Positions 1-64,000 of a DNA stretch of 64,000 nt are shown piece by piece; positions within the stretch are counted from its first letter, which is position 1; every line of letters starts with the position of its first letter. The stretch is from Ehretia macrophylla (lineage: Eukaryota; Streptophyta; Magnoliopsida; Boraginales; Ehretiaceae): the NCBI GenBank assembly GCA_037974665.1, contig CM075781.1, positions 39,308,235-39,372,234 of the forward strand, written 5' to 3'. A model generated the notes under the pieces. The model saw only the letters and a program-made list of their open reading frames with translations. It was not told the DNA's origin and searched no databases. A program made the position numbers and the translations under genes.

Positions 1-993
1 CCTACAAATACGACAGGAGTCACCTTATCATCAAGTTTGGATATTTGCTCCTTCAGTACATGCATGAAGGCTTTGCATCCAAACACCTTCAAGTGGGAAT
101 AAGAGACATCCTTTCCTGACCATACTCTTTCTAGTAAGTCGAAGTTCAAAGGTACCGAAGGAGTCATGTTGATTAGGTAGCATGTTGTATTGATTGCTTC
201 TCCCCAAAATGGTTTTGGTAAGTTAGCCATTTTCAAAAAGCAACGAACTCTCTCCATAATGGTGTGATTTATCCTTTCAGCTACACCATTATGTTATGGG
301 GTGCCAGGTACCGTCTTTTCATGCCTGATGCCGTGCATGGAGCAATACACCTTAAATTCCCGGGATGTGTATTCTCCCCCATTGTCTGAATGGAGACGTT
401 TCAAAGGTTTTCCAGTCTCTTGTTCTACCATAGCATTAAAATGCTTGAAGTATTCAAATACCTGATCTTTTCTTTTCAACAAATACACCCACATTTTTCG
501 TGAAGCATCATAAATAAAAGTAACAAAATATCTATTACCACCTAATGACTCCATCTCCATGGGACCACAAACATCAGAGTATACTAACTCTAATTTATTT
601 TTCTTTCCGACTTGATTTTCCGTGGAAAGAAACTCTATGATGCTTTCCAAATAAACAATAATCACAAGGGTCTAATGATGTACCTTTGGCTAAGGGAATG
701 AGGGACTTCTTAGCCAAAATTTGTAACCCTTTCTCGCTCATGTGCACCAGCCTTTTATGCCACACATTTGGAGAAGCATCATCCTCCATAGCATTCAGCT
801 GTCCACTGTACATTTTCATTTGTGTCTTGTATAACAAGCAACAAAGTTTACCTCTTGCAACCACCAAAGTTCCTTTGGTGAGCTTCCATTGACTGTTGCA
901 TGTCTGATGCTCGTATCTTGTTTTGTCAAGAATACCTGCCGAGATCAAATTAAGGCGGAGATCTGGGATGTGTTGGACATCCTTTAACATCAT
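1..993 (-). pseudogene. copia GAG-pre-integrase and integrase region
   Basis: The pieces show the GAG-pre-integrase motif (NVWHKRLVHMSEKGLQIL and a Cys pair at CDYCLFGKHHRVSF) and then the integrase catalytic core with D (DVCGPM) and D (HSDNGGEY) in copia spacing. The remaining part of pol lies beyond the left edge. In the family this enzyme joins element cDNA to the host chromosome. Fossil. Confidence 0.85.
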
Positions 994-1011
994 TCTACAA
1001 CCAACATTTGT

Positions 1012-1988
1012 TTAAACACAAATGTCTCCAGCTCCCACTATTTTTGCTTCACTGTTATTCCCCATTTTCACCATGCCAAAGTCTTTTGCATTGTAGATAG
1101 TGAAAAAATCCCTATTGGGAGTACAATGATAAGATTTTGCTGAATCAACAATCCATTCGGTTTGAGAATCAGCAACATGATTATAGTCATTTTGTGAGCA
1201 AAGTACTGTCAACTTAACATTTGATGTAGAAACTGTTGTAGCTGTAGAGTTTTCCTCTGCCTTATTTTGATCTCCTTTGTTTTTCACACAGATTGCAATT
1301 TCTCTTAAGGTGACCAATTTTATTACAATGGTAACACCTTAAATTTTCTCGAGACTTGGATCTCCCTCTAGAGTTACCTTGTCCTTTGGAATTTTTGCCG
1401 ACACTCCTTCCCCGGTTTTCAGTAACAAAGGCTTGTGCCTGGTCTGATCCAAAATCCTTCCTTCTCATCTCCTCATTAGACATGCTATCTTTCACCATGT
1501 TCAATTTCAGCTTGTTGGTTTTCAGTAACAAGGGCTTGTGCCTGGTCTGATCCAGAATCCTTCCTTCTTATCTCCTCATTAGACATGCTATCTTTCACCA
1601 TGTTCAATTTCAGCTTGTTATCTTGAGATGAATGACTGAGTGTTACTACCAGTGTTTCCCAACTGTCTGGTAATGAACTCAGAAGAAATAATGCTTGCAG
1701 CTCATCATCAATTGTTTGCTCTAGCATTATAAGTTGATTTATAAAATTTTAAAAACTGTTGAGATGGTCGGCAACAGATTGTCCCTTATTTAATTTGAGA
1801 TTCACCAGCCTTCTTATGAGGAAAACTTTGTTCCGATAAGATTTTCTCTGATAAATATTTTTCAAAATTGTCCAGATTTTATCAGCTTTCTTTTTTGCAG
1901 AGATATGGTGAAAGACACTCACATCTATCCACTGTCTGATGGTACCAACAGTTTTTCTATTGAGTTTTTCCCATTCTTTCTCTGTCAT
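1012..1988 (-). pseudogene. copia gag region
   Basis: The translated pieces contain the UBN2/gag-type sequence SVFHHISAKKKADKIWTIL and LVNLKLNKGQSVADHLNSF, which are typical of copia gag proteins (UBN2 family), followed by a basic stretch and the CCHC knuckle. Its role in the intact family is to form the particle and bind the RNA. It is part of the fossil at 1-2962. Confidence 0.8.
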
Positions 1989-2343
1989 GGACGATGGCTT
2001 CTTTGTATCTCATTCGACAAGATCGTATAGATCTTTGCAGTATAAAAGATCTTCCATCATCGTCCTCCAAATTTTGTAATTTGAATCTGTTAATTTCAAC
2101 ATGGAGCTAGAACCGGACTCCATGATTTTTCCCTCTGAAATTCTGTATAAATAGTAACTATGCCGTATATACGGACAATACCATATATACCGATAATATA
2201 GTAATTATCAAATGTACCGTACGTACAGATAATATTATATATACGAGTAGTATAAAAAGTATGAATAATACCGTATTTATGAATAGTATCAATATGTACA
2301 AAAAATATTACTGTTCAATACTGACCTTGCTCTTGATGCCAGT

Positions 2344-2962
2344 TGTTGGGCCCGAACCTCCCACAGGATCAATTTGAAATATCAGATAATAACGGCAGAT
2401 AAAAGGAAATATGGTACACGTATATTTAATGTGGAAAACCCTCAATTAAGAAGGTAAAAAATCATGGGACAAACCGATAGAAAATCCACTATAAAATAAT
2501 ACAAGAATTAATACTCAAGTTTTTGTCCAAACTTGAGTTCCCTCAAATACAAAAATATCTCACTTTCTCTTTGAAGTGAACCTAGTCTTATTTCTAGAAC
2601 TACTCGTATTTGAGTAATATAAGAGAAAATACCCTTATAGAAAAATATCTTACAACTTTATCCTGGTTGTGAAATAACCCGGAGATTAATTCCTCACAAT
2701 AATCTCTCTATTTTTCTCACTCTTTTCTCTTTCTATTTTTCCTCTTTGTCTGTGCAATCTTTCAACTCCTCACCACCCCTATTTATAGAAGCAGGGGTGG
2801 TAAGAGATTGTTATCAAATTGATAACTTGGAAGGTTATCAATTTGATAACAATCACGGCTATCAAGCCGTGAATGTTGTCAAAAACAATTTGACAACATT
2901 ATTATTTTTTTCTTTCTTTGGCAACTTGGCCACTTGGCTATTCTAGATGGGGCTGGACCCCA
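2344..2962 (-). repeat. 5' LTR of the minus-strand copia element
   Basis: The LTR begins on the plus strand with TGTTGGGCCCG and ends with GGACCCCA, so it is bounded by TG...CA. A primer-binding site resembling the initiator tRNA-Met complement (minus strand TGGCATCAAGAG, about 2329-2341) lies just inside. It holds a block of repeated 'ccgtatatac'-like words (2160-2300 is just inside the element). Immediately to the right begins plus-strand copia RT sequence (reading D-I-L-V-T-G). Confidence 0.75.
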
Positions 2963-4211
2963 CCAGATATATTAGTAACGGGAAATAATGTGCCCTTTGT
3001 TACCACTCTCATTCAACAATTGAGCTCAGAGTTTGCTATTAAAGATCTTAGAACGTTGCACTATTTTATGGGTGTTGAAATCAAACCATTTCATGGAGGA
3101 GTATTTCTCTCACAAGCGAAGTACATCAAAGATTTGCTCTCACGGAAAGGAATGATAGAAAACACGTCCAATGCAACTCCAATGGCTCTCAAGGACAAGC
3201 CTCATGCTTCAGATGATACTCTTGTGGACGCTACCTCCTATCGTAGTGTTGTCGGTGCTCTTTAATACTTGACATTCACTCAGCCTGATATCACTTACGT
3301 TGTCAATCGGGTCTGTCAATTTTTAAATAATCCTACCATGTCACATCTTAAAGCTGTTAAATGGATCCTTTGTTATCTCAAGGGCACACAAGACTATGGT
3401 TTGCGCTTTGTCTCCAAGAGTCCTCTGTCTCTCTATGGGTTTTCTGATGCCGATTGGGCAGGTTGTCCATTGACACAAAGGTGTACCACCAGTTTTTGCG
3501 CATTTCTTGGAGCAAATTGTATCTCATGGTATTCTAAAACGCAACCTATAGTTGTTCGCTTTAGCTCCGAAGCTGAGTACTGTTCTATGGCTTCAACAAC
3601 TGCTGAGCTAACTTGGCTCGCCTTCTTACTTTGTGACATTGGGGTTCCTTTACTCAAGCCTCTTCAATTATTTTGTGATAATCTTAGTGCTTTGCACATG
3701 TCTGTCAACCCCTTATTTCATGCTCGAACCAAGCATATTGAACTAGATTATCATTTTGTACGTGAAAAGATGGCTATGGGTACCCTTATCACTCGTTATG
3801 TGCTTTCCTCTCTCCAGCTTGCTAATCTCGTCACCAAGTCTCTACCACGAGCATCCTTTATTCTTCTCCGAAACAAGTTGGGACTTCATTCACATTCTGC
3901 CTCCAACTTGAGGGGGCATGATAAGGAAGGTTTCTCAACAAGGAAAAAATTGTGTGATGACAATCACACAAACAATCAGGAGTAGACATAGCAAGCTGTC
4001 ATTATCAAGAAAATATTCAAGATCAGACATAGCACGTATTTTGCTGCAAAATTCAAGATCAGATCCACGATCAAAGGGACTAAATATATGCTGAGTTATT
4101 GTAATTCTTGTGTACACGGGATACATCTTTCTTAATGTATATAAATATGTACCAAGCAATCAGTCAAAATATACAACCACAATAGAGTTTTCAGACCCAT
4201 AAGAGTTTTCA
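2963..4211 (+). mobile_element. older Ty1-copia fossil: RT end, RNase H and 3' LTR
   Basis: The protein pieces at 2963-3985 read ILVTGNN, the LRTLHYFMGVEI motif, and the copia RNase H region with SDADWAGC, SSEAEYCSMASTTAELTW and KHIELDYHFVREKM. These are the last part of the copia reverse transcriptase and its RNase H. A polypurine tract (TTGAGGGGG) precedes the 3' LTR at 3919. The RT starts in the middle of its catalytic region, exactly where the opposite-strand copia element ends, so the younger element was inserted into this one and the rest lies left of the window. Broken in more than one place. Confidence 0.85.
3919..4211 (+). repeat. 3' LTR of the plus-strand copia fossil
   Basis: Starts TGATAAGGAAGG after the purine tract at 3908-3918. 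It contains a TATA-like word (TATATAAATATG, about 4137) and ends near 4189 or 4211 at a CA. Receptor-kinase coding sequence begins at once after it, so the exact end is uncertain by about 20 bp. Confidence 0.6.
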
Positions 4212-4212
4212 T

Positions 4213-5271
4213 TGGCCACATAGGATTTCTTATCATGAAATTGATGCAGCAACAAAGAGTTTCTCAGATGAATTTGTGATTAGAATTGGAGGTAATGGTA
4301 AGGTCAATAAGGGAGTCTTGCCAGGGAGAGCAGAGGTGGTGGTGAAGCGAATTTCACATGAAAATCGCGAAAGGATGAGAGAATTCGCAGCTGAAATTTT
4401 GAGTCTTGGAAGATTAAAGCACATAAATTTGGTGGGGTTGATAGGTTGGTGCAAGAAAGAGAGAGGTAGCCTTATTTTGGTCTATGAATATATGGAAAAT
4501 GGAAGTTTAGAAAAGAAGGTGTTTGAATGTGATGAGAGCAAGATGTTGAAATGTGAAGACAGAATAAAAATCTTGAAAGATGTAGCTTCTGCAGTTTTAT
4601 ACTTATATGAGGGATGGGAATCCAAAATTCTGCATAGGGATATTAAGGCCATCAATATCTTACTTGATAAAAATATGAATGTTAGACTAGGTGACTTTGG
4701 TTTAGCACGAATGCACGACCATAATCTCGCGGCTGCCACAGCTCGCATTGTGGGAACAATAGGTTACTTGGCACCAGAAGTCATAAGGAGTGGGCGAGTA
4801 TCGACACAAACAGATGTTTATGGTTTTGGAGTCTTGATTCTGGAGGTCACGTGTGGTAGGAGACCAATTGAAGAAGGCCAGCCACCTTTGGTAGATCGGA
4901 TATTGGAGTTTATGAGCCGAGGGGAACTACTCAACGCGCTTGATGAGAGACTAAGAGCTAGAGGAGGATTCAATGAAGAGGAAGTGGAAAGAGTCCTTCA
5001 AGTAGGCTTGTTATGCACTCATCTAGAGCCTGGTAGTAGACCAACAATGAGACAAGTAGTGAAGCTTTTTGATGGCAAGACTGAGATCGATGAATCAGAA
5101 AGCGAGGATATGGATATCTACTTTATCGCGAAGATGAAATCAAGAGAGCTATAGTCTAGTAGTTCCCACAGCTTTAGCCATGGTTCACATCCAACATTTG
5201 AAGAGATCGGGGAAGGCTTGTCATCTTCAATGTCACTTTCTTGGTCGAGCACACTTGTGGTGGGTAGGTGA
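4213..5271 (+). pseudogene. L-type lectin receptor kinase (LecRK, clade VII-like), kinase half only
   Basis: The frame opens with W-P-H-R-I-S-Y-H-E-I-D-A-A-T at 4213, which is the juxtamembrane start of the kinase domain in LecRK VII proteins. Kinase motifs follow in order: glycine loop IGGNGKVNKG (the usual Tyr of KVYKG is Asn), Lys in VVVKRI, HRDIKAINILLD, LGDFGLARM, GTIGYLAPEV and DVYGFGVLILEV, so catalytic Lys, Asp and Asn are all kept. A TAG at 5152-5154 stands where the family has Trp (MKSRDMW). Beyond it the same frame continues with the conserved tail (HPTFEEIGEGLSSSMSLSW) to a TGA at 5269-5271. The lectin domain and membrane segment are missing. The copia LTR lies directly upstream, so the gene was probably split by insertion. 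If translated from an internal ATG it would give a soluble kinase fragment. In intact relatives this is a plasma-membrane receptor kinase of defence and pollen functions. Confidence 0.85.
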
Positions 5272-7426
5272 CTGATTATATCGCGCAATGATGAATGGTT
5301 TTCGTCGGAATTATGATGAACTGCATTGTTCTACAATTCCAGGACCTGACATGGTTGAGAACAAGTATGCAGACATGGAGGCAAGTGAGGTTCATGTGTA
5401 AATTACCACAGAGTAGGATGGAAATCTCTGGTTTTGATATTCGAAACTGCCCATAAGCCTTCTGTCAAACACACTAGATTGGATGCTGTAAAGTGATTTT
5501 TCAAGTATTCTTTGTGTTTTTCTTTTCTATTTCTTCATTCATGATATGCATATTTGTGTATATACGTGTATAGCTTCCATGTAAGGATGTAATTGAGTTT
5601 GATGTTTTGATGCATGATTGCTTCTGTGCTTCAAAATGGTAAAGTAAATTAGATAGTTATGGTCTGCCTTTTAGAAGGGGAAGAGAAAAGATTTGAGCAC
5701 ATAGTAAATTTTCAGGATTTCCAATCCTAATAGGAAAGGGAGGGAAATGGATACTGAGTTTAAAGTGAGTAAACATAATGTCATACTTCATTGCATAGAT
5801 GCATGTAAAATTCTCCGGAAAGTCATATTCGATTATAATCCTATGTACCGTTTAGAAGGAGATTTTCATATTTTTTCAGGGTCCACCCTACAAATATGGG
5901 TAAAACCAAAATAAGCGATTTTAAACCTTATCAAAAGAAAATGGATTCTTGAACCCCTTTCACTCTCATATCATGTCGAAGTCCTACAGAAAAAAGAAAA
6001 AGAGCAGAATCCATTTCACTGAATTGCAGATTGTTAGAAAACCATGGTCGATTTCTGCAAGATTGTGCTCCTCATATGCTAGTTTGCAGCATCAAGAAGT
6101 TTCCGGAAGACAAGTAATAGGTCTTTAATGTGTTTCAGATTGATTAGCATTTTTTTTCACATTTGCATCTCGGTGGCATTACACTGAAAGTAAAGATAAG
6201 AATGGTCAGTATCAGCAATATGGTTTCTGCTTAAAAGAACACGAACTACTTTATCATCAGTACTATAGAATTGTCTACAACCCAGAGCCAGACTACATGT
6301 TAACAGAACTGCCAGTGATCATCTTCCTGGCTAAAGTATAAGCTCTTGTAACATCTTCGTAATGTGATTGATGTTAGAGATACAAGTCTTGTCATTTTCA
6401 TTCTGTTAATTATGTGAACAACTCAAAAAAATCACGCTTACATGTGATGAGACGTGTTTGAAAAATCAAACTAATTGAGCAAACAACGCTCTTAGTGCTT
6501 AAACTTTGATTGCAGCACCAGATTACATGTCAGATAGTAGTGAAGTGAAGGACAAACTCTTCAAGGGTTAAAAGTTAAGTGTGGATTTGGGCTTCACCCA
6601 TTCAAACTATGAAACGAATGAAGCAGGTTCTTTTGTTTCTAAAGATCGAGGTGTTATATTTAAGAGTTGGCTGAAATGGTTAGATAGTGATCTGTTTGTA
6701 ATTAAAAGTTTCAAGTATGAAAAACGGCTTCGACCTCCATTGTATATCAAGGTGTAGATGTGCACCCATGGGTGAATCTACACAAAGGGGTGTGGGGGCT
6801 ACACTGGACCCACAAAAATTCTTTAAATTTCTTGTTATTTTTAACTTGTAAAACAATTTAATCTTGTTAATTTTGTCACTAGAATTACTTAAGCAACAAT
6901 TTAACCAACACTTAGTCCAACGGATAAGATATTCTAGATCCGGCTCTATATGTGCATACCACAATCTCATCCAAAATTACCTGTCCTGCAGGCTGGATAT
7001 GATTTTGATAGACGGGCATTTTGGCATGCATTCCTAAAATAGTACTCCTAAAGAGCACATTAGATGCTGGGAAAAGAGAAAATATTCTTCAGACATCCAT
7101 TATCGCAACGTTTTTATGTCTATGATAGCATCTCGTATCACAAATCATTTGCAATACTAAAGCTAGGTATCTTTTCTTGTCTAGATACTTTAAAGGTGGA
7201 CCTCTTCGCCATTAGATGATCCAATTGTGACACATAGTACATGTAAGATATATATGGATATTCAGAGCCGGTCACTTGCGTAACGGAACAAAAGAATCTT
7301 CAAATCTTTATAACATGATTCTAGTAGAACTCATACCCTGCCCTCATCAATGAGGCATGGACTCGGGCTGATATAACGGGGGGCCAGCAGGGGCAACAGC
7401 CTTCACTGACCCAAAAGAACGTTAAA

Positions 7427-7517
<91 letters not shown>

Positions 7518-7680
7518 AAAAAATTAAGTTTTTATTATAAAAAATCAATTAACCCACACTGAAAAATAAAATGTACTTATATAGTTGAAAAATTATGTAT
7601 TTTAACCCCCACTGAAAAAAAACTTCTAAATCCGTCCTTGCATGAACTACATGCTAAACTCTAGGTGGAAGGGGTTCGGG
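5272..7680. other. intergenic, no gene seen
   Basis: About 2.4 kb downstream of the kinase relic. The first few hundred bases probably were its 3' untranslated region. No conserved protein-coding stretch or complete element was recognised. The short open frames (for example at 6680-6970) have no recognisable motif. Confidence 0.6.
7430..7515. repeat. (TA)n microsatellite
   Basis: About 85 bp of uninterrupted alternating A and T, likely to be length-polymorphic. It is flanked by a sequence of the kind found in degenerate plant transposon ends. Confidence 0.95.
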
Positions 7681-7931
7681 GATCTTCAAACCAATGACAC
7701 ATAACTCGACAAAGATCTCTTGATTTCTCACAACTAGGCCGGCTTTTCAGGCTAAGAGCCCTCCCTCTTCATGAACAGATCAAACAGTTCAGAAAGAAAG
7801 CTAATCTAGATCCCAAAGACATCAGTTAAAGACATAAACATTCATCCACAAGTTAGACAGATAACCCGAGATCTAACACATTGTACGAAAGATACACCTT
7901 TTTATTTATTTATTAATTTATCACAATTGAG

Positions 7932-8733
7932 GGAGTAAATTGCTTGCTGCCCTCTGTGTTGTCCGAAATACTCAATCACCTCATGTAATTTGAAATAGGT
8001 TCATTACCCCCTATATTTTTCGATTATATCTGACTGACTCCATCCGTTAACATTTCGGTCAGTTTGACATCGATGTGCATCTCACACGATAAGTTTGCGT
8101 TTTTTGCATCTTCTTGGTGCCACATCATCTGAAATTAAACAACAAATGGTCCAAACCGCCCTTGAGACAAGATATAAGTTGTGTCCTGTTGAACAGAGCT
8201 CAAACATTGAAAGTGGGTTCATCTTGCAGCAGTAAAACACATGAGAAAGAAGAAACATTGAAGAGACCTCAAACAATTGATTTTTACTGTTGGTAAGTGG
8301 GTTCATCTTGTTTGGTTTTTTATTTATTTTTTACTTTTTTTTGTGCTAAGATGCCGATGCCGTTGGTTGTTGCTAATTTTTGTTGTTGACTTATATTTCA
8401 ACGAATAAAAAATGTCGTGTCAAGTCACGATTTTGTCAGATTTCTTTAATGTCGTCTTTGATGCGTGAAGTGAGTGTGTGTGCGATTGTGTGTGAGTGTG
8501 TGTGAGTCTGTGTGCCTTTGTGAATTAGAATAAACAAAAAGCAATCGCAAACCTTTTTTTTTGTTTTAACTTTATGTAAGGGTATAACAGGCAATTTACT
8601 AATTCGTAATGTCTGTTAACGGAATAAGAGATTTTATGTGCGTTAGTTAGAATAAAAAAAAAGGGAAATAATGAGCTTATTTTAAAATTACAAGAAGTGA
8701 CTGAGTACAGGAAGGTGGTAAACAATTTACTCC
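7932..8733. mobile_element. MULE-like non-autonomous element in the 3' end of jacalin copy A
   Basis: The ends are inverted repeats of about 120 bp: the left starts GGAGTAAATTGCTTGCTGCC and the right end, reverse-complemented, starts GGAGTAAATTGTTTACCACC, and similarity continues through AATCACCTCATGTAATTT / AGTCACTTCTTGTAATTT. Flanks share CAATTGAG (7924-7931 and 8734-8741), a target duplication of 8 bp or slightly more. Jacalin copies B and C carry this sequence once (at 12667 and 14270, ccaattgagg), giving an empty site. Long inverted repeats fit Mutator-like elements. An 8-bp duplication would also fit hAT. No transposase is encoded. Confidence 0.8.
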
Positions 8734-8843
8734 CAATTGAGGAGGCATGCTATTTGCACCCTGAGGTAGTCGCGTGCCATTGGCACCTAAGCTACTCGTG
8801 CTAGATGCATTTGAGGTAGTCGTGCTAGACTGCTAGTTGCACC

Positions 8844-11800
8844 CTAGCTAGTAGTCGTGCTAGTTGCACCAGAGCTAGCAGTTGTGCTATTTGCATCCAC
8901 GGTAGGCTTGTCATCTTCAACCAAGGTAGTCGAGGTATTTGCCCCCGCGGCAGTCGCGCTATTTGTAAGCAATGGAAGGATTGCATTGACATACACTCCA
9001 ATGGAAGTTATACCCGCACCAGAGCTAGCAGTCGTGCTATTTGCATCCACGGTAGGCTTGTCATCTTCAACCAAGGTAGTTGAGGTATTTGCCCCCACGG
9101 CAGTCGCGCTATTTGCAGGCAAGGGAGGGATTGCATTGACATACACTCCAATGGAAGTTAAACCCGCGTTCATTGCAGAGCCATGGAAGCCACCGAATTG
9201 ACCGTTTTCTCCCACTACCATGTGAAACGCCTTATCGTATTTGGAGTGTTCACCAAAGGGTCCATATTTACCAAAATTTGTATGAAATGCGATAGATTTT
9301 ATAAAACGTTTGTCTCTCCAACCCCTTATGCTAGTAAGATACTCATTTGGTTTCAACTTCACCTGCTTTGCACATTCATCACATTAGTAAACCAAAAGAA
9401 AATAAAAGTCAGTTAAATCCCTCTGGTCACAAACTTCAATATTCAACGAAGTAATGGCACAAATTACTCCCACATTTTTTTTTATCTATTACAACATTTA
9501 AATATATTTAAGACTATTGCAAATAAGCTAAAAATCGTTACAAATAATTTTAGCCATTCCATATGGTGTCGTTGTAAATTCTCTATTGCAACGGGTTTTT
9601 TTTATAATAGATAAATAATATTTTAAAATCGTTGCCAAACAGTAATTTCATAAGCAATTATTAACAAAAAATTATTAATTTTTTTTTAATAAGGTTTACT
9701 TTTATACAAAAGTTAAAACCGTTGTAATAGGACACCTATTGTAATTATTTTTTTTCATCTTTTGTAATAATTATTTTAGTTTTTAACTAAAGCATTGGTA
9801 AAGATCCTAAACTTTATAGCGAATTGATCTTCATTTCTCTGATAAAAAAAAAAAAGAATTGATCTTCGTTTCATAAAATAATAGGACTCCTAGGCTTCGT
9901 TTGTTTGTCATAAAATATTTCCTGAAAAATGTTTTCCTATCATTCCGGTGTTTGGTAACACTATAAAAGTGGTCAACCGAAAATATTTAGTTAAAAGAGT
10001 GAAAAATATTTTTATGTCCTTTGGGAGAAGAAAATATTTTTCACTCATTCTACCCCCACATTCACCCACCCCACATCCGCCCCCGACCCCATATCCATTC
10101 CGTCATATTTTTAATTAATTATTAATAATACAAAAATTAAGTAATTTAACAATAAAAATAATTAATTTAATAATAAAAAATTAAGTAATTATATTAAAAT
10201 TAATTAGTTTAATAATTAAAATAATATAAAATTTATTAATAAAATAATAAAACTTCAAAATTCAATAAAATAAAATTAACTAATTCAATAATAAAAAATT
10301 AACTAATTCAATAATAAAAAAAGTTAATTAATTTAAAAATATAAATCAATTATTTTTAGAAAAGTAATTAATTTAATAATAAAAGATTAATTAGTTTCAA
10401 ATTAAGTGACTAATGAACTAATTAAATTAATAATTAATACAATAATATTTAATAAATGAATATTATCCAATAATATTGATTTATTTAATCTAAGATTTCT
10501 TATTCATTTATTAGCTATTAATTAATTATTCAACTAACTTAGTTTTAAATTAAGAATTTAATAAATTAATAATAATTAATTGAATAGCTATTATTGATGT
10601 ATGGAATTAATTATTTAATTTATCTATTATGTATTAATTAAGATTCTTATTAATTAATTATATTTCATTTAGTTTAAATTTATATTAATAAATTAATTAA
10701 TTAATATTGATCAATTATCAATATTTTCAAAAAAAATTAAAAAAGTAATAATTTTGATAAATTTTTTACTGTTACATTTAAATACCAAAAAATATTTTTT
10801 AGTGTGACAACTAAATATAAAAAAATATTATGTTTTTCAAGAAACATCATCAAGTTATCTTACGGCAAACAAACGGAGCCGTAAAATGCATTGGGATAAT
10901 ATAATTAACAAAATGACCCAAAATCATACTTCAATTAGCTTTTCATACAATTGATACCAATATACAATTTTATTGACTTAAGAAACCCTGATTTCAGTTT
11001 TTGTAGTCTAATCACCTTTGACAGATTTAAACCTAATGAAGTCTAATTTTCGAGCGTGATAAATTACAAGGCTATTTTCCAGCAACGTTAGGACATCCAC
11101 CTACATCATGTTTTGACTTCTTTGGATCCTCTCCTAACTGAGAGTTATTCTAACTTTTTAACACTACATCATGACCATTTATTTGAATTTTAAACTATAA
11201 AAATTAGAGGAAAAATGCTTTTGTTAAATGAATAAATGACCGAAATACAATATTAAAAAGTTAGAATAACTTTCAGTTAGAAGATGATTCAAATCCTTAG
11301 TTTCTGTTGATTATTATCTTGTGGACCAAATGATTTGATTCCTCTTATAGAGTCGAACAAGAGGGGTCACAAATCCCCTTGAATTGTAATAGTATAGCTT
11401 TTGGGGTTATCCCTTTATGTTATTAATAGAAAAGTAAAAGAATATCTATCGATAATATGTACATATAATGATTTACTTGTCTAATAAAAAAAAAATATTG
11501 ATTTACTTCTTGAGCAAAAAAAAAAAAAAAAAGAGTGAGAGAAATATACTCACAACGTCAAACTTGTCTCCGGATGACCCACCGTGTTTCTCTGATAACT
11601 TCTTGGAATTTCTATTCTCAACATACTGGAATTGAAGAGAATAAATTTTATCCCCGTGTGATATGAAAATTTGTTCAATTTCAGGGTGATTTTCATGCCA
11701 AACTTCTGTCTCATTCCCCACAGGATCAACCATGATCGTGTAATTTCCATCACGCCCTTCGTTGCTTGCTTGAGAGCTCTCAAGACGACTAGGGTTCCTG

Positions 11801-11856
11801 CCTGCGTTAGAGTTCAAAGAATGAGTGTTATTTAAGCAAGAGGTCATGCTGCCCAT
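8844..11856 (-). CDS. jacalin-related lectin, copy A (two exons)
   Basis: Exon 1 is 11856-11554 (101 residues from ATG) and exon 2 is 9362-8844 (172 residues plus stop). The intron has donor GTGAGT (11553-11548) and acceptor GCAG (right of 9362), keeps the frame, and is 2191 nt. The predicted protein is about 273 residues with no signal peptide, so it is probably cytosolic or nuclear like mannose-type jacalin lectins. A jacalin fold runs from about residue 41 (MVDPVGNETEVW) through KIYSLQFQY, EKHGG, NEYLTSIRGW, FHTNFGKYGPFG and GGFHGSAMN to SIGVYVN. The usual sugar-binding GxxxD before the last strand is changed: no Asp is present (GSAMN). The C-terminus has a 50-residue in-frame duplication rich in Ala, Thr and Ser. 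An upstream TTG or a 5' exon could alter the start. Confidence 0.8.
8869..9168 (-). repeat. 150-bp in-frame tandem duplication in jacalin copy A
   Basis: Units 8869-9018 and 9019-9168 are about 94 percent alike by eye. Each codes 50 residues: the last jacalin strands (GITSIGVYVNAI) plus an Ala/Thr/Ser-rich linker with VEDDKPTVDAN. The length is a multiple of three, so the frame is kept. Copies B and C have a single unit with a different tail (QWRDYLRVQIARLLNW). Confidence 0.9.
9893..10880. mobile_element. AT-rich terminal-inverted-repeat element (GGCTCCG family)
   Basis: Left end GGCTTCGTTTGTTTGTCATA and right end, reverse-complemented, GGCTCCGTTTGTTTGCCGTA. The interior is almost pure A/T built from TTAATTAATTTAATAATAAA-like words. 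Relatives are at 15157-15963 (the same locus in jacalin copy C) and 59014-59356. No transposase and no clear target duplication. The superfamily is unresolved. Confidence 0.7.
11124..11296. mobile_element. small foldback (MITE-like) element
   Basis: Arms GGATCCTCTCCTAACTGAGA (11124) and, reverse-complemented from the right, GGATTTGAATCATCTTCTAA... share CTAACTGA(G/A)AGTTATTC and CTAACTTTTTAA. It is present in the copy A intron. The matching place in copy C (about 16195) has other sequence. Confidence 0.55.
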
Positions 11857-12205
11857 TGTTGCCTGGCCTCCAAAGGTTTCCAAAAAAATCGCTTGTGGTG
11901 CAACTATAGGAACCAACACAATCAAGGATGGAGCGTGAAAGAATAAACAGTCAGTAGTTTAGTGTAGAAAATGGAGATACCTTTCTCTCTTTTTTTTTTT
12001 TGGTCAAGTGAACCTTTTCACATAACATGCTTAACATTTGACCCAACAAAGAAATAACATGCTTTTTCCACAAATTGGACCCAGAACAAAAAAAAAGTTT
12101 GTGCACTAAAGAAGATCTCAACCTGAGTGCATATTGATTGATGATTATTTTGTCTTGGTGTGCAAGTGGCTAATTAAGACCTACATTTGTCAGCATTCTA
12201 GCCAC

Positions 12206-12212
12206 ATATATA
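12206..12212 (-). promoter_or_regulatory. candidate TATA box of jacalin copy A
   Basis: On the minus strand the word is TATATAT followed by GTGGC, about 350 bp upstream of the chosen ATG. The same word lies at 13805-13811 upstream of copy B. The rest of the upstream block is conserved among A, B and partly C (20480-20720). The start site has not been seen directly. Confidence 0.35.
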
Positions 12213-12661
12213 GACCCCTAAAAAGTAAGATGTAAAGAGTGATCAATGTCTTAAAATATGATTACTTATTTGATTTGGAGTTCATAATTGAATACACGGA
12301 CTTTGTCCGCATCATCTATGATTGCATTTATATGAAATAAATTAACAAAAGTCCTACTGCAATTGTACAAAACATATAAATTATTAATTATAAAACATGC
12401 TGAGATTTATTGATACTTCTTCGCTCCCAGTGACACACAACCCGGCGAAGATCTCTTGATTCCCCGCGGCTAGACTGGCTTTTCAGGCTAAGAGCCCTTT
12501 CTCTTCATGAACAGATAAAACAGTTCAGAAAGAAAGCTAATCTAGATCCCAAAGACATCAGTTAAAGACATAAACATTCATCCACAAACTTAAGTTAGAT
12601 AGACGACTAGAGATCTAACACATTGAACGAAAAATACACCTTTTTCTTTTTAATTAATTTA

Positions 12662-13455
12662 TCACCAATTGAGGAGGCGTGCTATTTGCACCCTGAGGTA
12701 GTCGCGCCATTGGCACCCCGAGTTAGTAGTCGCGCTATTTGCAGGCAAGGGAGGGATTGCATTGATATACACTCCAATGGAAGTTATACCGTTCATTGCA
12801 AAGCCATGAAAGCCACCGAATTGACCGTCTCCTCCCACTACCATGTGAAACGCCTTATCGTACTTGGACTGTTCACCAAAGGGTCCATATTTACCAAAAT
12901 TTGTATGAAATGCGATAGATTTTATAAAACGTTTGTCTCTCCAACCCTTTATGCTAGTAAGATACTCATCTGGGCGTTTCAACTTCACCTGCTTTGCACA
13001 TTCATCACATTAGTAAACCAGCTGGTCACGAACTTCAATATTCAACGAAGTAATGGCACAAATTACTCCCACATTTTTTTATATATTACAACATTTAAAG
13101 ATTTTTAAGACTATTGCAAAAAAATTAAAAAGAGTGAGAGAAATATACTCACAACATCAAACTTGTTTCCGGATGACCTACCGTGTCTCTCTGATAACTT
13201 CTTGGAATTTCTATTCTCAACATACTGGAATTGGAGAGAATAAATTTTATCCCCGTGTGATATGAAAATTTGTTCAATTTCAGGGTGATTTTCATGCCAA
13301 ACTTCTGTCTCATTCCCCACAGGATCAACCATGATCGTGTAATTTCCATCACGCCCTTCGTTGCTTGCTTGAGAGCTCTCAAGACGACTAGGGTTCCTGC
13401 CTGCGTTAGAGTTCAAAGAATGAGTGTTATTTAAGCAAGAGGTCATGCTGCCCAT
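12662..13455 (-). CDS. jacalin-related lectin, copy B (two exons)
   Basis: Exon 1 is 13455-13153 (101 residues) and exon 2 is 12988-12662 (108 residues plus TGA). The intron is only 164 nt with GTGAGT and GCAG. The protein has 209 residues: an N-terminal tail of about 40, a jacalin domain (about 41-178) with VDPVGNETEVW, KIYSLQFQYV, DEYLTSIKGW, FHTNFGKYGPFG and SIGVYINAI, then a tail ending QIARLLNW. The sugar-loop sequence is GFAMN instead of the usual GxxxD, so binding may be altered. Exon 1 is nearly identical to copy A. The short intron results from loss of about 2 kb that A and C share, with the join in an A-rich run after 'actattgcaaa'. No signal peptide. This is the most compact and best-preserved copy. 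Confidence 0.85.
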
Positions 13456-13804
13456 TGTTGCCTGGCCTCCAAAGGTTTCCAAAAAAATCGCTTGTGGTGC
13501 AACTATAGGAACCAACACAATCAAGGATGGAGCGTGAAAGAATAAACAGTCAGTAGTTTAGTGTAGAAAATGGAGATACCTTTCTCTCTTTTTTTTTTTT
13601 GGTCAAGTGAACCTTTTCACATAACATGCTTAACATTTGACCCAACAAAGAAATAACATGCTTTTTCCACAAATTGGACCCAGAACAAAAAAAAAGTTTG
13701 TGCACTAAAGAAGATCTCAACCTGAGTGCATATTGATTGATGATTATTTTGTCTTGGTGTGCAAGTGGCTAATTAAGACCTACATTTGTCAGCATTCTAG
13801 CCAC

Positions 13805-13811
13805 ATATATA
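13805..13811 (-). promoter_or_regulatory. candidate TATA box of jacalin copy B
   Basis: Same word and spacing as the copy A candidate, shifted by the duplication distance of 1599 bp. Confidence 0.35.
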
Positions 13812-14701
13812 GACCCCTAAAAAGTAAGATGTAAAGAGTGATCAATGTCTTAAAATATGATTACTTATTTGATTTGGAGTTCATAATTGAATACACGGAC
13901 TTTGTCCGCATCATCTATGATTGCATTTATATGAAATAAATTAACAAAAGTCCTACTGCAATTGTACAAAACATATAAATTATTAATTATACAACATGCT
14001 GAGATTTATTGATACTTCTTCGCTCCCAGTGACACACAACCCGGCGAAGATCTCTTGATTCCCCGCGGCTAGACTGGCTTTTCAGGCTAAGAGCCCTTTC
14101 TCTTCATGAACAAATAAAACAGTTCAGAAAGAAAGCTAATCTAGATCCCAAAGACATCAGTTAAAGACATAAACATTCATCCACAAACTTAAGTTAGATA
14201 GACAACCAGAGATCTAACACATTGATCGAAAAATACACCTTTTTCTTTTTAATTAATTTATCACCAATTGAGGAGGCGTGCTATTTGCACCCTGAGGTAG
14301 TCACGCCATTGGCACCCCGAGTTAGTAGTCGCGCTATTTGCAGGCAAGGGAGGGATTGCATTGATATACACTCCAATGGAAGTTATACCCGCGTTCATTG
14401 CAGAGCCATGGAAGCCACCGAATTGACCGTCTCCTCCCACTACCATGTGAAACGCCTTATCGTATTTGGAGTGTTCACCAAAGGGTCCATATTTACCCAA
14501 ATTTGTATGAAATGAAATAGATTTTATAAAACTTTCGTCTCTCCAACCCCTTATGCTAGAAAGATACTCATCTGGGCATTTCAACTTCACCTGCTTCGCA
14601 CATTCATCACATTAGTAAACCAAAAGAAAAACAAAAGTCAGTTAAATCCCGCTGGGTCACGAACTTCAATATTCTACGAAGTAATGGCACAAATCACTCC
14701 C

Positions 14702-14702
<1 letters not shown>

Positions 14703-14741
<39 letters not shown>
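14703..14741. repeat. (AT)n microsatellite in copy C intron
   Basis: Uninterrupted alternating A/T of about 39 bp, at the place where copies A and B have a T-rich run (9476, 13075). Confidence 0.9.
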
Positions 14742-14742
<1 letters not shown>

Positions 14743-15156
14743 CTATATTTAAAGATATTTAAAACTATTGCAAAAAGGCTAAAAACCGTTGCAAATTTAA
14801 TCGTTCCATATGGTGTTCTTGCATTTGGTTTCGTTTTAAATTCTCTATTGCAGCGATTTTTTTATAATAGATAAACAATATTGTAGAACAGTTGTCAAAA
14901 AGTAATTTTATGAGCAATTATTAGCAAAAAATTATTAAACAAATTTTAACCCTTGCAAAAAGTTTTACTTTATTCAAGAGTTAAAACCGTTGCAAATAAA
15001 ACACTTATTGCAACGGTTTTTTTCATATTTTGGAATAACTTATGTATTTTTTAATTAGAGCGTTGCTAAAGATCCTGAACATTATAGCGAATTGATCTTC
15101 GTTTCTCTGATAAAAAAAAAGAATTGATCTTCGTTTCATAAATAATAGGACTCCTA

Positions 15157-15963
15157 GGCTCCGTTTGTTTGTCGTAAAATATTTCTCGAAAATTGTTTTT
15201 ATAACACCCCCAACCCCAACCCCATACTCCTCACATCACATTTTCAATATTATTATTAAAATAAAAATTAAATAATTTAACAATAAACAAACAATTAATT
15301 TAATAATACAAAATTGATTAATTTATAATAAAATTAATTAATTTGATAACAAAAATAATAAAAAAATTATTAATTTAAAAATAAAATTTCATTAATTCAA
15401 TAATACAAAATTAACTAATTCAATAATAGAACATTAACTAATTTAATAATAAAAAAATTAATTAATTTAAAAATAAAAATCAATTAATTTTAGAAAAGTA
15501 ATTAATTTAATAATAAAAGATTAATTAGTTTCAAATTAAATGACTAATTAACTACTAAATTAATATTTAATAAACAAACATTAATAAATAATGTTGATTG
15601 ATTGATTGATTTATATATTTATTTAATTTAAGAAATCAATCAACTAACTTAGTTTTAAATTAATAAATTAATAATAATTAATTAAATAACTATTATTAGT
15701 TATGAAATAAATACATATTTATTTATCTATTTTTTATTAATTAATTACTTTAATTTACTTGAAATTTCTATTTTAATAGTGATCAATTATTAATAATTAT
15801 TTCAAAAAAATTAATAAAATAATAATTTTAATCTATTTTTTCACTTTCACATCCAAACACTAAAAAATATTTTCCAGTGTGATAACTAAACACAAGAAAA
15901 TATTATATTTTTTAGAAAAATATTTTCTACCAACAAGTTATTTTACGGCAAAAAAACGGAGCC
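15157..15963. mobile_element. GGCTCCG-type terminal-inverted-repeat element in copy C intron
   Basis: Left end GGCTCCGTTTGTTTGTCGTA and right end, reverse-complemented, GGCTCCGTTTTTTTGCCGTA. The AT-rich interior is alignable with 9893-10880. The flanks (ggactccta on the left, ataatgcattggg on the right) match copy A, so this is one ancestral insertion inherited by both paralogues. Confidence 0.75.
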
Positions 15964-16527
15964 CTATAATGCATTGGGATTATATACTAAACAAAATGAC
16001 CCAAAATCATACTTCAATTAGCTTTCATACAATTGATACCAATATACAATTTTATTGACATAAGAAACCCTGATTTCAGTTTTTGTAGTCTAATCACCTT
16101 TGATAGATTTAAACCTAATGAAGTCTAATTTTCGAGCGTGATAAATTAAAAGGCAATTTTCCGGCAACATTAGGACTTCCACCTATATCATGTTTATTGT
16201 GATGGAAAAAAATGTGCAAATTAATTAGCGAACTATAACCTGTTATAGCCTCTTGGTTTGTGTTGATCATTATCTTGTGTACCAAATGATTTGATTCCAC
16301 TTATACAGTCGAACAAGAGGGGTCACAAATCCCTTAGAATTGTATGAGTACATATAGCATTTTGGGTTATCCCATTATATTATTGATAGAAAAGTAAAAG
16401 AATATCTAGGGGGACCAATCATTAAAGTAAAAAGTAATTGAAAGTCTTTCAAAACTTGGGGTGGCTAATCGTCCCATTATGTTATTGATAGAAAAGTAAA
16501 AGAATATCTATCAATAATATGTACATA

Positions 16528-19078
16528 GAGTAAAATGTATTTTACTTTTCTGTGATTTATTTTAAGTGTATATTGTTTTTTTGTGGTTTCAAAATCAGAA
16601 AATTATCTCCTTGTGGTCTGCAAAAAGAGTGCACACTCTCCTCCACAACTAACTACTATTAAAAATTTAACGGCAAAGATTAAATGACAATGATGCCCTT
16701 ATTACTATAATTTTTTTTTTTTTGTCAAAGCAATTAGCCGTTTTAACATTTATTTTTTTTTTGATTTTGTCAAGAGCTGTTTTAACATTTGACAACTTAA
16801 TATGGTCAGTTCTAAACTCACACGCTGAGTTAACACTATCTTTTATCTCTCTCAACCCAAAAAAAAAAAAAAATACATCTTTTATCTCTCATTTTGGCCA
16901 ACGATGCAATATACTACTGAATCGAGAAGGAAATATCAAATTGATTTTTCAACTGATGCCAGGTATGTATTACCCAGATTAGATTAGTCATATGTGTTAT
17001 GTAGGGTTTTCATATATGGTCCCAGATTAGATTGGATATCATTTGTTTGCTACTGCTTTTATATTTGGTGTTGCTTTCAACACTTTAATGTACTTGCATT
17101 TGGCTAATCTGCAAAGAGAATCGCTTATGATGTTAAATTTCTTGTTAGATTATGTAGTATAAAATATAGACATTCAAAGAGAAACGAGTAAATAATCCAC
17201 CATATACATTCAAAAAAACAAACAGGGATTAACCAGAGTCTCAAAATATTGCTGAATCACCAACTTCTAGATAACCTTTGGCTGCTATCACACAAGTATT
17301 CCAATCCATGCCGATCTCGGGATTCAATTCTATCTGCATTGTTCCCTCTATATCATCCATTCAATTCTACCTGCAGTAATGCTTCTCCATTCCCTCTATA
17401 TCATCCATTCAATTCTATCTGCATTACTGCTGGTAAAGAATGGAAAAGTAAACCATATCATCCATTCAGTTTAAGCCACAAATACTGGTGCATTTACAAC
17501 CATTATATGAGTACAAAAGATATCTATAGATGTATTCTTGCAAAATAAAAAATGCAGCCAACACAATACATAAGTTGTTCCGAATCCATAACAAACAAAC
17601 AAATAATTACAAAGAAAGAGTTAATTTACTCTGAATCCAAAAGATTACAACAATTGAATCTCACTTCTACATCACCACCACAATTAGAACTATAAGTAAC
17701 AAACAAGAAACAACTAGCAGTTTATCATCCCATTTCTTCTCCTTTATTTTCACAGGGTATATCACTTCCTCTTCACAATCTCCAACATCCACTTGTATTC
17801 CACTACCACATGGTGGAATAAAGGCCATTACAGTGCTCTCCTAAGATGCGCTATATGGGTGACACCATCAGAAAAATTCTCTTGACTAATCTACAATGAA
17901 CACAATAAAAATGAAAATGAAACAACCGAAAAATAAGTGAGCTCCTATCAAAATACCAACAAAGGTTACGGGATTTGCCCTAAATAAAAATGTAGACGAA
18001 AAAAATCAAAATACCAACAAGGATTTCAAATTTCATCTAAAATGAGATTAACATGCTCGAGCTAAAAAAGATTATGCAAGGACAATAACTTGCTAGAGCT
18101 AAAAGAGATTAAATTTTTATATAAAAACATTCAAGTGCTCATTAAGAACATGTGTAAAATCCCACGTTTTTCAACCTCACGGAGTAGTAATAAAGTTGCA
18201 ATCTTCCTGCAAAAAATCCTGTTTATGTGTTAAAGAAACCATTGAAACGATCAATTCTTTAACACCCATAAATATTTATCATATCTCATTAAAAAAAATT
18301 CAACATTCTAATCTAAAATTCAAGACTGATAATGCATATATCTCAAAATTAATAGTATATACGTGAAAACAACTGAGTAAAAAGAGACATGTATGATATT
18401 AGATCTGCCGAAAAACAACGACGATGAAAAAATCAATATACCAACAAGGGTTTCGAATTTCATCAAAAATGAGCTCTAGCCAAAAAGAACAAGCAAAGCT
18501 GAACCAATGACGAGTATGATGAACTCTTGCGAGACCAAGCACGAAATCTTACTCCTAGTGTACTTTGATCACTCTCACTCTCGCCTTCCCCTCTTTGCTT
18601 TTCGCACTTCATGTAGCCTAAAAAGCTATCAAAATATCAAGAAGAAAAGTTGTAGTATTTTTTTTAGAGAAATGTTATATACCATTTTAATTTTCACACT
18701 CAAATACCACTTCCATATGTATACTTAGTTGGCATGTTAAAAGAGAAAAGATAAATCAAAAAGTTAGTTATTTTAACATGCCAACTAAGCATCCACTGGG
18801 ATATAGCAATGCTTATTTTTTTATTATTAGTTGTTGTCTAAAGGGCAGTTTTGTCCCAAGAAGTGCAAAATAGGTGGCTTATGTCAGAAATATTTTGCAA
18901 AATCACATTTTAGATGCATGCGTTACACTTGCCGGTATTTTTAACCTTTTTCTTTAACGTAGGGAGGTAATGAGCACCCTTTTTACAGACCATAGAGAGG
19001 TAATATGGTAGTTTTGGAACCACAAGGAGGTAATATACACTTAAGGTAAACCATAGGAAGGTAATATGCATTTTACTC
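16528..19078. mobile_element. MULE, non-autonomous, 2551 bp, in jacalin copy C intron
   Basis: Flanked by a perfect 10-bp repeat TATGTACATA (16518-16527 and 19079-19088). Copy A has this word once (about 11457-11466), an empty site. Ends are inverted repeats of about 150 bp, starting GAGTAAAATG on both strands and sharing CTTAAGTGTATATT and CTCCTTGTGGT. No transposase is visible. The interior has a doubled block (CTCTATATCATCCATTCAAT at 17347 and 17393), a second doubled block (about 18005 and 18427, ccaacaagg(a/g)tttc) and a perfect hairpin. The interior could be captured host sequence, but I recognise no gene in it. Confidence 0.88.
18724..18789. repeat. perfect 19-bp inverted repeat
   Basis: CTTAGTTGGCATGTTAAAA at 18724-18742 is exactly complementary to 18771-18789, separated by 28 bases. 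It lies within the MULE and could be the core of a nested foldback element. Confidence 0.9.
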
Positions 19079-19404
19079 TATGTACATATAATAATTTACT
19101 TGTCTAGCAAAAAAAAAAAAAAAAACGAGTGAAATATACTCACAACATCAAAATTGTCTCAGGATAACCTACCGTGTCTCTCTGATAACTTCTTGGAATT
19201 TCTATTCTCAACATATGGAATTGGAGAGAATAAATTTTATCCCCGAGTGATATGAAAATTTGTTCAATTTCATAGTGATTTTCATACCAAACTCCTGTCT
19301 CGTTCCCCACAGGATCAACCATGATAGTGTAACTTCTATGACGCCTTCGTTGCCTGCTCGAGAGCTCTCAGGATTAGGGTTATTGCCTGTGATAGAGCTC
19401 CAAG

Positions 19405-19929
19405 CATAGTTACTAGATTCGCCCTACTCCTTTCGAATCGTGTATTGAATTCCACGTCCTAATTTACGGTACATTTACGTACCGAAACACTACGATTCAC
19501 GTTTCAGTTCACTAAAGTTAACAACCTGAAAAACATACAAATTTTTATCAGAAAAATAATGAAAAGGAATAAAGAACTTAAAAGTTACTAACATATACAG
19601 ATTGCAAACCTTAAAGATATAAAAATTTTCTAGTTTGCTCGTGTCTTGTGTTTGATATACAATATTAGAAAATTATCATAATTGTTGGGTTTAGATTTGG
19701 ACTTTAGACTAACGTTACAGTAAATTAATTTTAGTAATTAGTAAATATAAAATACCATTACTTTACAGAATATTTGATAAAAGAATCTAATAATTTTTCA
19801 TACCTTATTGTGAATAAAATTAGTGTACTCAAAAAGTATCATCTCATCATATCCTTTAAACTCTAAATATCGTATTCGTATTCAAATTTATACCACAACT
19901 CGAACTGTACCGTAAATCTGTTAGCTATG
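19405..19929. mobile_element. hAT-type non-autonomous element, 525 bp, in exon 1 of jacalin copy C
   Basis: Flanked by a perfect 8-bp duplication GCTCCAAG (19397-19404 and 19930-19937). Ends are short inverted repeats: CATAGTTACTAGATT on the left and, reverse-complemented, CATAGCTAACAGATT on the right (12 of 15 match). Copies A and B have a single related 8-mer (gttcaaag) at this place, the empty site. An 8-bp duplication and CA(T/G)-type ends fit the hAT superfamily. No transposase. Confidence 0.88.
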
Positions 19930-19980
19930 GCTCCAAGAATGAGTGTTGTTATTATTCAAGCAAGAGGTCATGCTGCCCAT

Positions 19981-20720
19981 TGTTGCCCTCCAAAGGTTTC
20001 CAAAAAATCACTTGTGGTGCAACTATAGGAAACAACAGAATCGAGGCTGGTGCGTGAACGAATAAACAGTCAGTAGTTTACAGTAGAAAATGGAGATGCC
20101 ACCTAATTTCCCACGTTTCTTCCTGTGTTATTCTTTTTTTTCCCTTTGCGGACCCCACTTTTCACTTCTCTGAACTAAAAAGTAGTTGGCAAAGGGCCTT
20201 AGCTAACCCCACATTTTACTTCTCACGTGGATGATAACATGCGTGTCGGTGGATGAACAAGATTTTATCAAGGGTTTAATTTTAATATCACATTAAAAAA
20301 TGAATGTGTTTTTTTTTTTTAATCTGAAATTCTATAATAAAATGAATCAATGTTATATATAAAGAAAACTAAAATATAATAAATAATTTTAACATATATA
20401 AATTTTTAATATATATTAAAATAAATGTATATTCTAACTTATAACAATTTAGTGGCACCTCTGATGAAGATCATGGGCCTGAACCTTTCTCTCTTTTTCT
20501 TTTTTCTTTTTGGTCGAGTGAACCTTTTCACATAACATGCTCAACATTTGACCCAACAAAGAAATAACATGCTTTTTCCACAAATTGGACTCAGAACAAA
20601 AAAAAAAAAAAAAGAGTTTGTGCACTAGAAAAGATCTCAACCTGGAGTGCACATTGATTGATGATTATTTTGTCTTGGTGTGCAAGTGGCTAATTGAGAC
20701 CTACATTTGTCAGCATTATT
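19981..20720 (-). other. upstream region of jacalin copy C, interrupted
   Basis: 19981-20100 and 20480-20720 match the promoter blocks of copies A and B (for example 'tttggtcgagtgaaccttttcac'-like sequence split over the lines, and the 'tgcaagtggctaatt' block). 20100-20470 is extra AT-rich DNA absent from A and B. Confidence 0.7.
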
Positions 20721-22964
20721 GTGGGTTTCTTTAATCCTGAGCAAGGTATTGCGTCGTCCTCTGAAGTTGTAAAAAGCTTACTCGAAGATCCCAAGCAGCT
20801 GCGGAATTGAATCATGTGCCAAGCAGCTTATGGGGTATGATAAAATGCATGCCTATTAAAAATACTGGAACATAAAAAAAATGTAAACCTAGGAATCCCC
20901 ATAGTGCTTATTATATTAATTTTAACACCTGAGGCTTATAGTGCCTATTAATTAAATGTCAAAAGTTTCCTCACAATCTATCATGTGTCCCAATTCTAAC
21001 TCTTTTCCCGACCAAAAAAATAAAAATAAACCAATTCTAACTCTTAGCTTGCCGAAATCTTGTCATCATACCATACCTCAGTCAATGAGTCACTACGAAA
21101 CAAATTGAAGGTTTTGTTATAATAATTGTCTGATTATACTATCACACATTTTAGCTCCATTCCAATATTTAAGTTATAAAAAGTTAAAAAATTGTTGCTA
21201 TAGATAGTTTGTTATAACGAGTTTCATCACAACTCGTTATAAACTAAAGTAGGAGTGGAGTCAGGCACTGGAGGTTAGTTTAGGCACTTAATACTTGGCT
21301 CCATCTCTGAAAGTGACAATTAATAACAAACGGTTCGAGAACACTCATTTATACATAAACTAATATTTAATTTACGTACATTATATCAATTATAAATTGT
21401 AAGCACTTAAATATATACAAAGTATTCAAGACATGACTCTCCTCGTACAATAGTGATATAACAAATAAAATAGGGAAGAATAAATTACTATAGTAATACA
21501 AAAAGTACATTGCATCAATTAAAATAAATGTATGAAAATAAACAAAATAAACTTACAATAACACACACAGTGAAATTATATATATAATTACACCCCTAAA
21601 AATTAACAACATTAAATAATAAATTCATCAAATAAAAATTCCTTCTTTTGTGTACTATGATTAAACTTCTTTCAATATATGAAACGCACAACAAACCACT
21701 CCAAATTTGTTTATAGTTTTATTAGAGAAAATAAATTTTACAAGTAGTAAATCACATGTCTTTAAAAAAAAAAAAAAAACTTTTACATAGACAGTCACAA
21801 AGTTTAAGATATCAATTGAATAGTCACAATAGAAATGCAAGAACCGATTACGAATGAAGCCAAACCAATAGAGTGATAGATAATGATTAATATAAAGTTA
21901 CCATGCTAAATAATCCAAGTTACAAGTTCTTGTATATTTACATAATAAACTTGAATCGAAAAATAATAAGTGTAGCATAATACTTAAATTTATAGAAGTA
22001 GTTGAGTACTTGCAATTCTAAAAAGATTAAGGAGCATTGTAGGCCGATATTGCTCGATCAAAATTCAGAATGATTTCTATTTTTTTTTTCCTGTCAAGGA
22101 ATGATCTTAGCTATACCGCAGTCTGTCGGCTGAGGCTTAACTCTGCATTGAGTTATAACCAACCAAAAAAAAAGTGCATCTATTTTGTTAAATTAAATAA
22201 ATGTACATTAATTTACTAAAATACCAAAGTGTATGCATGTGCATACACTGGGGTATGTGTAGCTCTGCCTATGAACTAAAGTTTTCTATAATGGTTTTGT
22301 TTTGCATCAGAAACATTACAATATCTATGAAATGCAACACCTTTTGTTAAGTGTTGCTTATAATATACATATATATTTTTTTGCAATAGTTTGTAAAATT
22401 GTAGCTTAATTGTAATGCAATAGTTTTGCTAACATTACACATCCAATGATTGTTGTATTTATGATATGCAAGCGCTTTATGTTAAGTGTTGCTTATTGTA
22501 TTATTTTTTTGCAACGATTTAAAGAATTACTAATTAATTGTGGCTCCCTTAAATCCAAAAGTAGCCCCCCCTATATCCAAACAAACCTCCCCGAGATTGC
22601 TTGCTCCCATGCTCCCCACCCTTCCCAAGATAGTTTTTGCTTCGTGTTTCATGGATTATTTTGGTTCCTTTGTGTTCTCATGGAAGAAGTGGATATCGGA
22701 AGAACCAATCTTTCGTTGATGATAGAGAAATCAAGCTTTCGATGCAGTTTCAAGATGGCTTTTATGTAATTTTTTGAGAATGGTCGTTCTAGTTGGCTGA
22801 GTTAACCGATTGCCCGATGCGGGTACGACTCACTAATTAACTTAACCAACTGGAACAATTAGCTAACCATGTTCTTAATAGGACCTTATCATCTTAGGCT
22901 AGCTATTTTTGTTGTCCTTTATTTTTCTATAAATGTTCGTTTGTACATTTTCATGGCTTAAGAG
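20721..22964. other. intergenic, AT-rich, no gene seen
   Basis: No protein domain was recognised. 22320-22520 contains a doubled block around GTTAAGTGTTGCTTAT (22349 and 22478). The open frame at 22446-22769 has no recognisable motif. Confidence 0.55.
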
Positions 22965-23030
22965 GAGACTTTGTACGAGTGACGGGTCCGGGCTTGACCT
23001 ATAGCGTGGGGTTAGGTTCGGGACGTTACA
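22965..23030 (+). repeat. relic of a gypsy LTR end
   Basis: The GGGTCCGGGCTTGACC...GGGACGTTACA stretch matches the style of the Ty3-gypsy LTR ends in this window (for example 52335-52401 and 37525-37541). The LTR start was not found. Confidence 0.5.
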
Positions 23031-24015
23031 TTACAAGTCATGATTTCTTATAAAATGCATCTTACAGTCCATTGACAATGTGAACATGAATTTTTCAACT
23101 TAATTCGATGTCCGAACAACTTTCAGAATGAGAATCACAAAAAACGGCTGAAATGAGTTATTATTGTTCATAGTTTGTATTATAGGCAATACATGTGATT
23201 ACGTCAAATTATTTATATTTCATGTTGTTGACCTAGGTTGTTATTAATTTAAACTCGTCTATACTTTATTAGGATTACCTATAACGTACTATACTGATCA
23301 TTTATTTTAGGGAAACTCGATTTTTAATATTTTTACTAATGTCCGTCGCTAACGCCGTCACTAATTAGTGACCGCGTTAGCGACAGAAACTCAAATTTTA
23401 ATATTTTTTACTAATGTCCGTCACTAAAGCCATCACTAAAGCCATCACTAATTAGTGACTACGTTAGCGACAGAAACTCGAATTTTAATATTTTTTACTA
23501 ATGTCCGTCGCAAAAGCTGTTACTAATTAGTGACCACGTTAGCGACAAAAACTCGAATTTTAATATTTTTTTACTAATGTCCGTCGCTAAAGCCGTCACT
23601 TATTAGAATTAGTGACAGATTTAGTGACGGATATCAGAAACTACTTTAAAAAATAAACGTTACAAGTCATGATTTCTTATAAAATGCATCTTACAATCCA
23701 TTGACAACATGAACTTATTTTTCAATTTAATTCAATGTCCGAACAACTTTGAGAATGAGAATTACAAAAAATGGTTAAAATGAGTTATTATGTTGATAGT
23801 TTGTATTATAGACAATAACATGTGATTATGTCAAATTATTTATATTTCATGTTGTGGACCTAGGTTGTTATTAATTTAAACTCGTCTATACTTTACTAGG
23901 ATTACCAATAACGTACAGTACTGATAATTTATTTTAGGGAAACTCGATTTTTAATATTTTTACTAATGCACGTCGCTAAAGCCATCACTAATTAGTGACC
24001 GCGTTAGCGACATAA
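23031..24015. repeat. 629-bp-offset direct duplication
   Basis: 23031-about 23400 recurs at 23660-about 24015 with moderate divergence. Both start TTACAAGTCATGATTTC and both end with the palindromic unit described next. Probably part of a larger DNA transposon end with subterminal repeats (CACTA-like by word style). No terminal signature was found to prove it. Confidence 0.75.
23310..23640. repeat. tandem units of about 75 bp with palindrome GTCACTAATTAGTGAC
   Basis: Four adjoining units each contain GAAACTCGAATTTTAATAT-like sequence, ACTAATGTCCGTCGC and a palindrome such as GTCACTAATTAGTGAC, then GTTAGCGACA. A fifth unit lies at 23935-24015. Further words of the same style (AATCCGTTGC) run to about 24140. 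These resemble the subterminal repeats of CACTA elements. Confidence 0.75.
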
Positions 24016-24374
24016 ACTTATTAAAATTATTATCCGTAGCCAATCCGTTGCTATTTTGGCTACTGCATGGCTACGAACTTTTTTATGAATTTTTTTGCCG
24101 AATTAATTAAATAATCTGTAGCTAATCCGTTGCAAATTTGCCACAGCTACACACTGCTGAATTGACAAAACAAAAAAATTGTGATGCACAAAAGATGTTG
24201 CTTAGCATATTTTTATTTGGTGATACATCGTGAGATATTTTACACTTGAAGAATTATTAGCACATTTTTGTTATAAGGGAGAAACAATATATCATAACTA
24301 ATGATTTCAAGAATAGAGGAAAAATATGAAAAAAGCTAATTATTAGAGGCAAATAAACTTAAGAAAGAAGGGAG

Positions 24375-24494
24375 ATGGCAAGGGGAAAGGTTGAAATAAG
24401 TTAATAGTCAATAGGTGCTACTTTAAAATTTATAATGGCAAGGGGAAAGGTTGAAATAAGTTAATAGTCAATAGGTGCTACTTTAAAATTTATA
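24375..24494. repeat. perfect 60-bp tandem duplication
   Basis: Bases 24375-24434 are repeated exactly at 24435-24494 (unit starts ATGGCAAGGGGAAAGG). Identity implies a recent event. Confidence 0.95.
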
Positions 24495-24859
24495 TTGCAC
24501 ACAAGAATAGCTAGCTAGACAATATATCAAACACTTAGATGCACAATCTACAAGTATAAGGAAATTTGGAAAAGAGAATACAAACTCAAGATTTTCAAAT
24601 GGTTTAGTGAGCCTACTCCACCACCTAAGGTCTTTTTTCCTTAGGTTTTGCACAAAACTCTACTAAAGATGATGCTTCCTCAAACATCGTGAAGCACAAA
24701 CTAACTACAATAATATATCATTTGGAACTAAAAAAGATCAACAAGCCTCTTTAAATGTAGGTGAGAGTTAGACATACTACCTCTATCCTTTGAATTCGCA
24801 AAGGTGTAATTCACACTCTTCTCTTTATAAGAAATCTCTCAGTTCTAATCTAGAGCACA

Positions 24860-25372
24860 AGAGTGTGTGCATATGCATATGCACATGACTTTATATACGA
24901 AAAAGCCTAAATCCTCGCTCACAAGATTTTATACATGGCTAAAATCTAAACTCTTCCCAAATCAATTTTATTTTATTTTTTGGCAAAAACACGAAAAACT
25001 ATTACCACTTGGCTCACCCTCTCACATCCCTCTATGGGGTGTGGCTCTCGCGGCAAGAAATTACAAACTAGAATGTTATATTCATCAGAATGAAAACCTA
25101 ATTCTACTAAGAATGGGATTCCTATCTCGGCTCTCAACATAATAGACTTCTACTTGTCTTTAACTTTCACTTGGGCTTGGACTTAAGAACTTCTTCTCAG
25201 ACTTCATTACATTGGAATCCTCACTTGATAGATATCAACACATTTGCATCATAGTAGGTTAACTGAGTGACTCCAACATCCCTCTCCATGTCGTAAGTCT
25301 GCACTCTTTAAGACTCTTTATGTCCTCATCCTGCCTGCTACCTAGTCTGCAAACTTAGGCTTTGATAACACT
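24860..25372 (-). mobile_element. copia-like remnant next to an LTR
   Basis: 24860-25140 is similar, at an offset of about 691 bp, to the LTR that follows (shared GGCTCACC, GTGTGGCTCTCG, and GCACATG(A/G)CTTTAT words). Just left of the LTR is a primer-binding-like site (GGCTTTGATAACAC), as in minus-strand copia elements. No coding part was seen. Confidence 0.5.
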
Positions 25373-25883
25373 TGTTAAGAATCGGATATACGCACATATA
25401 AAGCACAAAGCATTTAAAAAATCAACACATAGTATTTTTAAAGTGGTTCAATCCTTTCCCTATATCCATGACCCAAAATTGGGAAATCTACTATTTAGCA
25501 ATAATGTTTACAATGCATAGATCTTTTGGATGGAAAAAGATCCAAGCCCTCCCTTACGCTCACAAGGACATGCACATGGCTTTATGCACAGAAAAGCCTA
25601 ACTCCTCACTTGGAAGACTTTATGTACGGTTAAAGTCAAAACCCACCCCAAAGTGACCTTTTTATGGTAAAAGCATGAAAAACTCTCATCACTCGGCTCA
25701 CCTTCCCATACCCCTATTAGGTGTGGCTCTCGTGGCAGGAAATTAAAATCTAAAAAATTCTAATTATAGGAACAAAAATCTAACTCTATAAAGATTGAGA
25801 TTCCTATCTCTGCTCTTAAAGGAATGTCCTTCTACTTGTCTTCAACTTTGACTTAGGCTTAGATTTGACCCAAAATTCCAACA
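25373..25883 (-). repeat. copia LTR (minus orientation)
   Basis: Bounded by TGTTAAGAATC on the left and AAATTCCAACA on the right, so TG...CA, with the primer-binding-like site inside on the left. 511 bp. Its partner, if any, is the diverged sequence at 24860-25140. Confidence 0.6.
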
Positions 25884-26004
25884 AGATTCTTGTTATATTC
25901 AATTAAAATATTTTTCAAAAATGAAACTCTATTTCTTACCATGACATGCTTGATCCCGTTAGTGGAGTCAAGTAATTAATATACAATTGAATAAGAATGC
26001 TTCT

Positions 26005-26480
26005 TGTTAAGCGGTAAATCTGGTGAGGCTGATTTTGGAAAGTACACTTAAGTTGACTTCCCTAAGCCTGCAAAATAGAAAATGGAGCAACAGGGGGTGG
26101 CCTTGTGTTAGCACTCTAATGTTTAAGTTAGCCGGGTGCTAGAAGAAGAAGAGTGTAGATAATTTCAATGAAGATGAATTAGTTAACTCCCTTAAAGAAT
26201 TTTGGGTACGTTTTATACCCTCTGGATGAGAGAGAAATTGACATGTTCTGACACTCGTAGATTCTGTCGAGTGAGCTGTCGTTTGGATAGACTTCCGGGA
26301 CGTTATCGGGAGGTCTGATTTTGGGATGTCATCGGGAGATCTGATTTGGGATGTTATTGGGAGGTAGGTGAGGTACAGAGATTAAATCAATTATAGCGGA
26401 CCTGCCTATTCTGCGTGGTAAAATGGTGCTTCAGGGGCATGAGAGTCTTTTACTAGAGGGCAGTGTTTTTACCCTTATCA
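26005..26480 (-). repeat. left (3') LTR of the Tat element
   Basis: Begins TGTTAAGCGGTAAATC and ends TTTTACCCTTATCA, 476 bp, matching 53490-53964. A purine-rich stretch (minus strand AGAGGGCAAT) lies just inside. Confidence 0.9.
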
Positions 26481-26709
26481 ATTGCCCTCTGATTTTCTGA
26501 GTAGCTAGAGGCAAGACATGAAATTGTCTCTCTAATGTCTCTGCTCGACCTCGATCTTGTCTCGCTGTGTCACTTCGACAGATCATTTACTACTTGTGCC
26601 ACGTGTTGTCTTTTTATTAGTGCGTCAGTTTTCTGGCAGCTTTCCTGAACTGTCGTGACTAGTGTAACTGGCGCAACTTTTGGGCCTCTTAACCTCCCTC
26701 ATTTTTCAT

Positions 26710-26719
26710 CTATAAATAG
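26710..26719 (+). promoter_or_regulatory. TATA box for the antisense extra ORF
   Basis: CTATAAATAG on the plus strand, followed by a pyrimidine-rich leader and an ATG at about 26920 in sequence context GAACAATGGG. It lies inside the element but in the opposite direction to its LTR promoters, so the extra ORF could have its own promoter. Inference from sequence only. Confidence 0.55.
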
Positions 26720-26919
26720 GGGTTTTCTTCAAGTATTCAAATTTCAAAAACTTGGCTTCCCATTTTTCCCTGTATTTCTCCTGCGATCGTCTCCCTTCTT
26801 CTTTAGCGCCCTTATGCTGTTGCGAGTTTTCATATATTCATCAACCCTTTAGGGCTCCTGATTTGTTAGGTACGTTCTTTTAGCCCTTTTTTGCTTTTGT
26901 TCTTGCTTTTTTTTCGAAC

Positions 26920-28264
26920 AATGGGTGGTAGTAGTGGCTCTGATTCTTAAAATCAGTCTGATCATTCTTATGGTGGTGAGGAGAGTAGCGATTCTTCTTT
27001 CAAACCCGGTACTCCTGTAGAGAGGGTACACTCGACTCCCAAGGCTAATCATTCTTACTGAATTTCTCCTAGGGTTTCTACCATAGCGGTCACTTCTCTT
27101 AAGGTTGTCTCTCCTATGAGAATTAATTTAGATCCTTCTGCTCTGCCGCCTATTGGAGCTGTAGTGCCCACCATTGAAGTGGCAGAGAATCCCACCATCC
27201 CAGTGTCATCTAGTCCTAATTCTCTTAGAAGGTTGGAGAGGCCAACTGCGGCTTCTTGTAGAGTGTTAGAGCCGCAGTTCTCTGCTTTAACGCGTAACTA
27301 TCGCATTGGTGATGAATTGGCCTTGTATATTAAGAACGGTGGGGTCGTCCCACCTGGTTTTTCTGTGCAAATCCTATGCAAGCGTGAGAGGGTTTGCCAA
27401 CTTGGTGAAGGAGAGGTCAGTTTTTACATTGACATTTTTCAATTCTGCGTTCTGCCCATTCTTTCTTTTGTTAGAGCTATTTTAAACATTTTCAACCTTA
27501 GCCCTGGTCAGGTGATCCCGAACAGTTGGCGGATGATGATTGGCTTCTATAGGTACCTCAATGAGTTAGGTTTTGACCCGATACCAAATCTCTTCCTTTA
27601 TTTTTACACGATAAAGATCGTTAATGGTCAGGGGTAGTACTACTTCACTACCCAAACAAGAAAGAACATTTTTACGAAGTGGCCTTCCTCAAACAAAAGA
27701 TGGCACTCCAAGTATGTGTATATATCATCTGACGCGGAATGGGATGTTAAGACCCATTGATGCGTCCTTTCGAAGCCCTATCCAACTGGTGGGGTTTTGA
27801 CCCCAGAAGAAGAGGTCGTGGTACGTTTCTTCAAGGGTCGCCCTCGTGTATAAGGCAATCAATATCTAGATTTGGAAGAGGTTCTTAATTCGGGCTTGTA
27901 TGGAGAGAGTCCCCAGGTCCTTTGAGTAGAGCCATATATTTTTGAATGCCCTAGACCTGCTCCTAAGAGTGAGGTCGAAGCGTCTGAGGCCCCTCATTCT
28001 CCCACTGCTGGTGAGCTTGAGTTCTGTAAGTTCTGTTTTATTCTTACTTTCTTTCCAGAGCTAACCGTCTTTCCTTTTTCCAAGTATGGACATTTCTGAT
28101 GAGTTGAAGGCTACCTTGATGCAGCAAGCCCATTGGAAAAGGAAAAGGAAGATGGGATAAGGTGCTAGTCCTTTTAAGAAAAATCATTTTGAGATCGCTG
28201 GAGCAGTTGAGGTGGTGATTCGCAAGGTTGGCGACGAAACTCTTGTAATACTCGAGCTCGACCA
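26920..28264 (+). pseudogene. antisense extra ORF of the Tat element, first part (Transposase_28-like)
   Basis: The plus-strand translation around 27116-27637 contains the LSPGQVIPNSWRMMIGF motif of the family annotated 'putative gypsy type transposon' / Transposase_28 (PF04195 by recollection). In Tat-lineage elements such as Grande an extra ORF lies between pol and the 3' LTR, often antisense. Its function is unknown. An acidic, Ser-rich start (HSYGGEESSDSSFKPGTP) precedes it. The ORF is interrupted by an LTR insertion at 28265 and continues at 30427. Fossil with several breaks. Confidence 0.75.
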
Positions 28265-30426
28265 TGCATTTCTTATTTATATTTATTTCTTTCGTTATTT
28301 TTGAAGAATGTGCCTTTGTGATTATTTGCCTGCATTTAATCTATAGTTAATTGTCTTACTATTTAAAAATCAATTGATATTACGATTAATAGTAACCTAT
28401 TATTAGGTGTTCTTATAACATGAATTAACATTAATCTTAGGGTCGTTACAGGGATGTAAAGCCCATATTGTGACCAAATAGAACTTTTCAGCTGCTTACA
28501 AGAGTATGGGTGATTTTCTTTAACTTTTCGGACCATTTTGGCTGTTTTCCCGATTTTAGGGGTTTTGGTCCGAAAAATGGGTTTTACTTCGGGGCTAATT
28601 ATAGAAAAATCGGGACTCTGCCACGAAAACGGGCATACGTCATTGGGTTTCCTTTAACTTGTACTACTTAATAGCGAAGTTTGGACAAAATTGTATCCCG
28701 ACCCAAAAATACGAAAATCAGGACACCTGCACGCGAAACGAGTGAAAAAACGAAACATTAGTGTCGTTCTCGGGAAGTGACACGTGACTCGGGATATGTG
28801 TCACACATGTGTGGACGTGCCACGCATGTGAGACACGTGGAAGGACACGTGTCACACATGCGTAGATGTACCACACATGCGAGACACGTAGAGGGACACG
28901 TGTCACACATACGTGGACGTGCCACGCATGTAAGACACGTGGAGGGACACGTGTTCCCCCTTGTGTCTACCTTAAGGACCTATATATGGGGGTCACTTGA
29001 CCCCCTGAAATCAAACGGGCAGACAAGTTTTCTCTGGCCCAGTTCTACTAAATTATATCGATTCAATTTAGTTAACGTTCCAAAAGTTTCAAAATCGATC
29101 CGAAGCTTCTCCAATTTTCGGCATCTTAAGGTGAGGAGATTTTATTAAAAATAGCATCTTATATGTTTATATGATTTTATAAAATTATAATATGATTTGT
29201 TATTTTAATATTCTAGCTTAAGATATATAACATATCTGTTAATATTCTTCATTTGTTACATTTGAACTAGGATTAACTTTAATAAGGTATTGTTTCGAAA
29301 TTATTAGCTAAGAGCTAACTGTTTATAAAATTAATCACCCTTTGTGGCTACTTTGTATGATACGGCTTTATTAAGTTATTTGAACTTCCAGTGAATTAAT
29401 ATTGTTAAAGGTACTTAACCGGAGACAAACTCTTTTGTTGTTCTCTACCTACGTGTTTATCAAAGCGCGTGATCATAAATTGTACAAATAATTATCAATT
29501 GTGTATTACGTGAATACGTGTGCATGCCTGTGTGCTATTAAAATTAGGGGTTGCAACCTCAGGTCCGATAGCTTGCACGAACGCTAGGCGGCATAGGACT
29601 TGCCGGTGCTCCCATGTCTATTATGGACCTATTCCCTCTCCCGCTTGGAGATCTCTACCCTCGGGGAGTTGGGTCGTAGATTTTGGATACAATCCGGAGT
29701 ATCCTCTTGGGAGAGATAAGAAGTTGAAATTGTGATCAAGGCTGGCCACCTCGTGAAATACTTGACTTGTTCCTACTCTCGCTTGGTACCACCCTCGGAG
29801 AGCAGTGTCCTACTTTCGCTTGGCATTCTACCCTCGGAGAGTAAGCTAATATGTGTTGTGGTCATATGTCACTAAATGATACTGTTATTAATACATGATT
29901 CAAATGTGATAATAATTTCTACTAGTTATCATATGTTATTATATCTTATATGGATAGTTTGTTAATACCACTGTACGTGATTTGCATCATGATTTGGTAA
30001 AGAGATTGACCAAAAATATTTTAAAAACTCTTCTATTCCATCCTCACTAAGCTTCCCCAGGGCTTACCCTCTTTTCTTCCCCCAGTGCAGGTGCAGCTTA
30101 GCTTGAAATGGAAATTGATTTTGAATGTTTACATGCTCGAAGCCCCTTGCTGTCATAGTTGGGTCCAAGTTGTAAAAGTTGGAGTTTGTTTGTATTACTC
30201 TCGAGAAAAATGGTAGTTGTGTTGAAACCTTAGTTTGTATGTTAGCCGGGTAATTATCAGATCTCAGATGTTGTAACACCCTTTTGTACTTAAATTATTA
30301 TATAAAGGCTTGTTATTGAGTAATTATTTATTTATTGTTCCTTTTAATAAAAATTTATGAACTCTCAATGACGATAAACGCAGACTTTGACCTAGTCTTA
30401 AGAAGGGCCGGGTTGGGGTCGTTATA
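28265..30426 (+). mobile_element. solo-LTR-like insertion in the extra ORF
   Basis: Interrupts the extra ORF between ...VILELD and LPPTNEQ. It ends GGGTTGGGGTCGTTATA, like the other gypsy LTR ends here, and has a TATA word (CCTATATATGGG, 28978) and the hairpin block shared with the other LTRs of this window (29634-29843). The start near 28265 (TGCATTTC) is less sure and a clean 5-bp duplication was not found. A second LTR-end-like word at about 28440-28451 suggests that it may be composite. Confidence 0.65.
28792..28955. repeat. three 51-bp tandem units rich in CACGTG
   Basis: Units start at 28792, 28843 and 28894 and a partial one at 28945 (GGACACGTGT). Each has GACACGTG(T) and CCAC(G/A)CATG words. 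It lies about 30-190 bp upstream of the TATA word at 28978, where LTR promoters carry their enhancers. As 51 is a multiple of three, both strands stay open there, which makes spurious frames. Confidence 0.9.
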
Positions 30427-31370
30427 CCTCCCACTAACGAGCAGTTTGATTCAACATTTTTTGTTAATAAGACTAGGGGGCCACTCCCTTTGGAAGAACC
30501 AGAGAAAGAGGCTGCTGATCCTATGAGCCAAAACACTTAGTCTGCGGATCCTGCGCAACAGGGCGCCCAGCCTCAGCCTGGCATTATTGCCTTTCCTGGA
30601 ATCAGGTTCACGTTGGGCTCTAAGCCTGGTTATGAGAAAGACTCTCGCTTTGAGGAGATTCTGAGTGTTTCCTCTAAGCTAGTCAATTCCCTTACTGTGA
30701 GGGAGGCTCTTGAATACTACCTTAAGTAGGTTTTGCCCTTTCCTGTTGTCAGTTTTGTCTCTTAATCTTCTATTGGTTATGCTAATTTTCCCTTTTTCCT
30801 TATTTGGCAGCAAACCCAAGCTCATTATGATGACATTAAGTATTGCGTTAAGGCTGGTGACCTTGCAAAGGACCTGACGTACATATATTATGAGAAGAAA
30901 ATATACCTCTGTGGCTATGCTAAGTATAGAGATGAGAAAGAGCGGGAGATTTTAGGCCTAAAGGCGTCTCATGAGGCAGAGATTAAGGCGCTAAAAGCTT
31001 AGCACAAGATTGACCTTAATGTTGTTAAGGTTCATTTAAGAAAAACTCGAGCGGGTCTAGCCTCTACTCAACAGCTTGCCTATGTGTTAAGCGTGGTATT
31101 GAACACCTCGCTAGCAAATAATGAAGCTCAAGCGGTTGTTGAGGACTACAAGCGTAGTGACGAATACCGCCTAGTTTTCTCCCAAGCCTATTTCAAAGTC
31201 AGAGCCGTGGCGTCACTTAGGGTCAAGAGATCTCTTTTATGTGAGCTGAAAAGCTGGCTATAGCCCGTGGTGTCGAGATTGACTTCTCTTCTTTGCTGAA
31301 ATAGTCTACTTCTGACCTAGAAGCTGATGATGATCGTGTGGACGGTGGTAGTCCTTCTGATGCTTAGCTT
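30427..31370 (+). pseudogene. antisense extra ORF, second part (coiled-coil-like tail)
   Basis: The same reading sense resumes with LPPTNEQFDSTFFVN and LEEPEKEAADP. Later pieces are charged and helical (EILGLKASHEAEIKALKA, and VVEDYKRSDEYRLVFSQAY), as in the C-terminal coiled coils of plant gypsy-type 'transposase 28' proteins. Fossil. Confidence 0.65.
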
Positions 31371-33048
31371 AGTTTGCTAGTTTTTGAGGTCTTCTTGTTG
31401 ACCTTCTTTTTGATATGCAGCTAACTTTATTCTTCGCTTTGTGGGAAGTTTGGACATCCTTTTATTTTCTTGTTGTTTGTTTTTTCTTTATATATATATA
31501 TGAGAAATGCCATGATATCTTCTTTAGCCTTTTCAGGGCTTTTTGTGTTTGTACGTATGTTTTTCTTTTTATTTGTGCATGCTTTGCTGTCAATTTTTCT
31601 TGACATTTTTTGTGATCACTTAAACGCAACTACTAGTTGCTTGCTAGATTGTTCCACAGCCTTACCGCTTATCGGTTTCTTTAGCGCTTTTTAGAAGCTC
31701 TTTTTAGCAATTTGGAGGGTCAAACCTTGTGGTTTTCAACCTTGGGTCCTGTCTTAACGACTTTCGACCTTTTTAATACTTGTAATAATGAGCTTTACAA
31801 AGATATAGGAAAAGAATTTGTATTTCATTGATAACTTCTGATCATTACACAAAATACTTTTTAAGATGCTTGATATGCCAAGCATTTTAAAGTTCTTTCC
31901 CATCTAACTCGGCCAATTTATAAGTTCTTGGCATCAGTTCTTCTATGATTTTGTAAGGGCCTTTCTAGCGTGGCCCAAGTTTCCCAGGGTAGGATCAGGT
32001 CAAAAACATGCCTTTCTTAAGACTAAATCTCATTTTTGCAAATGCTGAGGGAGGACGAGCTTGGTACAACTTCGTTCCATGGCTCTCTTGTTTTCTAGTA
32101 TTCTGATATGAGCTTTTAGCCTAAACTCTTTCGCTAGGTCAAGGTCTGTCCTCATGACCCTGTTATTTGTTCCTTCATTGAAGCTTAAAGTTCTAGGAGT
32201 TGGCGAGCCCCTACCTCCACTAGTAGCACCGCCTCTGTCCAATACATCAGACAAAAAAGAGTTTTCCCCGTTGCTGAGCTTAGAGTCATCCTCATTGACC
32301 ATAATACCTCGGGGAGCAGCTCGGCCCACAAACCTTTGGCGTTCTCTACTTTTGTCCTCAAAGCCTGTAAAAGAGTTCAGTTAGTGACCTTGACTTGACC
32401 GTTGGTCTGTGGATGAGCTACAAATGCAAATCTTAGTGATATGCCTTGTTCTTCGCACTATTTTTTAAAGTATGCATAGTCAAATTGTGTGTCGTGGTCG
32501 GTGATTATGATTCGTGGAATCCCGAACCTACAGACAACATTTTTCCACAGGAATTTCCAAGCAGCTTTGTCGGTTATGGTGGAGGTCTACTCGGCCTCTA
32601 CCCACTTTGTAAAGTAGTTGACGGCTACAAAGATGTATTTTTTCTAACCAATGCTAACTGGGAGCTTTCCTATGATGTCCAGTCCCCATTGGGTGAAATG
32701 CCATGGGTTGATGATGCAAGTCAGCTTAGTGGCTGGTAACCTTCGAATCCTTGAGAATCTTTGATAGATGTCACATTTCCGCACAAAGTCTCTTGCATTC
32801 TCATGGATCGTAGGCCAGTAGTATCCTTGTCTTAATATTAATCGAGCAAGGGCTTGGTATCCCAGGTGATTTCTGCATATCCCCTCATGGACTTGTTGGA
32901 GTACGTACTTCTCTTCTTCCCTATCCACGCATTTGAGCAACGACCAGGTGAACGATTTCTTGTACAACTAATCTCCGTTCATTGTAAATCGGTGAGCTCA
33001 ACATTCGATTATCCTGGCTTCATTTCTCTCACCCGGGAGTACTCCGTC
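31371..33048 (-). pseudogene. integrase region of the Tat element
   Basis: Minus-strand pieces at 32644-33048 contain the H2C2 zinc-binding part (VHEGICRNHLGYQALARL, then RKCDIYQRF) and the start of the catalytic core (PWHFTQWGLDIIG). 32030-32160 holds the integrase C-terminal part (LDLAKEFRLKAHIRILENKR). 31371-32000 to the left is a non-coding spacer. Fossil. Confidence 0.8.
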
Positions 33049-33612
33049 TGTGCAACTCCGCACGAGGCTCATATACATTTTATAATATTTCATATATTTT
33101 TGCAGCATTTAATGTGCATTTATATCAATTAATGTGCATTTACCTTGGTTTACTTGCATTTATCTCGTTTAACATGTAAATGAGTGTAATAGCGTGCATT
33201 CGAGAACCTTAGAGGTTGTAGATGATAATTAAATTTTATAAAATTAAATTAACTAACCAAAATAATTAAAATTAGAACTACATAATAATACTATACATTC
33301 ACACTACTGGAAATGCATTTATATCATTTAACGTATGTTTGTATTGTTTTATGCGTATTTGCATTGTTTAACATGCATTTAAAATTAATAATGTATATTT
33401 TAGTATTTTAGTTATCATAGACATTAATTAATTGCAACACAATTACAATGGCTAACTAAACTAGTTAAAACACAACAAAGTGGCAAACTAGAAGTTAGTA
33501 GTTAGTTAAGGGGCAATTTGGTCATTGAGCTTGAATAAATATCATCTACCTAACATTATATACACACATACATACAAAACACACTCTCACTACACTATAC
33601 ACACACATATTA

Positions 33613-36600
33613 TGAGGCCCGACCCTGAATAACATGTCTTACCTCGATTTGCGTGCCTTAGACCCAGAATTATATGACTGACCTTGAATTCCGTGCCTTG
33701 TCTTGGTTTTCGTGCATGTCTCATCATACGTGTCTTTGTGAGGCCCGATCTCGATTTGCGTGCGATACCTTGATTCGTGTGTTCTAACCTTGAACGGCGT
33801 GCCTTAGCCTAGGTTTAAGAGTCGTGTCTTGATTTACGTGCCTTGCATTGATTATGCGCATTCATTTAGAGTTACGTGCATTTACTTGGAATACGTGCAT
33901 TTGTCTCGTAGTTCATGCCTTACCTCGTAGTGCGTGCCCTAAACCTAGGAAAGCGTGCCCGCACGCTAATCAATAAAGCATCCTACACAAAGCACTAGGC
34001 TATAGAATAACCCTACAAACTCTACTAACTAATATTTTAATCCTAAGTCAATGCACTAAAAGACAAAACGCTAAACACTATACAATCTTTATTCTTTATT
34101 CTTTTGCAAAATCCATGCACCTCAAATTTCACACTTATTATAACTTATCATACCATAATTTGAATCTGAAATTTCAGCCTTGTATAGCTCATTTGGCCGA
34201 CCATATCTTGCAATTTGACAAGCATTTGCATAAATTAAAACATTCCTAGACAAACTATGACATAAACACATCAAACAATGAATACAAAACTCCAAAAACA
34301 CACCACCATGCATGCTTGTCTTGGCCTCCTCACCATTGTGTCTCCTCACAATTTAAAATGCTCAAAAGATGATACCATTTCAGATTTTGCAAGGCCATAT
34401 GGTCGACACACACACTTAGGCATCCTCAAAATCTCATTTGCTCACAAACACTCTCTCATTCTCTCATTTGCTCTCTCTTTCTTGGCCTTGGCTGCGTCTT
34501 TTAGCTCCATAGCCCAAGCTCTCATTCTAAGGCTCTCCTAGGCACTCAAGAACTCTAAGAAACTCAACCATAGCAGCCCAAGCAAGCAAGAAGCAAGAAA
34601 AACGCATGCAAGCTCATAGAACTCACCATTCTCGGCCTTAGGTATGTTTTGCTAGTTTTCTTCCATTTATTTTGGTTTCACCCACATGCACACCATCCTC
34701 ACATGCTAACTCAGTTAGGAATTAAAGGAAAACAAGCTATCTCTCTCGGCCAAAGCAAGGAAGAAGCCTTTGTGCATTTTGAAGAGCATTTGAGCATCAT
34801 TGATCATCAATAGGCTAAGGTGAGGGTTAAACTCTTTTGAAAGCTTTCAAAAATCACATGCATTCCTTCATATGACTATATTTACCTCTGTAGTTGTTGT
34901 ATATGTGTGTATATGAGCTTATATGACCATGCATGGCTAATTTTTTGGTTATAAATTGAAGATAGGTAAAATCGTGTAGCTGGCAGATTTTTGACTTAGT
35001 AGAGCGAAGTGTATTTGGCCTAGTAAATGATGTTGAAAATACATGAAAATTGGTAAGTCACTATTTTTGCGAATTCTGAGCATTTTTTGTAGAAATAGGC
35101 CAAGGCCAATTTTGAGTCTAAGGCTTCCAAAATGGAAAAACATCGAAAGGTATATAAATCTAGAAAAATTGGAAATTCGAAGTAGAATCTGGCAGCCTTC
35201 TGACCTCGTAGAATGAAACTGTTTTAGCCTATAAAATGATGTCAAAAATGCATGAAAATTGGTAAGTTGCTAGATTTTGTAGTTATGGACATTTTTGTCA
35301 GAAATAGGCTAAAGCTAAATCTGATTCTAAGACCCTAAAAAATGGAAAACATTGTAATGTGTCTAAAACTGGACAGTTTTGCGTACTCTCACGGTTTTGG
35401 CCATAACTCCTAAGTCCGAACTCCAAATGATGCGAGGTTTGTTCCTAGATTTAAATCACTCATTAAGCTTCAATTTGACACTTGGTAAACTGAAATTGGA
35501 GATTGTTTGCTTGTCTAAATGAATGTGGGAAAACAGACCATTGCAGTGAGGTTTTTGTTTAGTGATATGCTTAGAATCATGTTGAGACCTTCCTTGAGGT
35601 ATTGAATGCTTGGAATTGTGGCACTTAGATGTAGTGTGGACTGTTGTGGCTGGTTGAGGTTGCTTAATTTGATTGATGTATGGCTTGGGATCATTAATTG
35701 ATGAATGGTTTGCTTAATCACATGTGCAAGCACGGAATTGAGGCCCTAGCACTCATGACTATTTGCTAAGGGATGACCTTATGTTTAAATGTGTTTAATT
35801 GTGTGGTTAATAGGCTGCCCGGATTTGTCCTTATGGCCCTAATATGATTCTCGATGATTGCATGATTGATAAGTGCGTTATTCTTGTACCCGGTCTCTTG
35901 GGCGTCGTTGCATACTTGTATAATCTTAATACTTGATACATGAACCCCGAAATGAGTTATATGACTTGATTTATATGTGTTGTTTGGCTGCCCGTTTAAT
36001 GTTCATATGACTCTATGTGTTTTACAAAGTGAAATTTCATGTCAAGCATGTCTCGTTCGTTTACTTGGCAATATGTGATCTTGAAATTGCTCGGAGGAAA
36101 CCTACATTGTTGTTCTCCTAATGTGAATTGTTAAAAGATATTCAATGGTTTATTTGAACATGATTACTTGGCTTCCCATGAAAGTTTAATTGCTTTCAAA
36201 TGGATATATGAAATGATTATATGTTCTTACAATGCCTTATATGCCAATATGTCAAAATGTGATCATATACTTGCTCGGAGGCAACCTACTTTGTTGACCT
36301 CCTAATGTGAAATGTTAAATGACATAAATGGGCATTATATACAAGGTTGCAACCTTTCATTGTGGCATGGTAGCGTTTCACGAACGCTGGGTAGCATAAG
36401 GCTTGCCGGTGCTCCTGTGACTACCATGGTCCAATTCCCTCTCTCGCTTAGCATTCCACCATCGGAGAGTTGGGTCATAGGATTTCGGGGTACATCCGGA
36501 GTACACCCAATTGGGAGTGATAAGTGAATGATTGAAGTCGGCCGCACAATTGTTATCGAAAATGATCTTGAGAGCAAATGCTCACCGATTAATCTTGAGA

Positions 36601-37541
36601 GCGAAAGCTCACCGTATTCGTTTCACTATGTGTTTAAGTACTCTTGCTTGGTTCCTAGAGGACCTCGGGGAGGAAAGACGGGTAAATATGTTCATTTATA
36701 TTTAAGTTGTGTTATGTACTTATTCTATTTGACATGTTTTCAAAAGGTTTTTTTTTTCAGAAGATTAACCGGAAAAGAGTTTCAAAAAGTTATCTCTCGT
36801 TCCCCCTTACTGAGTTCATAAGGACTCACACTCTTTTATCATCACAGGTGAAGAAGATTTGGAACAGGTACCCGAAGAGAATATGCTTGTTGATGATTCC
36901 TTGGAGTGATTACGTGCTTTATGTGCCTTGCTTGACTATGGCTATTTTGCAAACGTTATGTTTGTTTTGAAGACTATTTCTTTTGTTACTTGTTGTCGAT
37001 TGTATATGACCCCTGTTGTAATTTGGGGTCTAATTTTGGCTTGTACTGACTATGACTAGATGACACGCTATCTTGTGGGATGCTATTACCGTTTTGATTT
37101 AGTAACTGCCATAGGCAACTCAACCACTAGGTGAAGAAATCAAATGTTGTAACTCTATTTAATTTTACCTAGGTACTTAATAGTATGCTAAAGATCATTA
37201 GGCACTTGTGTAACAGGAATTAACAAATAAACGGGACATAGTTATCATGCTAGGTGTTAATCAAACGAGACTTTGAGATAAATAGTAGGCATATCAATTG
37301 GCGATAAATAGTAATCTTAGTTGGAATTGAAGTTGAGATTGAAGGTTTTGAGGCATTTAGAAAATTAGGTCAAACTAAAGAGCACAATTACAGTTGTTAT
37401 GCTGCCGGTTTTCTGGAAAATTTTTGGAGTTCTAGTCTAACGGATAACTTAACCTTCGTCAATCGGTTATAGTCGTAAAAGAACGTGAATGATTAGATCA
37501 CACCATAGTCTAACCTCTATAGGTCGGGTTGGGGCGTGACA
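33613..37541 (+). mobile_element. gypsy LTR-like insertion (about 3.9 kb)
   Basis: Starts TGAGGCCCGACCC and ends GGGTTGGGGCGTGACA. It lies between two parts of a CA-rich segment of the host LTR. The flanks TATTA and TATAT match in only 3 of 5 positions, so the exact boundary is not proven. It carries the GCTTGCCGGTGCTCC block (36392) and the hairpin block (36437-36473) seen in the other LTRs. No coding part recognised. Confidence 0.65.
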
Positions 37542-38051
37542 TATATGCACGACACAAGCACACACATACATCAGATATACACATACATACTTACACGATC
37601 TGGAGAAGAAAGAGAGAAAAAGAAGGAGAGAAGAAAAAGAAGAAAGAGGGATAACTAAGCCATTAGCAAGCATGTTTAAGCTCTATCTTACATCTACCAA
37701 CATCATTCTTGCACATTAAACTCTTGCAAAGGTAAGGGATTCTTCAAAACCAATTTTTTTAATGAGTTCATTCAAGTTATTTGATGATTATGTATTGTTA
37801 GTCTTGTTGAATATGCATACAAGAGCTTAAATGTGAAGATTGAGCATTTGGTGTGTTGTAGATCTAGGTTTTGCCTAACCTATGTTATATGTCTTGAAAA
37901 GTTGAAAGATGAGGTTGTGTTGCTCTTGTATGGGTATGGATTATATGTATGGATTGTATGCAAGAACATGGGAAGAGTTAGGCACAAAATCGTATTTCAA
38001 GCAAAAATTCTAGATTTTCCTGTTGAGCTATCCGGGCGTTACCTTCTTCAT

Positions 38052-38131
38052 TCGGTCGACCGGATGGAGCATGTATCACTCGAATCAATGCTCACTGCCG
38101 CACGTTGTGTCCTTTATCCGGTCGACCGGAT
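38052..38131. repeat. two palindromic words GGTCGACCGGAT
   Basis: CGGTCGACCGGAT occurs at about 38053 and CCGGTCGACCGGAT at about 38118, each a near-perfect palindrome around GTCGAC. They lie in the solo LTR at 33049-42702. Confidence 0.8.
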
Positions 38132-39293
38132 AGAGGCTGTAACGACTAGATATCCAATTGACAGTTTCGTGCAATGAACTTGTTTTAGTGATTTTGGGAG
38201 CTTCCGATGTTGAATTGAGGCACTGTTGGATGTGTTGGAATCGTATCGAACCCTAGATTATTATGGTAGAATTTAATTATGGTTTTATTGTATTTTCTTG
38301 ATGTCATATGTCTAGCATGATCAATAACCATCAAGAAGCATTAATTTTGGTACTATAAATGTCTACGTACAAGGTGTTCACATGTTTACTTGCTAAGTCA
38401 TATGATATAAGCTCAAATATGTTTGAATCACATAGTTGATTTAGTATGCTTGGACTATGCATGAATCATGAATACTCTTGAATATGTTTGAACCATGTAA
38501 TGATTTAAGTACGTTTGATTAAGTTGAATCATATATATGCTTGAATATAGTTGTCTATAAGATGATATGAATGAAACTTGATACGTTTACTTGAGGCAAA
38601 CATAAAATGGTATTACTTATAGCACTCCAAATGTTACATCACCTTGCAAGTACCCTCTCTCACTAGGGAGCTTTAACCCTTGGGGAAGTTGGGACGTCTC
38701 TTTCTTATTATATATATGCACGTGGTGGTTGCAACCTCTCATTTGTTAAGGGATGGGATCAAAGGTGCACAACGCAGTGATAGTGGGGGGACACCTTTCG
38801 GTGCACATGATTGTGATAGTGGCAGACACCTCCCTACCCTATTAACTCCTTATGGACAATGATGAAGGAATAATGGGCTACACGGAACAAAGTGCATACG
38901 ATAGTGATAGTATGATATATCTTTCGGTGCACATGACTGTGATAGTGGGAGACACCTCTTGAATCCGTATAAGCCACCTTCCTTATTTTGTATCAATCTC
39001 TTGATTACACTCGGGATATATGCTTCAATATGCGTTTTTTCTACTCTCGCTTGGTCTCTCGAGGTCCTCGGAGAGTAGAGTTGGATATTGTTAACATGTT
39101 ATAATTTTTGTCTCAATTCATGTTTTACCAGATGTTCATATTGAATATGTACAGGATCTGGTATTATTACATGTGGGATATAAGTATATGTGCATGGTAC
39201 GATTTTATAAAAAATGTTTGCCAAATGATAAAACCTTTGTGAAAACCTTTCATATTCCATCCTCACTGGGCTATATGCAGGATTAGCTCACCC

Positions 39294-42145
39294 TGTAACA
39301 CCCCGATCCCTCTCGAGACCGGGAGTTCTATCAATCAATCTAATCACATCCCAATTCCAAACCCGAGCAAAATTTTTAGGGAAAGTCGGACGGAGTCTCC
39401 CCTGTTTCTAGGCAAAATATAAAACCTGTAATAGCATATAAGTGGACCAGTACCATGTCCAACCATTCAACCACCTTGAGGCCATCCGAGCCTCAGTTCT
39501 CAACAATTAAACACAGCAATATACATATTTCCAATTTAAATGCTAACCTATCTCTTCTCATCTTTGACAAGTACATTCAAGCTTGACAATTAAACCATAC
39601 CAACCTATTGCATAAAATAGACTGTCATACCATTCTAACTCTTTTCCTTTGGACATGACAAACATGCATTGAAGTTAAACTATACTAACTGAATACATAA
39701 ACTAGCTTATCATTCTACCTCAATTACCTAGTTAAATTTAAATTATATTCCTTTTAACATTAAATACATACAATACATGAAACATACATCTTTGCATCTT
39801 TGACAACTCAAGCCACATATCACGCAAGGCAACTCTTCGAGCATGATCTATCACATATCCACGAACTGTCCAGCTAACATGACATTTCCTGAAATGTGGT
39901 GGTGAGGAATGAGTATACACAACACGTATACTCAGTGAGGGTGAAACAGATATCGAGGTGGAGAGAAATAAAGTCTTGCAATGCAAATAAGGCAGTTAAG
40001 CAATATAACTGACAAGTAAGCAATCAATATAAACAATCAATACAATAAACAATTAATAAAAGCATTAACACAACCATTCAAAGCTATACCACACTCTGAA
40101 GGCTATGGTTCACTCATACGAGCAATGTACCATGCAACTCGATTCCACGAACATTACATCAATCTCGAGCTTGATGTTGACAACGATGACCATAAGCGTG
40201 CAACCAACTTATAACTTCAGTTTGGAATACCCGAAAGTATCCAATCAATTCTATGACCCAAATCTCCCTGGGAGGCAACCCAAGCGAGAATGGAAATAGG
40301 ACACGGAGCTAGAGCAACCAACCCTGGCAGCCCGAGACTACCTAGAGAGGCCCATCAGTCACGCGCCTGACACTTATGCAATGCAATACGAGATACAAAC
40401 AATAAACGAGCAATAACACGAAAGTACAGATTAGTGGCGATAAACGAGATAACAAGCATTTACAATCAATAATAGCAATCAATTAACTTTTCAAGCATGA
40501 TTATCATTAATACTAACAATAACATCAATCAAACAGGTAATGGCAGTTCAAACACGAAAATGACAAATATCACTATTAAATCTCTAACTTCTAAAGGCAA
40601 TTACGAGCAAACGAGCTACGGGATTAGGAAACCGATTTCACTACATTCACTTAGGCACTACAAAGCACGTTTCTATATCACTAAACCTCACTTTCCCAAC
40701 CGAAGCCTAAAAGTCCACCTACTGCGTTTGAACTATAGCTATGCTAACTGGTCACTCAATCAATGCCACGACAGCGCCAAAAGTGCTTCCATGCCCTCAA
40801 TAGCAAAACCCCCAACTCAATTCGAGCACGATCAACTTTTGGTCAAACGGTCCCTTTACGTTTCTTTGTCTAATTTCCAATTTTAACAAAGGCCGATTCG
40901 TTTTTATTGCACATCTTATCTTTCTATCATTAATGGCACCTATCCAAATCAAGAAATAGCAATTCGGATCAAAATCCGAAATTCTAGGGTTTTACTATTC
41001 AAAATCACTATTCATTATTCTTCCCCAATTTCAAATACGCAATTTCAACCGTAAAAATTGCTAAATAACTATCAAACAATGCTCTACGAACTCAAAGGAA
41101 GCTATATCAAGCAATTACAGGCATTATAACACATTATATATCAAATCTAAAAATTTGAAACAAAAATCAAATTTGAATTTAAATGCACAAAAGCGTGAAA
41201 ACCTTCACAAAGATTGAAAACCAAGACCCGCAAGGACCCGAGCCACGACCCCCGAGCAATTCCACGCACGATTGTAGAAGAAAAATGCAAGAAAAATCAT
41301 TTCTTTTCCTCCTTGAGAGCATTCGGCCATGGAAGGACATAATGGGAATTTTGCAATTTGTTTTGTTTGATTTTTGCCTTGTTTTATTATTTAAAAGGTG
41401 ACAAAGGGCATTTTGGTCATTTGTAAGGTCAAGCTTAAGTGAAAATTGGTCAAATTAGCTTATTTTGATGCCATTTAAATCTAATTCAAGTTAAAACAAT
41501 GCAATTAAATGAAAAACAACTAAAACTAGTTAAATTAAGCTAAAAACATTTTTCACTAAGTCTGAGGAATAATTCTCTAGCTCTCTTTTTCGAAATACCA
41601 CGATCAAACGGTCAATAAATGATCGCTAATAAAATGATGAGCAATAATATAAAACTTTATTTTTTTTTTTGAAAAGTAGAATAGTGGAATATTTTAAAAT
41701 TCACTCCGGGTCAGAGTTATTTTTCTCATTTATTTGAAAACTGAGTAATTTTAATGCAAGACAATTAAAACCGATTATTAAAATAATAAAAATAATCAAA
41801 ATAATCAATATTCATTTAAAAAAATAATTAATTTAACTATTTCTAGAATATTTTAAAGAATTATGAAGTTAATGTTAAGATACAAATGAATAAGTAAATA
41901 TAAACATGTAATCAAGTGCAATTAAATATTAACATTTAAGATGACACTTAATTAAATACAAGAGAATAAATTCAATTACTATAATTAATAGAAATAGATA
42001 ATAATCTTTTAATTAATCAATATAAAATTACTAAATGCCTCCAAAAGAAATATCAAAATAGTGCAAAATGGATGATTAACTAATTAAACATTTACTTAAA
42101 TGCAGTCAAATGCTATTAAATGCATGCCGGGTTCGGGTTATCACA
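39294..42145 (-). mobile_element. gypsy solo LTR (2852 bp)
   Basis: Bounded by TGTAACACCCCGATCC and GGGTTCGGGTTATCACA and flanked by the perfect duplication CACCC (39289-39293 and 42146-42150). The orientation is minus, because the shared LTR blocks (40256-40293, CCCAAGCGAGAATGG) are reverse-complemented. No internal coding sequence, so a solo LTR made by LTR-LTR recombination is likely. Confidence 0.85.
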
Positions 42146-42707
42146 CACCCTCTTTCAAAATTTCAAGTGAGGATAGCCCGATCAAGCTCCCAGTGGATGT
42201 AAGCTCCCTTGATATTATGAGTTGGATTCCTGCTATGTGATACACGTGCTTCCCTGTGAAGATGTACTCCTTGTTATAATAAGCATGATTTTGTATAATT
42301 GGATTGTTTAATCTATTGTAATATATTCTTTTGGTCAACTAGATACCTACCAAAGTTGATTATTCTACTTAGTAGACCTAGGTTGGGAATGTTGGCAGGA
42401 GGACTCGGGTATTGTAACATGTAACAGGGTATTATAAACCTTTAAAGCCGATATTGTGGGAGAATTTTAAAAGTCTTTGGAAACCTATGGTGGTATTTTA
42501 ATGGATGTACAAGTTTTTAATCTATAAACCTCGGGGTTTAAAGCTATTAAGTTGTTAATCTCGGGATTTTGGAAGTCTTTTGGAACTTCTTGTAGAATAT
42601 TATAACTGTTCAGGTTTCTACTTTCAAATCTTGTAGGGGTTAAGTCTTGACATGTCACGTTTCGGCATTAACCTATCGATGGGTCAGAGTCGGGCCGTGA
42701 CACCGTC

Positions 42708-45700
42708 TTTTAGGTACTAGACCCAAGGTTAGGTCTAAGCATCCTTTTGGCTAATGACAGCTATTTGTTTTCCATCTATCGTGATGCTGGGTCTTCTGAT
42801 CTCCCCGAGCTGGACTATTGTTCCCTCAGCTGTGTTTAGCACTAACCTAGATAGCACGTATGTTTTTTCATTTTCTCTTCAAGGGATCTGTGTTATATTA
42901 AATCGATTAAACCGGAGACAATATCTTTGACACATGATAGGTATGCCGCCATGGCGGGCTCTTTCACCCCGTATTCCCCTTGAACTTAGTAAGTCACCAG
43001 TTGTGAATTTGTCTGTACATCTACAGCCCGTGCCCCCAGTGATTTTGTTGTTTTCAGTCCCGCCACAAAAGCTTCATATTTCGCTTCGTTATTTGAAGCA
43101 GAAAACCTAACTTTGAGTGAGTACAACATATTTTCCCCGGTTGGGCTTTCCAGTACTACCCCCACTCCGCTCCTTTGTCTACTGGAAGATCCGTCAACCT
43201 GTATATGCCAGGTCGGATCTTCTACCTGGGTTCTTTTGGTGCACTCGACTATAAAGTCTGCGAGCACTTGGGCTTTTATTGCCAATCGGGGTTGGTACTC
43301 GATGTCAAATTGACTTAATTCTACTACCCATTTCAATAGGCTCCTTGACATTTCTAGTTGACTCAAGACTTGCCTTAGTGGCAAGTTCGTCATTACTCTG
43401 ATTAGGTATGCGTTGAAGTAGTACTTAAGCTTCCTTAAGGCAGTTATTAGGGCTAAGATGACTTTCTCAATTTGCGAGTATTTTTCTTCGGCCCCTTGAA
43501 GAGCTTTACTGACATAATATACTGGTTTTTATGTTCGCCCGTCTTCTCAGACCAAAGCCACCATTACCGCCATTGCTATCACTGACAAATATGCATAGAG
43601 CGGCTTTCCTTGCACAGGTCGGGTCAGTATTAGAGGATAACTTAGGTACTCTTTTAGTTCTTCGAAGGCCTTCTAACATTCTTTTATCCAGTGAAAGTTT
43701 TTTGGGCCCCGTAATATTTTGAATAAGGGTGCACATTTGTTAGCCGATCGGGCCATGAATCTGCTAAGTGCGGCCACCTTCCCTGCCAAGGATTGTTCAT
43801 CTCTCACGCTCAGCGGGGGGGTTATCCCGAGGATGGCTTGGATCTTGTCTGGGTTTGCTTCGATACCTTTGTGGGTGATCATATATCCTAAGAATTTCCA
43901 AGCCTTTATTGCAAACGCACACTTTTCATGGTTTAGCTTGATTCCAAACCTCTTCATGGTCTCAAATGCCTCCGCTAGATCAGTAGGGTGATTTTTCACA
44001 CTTTGGCTTTTTACCACCATATCATCTATATAGACTTCCATATTTCTCTCGATCTAGTGTTGGAAGACATGATTCATCATTCTTTGGTAGGTAGCTCTTG
44101 CATTATTTAATCCGAAAGGCATAACTGTGTAGCAGTAGGTGTCTTTGTCGGCAATGAATGAAGTTTTCTCCTCATCTTCCGGAGCCATCTTGAGTTGATT
44201 ATATCCCTTGAATGCATCCATGAAGGACAACATCTAGCTCCCAAAGATTGAGTCTACCAGCTGATCTATCCGGGGTAGAGGATAGCAGTCTTTCGGACAT
44301 GCCTTGTTGAGGTCAGTGTAGTCCACACACATTCGCCATTGACTTGAGGCTTTCATCACTAGGACCACGTTGGCCAGCCAGGTCGGGTATTGTACTTCTC
44401 GGATATGGCCAGCCTTTAGGAGCTTCTCAACCTCTTCTTTGATGGTTTAACTCATTTTAGGGTGGAAGTTCCTACGTTTTTGCTTCACCGGCCTATAGTT
44501 TGGGTCGACGTTCAAGTGATGCGCTATGATGTTTAGGTCTATTCTTGTCATGTCAGAAGTAGATCATACAAATACATCTTTATTTTCAAATTAAAAGTTG
44601 GTTATACCTTCTCTCATTGATGGATTCAGCTTGCCGCCAACCCGAATTATTTTTCTTGGCTCCAGCTTGACCTTATCCAGCTTTTCCACTGGGACTGCTT
44701 TTCTTTCCTCTTCCTTCATCTCTTTCTTACTTTCCTCCCTTACCCCGTCCCATGGACTTGGGCCTCGTATTTTTAGCGCTGCAGCGTAGCATTCTTTTGC
44801 CACCCTTTGGTATCCTCAAACTACTACTATGTCCTCAGGCGTTAGGAATTTCATCACCTTGTGATAAGTTGAGATTACTGCCCTGAGATGATGGAGGGCC
44901 AGATGCCCTAATATCTCGTTGTATGTTGATTGACAGTTTATTACCACGAACTCAGTCATGAATTGGACCTGTTTGTCTTTTGACCCTATAGTGAGAGGGA
45001 GTTAGATAGTGCCTTCTAGTTTGAAACCATGGCCAGTGAATCCTATTAGTTCACTGTTGAATGCAGCGAGTTGTTCCCTGATGAAACCCATTCTTAGATA
45101 GGCGTCATAGAATAGTACATCCGTCGAGCTGCCCGTATCCACCATCAACCGTCGAACTTTGCATTTTGCAATTTGTTCGGTGATCACTAATGGATCGTCA
45201 TACTGGGTTTTTACTCCTTCCAAGTCGTAGGTTGAGACGATTAACTCCTCATGAACCTTTGACTTTTTGGGTAACGAATCTTCATTTCCTAAGCTTATAT
45301 ATGCTCTATTGGCCGACCTGTTGATTCCTTCTGCTGTCGATCCTCATATGATCATGTTGATATCGATCAATCTTCCATCAACCCTTCGCAGGCTTCTATC
45401 CCTTTCATGACTAGCTACGTGCTCAGGATCTTGCCCCTTTTTAGCTATGTATTTGTCTCACTTCTCTAGGCTTCAATTTCATTTTTTAAGTTTTTGCACT
45501 CATTGGTTTCATGACCGTAGTCTTGGCGAAACCAGCAGAACTTCTCTTTTCCCCTTCTATCTGGGTTTGATCTTATCCACGCTGGCCATTTGATGTTAAG
45601 GTCAGGTCGGGACTTGATCTCCATTAGTACCTCTGACCTAGCCATGGTTAGTGGTATGTATTTATCGAACCTTCTTTTGTGAGCTGAAGAGCTCGTTGTT

Positions 45701-45788
45701 CGACCCGACTTGGATCCTTTGATGGACCACTCATTTTTCCCTTTCTCGTGGGGTGCTGCACAGATTGAGCTTTTCTCCTTGTGCTTTA
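42708..45788 (-). pseudogene. Tat element pol: RNase H, RT, protease and gag end
   Basis: Minus-strand pieces, right to left: a knuckle-like Cys/His stretch (FCWFRQDYGHETNECKNL, about 45500), protease with DTGSSTDVLF (about 45120), RT with the YIDDMVVKS catalytic motif (about 44030) and FLGYMITHKGIEANPDKI, and RNase H with HIQVDGSSSRQRSG (about 43190) and ASNNEAKYEAFVAGL. All are typical of Tat-lineage gypsy. The stretch 42708-42985 is the tether between RNase H and integrase. Multiple breaks. Confidence 0.85.
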
Positions 45789-45793
45789 GGTCC

Positions 45794-47973
45794 TGTCACG
45801 CCCCAACCCAACCCCACATAAAAGGTTAAGTCTGGATCCGACAAACGGACATAGTCTCCTTTGTACCGTGGACATTCTAAAATCCTGTAACAATCAAATA
45901 AAGCCACAACATAGCAAGATTTCTATTTCCAATTAAAGATCTTAGCTTTAACGCCATCCGAGCCTTAAGACATACAAACAGTTTAGATTCATACAAACAT
46001 ACATTCACAATATAACTTCTTTACAAAACCCACTTATCATGTCACTCTATGATAGTAATTAAACATTCTTAGAAATTAAAAACAACCATTCAACTAGTCA
46101 TTCACTTTCAAGCATGCAAAGCAACAAAGAGCAGAAATATAAGTTATTACATGTCATAGTTCCACATCTTCTACTATAATCAACTAGCTTCCAACTTACA
46201 ACTACATCAATATATACTAAGCACTTAGACTACAAAATAGGACATAAATTAGAACAAACAGGATCTCCACATAACAACAAGAACCATGAATCCACCTCAA
46301 GCAATTAGGCACTGCAACTAAGGTAATTGATCAGTCCCCTCAACCAAATCAAGTTGGGGTTCAACCATAGCGTCTCCTGAAACATGTTAGCGAGGTATGA
46401 ACAACCACAATTGCCCAGTGAGGGATAAAAGTCTACCAGGGGCGTGCAATGTAACAATTATAGCAGTTAAGCAAGAAGGGCAAGTAAAGTACATTTGAAA
46501 CAGTAAGTAACCACACATATCAAAGGATACGATACACTTAACCCCAACACTCCAGAATTCTTTGTATCTTCGATCACGAACCATGAACCACGATCACGAT
46601 CAATGTACCGGTATAACCCCAATCATTCCAGTGGGTGTACTCCGGATGTACCCCGAGAAACCTATGACCCAATACCCCCTATCAATCTCCGGACTAGGCG
46701 AGTGAGGGACTAGGGCACGGAGATTGAATATCCACTAGCAAGCCCGCTGTCGCCCAGCCGATATTCAATATAATTGCCCCTGACACTATGGTTGCGCAAC
46801 CACTATGCAATGCACTTAATAAAGGAAATATAATAATAACAATTGAAGCAATAAGACATGGGAGGAACAACAAAGTAGGTTGTCCTCAAAACAATTAGAA
46901 TAGAAGCACTATCATAAAAGCAACTGAGCAGTTTACAAATGGGAAATTACAAAATTCACATAAAACTATACCAAAAGCTCAAGAATGTCTTAAAAACACA
47001 TTTAAACACCCAAGGAACAGTTACAAGATCAAAGAAGCGAGAGAACCAATTTCTTACTTTAACCCCTTTGTAACTCAAACTGTTTTCCTTCCAAACTCAT
47101 GTTATGGTTCTAGATTAGTAAGTGGCATATTCCATGCTTCTAGTTAACCCCTTAGGTACCCTTAAGATCCTCGAAGTCACCTAGTTACCCGCATTTAGCC
47201 CAAAAGCCCCAATTTTCCCTACGAATCAACCATCGATTTTAACCGTTTAAAATACAAAATAATAGCATAAATGTGGTCTCTACTACTTGTATACAACATT
47301 CATTAGCATATTTGAGCATTTCATGATCATATAAGAGCAAATCAAGAAATTCAAGAAATGAGCAACATTTTTAAAATGCAAAAACAAACATGAAATCCCT
47401 TGCTTATTGCATGTAAGAGCTAAGGAAAGGCTAGAACACTAGGGGAAGGGCTTGAACCTAGCTTGGGAGGGCTTGGTTTGAAGGTTTGATGGCCAAAAAT
47501 TCTCCTCTTCTCCTCTTTCTTGCTATCGGGTTTGGCACAGTAAAAATCAGCTTTTTTTTTTTTTTTGAGTTGCCTTATGAGCTTATTGTGTTGGGTGAGT
47601 ATATATGCTAAGAGGTGTTAAGTTGAGTGAGTGATTAGTCTATAAAAATGAGTCTAATTAGCATAAAACAAGTCTAAAGGTGCAATCTAGTGTTAGCTAA
47701 TTAAAACACATAGTTTAGTTACATAACACTATTTATTAGTTCGACAAAACATTTTCTAAACGGATGCTCCTATTGCTTTTAGCTCAAATGCACATTTTTA
47801 TCATTCCTAAAATAATTAATATCAATTATGAAAAATGTTATTTCGAAGTAATTAAGCAGTTGAAAAATGGAATGAATAGTAGCTACTTAAAGCAACAAGT
47901 AAAGCACAGTAGAATTGCGCAAATAATAGATGCAACTGTAAATAAATGTACGGTTAAGATCTTGGGCGTCGCA
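45794..47973 (-). repeat. 3' LTR of the Tekay-type element
   Basis: On the minus strand it starts TGCGACGCCC and ends GGGGCGTGACA, 2180 bp. A purine tract (AAAGGGGAGAGGG, 47974-47986) directly precedes its start. Contains the shared hairpin block (46667-46717) and a word GGTTGCGCAACC at 46791. Confidence 0.85.
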
Positions 47974-48065
47974 CCCTCTCCCCTTTAAACTAATGCGCCC
48001 ATGCAATTCTTATATGTTTCGGCAAATAACTCAGGCTAGCGATCCCGCATTTGATCCTCACTTTT

Positions 48066-51000
48066 TTACATTGCATCCTCTAACCCATGGTGATCCCACA
48101 TAACCTTAACCATCGGAATGCTTTTAGTCCTGAGCTCCTGAACCTTCTGATCTACAACTCGTAGAGGTTTCTCCGTATAAGTCAAAGTCTCACTGATCTC
48201 CAGCAGCTCTGGCTCAAGAATATGAGAAGGATCTGGATGACACTTCCGAAGCATAGATACATGGAAAATATCATGAATTCTGCCTAAGCTAGGAGGTAAA
48301 ACTAGTTTGTAGGCCAGTGCACCAACTCTCTCAGTGATTTCAAACAGACCAACATATCTTGGACTGAGTTTACCTTCTTTACCATGTCGAATCAAACCCT
48401 TCTGAGGAGAGATTTTCAGAAACACCCGATTACCCACGGCAAACTCCAAATCTTGGCGACGTTTATCTGCATAACTCTTCTGCTGACTCTGAGTTGTAAG
48501 CATCCTCCTTTTGATAAGCTACACATGATCAATCATTCGGATCATCTCAGACAATAGAGTAGGGTCGATAATCTTCATCTCACTAACCTCATCCCAATAG
48601 AAAAGAGACTTGTATTTACGTCCATAAAGTGCCTCATACGGTGCCATTCTAATGGTGGCTTGATAACTATTGTTATAGGTGAACTTTGTGAGTGCAAATA
48701 TTTCTCCCAACTCTTTCCGAAGTCCAGAATACAAGCTCATAACATATACTCGAGGATTAAGATAGTTCTCTCAAATTGGCCATTCGTCTGAGGGTGATAA
48801 GTAGTACTGAAGCTCAAGGTCGTGCTTAAAGCTTTCTATATCTTCTGCTAGAACTGAGATATAAATATGGGATCTCTATCTGACACAATACTCTTTGAAA
48901 TCCCACGAAGTCTGACAATACTCTCAACATATAAACTCCGCTAACTTATCAAGAGAATTAGACTTCTTTTTAACAATAAAGTGGGAAGTCTTGGTCAATC
49001 TATCAACAACAACCCAAACTAAGTCATTACCTCTCGAAGACCTCGGCAAATCTAAGACGAAATCCATAGTAATATGATCCCACTTCCATTCAAGTATAGC
49101 CAAAGGATGTAATAACCCTGCAGGTCTCTGATGCTCCGCTTTAACTTTCTAACATGTAAGACATCTAGCAATATAGTCGGCAATCTCTCTCTTCATGTTG
49201 TTCCACCAGAAATTCTGTTTCAGATCCCTATACATCTTTGTACAGCCCGGATGGATAGTATATTTAGAACTGTGTACCTCAGCAAGAATATCCTTCTTCA
49301 AGGCTGGCTTACTCGGAATACAGATGCTACCTTTGAATTTGAGAATGCCATCATCATGCAGTTCGAAGTCCGACTCTCCCCCTTTAGACTTTTCTAAGAT
49401 TTTCAATAAATAAGGATCAGTTTGTTGAGCTTCTCTAATCTTGGATAACAACAGAGATTGAATCTGCAGACTTTCAAATTGAATACCAAAATCTGAAGTC
49501 TTAGGTTTCCATAAACATAGTTCTTCCATGAATTCCCAATTTTTGATAATCAAGCTAGCAACATTAACCTTTCGATTCAAAGCATTACCAACAATATTGG
49601 CCTTTCCTGGAAGATAATTAATCGTTCAGTTGTAATCCTCAAGTAACTCCAACCAACGCCTCTGCCTCATGTTCAACTCTTTATGTGAAAACAGATATTT
49701 CAAGCTCTTGTGATCTATAAAGATTTGAAATTTGTTGCCCCATAGATAATGACGCCATTTCTTTAATGCAAGAATAATAGCTGTGAGCTCAAGATCATGC
49801 GTCGGATAGTTGAGTTCATAAGGTTTTAGTCTCCTGGAGGCATATGCAATAACCTTTCCATTATGCATCAATACACATCCTAGACCTTCCTTAGAAGCAT
49901 CACTATAGATTATTAGGTTATCATAACCCTTAGGCAAAGCAAGAATAGGAGCTGTGGTTAACCTCTTCTTCAATTCCTGGAAACTAGCCTCACACTTATC
50001 ATTCCAAACAAACACAGTCTTCTTCTGAGTAAGCTAAGTCAAAGGTCCAACAATTTTTGAGAAGTCCTTGACAAATCTTCGATAATACCCAGCTAAGCCA
50101 AGGAAGCTATGAATCTCTGTAACAGTTTCAGGTCGTTTCCAAGCTAATACAACCTCAATCTTCGCTGGATCAATAGAAATACCATCATGCGAGATAATAT
50201 GACCAAGAAAAGCAACTTGTGTTAACCAGAATTTGCACTTACTGAACTTCGCAAATAACTGATGCTCTTGAAGAGTCTGCAACACAATCCTGAGATGTTG
50301 TTCATGTTCCGCCTCTGATTTAGAATATACCAGAATATCATCAATAAAGATAACCACAAATTGGTCCAGATAAGGACGGAATAGCCTCTGCATTAAATCC
50401 ATGAATACGGCGGGAGTATTAGTCAAATCAAACAGTAGAACAACAAACTCATAATGGTCATAACGAGTTCTGAAAGCAGTTTTAGGAATATTATCTTTCT
50501 TAATCCTCAACTGATAATAACTCTGCCTCAGATCGAATTTAGAAAATACTTTGGCACCTTGCAACTGAGCAAATAACTCTTCAATCAAAGGCAAATGATA
50601 TTTGTTTTTAACAATCACCTGACTAAGACCCCGATAATCGATGCATAAGTGAAGAGATCCGTCTTTCTTCTTAACAAATAGAATTGGTGCACCTCAAGGC
50701 GAAGAACTCGCCTGAATGAATCCCTTCTCAAACAAGCCCTGCAATTGAACTTTCAACTCTTGCAAATCGGGTAGAGCCATTCTATACGGAGTCCTACAGA
50801 TAGGTGTAGTCCCCAGTAATAGGTCAATCATAAACTCTATCTCTCTATCAGGCGGTAAACCAGACAATTCCTCAGGAAAATCCCCGGAAACTCTCTCACA
50901 ATAAGTACATCATTCAATTTCAATTTGTCCCCAGGTTGATTAATTAAATATGCAAGATACGCCTCACAACCTTTGCTCAACAATTTTGACGCCTTAATAG

Positions 51001-51225
51001 AAGAAATTATAGGAGTTCCAGTTGATTTTCTACTTCCAACAATTTCAATTACAGGTTGGTAAGGCATTTCTAGTTTCACAATCTTCTTTCTACAATCAAG
51101 TTATGAATAATATCTTCCCAACCAATCCATCCCCAGAATAATTTCAAAGTCGTTGAATGGTAGAATAATCAAATTAGTAGGAAATACATGACCCTCAATA
51201 AAAATATTACAAGCTTTACAAATAA
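48066..51225 (-). pseudogene. Tekay-type pol: protease end, RT, RNase H, integrase, chromodomain
   Basis: Minus-strand order: protease end with ILGMDWLGRY (about 51125), RT with [19 protein letters not shown] (about 50340), RNase H with [19 protein letters not shown] (about 49850), integrase zinc finger HPGCTKMYRDLKQNFWW and YIARCLTC (about 49170-49240), core pieces near 48520-49000, and a C-terminal chromodomain-like end (IHDIFHVSMLRKCHPDPSH, then VKVMWDHHGLEDA). A chromodomain marks the Tekay/Del chromoviruses, which target heterochromatin. The first protease part is missing at the strand switch near 51225. Fossil. Confidence 0.88.
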
Positions 51226-51477
51226 ATTTGGTAAGGAACATGCTAGCATGGAAATGGAATGTGAAAAGTCTTTTAAGAGTTAATGATTGAATGTGAAAGG
51301 TTTAGAATGAAAAGTATGATTAAGTGACTTATATGTACTTCTTGAATATGAAATATTTATATGACTTTTATATGTGACCTTTTGTGAAATTATTTGAACT
51401 TTTCCTTATGTGTTTACTTGTAAACTGCATATATATATATATACATGTCATAATACCTTGCATTGTAGCTATTCGAG

Positions 51478-52334
51478 ATGGGGCCTCATCGACAAAACAT
51501 GAATCAAAATGTTAGGGATGAAGAGGTTGACCAGCGGATAATTAATGCACAGCTGACCGCTGCTATTAGGCCAATTGCTCAAGTACTTCAGAGGCAGGGA
51601 GGAAATGTCCCCGCAGGTAATCCGATACAGGGTCAGGTTGGAGCAGAGGGTGGTGGAGGTAACTACTTAGAAAAATTCTTACACCGTAGGCCATCTAGTT
51701 TCTTCGGGGAGCCCGACGATATGCAGGCTGAACAGTGGTTGAACAAGGTAGAGAAGATTCTTATAGGTCTCGAGTATTTTGATGCGAGGCGGTTGCATGT
51801 GCTGAATTTTTGCTTGAGGGAAATGCAGAGTAGTGGTAGCACACCGTGAAGTCAAGATGGGAGGTGGAGGCAGTACTGAGGACTTGGGATAAGTTTGTTA
51901 GAGAATTTCGAGAGAAGTACATTACTGAGACAACTATTAAAAGATGTGAGCAAGAGTTCATTAATCTGAAACAGGGGAACATGACTGTTGATCAGTATAA
52001 TGTTGCTTTCACTCATTTGTCCCGTTATGTGCCTACATTAGTCCAGCCAGAGAGCAAGAAAATCCAAAAGTTCATTATGGGGCTGAGACCTGATATTTCC
52101 TTGAACTTGTCTACTCAAGATTACCCCACTTATGCAGCCGTAGTCAGGATAGCTGCCAGGTATGAGAAACGCAAAGCAGACCTATTTGGAGAGCCGAGTC
52201 AGCCTAGTAAACGACCGCATCAGACTCAGAGTTAGGGGTTTCAGAGGCAGACTGTTTCAATGGGTCAGAGTCAGTAGCCGAGGCAGACTCAGAGTTATTC
52301 AGGGCCTACTCAGACTCAAGCACGACCAGTTCAG
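51478..52334 (+). pseudogene. Tekay-type gag in opposite orientation to pol
   Basis: The plus-strand translation contains FLHRRPSSFFGEPDDMQAEQ (gag of Tekay/Del), VRTWDKFVREFREKYI-like sequence, LKQGNMTVDQYNVAFTHLSR, and a Gln-rich, Ser-rich tail. The usual gag-pol order is broken by orientation: gag is on the plus strand here and pol on the minus strand to the left. 51226-51477 is leader-like AT-rich sequence. A CCHC knuckle was not seen before the LTR end at 52335. Fossil. Confidence 0.85.
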
Positions 52335-52401
52335 AGGAGACTCTGTCCGTTTGTCGAGTCCGGACTTAACCTTTTACGTGGGGTTGGGTCAGGGCGTGAT
52401 A
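52335..52401 (+). repeat. inverted copy of the LTR end
   Basis: Reads AGGAGACTCTGTCCGTTTGT...GGGTTGGGTCAGGGCGTGATA and matches the reverse complement of 45794-45860. It directly abuts the right GGTCC duplication. Confidence 0.85.
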
Positions 52402-52406
52402 GGTCC

Positions 52407-53439
52407 ACTGTATCTTCCTTAGATGTAATGTACTTTCTATCATTTTTCATCAAGTGGTCCAAGTCTCTAGGTTCCTTCCTGTCAAGGGAGGAACAGAAGT
52501 GCCTAGATTTGGTTAATCCTTGCTTATAGGCCGCTATGGCCACTACTTCCTCCAGACCTGGGATGTCCAAGGTTGCTTTGTTGAATCTCTCTGTGTATTC
52601 GCGGAGAGTTTCATCTTTTCCTTGCTCCAGTCGGAATAGAGAAGTAGTGGGCTTTGACGCCTTGGTGCTACTGGTGAATCTGTTCAGAAAAATTTCAACC
52701 AGGTTAGCATAATTTCTAACACAATCCTTTGGTAAACCACCGAACCATTTTCTTGTAGTGTCATCTAGTGTTCCGGGGAATGCTTTGCATTTGACTTCCC
52801 CATGCACTTCTTTAAAGAGCATAAGGTGGTCGAAGCGTTGCACGTGGTCTTTTGGATCTCTTATTCCGTTATATACTGGAAGGTTGGCAACTTATATGCT
52901 GCCGTTGACACCTCTCGTATTCTTTTGACAAACGGATGGAAGCATTGGCTGCTTACTGACCTTCTTAAATTCTTTGGGATCCTCGCCAGGTCCGAATCTA
53001 ACCCGTCATTTTCTTGCCTTCATGGCCTCCTTACTTCCCTGCTGAAGGAACTGGTAGAATTTTCCCTCATCTTCTCTTTCCGTCTTGGTTCCTTTTGCCT
53101 AAGCGGAGACCATTGGTCATTTTCTGAATGAGCTTTCTGTGGAGCTGGAGGCTGTTCTCTATTTGACCTTTGCTTCTGGATGAAACTGTCCATAGTTTGT
53201 TTCATGTCGAGGACCAGTTGCGTGAGTGCTTGCATCTCACTGCGCGATACGGGCTTTTGTGCCGGCTGCTCAGTCTGGGCTGTTCTAGATGGTTCGACCG
53301 GGCTTTCTTGTGGCTGTGTGATATTTTCGGCTGGAGCATCCACTTCCGGTATCGGGGTTACTCCAGCGAATTGCCGCTCATTGTTGTTCGGTGGTGATAG
53401 ATCGCTAGAGCTGGCATGGCTTCTAGTATGAACCATCAT
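52407..53439 (-). pseudogene. Tat element gag
   Basis: The minus strand begins near 53439 with MVHTRSHASSSDLSPPN and continues with a low-complexity N-terminus. The central gag contains LTQLVLDMKQTMDSF, then WFGGLPKDCVRNYANLVEIF, RLEQGKDETLREYTERF and YKQGLTKSRHFCSSL, which is the retrotrans-gag core. The C-terminal gag lies at 45400-45788, beyond the Tekay-type insertion. Fossil. Confidence 0.88.
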
Positions 53440-53454
53440 TTTTGCTCAGTGAGA

Positions 53455-53489
53455 AGTATTTTTTCGATTTCCCACAAAAGGCGCCAAAC
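53455..53489 (-). other. primer-binding site region of the Tat element
   Basis: Just inside the right LTR the minus strand reads TTTGGCGCCTTTTGTGGGA (about 53472-53490), in the style of the TGGCGCC-type primer sites of Tat elements. The tRNA identity was not determined. Confidence 0.55.
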
Positions 53490-53964
53490 TGTTAAGGGGT
53501 AAATCTGGTGAGGCTGATTTTGGAAAGTACACTCGAGTTTACTTCCCTAAGCCTGCAAAATAGAAAATCGAGCTGCAAGGGGTACCTTACGTTAGTATTC
53601 TGATACTTAAATTAATCGAGTGGTAGAAGAAGAAGAGTGTAGATAATTTCAATGATAATGAATTAGTTACTTGAAGAATGTTGGGTACGTTTTATACCCT
53701 CTAGATGAAAGAGAAATCGACATGTTTTGACACTCATAAATTTTGTCGAGTGAACTATCATTTAAATAAGACTTTTAAAATATTATCGAGAGATCTGATT
53801 TTAGAATGTAATCAAGAGGTCTAATTTGTAATGTCATCTAAAGATAGATGAGGTGTAAAGGTTAACTCAATTATAGCGAATCTACCTATTCTGCGCGATA
53901 AAATGGTGCCTCAGGGGCACAGGACTCTTTTACTCGAGGACGTACGTTGTTTTTACCCTTATCA
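53490..53964 (-). repeat. right (5') LTR of the Tat element
   Basis: Begins TGTTAAGGGGTAAATC and ends TTTTACCCTTATCA, 475 bp, partner of 26005-26480. Compared with the left LTR the plus strand is strongly enriched in A where the partner has G. Confidence 0.9.
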
Positions 53965-53969
53965 CTTCT

Positions 53970-54402
53970 ACTTTTACTTTTTGCATGTGATGGGAAACCT
54001 TCACCATCCCCAAGGAAAAGTGCTGCTTGGCATGCGTGGCGCACTAACAATTCAAACAAGTTTTGATCTGCTTTCTCGGTGGATGATGGAACTTCCACTT
54101 GCTTCAATAATTGGTTCGAGTACGTAAATTCTTTTAGGCACCAAGTGGAGAAAATACATGTAGTAAATGTCACATTTAAATATTAAGTTATTATATAAAA
54201 TTAATTTATATTAATTTGTATTGTATAAATATATTATATTAGAATATTTAAATTTTTTTTTTACTAATTTAACTTTACAGAATTTTAAATAAATTATTAT
54301 AATGTCCTCACTTATAATAATTAATTAATATTTATTAACTAATTGAATCACTTTTTATTTATATGTATGTGATAAATTTACCACATACTTTATAAAAAAA
54401 AA
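53970..54402. other. intergenic, no gene seen
   Basis: Host flank of the Tat insertion (after CTTCT) followed by AT-rich DNA. The short open frames are without recognisable motif. 54394-54402 is the A-run that forms the left target duplication of the next element. Confidence 0.6.
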
Positions 54403-54589
54403 GGGTAAAATGCAGCAGTAGTCCCCATTGTTTACTCAAAAATCAATTTAGTCCCCATTGTTTCAAAATGCTCAAAAAGGTCCCCAATGTTTGTAAACAT
54501 GCTCATTGTGGTCCCTACCGTTAGAATTTTTGTTAGTTTTAACATATGTGAATAGTATTTCAAGGGTAAATTTGAAAAATCACAAAAAA

Positions 54590-54850
54590 CACAAAATCTC
54601 ACACAAAAATACCAAAAAATACACACTAACACACCTACAAACACACGCACTCACCAAAAAACACACACTAACACACCCACTAACACACGCACTCACATAA
54701 ACATAAAAAAAAATACACTAATACACACACATTAACACACCCACAAACACACACTAACACCAAAAAACACATACTAATACACACCCATAAACACACACTA
54801 ACACCAAAACACACACTAATACACACCCACAAACACAAACTCACATTTGA
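54590..54850. repeat. (ACACAC)-rich degenerate tandem repeat
   Basis: Words such as ACACACACTAACACACCCAC and ACACCAAAAAACACA repeat about ten times with varied spacing. Confidence 0.85.
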
Positions 54851-54901
54851 CCAAAAAAAAAAAAAAACACAAACTCACATAGAAACTAGAAACATAAAAC
54901 A

Positions 54902-55200
54902 CTGTTCGCGCAAGGGGGGGGGGGGGGGGTGGGGACTGTTTCGCGCAGGGAAAAAAAAAAAAAAACACAAATTCACATAGAAACATAAAACACTGTTCGC
55001 GCAGGGGAGGGGGGAGGGGGGAGGCGCTGTTCACGCGCAGGGGTGGGGTGGGGTGGGGGGGGTGGTGGGGACTGCTTTCGCGCAGGGGGGTGGGGGGGGG
55101 GGGGGCGCTGTTCGCGCAGGGGGGGGGTGGGGGGGCGCTGTTCACGCGCAAGAGGGGTGGGGGGGGGGGGGCGCTGTTCCGTGCGCAGGGGGGGTGGTGG
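54902..55200 (+). repeat. G-rich minisatellite with unit C(T)GTTCGCGCAGGGG
   Basis: Eight words of the CTGTT(C/T)...CGCGCA type (starting near 54903, 54938, 54992, 55028, 55071, 55108, 55138 and 55173) are each followed by long runs of G up to about 17. The plus strand is almost free of C outside the CGCGCA words. It could form G-quadruplexes. Open frames across it are low-complexity (Gly- or Pro-rich) and not gene evidence. Confidence 0.9.
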
Positions 55201-55467
55201 GTGGTGGTGGTGCTTGGTGGTGCTTGGTGGTGCTTGTGGTGGTGGGTTGAGGGGTTAGAAGAGGAAGAAGAAGATAGGGATATTTTGGGTATTTTATTTT
55301 TAAGTAAGGGTAGTTTAGTCATTTTATAAATTTTCTGTTAGATTTTTAACGGTAGGGACCACAATGAGCATGTTTACAAATATTGAGGATCTTTTTGAGT
55401 ATTTTGAAACAATGGGGACTAAATTGATTTTTGAGTAAACAATGAGGACTACTGCTGCATTTTTCTC

Positions 55468-57800
55468 AAAAAAAAACCCCAACAATGGCGTGAGAACTTT
55501 TTGTACTGTTTTTTTCTTTTAAATAAATATTGTATGATATCGTTCTCCTCCAACAAAACGAAAAAAAGATAGAAAATATTATTTTTTATTCTTGTTGGTC
55601 AGTTCAACTTTACCCTACTTTTTCACTTTAGACTTTATATAAGGAACAGAATCTGTGTCAAGTTATTCAAAGGGATCGGCACTTAATTACTTGTGTATCT
55701 TCTTGCCCTTTAGGTTCACTTTTTCGAGGTAATATTTGTTGTAATTAATTGTGCGTGTAGTTTTAGTTATTTTAATTATGCATGCATGCATGGTTACTTC
55801 AATCATCTCAACTTCAGGCTCCAAAGTTATCATTAATTACCACTTGTCTAGCTTTAAATTTAGAGGTTAGCATTCTTATGTAGATCGGTCTTTTGATATA
55901 CTTGTACATTCATCTCATATATATATATAGTTTTAGATTTTAATGATACCCTTACTTATTTAGCAAAAACTTCAGGCTCCAAACTGTATTTCTTCCTCGA
56001 TGCTATCAATTCAACACTTCGTAAATTTATGAAGAAAGAGAAAAAAATTTTACCCTTGCAAAAGTGCTCAGCCTTTAAAGCATATTATTAAATGCATACT
56101 TCATGTAGGCACTCCCTTCATGTAGGTTAAATAATTTTTAATTGAATCTTACATGTAGATGTAATTTTATAAATGAGTGACGGTAAGATTTGAACGAGAA
56201 TTTTTTGATACTTAAATTTTAATACTATATTAAATGACCATTTCATTAAAAGTTTAATGTTAAATAAAAATTTGATCTATTTATTTATTGCGCTCAACAC
56301 ATGGTTGAATAAGAAAACAAAATTCCTTTATCTTATACTTAGGATAAATAATACAGTTCTAGTAAAATTTGACATAAGAACAAAGTTTTGTTCCGCAGCA
56401 GTAAGTATTTGGACTTTTGAAGCATGGTTTGCAATTAGTATGCGCCAAACGCTCGAATTTGTTTACCTTTTTTTCTCCTCTTTTTCTCTAAGTGTCGTGT
56501 TTTTTTTTTTTTTTTTTTTTTGGTGCAATGGCACAAATATAGACCACTTTAAGGTTGGCAGAGGCAAAAGATTGACTTATGGATTTATGGCTGAATCTCT
56601 GATCGTAAACCATTCCACTCAGATCTCATATTATAGAATTTTCTTTTTGCCTATTCAAACATGTCAAAAAAGTTGAGAAATCTATGAAATTGAAGCTCAT
56701 GGTAAATAGTGTAAAACTAAACTGTTTTCCTGGTAACTGAGAACTATATTCCTTATGCTTGAGGTTTACAAGCTCTAGTTGTACACCTTAAACCAATCAT
56801 TGCTTCTCTGGAGTTTATGCCACATCTTAAAGTATAATGACTAATGTCCCACTGAGATGTGATTAATAAGTGACTTTAATGTTGCGAGTTTATAAGTGAT
56901 GACTCGCATTAATTATTTTTGATTAGTTGAGTTTAGACCCAAATATTTGTTTCATAAACTTGCAAAATAGTCTCACTTGCGGATCTAAGATTCTTGACTC
57001 ATAACCCGACATTAACAGACTTTTACCATTTTTCGGTACATAATACCATCTTAGTTTCATTTCCCACGTCCTCAGCTCTACTTTTTTATTTTTTATGTTT
57101 GGTATAATTTTTCAATAATGCATTTAGACGAGTTAATGACATAATATGTACATACTTAAAAGGTTTGTTCTTCACTGCCAAGATAGCTTTCTCTCAACTG
57201 CAGCATTATTTTGTTCAACCAATAAACCATCGAATTGGAAACTGAGCTATCACGAGCGGTTAACATGAATGATGACAGCTTGATAACAGAAAGAGCAATG
57301 CGACATGGTATGATTTTATTCATTTCAAAAATCTTTTATTACTCATCAGAATACAATATCTCTCTCTCAGAGTTTGTGGCAAAATACATTAAATTTCTTT
57401 TCTGATTTCATTTATGCTTTCATTTATTTCGTAGTTAATTAAGTTTAATTAAAAATTAATTTGAAAGAAACATTTTCTTATTGTAGAAGTTTGTAAGTTA
57501 ATTCTTGCAATATTTGTTTAATAAGGAATGATGGACTATGCGTAAAGCTGCATGTAACTTTTTCCGGTATTGGTGAACACTGACCAAAATAAGTACTTAA
57601 TTTTCATAATTTTACACATTGTATTGTAGTTCCCTGCCTAGTTGATAATCTATTTTCACAGCGATAAGACACGATAAACATCATGAGTTTCAATGAATTT
57701 TCAAGAAACTTCTCAAAACATTATACCGAGAAAAAAAAAAAAAAAAAACTTCTCAAAACATTAATGCAGATTTTCATCTCAAGCTTTCTGTTAGAATATA
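55468..57800. other. intergenic, no gene seen
   Basis: AT-rich with a poly(T) run at 56501-56521. The open frame at 56257-56676 has no recognisable motif and contains the T-run (Phe-rich). No transposon ends were recognised. Confidence 0.55.
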
Positions 57801-58246
57801 GGGTAAAAGTCATACATAGTCCATTATTTTTTGTCTAATTAACACTTTCATCTATTATCTTTTCAAATAAACATTTTAGTCTATTATGTTTAACATTATT
57901 GACACCACTAGTCCAACTTGTTTTTTCTGTCTAATTTTAACATTAAAATCACGTGGTGCGCACGTGTATCGTAATATTTTAATTTTTCAAGGGTAAAATT
58001 GGCATTAGTATTCTTAACACATGATACAGATGTGTTAGATATGTCCAAGCAACAACTTTAAGAGCATACACGTACGCGCCACATACACGCCACATGATTT
58101 TAACGTTAAAAATTAGACGAAAAAGACGAGTGGGACTAACAACGTCAATAATGTTAAACATAATGGACTAAAAGGTTCATTTGAAAAAATAATGGATGAA
58201 AGTGTCAATTATATTAAAAAAAATGAACTATTTATGACATTTATCC
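57801..58246. mobile_element. small MULE, 446 bp, with perfect 9-bp duplication
   Basis: Flanked by TAGAATATA (57792-57800 and 58247-58255). Ends are inverted repeats of about 110 bp, starting GGGTAAAAGTCATACATAGT on the left and, reverse-complemented, GGATAAATGTCATAAATAGT on the right. Shared words include ATTATGTTTAACATTATTGAC. No coding capacity. Confidence 0.9.
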
Positions 58247-58255
58247 TAGAATATA

Positions 58256-58940
58256 TAATCTCTCTCACATATAAAGATCATAAACTCGTAGTCCACCATA
58301 TAAGAACGTGGGCTACTCCTCATAGTACCTGTTGATTTTAGAATAAAATCACATGATTCTGAACATGTATTAGAGTTGTGTCCTTGTCCAGGAATATTCA
58401 TCCTCGTGTGACCCATATGTTCTCTTGTCCCACTTGCTGACTCATGCATCCACATATTAGCTCTCAGTTCTTACTGGCTCATACGTGAGGGGGTGTTAAA
58501 ATGTATAATGGGATACTACTCTAGTGCCAATTGATTTTCAGATAAAGCCTTTTTAACACTTCCCTTTCATGCAAATCAGGGGCGGAGGCATGTTTAAAAT
58601 ATATAATTCCTCCACATACAAAAATCATAAACTCCTACTCCATCATATAAGATCCTGGGCTATCACCCCTAGTACAAATTAGTGTTAGGATGAAACCTTC
58701 TTAACACTTCCCTTTCATTATCATAGTACTTGAAAACAAAAAAATCATGCAAATCAGGGGATATATAATCCCTCCGACATACAAAAATCATAAACTCATA
58801 ATCCACCATATAAGATCTCAAGCTACTACTTCTCGTACCAATTAATTTTAAGATGAAATTTTCTTAATAACAATTCCTTTCATTATTATAGTACTTGAAA
58901 ATAAAAAATCATACAAATAAGGGGCGGAGATGCCTCCTGT
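58256..58940. repeat. tandem units of about 160 bp, three diverged copies
   Basis: The block around AAAATCATAAACTC...CACCATATAAGA recurs near 58270, 58620 and 58780. The last two share CACTTCCCTTTCATTATCAT and CTTGAAAA(C/T)AAAAAA. The second and third are separated by about 160 bp. Probably old tandem duplication in non-coding DNA. Confidence 0.7.
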
Positions 58941-59013
58941 GTATTTTAGTAAATTGGCATGTATTTTATTTTATTTTTATTTAAAAAAGCAGCTACAAAC
59001 ATTCTATCTTTTA

Positions 59014-59356
59014 GGCTCCGTTTGTTTGCAGTAAAATATTTTATGAATTTTTCATTGTTTGGTATAGAAAATTTGGTCAATCGAAAAATATTTTCCAGAA
59101 CTTACTCACTTCAACCCCACCTCACCCCTTTCCCCAGCCCACCCTCCCCTTACCCTACCCTACCCTCCCCCTCACAGTTAATATATATATTATATGTGAA
59201 TATATTTTTTTTATTATAAAATCTCATGTCGAAAAATATTTTTCATTGTATATCCAAATACCAAAAAATATTTTATAATATTTTATTTTTTAATAAAATA
59301 TTTTTCTCTAAAAATATTTTATCCTTACAAGTTATTTTACGACAAACAAACAGAGC
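59014..59356. mobile_element. GGCTCCG-type terminal-inverted-repeat element, 343 bp
   Basis: Left end GGCTCCGTTTGTTTGCAGTA and right end, reverse-complemented, GGCTCTGTTTGTTTGTCGTA, with AATATTTT-rich interior. Related to 9893-10880 and 15157-15963. No clear target duplication. Confidence 0.75.
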
Positions 59357-60890
59357 CTCAGTTTCACCTCCCGATTCCACCTCCAAAGTCCCAAACTCTC
59401 TTCATCTTTTTTTTTTTTTTGCCACCAACTCTCAAAACCAAAACCCCAAATCTATCTTAAAATTCACTCTCAAGATTCAATAAAAATCAAACCCGTGTAT
59501 GGTTTCTTTCTTCCAACACACTCATACTTCAATCCTAATGTGAAAAAATATATTTATTTATTTTTATTTTCAATTTCACTTGTTTATTTATTTATTTATT
59601 TTTAGTTTTCCTTATTCATTGTTTTCTTTTTTTAGCATTACTTGTTTATTACATTTAACTTTAGCTTAATTGTTTATTTAGTTATAGTTACTATTAGTTC
59701 TAACTTTAGTTCTTTAATAGTGTTGATTATTCATCTTGTAGAAAACTTGAGAAGCTTTTGTCTTATTTTTAGTTAGGAAAATAGAAACATTCCCTGTTAG
59801 TTTTTTTATTTTTTTATTTTGGAATGAAATTCTTGTTGTGCTCGAAATGATTTATTACTTAAGCAAGTTACACATTAAGTACAAAATCGAAGCGTTGTGC
59901 TTGAAACTTGTTTGTAGATGTTGGTGTATTGTTTATTCAAAAGGGTAAGAAAATTTGGTTTTCTTTTGGTTATTTGGCTAGCCAAAAAAAAAAAAAAAAG
60001 AATTTATGGTTAAAATTACTAATTTTCGAGCAATAACACGTTGTAAATTCTTGATTTAGTCACTCTTATTAGTGTTTAATGTTGTGATAATACATAGAGA
60101 GAGACGTATTTTATTGTATCGACAATGAGTTGATTATTCAACGATTATTAATATAGTTATCTATTTTTTTCTCTTTTATATGGTGCATCATTATTATACG
60201 AGGAAAGTCATGTTTTGAAGATTCTGTATATATTTTGGTGCTTACATTTTTATAATTCTTATAATGTGCATAAATTATATATTAGTTTATGTGTAGATAT
60301 CAATGAGTGTCTGCGAACCTTTGGTTACTGGTTATATAGCTGTAGTACCTATCCTGACCCTCGAGGCCTAGGTCTGCCTTGAATTGCAAATATTTTGGTG
60401 TTGGATTTGTGTTGTGCCTTCATAAAGAAAAAGAAAAATTATGCTTTATCCGTTTATATTAGCAATGTGCCATTCTTCTTCGTCACGATAAAGTTCTTCC
60501 TAATTAATGAATTACAACACCTGAGCTTTCTATTTTATATTTTATGGGCGAATGCTTCACGGATTCCTACTAACCCTTAAGGGGAAGACATTTATTAGTT
60601 GCAGTTGTACTTTTTCAAAATATTTGTATTTGTAAAATATTTTTAAACTGAAAAATCAATTTATCTTCACTTAAAAAAATAGCTATAAATAGTTTTAAAA
60701 TATGTATTTTAATTCCCATTTTTGTTTTGGTTCAAATATTTTAATTCCCATTAAAAAGAACTCAAAATGCGTCACTGTTGTATTTTGCTATATATGTGAT
60801 AAGGAACTTGTGGAAACCCTTTGTCAATGGAAAATGGACAAATAGAAGACACCTAACTTTTGCATTGGCTTCTGTGTATTGTTGCCGTAG
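59357..60890. other. intergenic or intronic, AT-rich, no gene seen
   Basis: T-rich, with TTTATTTATTTATTT runs at 59580. An upstream exon of the ankyrin gene could lie here but none was recognised. Confidence 0.5.
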
Positions 60891-61364
60891 CAGAAATTTG
60901 CTTGTCCACCAGGATACTTAACGCCGCACTAGCTGGTGATTGGGAAGAGGCTGAAGAAATTATTGAGAGATATCCAAACATAATAACAGCTAGTATAACA
61001 CCAGGTGGTGAAACTGCTCTGCACATAGCTGCTTTAGTTGCTGAATCAAAGCATGAGAATTTTGTCGAGAAGTTATTAGAGAAAATTCCTAAGAATGAGA
61101 TAATGATTAGAAATAAAGCTGGCAGTACGGCGCTTCATTTTGCGGCCATATCTGGAAATATGCAAATTGCACAACTTATGGTGGACAAGGACACGGAACT
61201 TCCAAGGATATTAACTGAGAAAGACGTGAGTCCACTCCTCTTAGCAGCTATATCAGGCAATGGTGAAATGGTGGAGTATCTTCTCCCATTGTCCGATTTT
61301 GGATATTGGATTGATGACAAGAAAAGCGAATTGCTGACCACTTGTATCGAGGCTGGATTATACG
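60891..61364 (+). CDS. ankyrin-repeat protein (ITN1/ACD6-like), one exon
   Basis: The frame runs CLSTRILNAALAGDWEEAEEIIE, then GGETALHIAALVAESKHENFVEKLL, AGSTALHFAAISGNMQIAQLMVD and VSPLLLAAISGNGEMVEYLL, which is three to four ankyrin repeats, ending KKSELLTTCIEAGLYG. The likely acceptor is the AG at 60889-60890 (GTTGCCGTAG) and the donor is at 61365 (TACG|GTAAAT), after which the frame meets a stop within the intron. In the family the ankyrin part is followed by a membrane (PGG) domain that binds at the plasma membrane. Neither that nor a first exon was seen in the window. The exon could belong to a gene with a long intron continuing past the right edge, or be a fragment. Open throughout with no frameshift. 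Confidence 0.7.
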
Positions 61365-61474
61365 GTAAATAAATTCTTCACTATCTTTATCCCCGGTACC
61401 CCATCCCTTTCTCTCGTCTAATCATAGCGAATGAACGGAGATGCTCATAAACAGTTTGGCTTGTCAATGGCGTA

Positions 61475-61985
61475 TTTATAGAGTAAAATGCACGATATCT
61501 CCCTTACATTTTATTAAATTTGCAATTAACATTTTGTGTTTTTAAAGTCGCACAACGCCCTTTTTGCTATTTAGAATGTTGCACATCCTCTCCTTTATGT
61601 TAAACTCAATTAATTTAAAGTTTAAAAGACGAAATAACCGTGTATGTTTATTTAGCTTCTCTGAATTTTTTCATCACATGTTGTTTTCACTTCATAATGT
61701 GGACCACATTGACGAAAATTTGATAACAAAATTTCATATAGTTTTCACTTCTCGTCATTTTTTTTTTAAAATTACGAATTTAATGATTTAAGTTTCATGC
61801 GATTTGGACAAAAAATTAAAAAAAATACAAATTTTTAAAGTTCTTTTATTCCTAAAATTTTACAATCAAAAGGTTAAAGATGACATAAAACAACATCGTT
61901 TTTTCTATTTTAAACATTAATGACTGATACAACAGTGACACGTGACAAATGCCACCAAGACCCAAGATTTTGTCATTGTTGAAAA
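61475..61985. mobile_element. possible MULE end (single terminal repeat)
   Basis: GAGTAAAATGCACGATATCTCCC (starting at about 61482, written here in part) resembles the GAGTAAAATG ends of the MULE at 16528-19078. A matching right end was not found within 61.5-62.7 kb, and AT-rich DNA follows. Low confidence. Confidence 0.3.
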
Positions 61986-62637
61986 CTAAATTAATAATAA
62001 TTGATCGATTAATTATTATTCATTCATAAAATTAGATAAATAATTAATTAATAGTTAACAAATAAATAAAATATTAAATTAATTAAATAATTAATTATTG
62101 TTAATTATCATTAAATTAATATATTATTATTAAATAAATATTTTTTTATTATTTAATTAATTATTTTTTATTTATTTGTTATTAATTTATGAAATTAGAT
62201 AAATTAATAATTAATATTTATTAAATGAATAAAAATATTATATTAATCAAATAATTAATTAATTAGTTATTAAATAAATAATATTAATGTAAATTTATTA
62301 ATTAAATTAAAGTTAATTAATTTTTATTATTTAATATGTAATTTTTTTTTATATATTTAATTTTTTTGAATATTAATAATGAAGTTTAATTAATTATCAT
62401 TAATTTATAAAATTAGATATATAAATAATTAATAGTTATTAAATGAATAAAATCATAAAATTAATCAGATAATTAATTAATTTGCTATTAAATAAATAAT
62501 ATTAAAAATAAAATTATTAATTACTACTTTAATTAATCTATTTGTCATTAAATTAAAATTAATTAATTTTTATTATTAAATAAATAATTTTTTGTTATTT
62601 AATTAATAATTTTTTATTTAATAATAGTTAATTAAAA
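61985..62637. repeat. AT-rich low-complexity stretch
   Basis: About 650 bp built from TTAATTAATTAAT and AATAAATAAT-type words with few G or C. It resembles the interior of the GGCTCCG-type elements, but no such ends flank it. Confidence 0.85.
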
Positions 62638-63467
62638 ATGTGGTTTGGGTTGGGGTACGTGAAGGTGCGTGACAAGCTTCAGGTGACAGATTCCCCTTAA
62701 GCTTGTGAGGGGGTGTGGTCCTACAAGAGCATAACTACTTGCTGATGTATATCTTTGTTTGTATTATATGCTGATGTATATCTTTGTAACTGAACACAAT
62801 GTAATATTATTATATATAATGATCAATAGCAGAGCAAAGCTTTGTACGGCAAAATATTACTCTTTCACTAATATGTAGTAAGATTATTAATTAGTTCCTA
62901 CTTGACACCTTTTGGTTATGATTATCATTTGAGGCTTTGCACAATGGTTGAATACAAGTTCAAGGTCTACTTTTCTAGGAAATTCCTCTTATACGGGTCG
63001 AAGACTTGGCATCGATTAGCTCTCTATTATCTTCACTTTTCCTTTATTTTCCTTATATGCATCCTAGTCGTGGGATAGTGAATGCACGTAAATATCTTTT
63101 TAGAGGAAATTTTCAATTGGTTGGGAAGGTTTCATCTTCCTCAAGTGAGTTTTTATGAGTGGTTTCATGTTTTTCTGCTATGTGCATGATGAGGTCTTGC
63201 CTTGTATTAATTTAACTTGTACGACCTTCTTCCACCTTCAGCTGCTTATGGTGCCATTACCTGCAAAGTCTCTAACTTGCAACTAATACGGAGTATTGTT
63301 AAGAAGAAATACTATTTTTCTAATTGAATTTCATTTCTAATAATTTAGGCATCAATGTTGCTAATACAATGATTTTTGATACCACAACAGGTATGCCTTA
63401 AGGATAATATAGAGAATTACTTTGGGCTTCTTTTCTATTTAATAAATTTTAATTTTAGGAGCCTTGG
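62638..63467. other. intergenic, no gene seen
   Basis: A doubled word TGCTGATGTATATCTTTGT at about 62741 and 62770. No domain recognised. Confidence 0.55.
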
Positions 63468-64000
63468 CTATTTAGCGATAGGTGACTGCAATGATAGGGT
63501 CCATGGCCTTTGCCAATAGAAACCCAACGTGATGGTTGGTCGTTTTTCTTCAACTACCAGGTGGGTTTGCACATCTTCGGGGTCTTGGATGAACGGCTGA
63601 GGCCATCTCTTGCATATGTGATACTCGATCGCGTCCTTGAGAATAATGCTCCACTTAGTACTGTGTCCAAAATCTTGGTGGAAGGAGCCATACACAACCA
63701 TATTTACTCTTTCTTCCAGAAGCATTTGGGGTAGTCCCCACCTACATCATTCGGCATGCCTATATGTAGAAATGAACTCCTCAATTTCCTCGTCTAAGGT
63801 AGAGGCAAAGCCGGATAGCTAAATCGCTTGCATCCTCCCCAATGTCATTTCCTTAAGGAAACGTAGAACTCGTGTCAGTAGGAAGTCCACACATCTCACT
63901 TTTCTCCCACCTCAGGTCTACTCGAAGTGACATATGTCAGTTCGGAATTAAAATAGATCTAATCAATGACCAAAATTCTCTATCATTTCAACACGAGAGA
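63468..64000 (-). pseudogene. Ty3-gypsy gag fragment at the right edge
   Basis: The minus-strand translation includes FHQDFGHSTKWSIILKDAIEY, which matches the Cys/His-type knuckle and following helix of plant gypsy gag (FHxDxGHxTxxCxxLKDxIE). It continues to the edge of the window. It is a relic and its element type could not be fixed. No ends are visible. Confidence 0.5.

Follow-up and report, generated by a model that had tools for sequence, protein, structure and literature searches.

One insertion in the DNA analysed here (a window of 64,000 nucleotides from Ehretia macrophylla) carries the same end of a long terminal repeat (LTR), the U5 end, at both of its outer ends. It lies at 45794-52401 and has a 5-bp target-site duplication (TSD) on its flanks. 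That it entered in a single integrase-type event, as an aberrant cDNA with two U5 ends, is well supported. On balance, it is probable that one aberrant cDNA of Ty3/gypsy type was rearranged before integration by template switching and was then inserted by integrase through its two U5 ends. In this natural insertion, a retrotransposon integrase seems to have brought together two U5 ends and left a clean 5-bp duplication. The pairing of two U5 ends has otherwise been studied with short DNA pieces in vitro. The order of the template jumps can be read because two copies of the insertion keep an earlier, tandem form.

Structure of the insertion

The assembly comprises 1.58 Gb in 20 contigs, and the window lies on contig C18. 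The insertion interrupts the gag of another retroelement, and its parts are arranged as follows.

45789..45793: left copy of the TSD, GGTCC, abutting the left end; uninterrupted at similar sites
45794..47973, minus strand: LTR of 2180 bp, the 3' LTR belonging to the pol half and the one LTR that is complete, aligned with the LTRs of relatives among L049-L054; the left outer end is its U5 terminus, TGTCACGCCCC, and its U3 start, TGCGACGCCC, is at 47973
47974..47986, minus strand: polypurine tract AAAGGGGAGAGGG, adjoining the U3 start and named by position and composition
48066..51234, minus strand: pol half, with reverse transcriptase (RT), RNase H and integrase pieces, stops and frame breaks
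51228..51234: head-to-head joint of antisense pol and sense leader, with the 7-nt microhomology TTGGTAA
51228..51477, plus strand: untranslated leader, without its first ~130 nt and without the primer-binding site (PBS)
51478..52336, plus strand: gag start and capsid region, shortened and with frame breaks
52329..52336: gag-to-U5 joint, GTTCAGAG in the window
52329..52401, plus strand: U5 end of 73 bp, finishing at the LTR terminus; right outer end
52402..52406: right copy of the TSD, GGTCC, abutting the right end; uninterrupted at similar sites
52407..52891, minus strand: interrupted host gag, which continues to the left of 45793

The plus-strand gag (PF03732) faces minus-strand pieces of RT, RNase H and the integrase zinc domain. 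The domains thus confirm the opposed gag and pol of an earlier sequence-only reading, which had put the strand switch at 51225 and not at 51228-51234. Pfam matches were obtained for five of the eight pieces of the insertion (RVT_1, RT_RNaseH, Integrase_H2C2, SH3_Tf2-1, and Retrotrans_gag with Ty3_capsid), and the other three gave no Pfam match. The domains, the LTR and the polypurine tract, together with the PBS of the relatives, are those of a Ty3/gypsy LTR retrotransposon. The PBS-like TGGTATCAGAGC, which from its motif we take to be a tRNA-type site, is present in relatives and in two copies of the insertion (L044 and L046). The ordinary order in the relatives L049-L051 is LTR, about 120 nt with the PBS, leader and gag, about 516 bp, pol and LTR. 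The pol half lacks the stretch that carries, in relatives, what is presumably a DSGA-type protease motif, recognised by eye in L050. The name Tekay was given in the sequence-only reading, and membership of that clade is judged by a C-terminal chromodomain and by position in an RT tree. No chromodomain match was found in the C-terminal piece at E values up to 10, in a search whose filters drop most matches above 0.1. Compared with viral contigs, the RT and gag pieces found no relatives.

Two U5 ends and a target-site duplication

The left end starts with TGTCACGCCCC and the right end finishes with GGGCGTGATA, and GGTCC abuts each. With the TSD included, the inverted arms (45789-45866 and 52329-52406) are 78 nt long and 86% complementary. 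The right terminus is GACA in the other four copies of the region described below, and the TA ending occurs in the window only. The right end matches the inverted U5 at 61 of 71 ungapped positions with a score of +51, and the best of 1000 shuffles reached -2. Against the element's own U3 start it matches at 21 of 71 positions ungapped, or in 38 of 75 columns with gaps and a negative score. The proposal that both outer ends are one and the same LTR 3' end in inverted orientation therefore stands, and the extended terminal inverted repeats of a normal LTR were rejected, since the U3 start fits the right end so poorly. A short terminal repeat is common to the U3 start and the inverted U5 (score -1, 43 of 75 columns with gaps), but it leaves the fit of the right end to the inverted U5 unexplained. 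No U3 start is left at the right end. The left and right U5 ends differ from each other at 8-13 of 71 positions, about as much as they differ from other copies, so that they do not demonstrate a common parent.

GGTCC flanks the insertion on both sides in the window and in four of the five copies in all, which upholds the duplication originally noticed; the fifth copy (38.72 Mb) has GGTCT on the left. A pattern across both flanks was searched in the whole genome with three mismatches allowed, and it returned seven sites (2-3 mismatches), taken as host relatives from a 35-base match alone, in which the host-like sequence is uninterrupted. GGTCC stands there once, exactly in two of the seven and as a one-base variant in five. 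An insertion made by integrase has a TSD of fixed length at its LTR termini, present in a single copy at uninterrupted sites, and both features are found here.

An ordinary element that was inserted here and rearranged afterwards by inversion, deletion and gene conversion is very unlikely as a source of these ends. The copies were indeed altered by later recombination, as a lost unit and a mixed unit testify. This history would nevertheless need a breakpoint exactly at the TSD, an objection already raised from the window, and one that also placed a U5 terminus against GGTCC. The arrangement is present in all five copies (with a CA ending in four and TA in the window), and the right side retains no U3 start.

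Five segmental copies of one insertion

The region occurs five times on C18 in the same orientation, at 38.72, 39.36, 40.22, 40.89 and 41.29 Mb, over a span of 2.6 Mb. Host flanks and internal joints are common to all five copies. Pairwise divergence is 1.9-7.6% across four compared stretches (LTR, pol and both host flanks), and the two outermost copies, at 38.72 and 41.29 Mb, are the most alike (1.9-2.8%). Since five diverged copies have the same flanks and joints, a single insertion that was later spread by segmental duplication accounts for them, and to judge by sequence the five are segmental duplicates of that insertion. Assembly error is ruled out, as the joints are common to copies that lie 1.9-7.6% apart; their independent divergence disfavours a slip of the assembler.

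Copying to five places, and a second tandem unit with a PBS, are not visible from the window, which shows a reduced form.

The copies also differ by other events. At 54402-55469 the window has about 1.07 kb with 120-bp inverted ends (95%) that is missing from all four other segmental copies; it is a DNA-transposon-like insertion of the window copy only, and an A-run obscures its target duplication. The left host flank of the 40.22 Mb copy (L047, positions 761-3136) contains about 2.4 kb of extra DNA, either side of which matches window positions 44223-44228; this too may be a later insertion. Elsewhere in the window, 11519-13131 and 13118-14785 form a direct tandem duplication of about 1.6 kb with 94% identity.

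Tandem leader-gag-U5 units

Two of the five copies, those at 38.72 and 41.29 Mb (L044 and L046), contain two leader-gag-U5 units in tandem. Where the units meet, TTTAGG, the PBS TGGTATCAGAGC and a complete leader come after the U5 terminus, as in ordinary elements, and this spacer is 92% identical to the leader of L050 over 132 nt. In a tree of the units, all single units fall into a clade with unit 2 that leaves out unit 1 (98% ultrafast bootstrap), and all units of the insertion together form one clade against four ordinary elements (100%). The outcome is alike with the whole unit or with the left 800 columns alone. These clades indicate that the two units are older than the segmental copies. 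Divergence between units 1 and 2 is 8.3-9.0%, compared with 1.9-7.6% between copies. Substitutions accumulate at about 1.3e-8 per site and year, and at this rate a unit divergence of 8.5% would correspond, as a rough guide, to 3.3 million years. Across the U5-end stretch the units differ at 8 of 71 positions, which resembles the difference between the outer U5 ends and does not tell one parent from two.

A single-unit form could not have given rise to the PBS stretch, so the simplest view is that the form with two units came first and that three copies, that of the window included, later lost one. Nowhere do the three single units all agree with unit 1 in a state that is absent from the four outgroups. 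The unit of the window (51228-52401) is mostly unit-2-like on its left, nearer to unit 1 in its last 71 bases (5 versus 11 differences), and mixed between. This is the reverse of the pattern left by a plain deletion, so gene conversion has to be assumed; the pattern suggests that conversion between segmental copies shaped this unit.

Internal joints and their microhomology

Both internal joints have short sequence in common between their partners. The 8-nt GTACAGAG is found both in related gag copies and in many related U5 ends, and the leader and antisense pol share the 7-nt TTGGTAA. Each of the other four loci has GTACAGAG once at the gag-to-U5 joint, and the two second units have GTACAAAG and GTACAAAA there. 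A longer match, GACTCTGTCCGTTTGT, was considered for gag and U5 and rejected, as related gag copies put the match at GTACAGAG. Chance was gauged from 300,000 random pairs of breakpoints in one ordinary relative (L050). A match of 8 nt was reached in 1.7e-4 of gag/U5-type pairs and one of 7 nt in 4.8e-4 of leader/antisense pol-type pairs. It counts against the template-switching reading that gag matches the insertion's own left U5 (GTACAAAG) over 5 nt only, a length reached in 5.9e-3 of random gag/U5-type pairs.

A genome-wide search for the joint at 51228-51234 gave five perfect matches and no more, all on C18 between 38.72 and 41.29 Mb and in one orientation. The other 85 of the 90 matches have two or three mismatches, and those in examined loci are ordinary or second-unit leaders. 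For the gag-U5 joint, with three mismatches allowed, there were exactly seven matches, none with more than two mismatches and all inside the five loci. Neither joint was found elsewhere in this assembly, and the genome-wide search for the strand switch proposed earlier thus yielded segmental copies and no independent insertion.

About 50-70 nt before the LTR terminus, at the jump site, the U5 ends of L001-L020 and L049-L054 have ACARAG-GAGA-CTYTGT, a possible small stem with some paired changes. It is fully paired in 9 of 26 U5 ends (11 with G-U pairs), with seven wrongly anchored right-end rows left out. As evidence the hairpin was dropped, since it folds no better than shuffles.

A proposed route and its alternatives

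We infer the following steps of reverse transcription, and the action of integrase that ends them. Minus-strand synthesis would have started normally at the tRNA on the PBS, fixing one terminus at the U5/PBS boundary. About 73-80 nt into U5, a short match (GTACAGAG in relatives) would have let it jump to gag. Gag, leader, PBS and U5 would then have been copied and a second jump made at the same place, giving two tandem units; two co-packaged RNAs, each used once, would account for exactly two. A switch at TTGGTAA in the leader onto an antisense strand, a normal minus-strand cDNA, would have reversed the sense of synthesis, which then ran along pol and the 3' LTR as far as the other U5/PBS terminus. 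Both outer ends would be U5 because both are starts of minus-strand DNA. The product would have been inserted into the gag of another element and carried by segmental duplication to five places on one contig, with three copies losing a unit.

The idea of a rearranged cDNA integrated through two U5 ends, first drawn from the window, gains from the TSD, the uninterrupted similar sites and the five diverged copies. Of the two routes then offered for the rearrangement, template switching fits both joints, and autointegration is not supported, since at neither internal joint of the window does an LTR terminus meet internal sequence. Several points weigh against the template-switching reading. Microhomology-mediated end joining of two cDNAs explains the inverted joint equally well. 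A double jump at one site is awkward to assume, except from a template RNA that was already duplicated in tandem. The 6 nt between the LTR terminus and the PBS imply that integrase would have to trim more than 2 nt.

The main rival, possible though rather unlikely as a whole, is an origin from two 5'-truncated cDNAs with one good U5 end each, integrated in trans in one integrase complex, whose free pol and leader ends the host joined by microhomology-mediated end joining. This origin would likewise produce two U5 ends, the TSD and the 7-nt microhomology, and the left and right U5 ends, about as unlike as those of other copies, allow two parents. The gag-U5 joints would still need a separate template switch or a tandem duplication, and one molecule more is required than with a single switched cDNA.

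It is doubtful that the template RNA already had a tandem leader-gag-U5 with two PBS copies. In that case a primer on the inner PBS would have yielded the U5-gag end with no jump, leaving the inversion as the only change made in this cycle. This variant overlaps with the template-switching reading, and the likelihoods given to the two need not exclude each other. One earlier microhomology event would explain the identical joints. However, a search for a parent with the tandem duplication found none, as all seven places of the joint lie in these five loci, and two final units would require three PBS copies or one further jump.

Autointegration, in which the cDNA attacks itself and the product then integrates, is expected to leave LTR termini at internal joints. 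It is highly improbable here: an LTR terminus joined to internal sequence is absent at both window joints, the one near-match (at most two mismatches) besides the outer ends and the U3 start, at 46439, does not end in CA and lies away from the joints, the inner U5 terminus of the two-unit copies runs into a natural PBS, and both joints have microhomology; integrase acting on its own cDNA does produce inversions, but the products, said for HIV to be inverted and subgenomic circles (PMC2644782), are circles without free ends.

To return to template switching followed by integration, an integrase able to hold two U5 ends has a counterpart in vitro, where a complex of HIV integrase and LEDGF is reported to bind two U5 DNA duplexes (PMC3623958).

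Comparison with known elements

Complex LTR retrotransposon insertions with TSDs, made by template switching and with three LTRs in one orientation, were described by Sabot and Schulman (PMC1950507). As here, each is a single insertion with a 5-bp TSD, which excludes later recombination, and its cDNA was fused in reverse transcription; their elements differ in having three LTRs, two internal regions in the same orientation and ordinary outer ends (PMC1950507). The present insertion has one LTR and an inverted 73-bp U5 end, and its halves face each other. It has the flanking TSD and the single insertion of the complex elements, and neither their internal LTR nor two matching outer LTRs. The present case shares with them the TSD and a likely origin in reverse transcription; it differs in that its halves are inverted and both of its ends are U5.

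HIV-1 proviruses with internal inversions (two proviruses, each 1.3%) also have an inverted stretch, but two U5 outer ends are not described in the part of that report drawn on here (PMC9278108). When HIV integrase is weakened, aberrant integrations likewise do not use the two ends in the ordinary way; host enzymes are reported to insert one end, with host rearrangements (PMC5041404), in contrast to the clean 5-bp duplication seen here. DIRS-1 has inverted terminal repeats around its coding part, but it is reported to use a tyrosine recombinase (PMC5633606), whereas the present insertion carries pieces of an integrase, is flanked by a 5-bp TSD and has ordinary LTR elements as relatives. Since it has an integrase zinc domain and a TSD, and since its Pfam matches include no recombinase domain, it is not DIRS-like. 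L1 elements are target-primed and have neither LTR nor integrase, and they differ in this from the present insertion. Some L1 insertions are 5'-inverted, and these too are reported to contain an inverted stretch within a retroelement insertion (PMC2912911). Searches of open-access papers turned up no description of an insertion with two U5 outer ends.

Recurrence and significance

Tentatively, the insertion may show that integrase, in a natural genome, joined two U5 ends of a cDNA whose termini are both tRNA-primed starts of the minus strand, a head-to-head molecule made from two co-packaged RNAs and integrated with full fidelity. If this route is real, such insertions should recur across large plant genomes. 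They can be sought by outward-facing U5 termini with a common 5-bp duplication, and annotation tools that rely on two direct LTRs would probably overlook them. In this genome 2693 U5-like ends were counted; by eye, no outward-facing pair within 15 kb was seen among the matches listed (about 100, all without mismatch). On contig C2, three same-strand U5 ends (4224382, 4231925 and 4239188) and three same-strand leaders (9287306, 9294362 and 9301857) are each spaced at 7.1-7.5 kb, and both triplets are candidates for multi-LTR complex elements of the Sabot-Schulman type.
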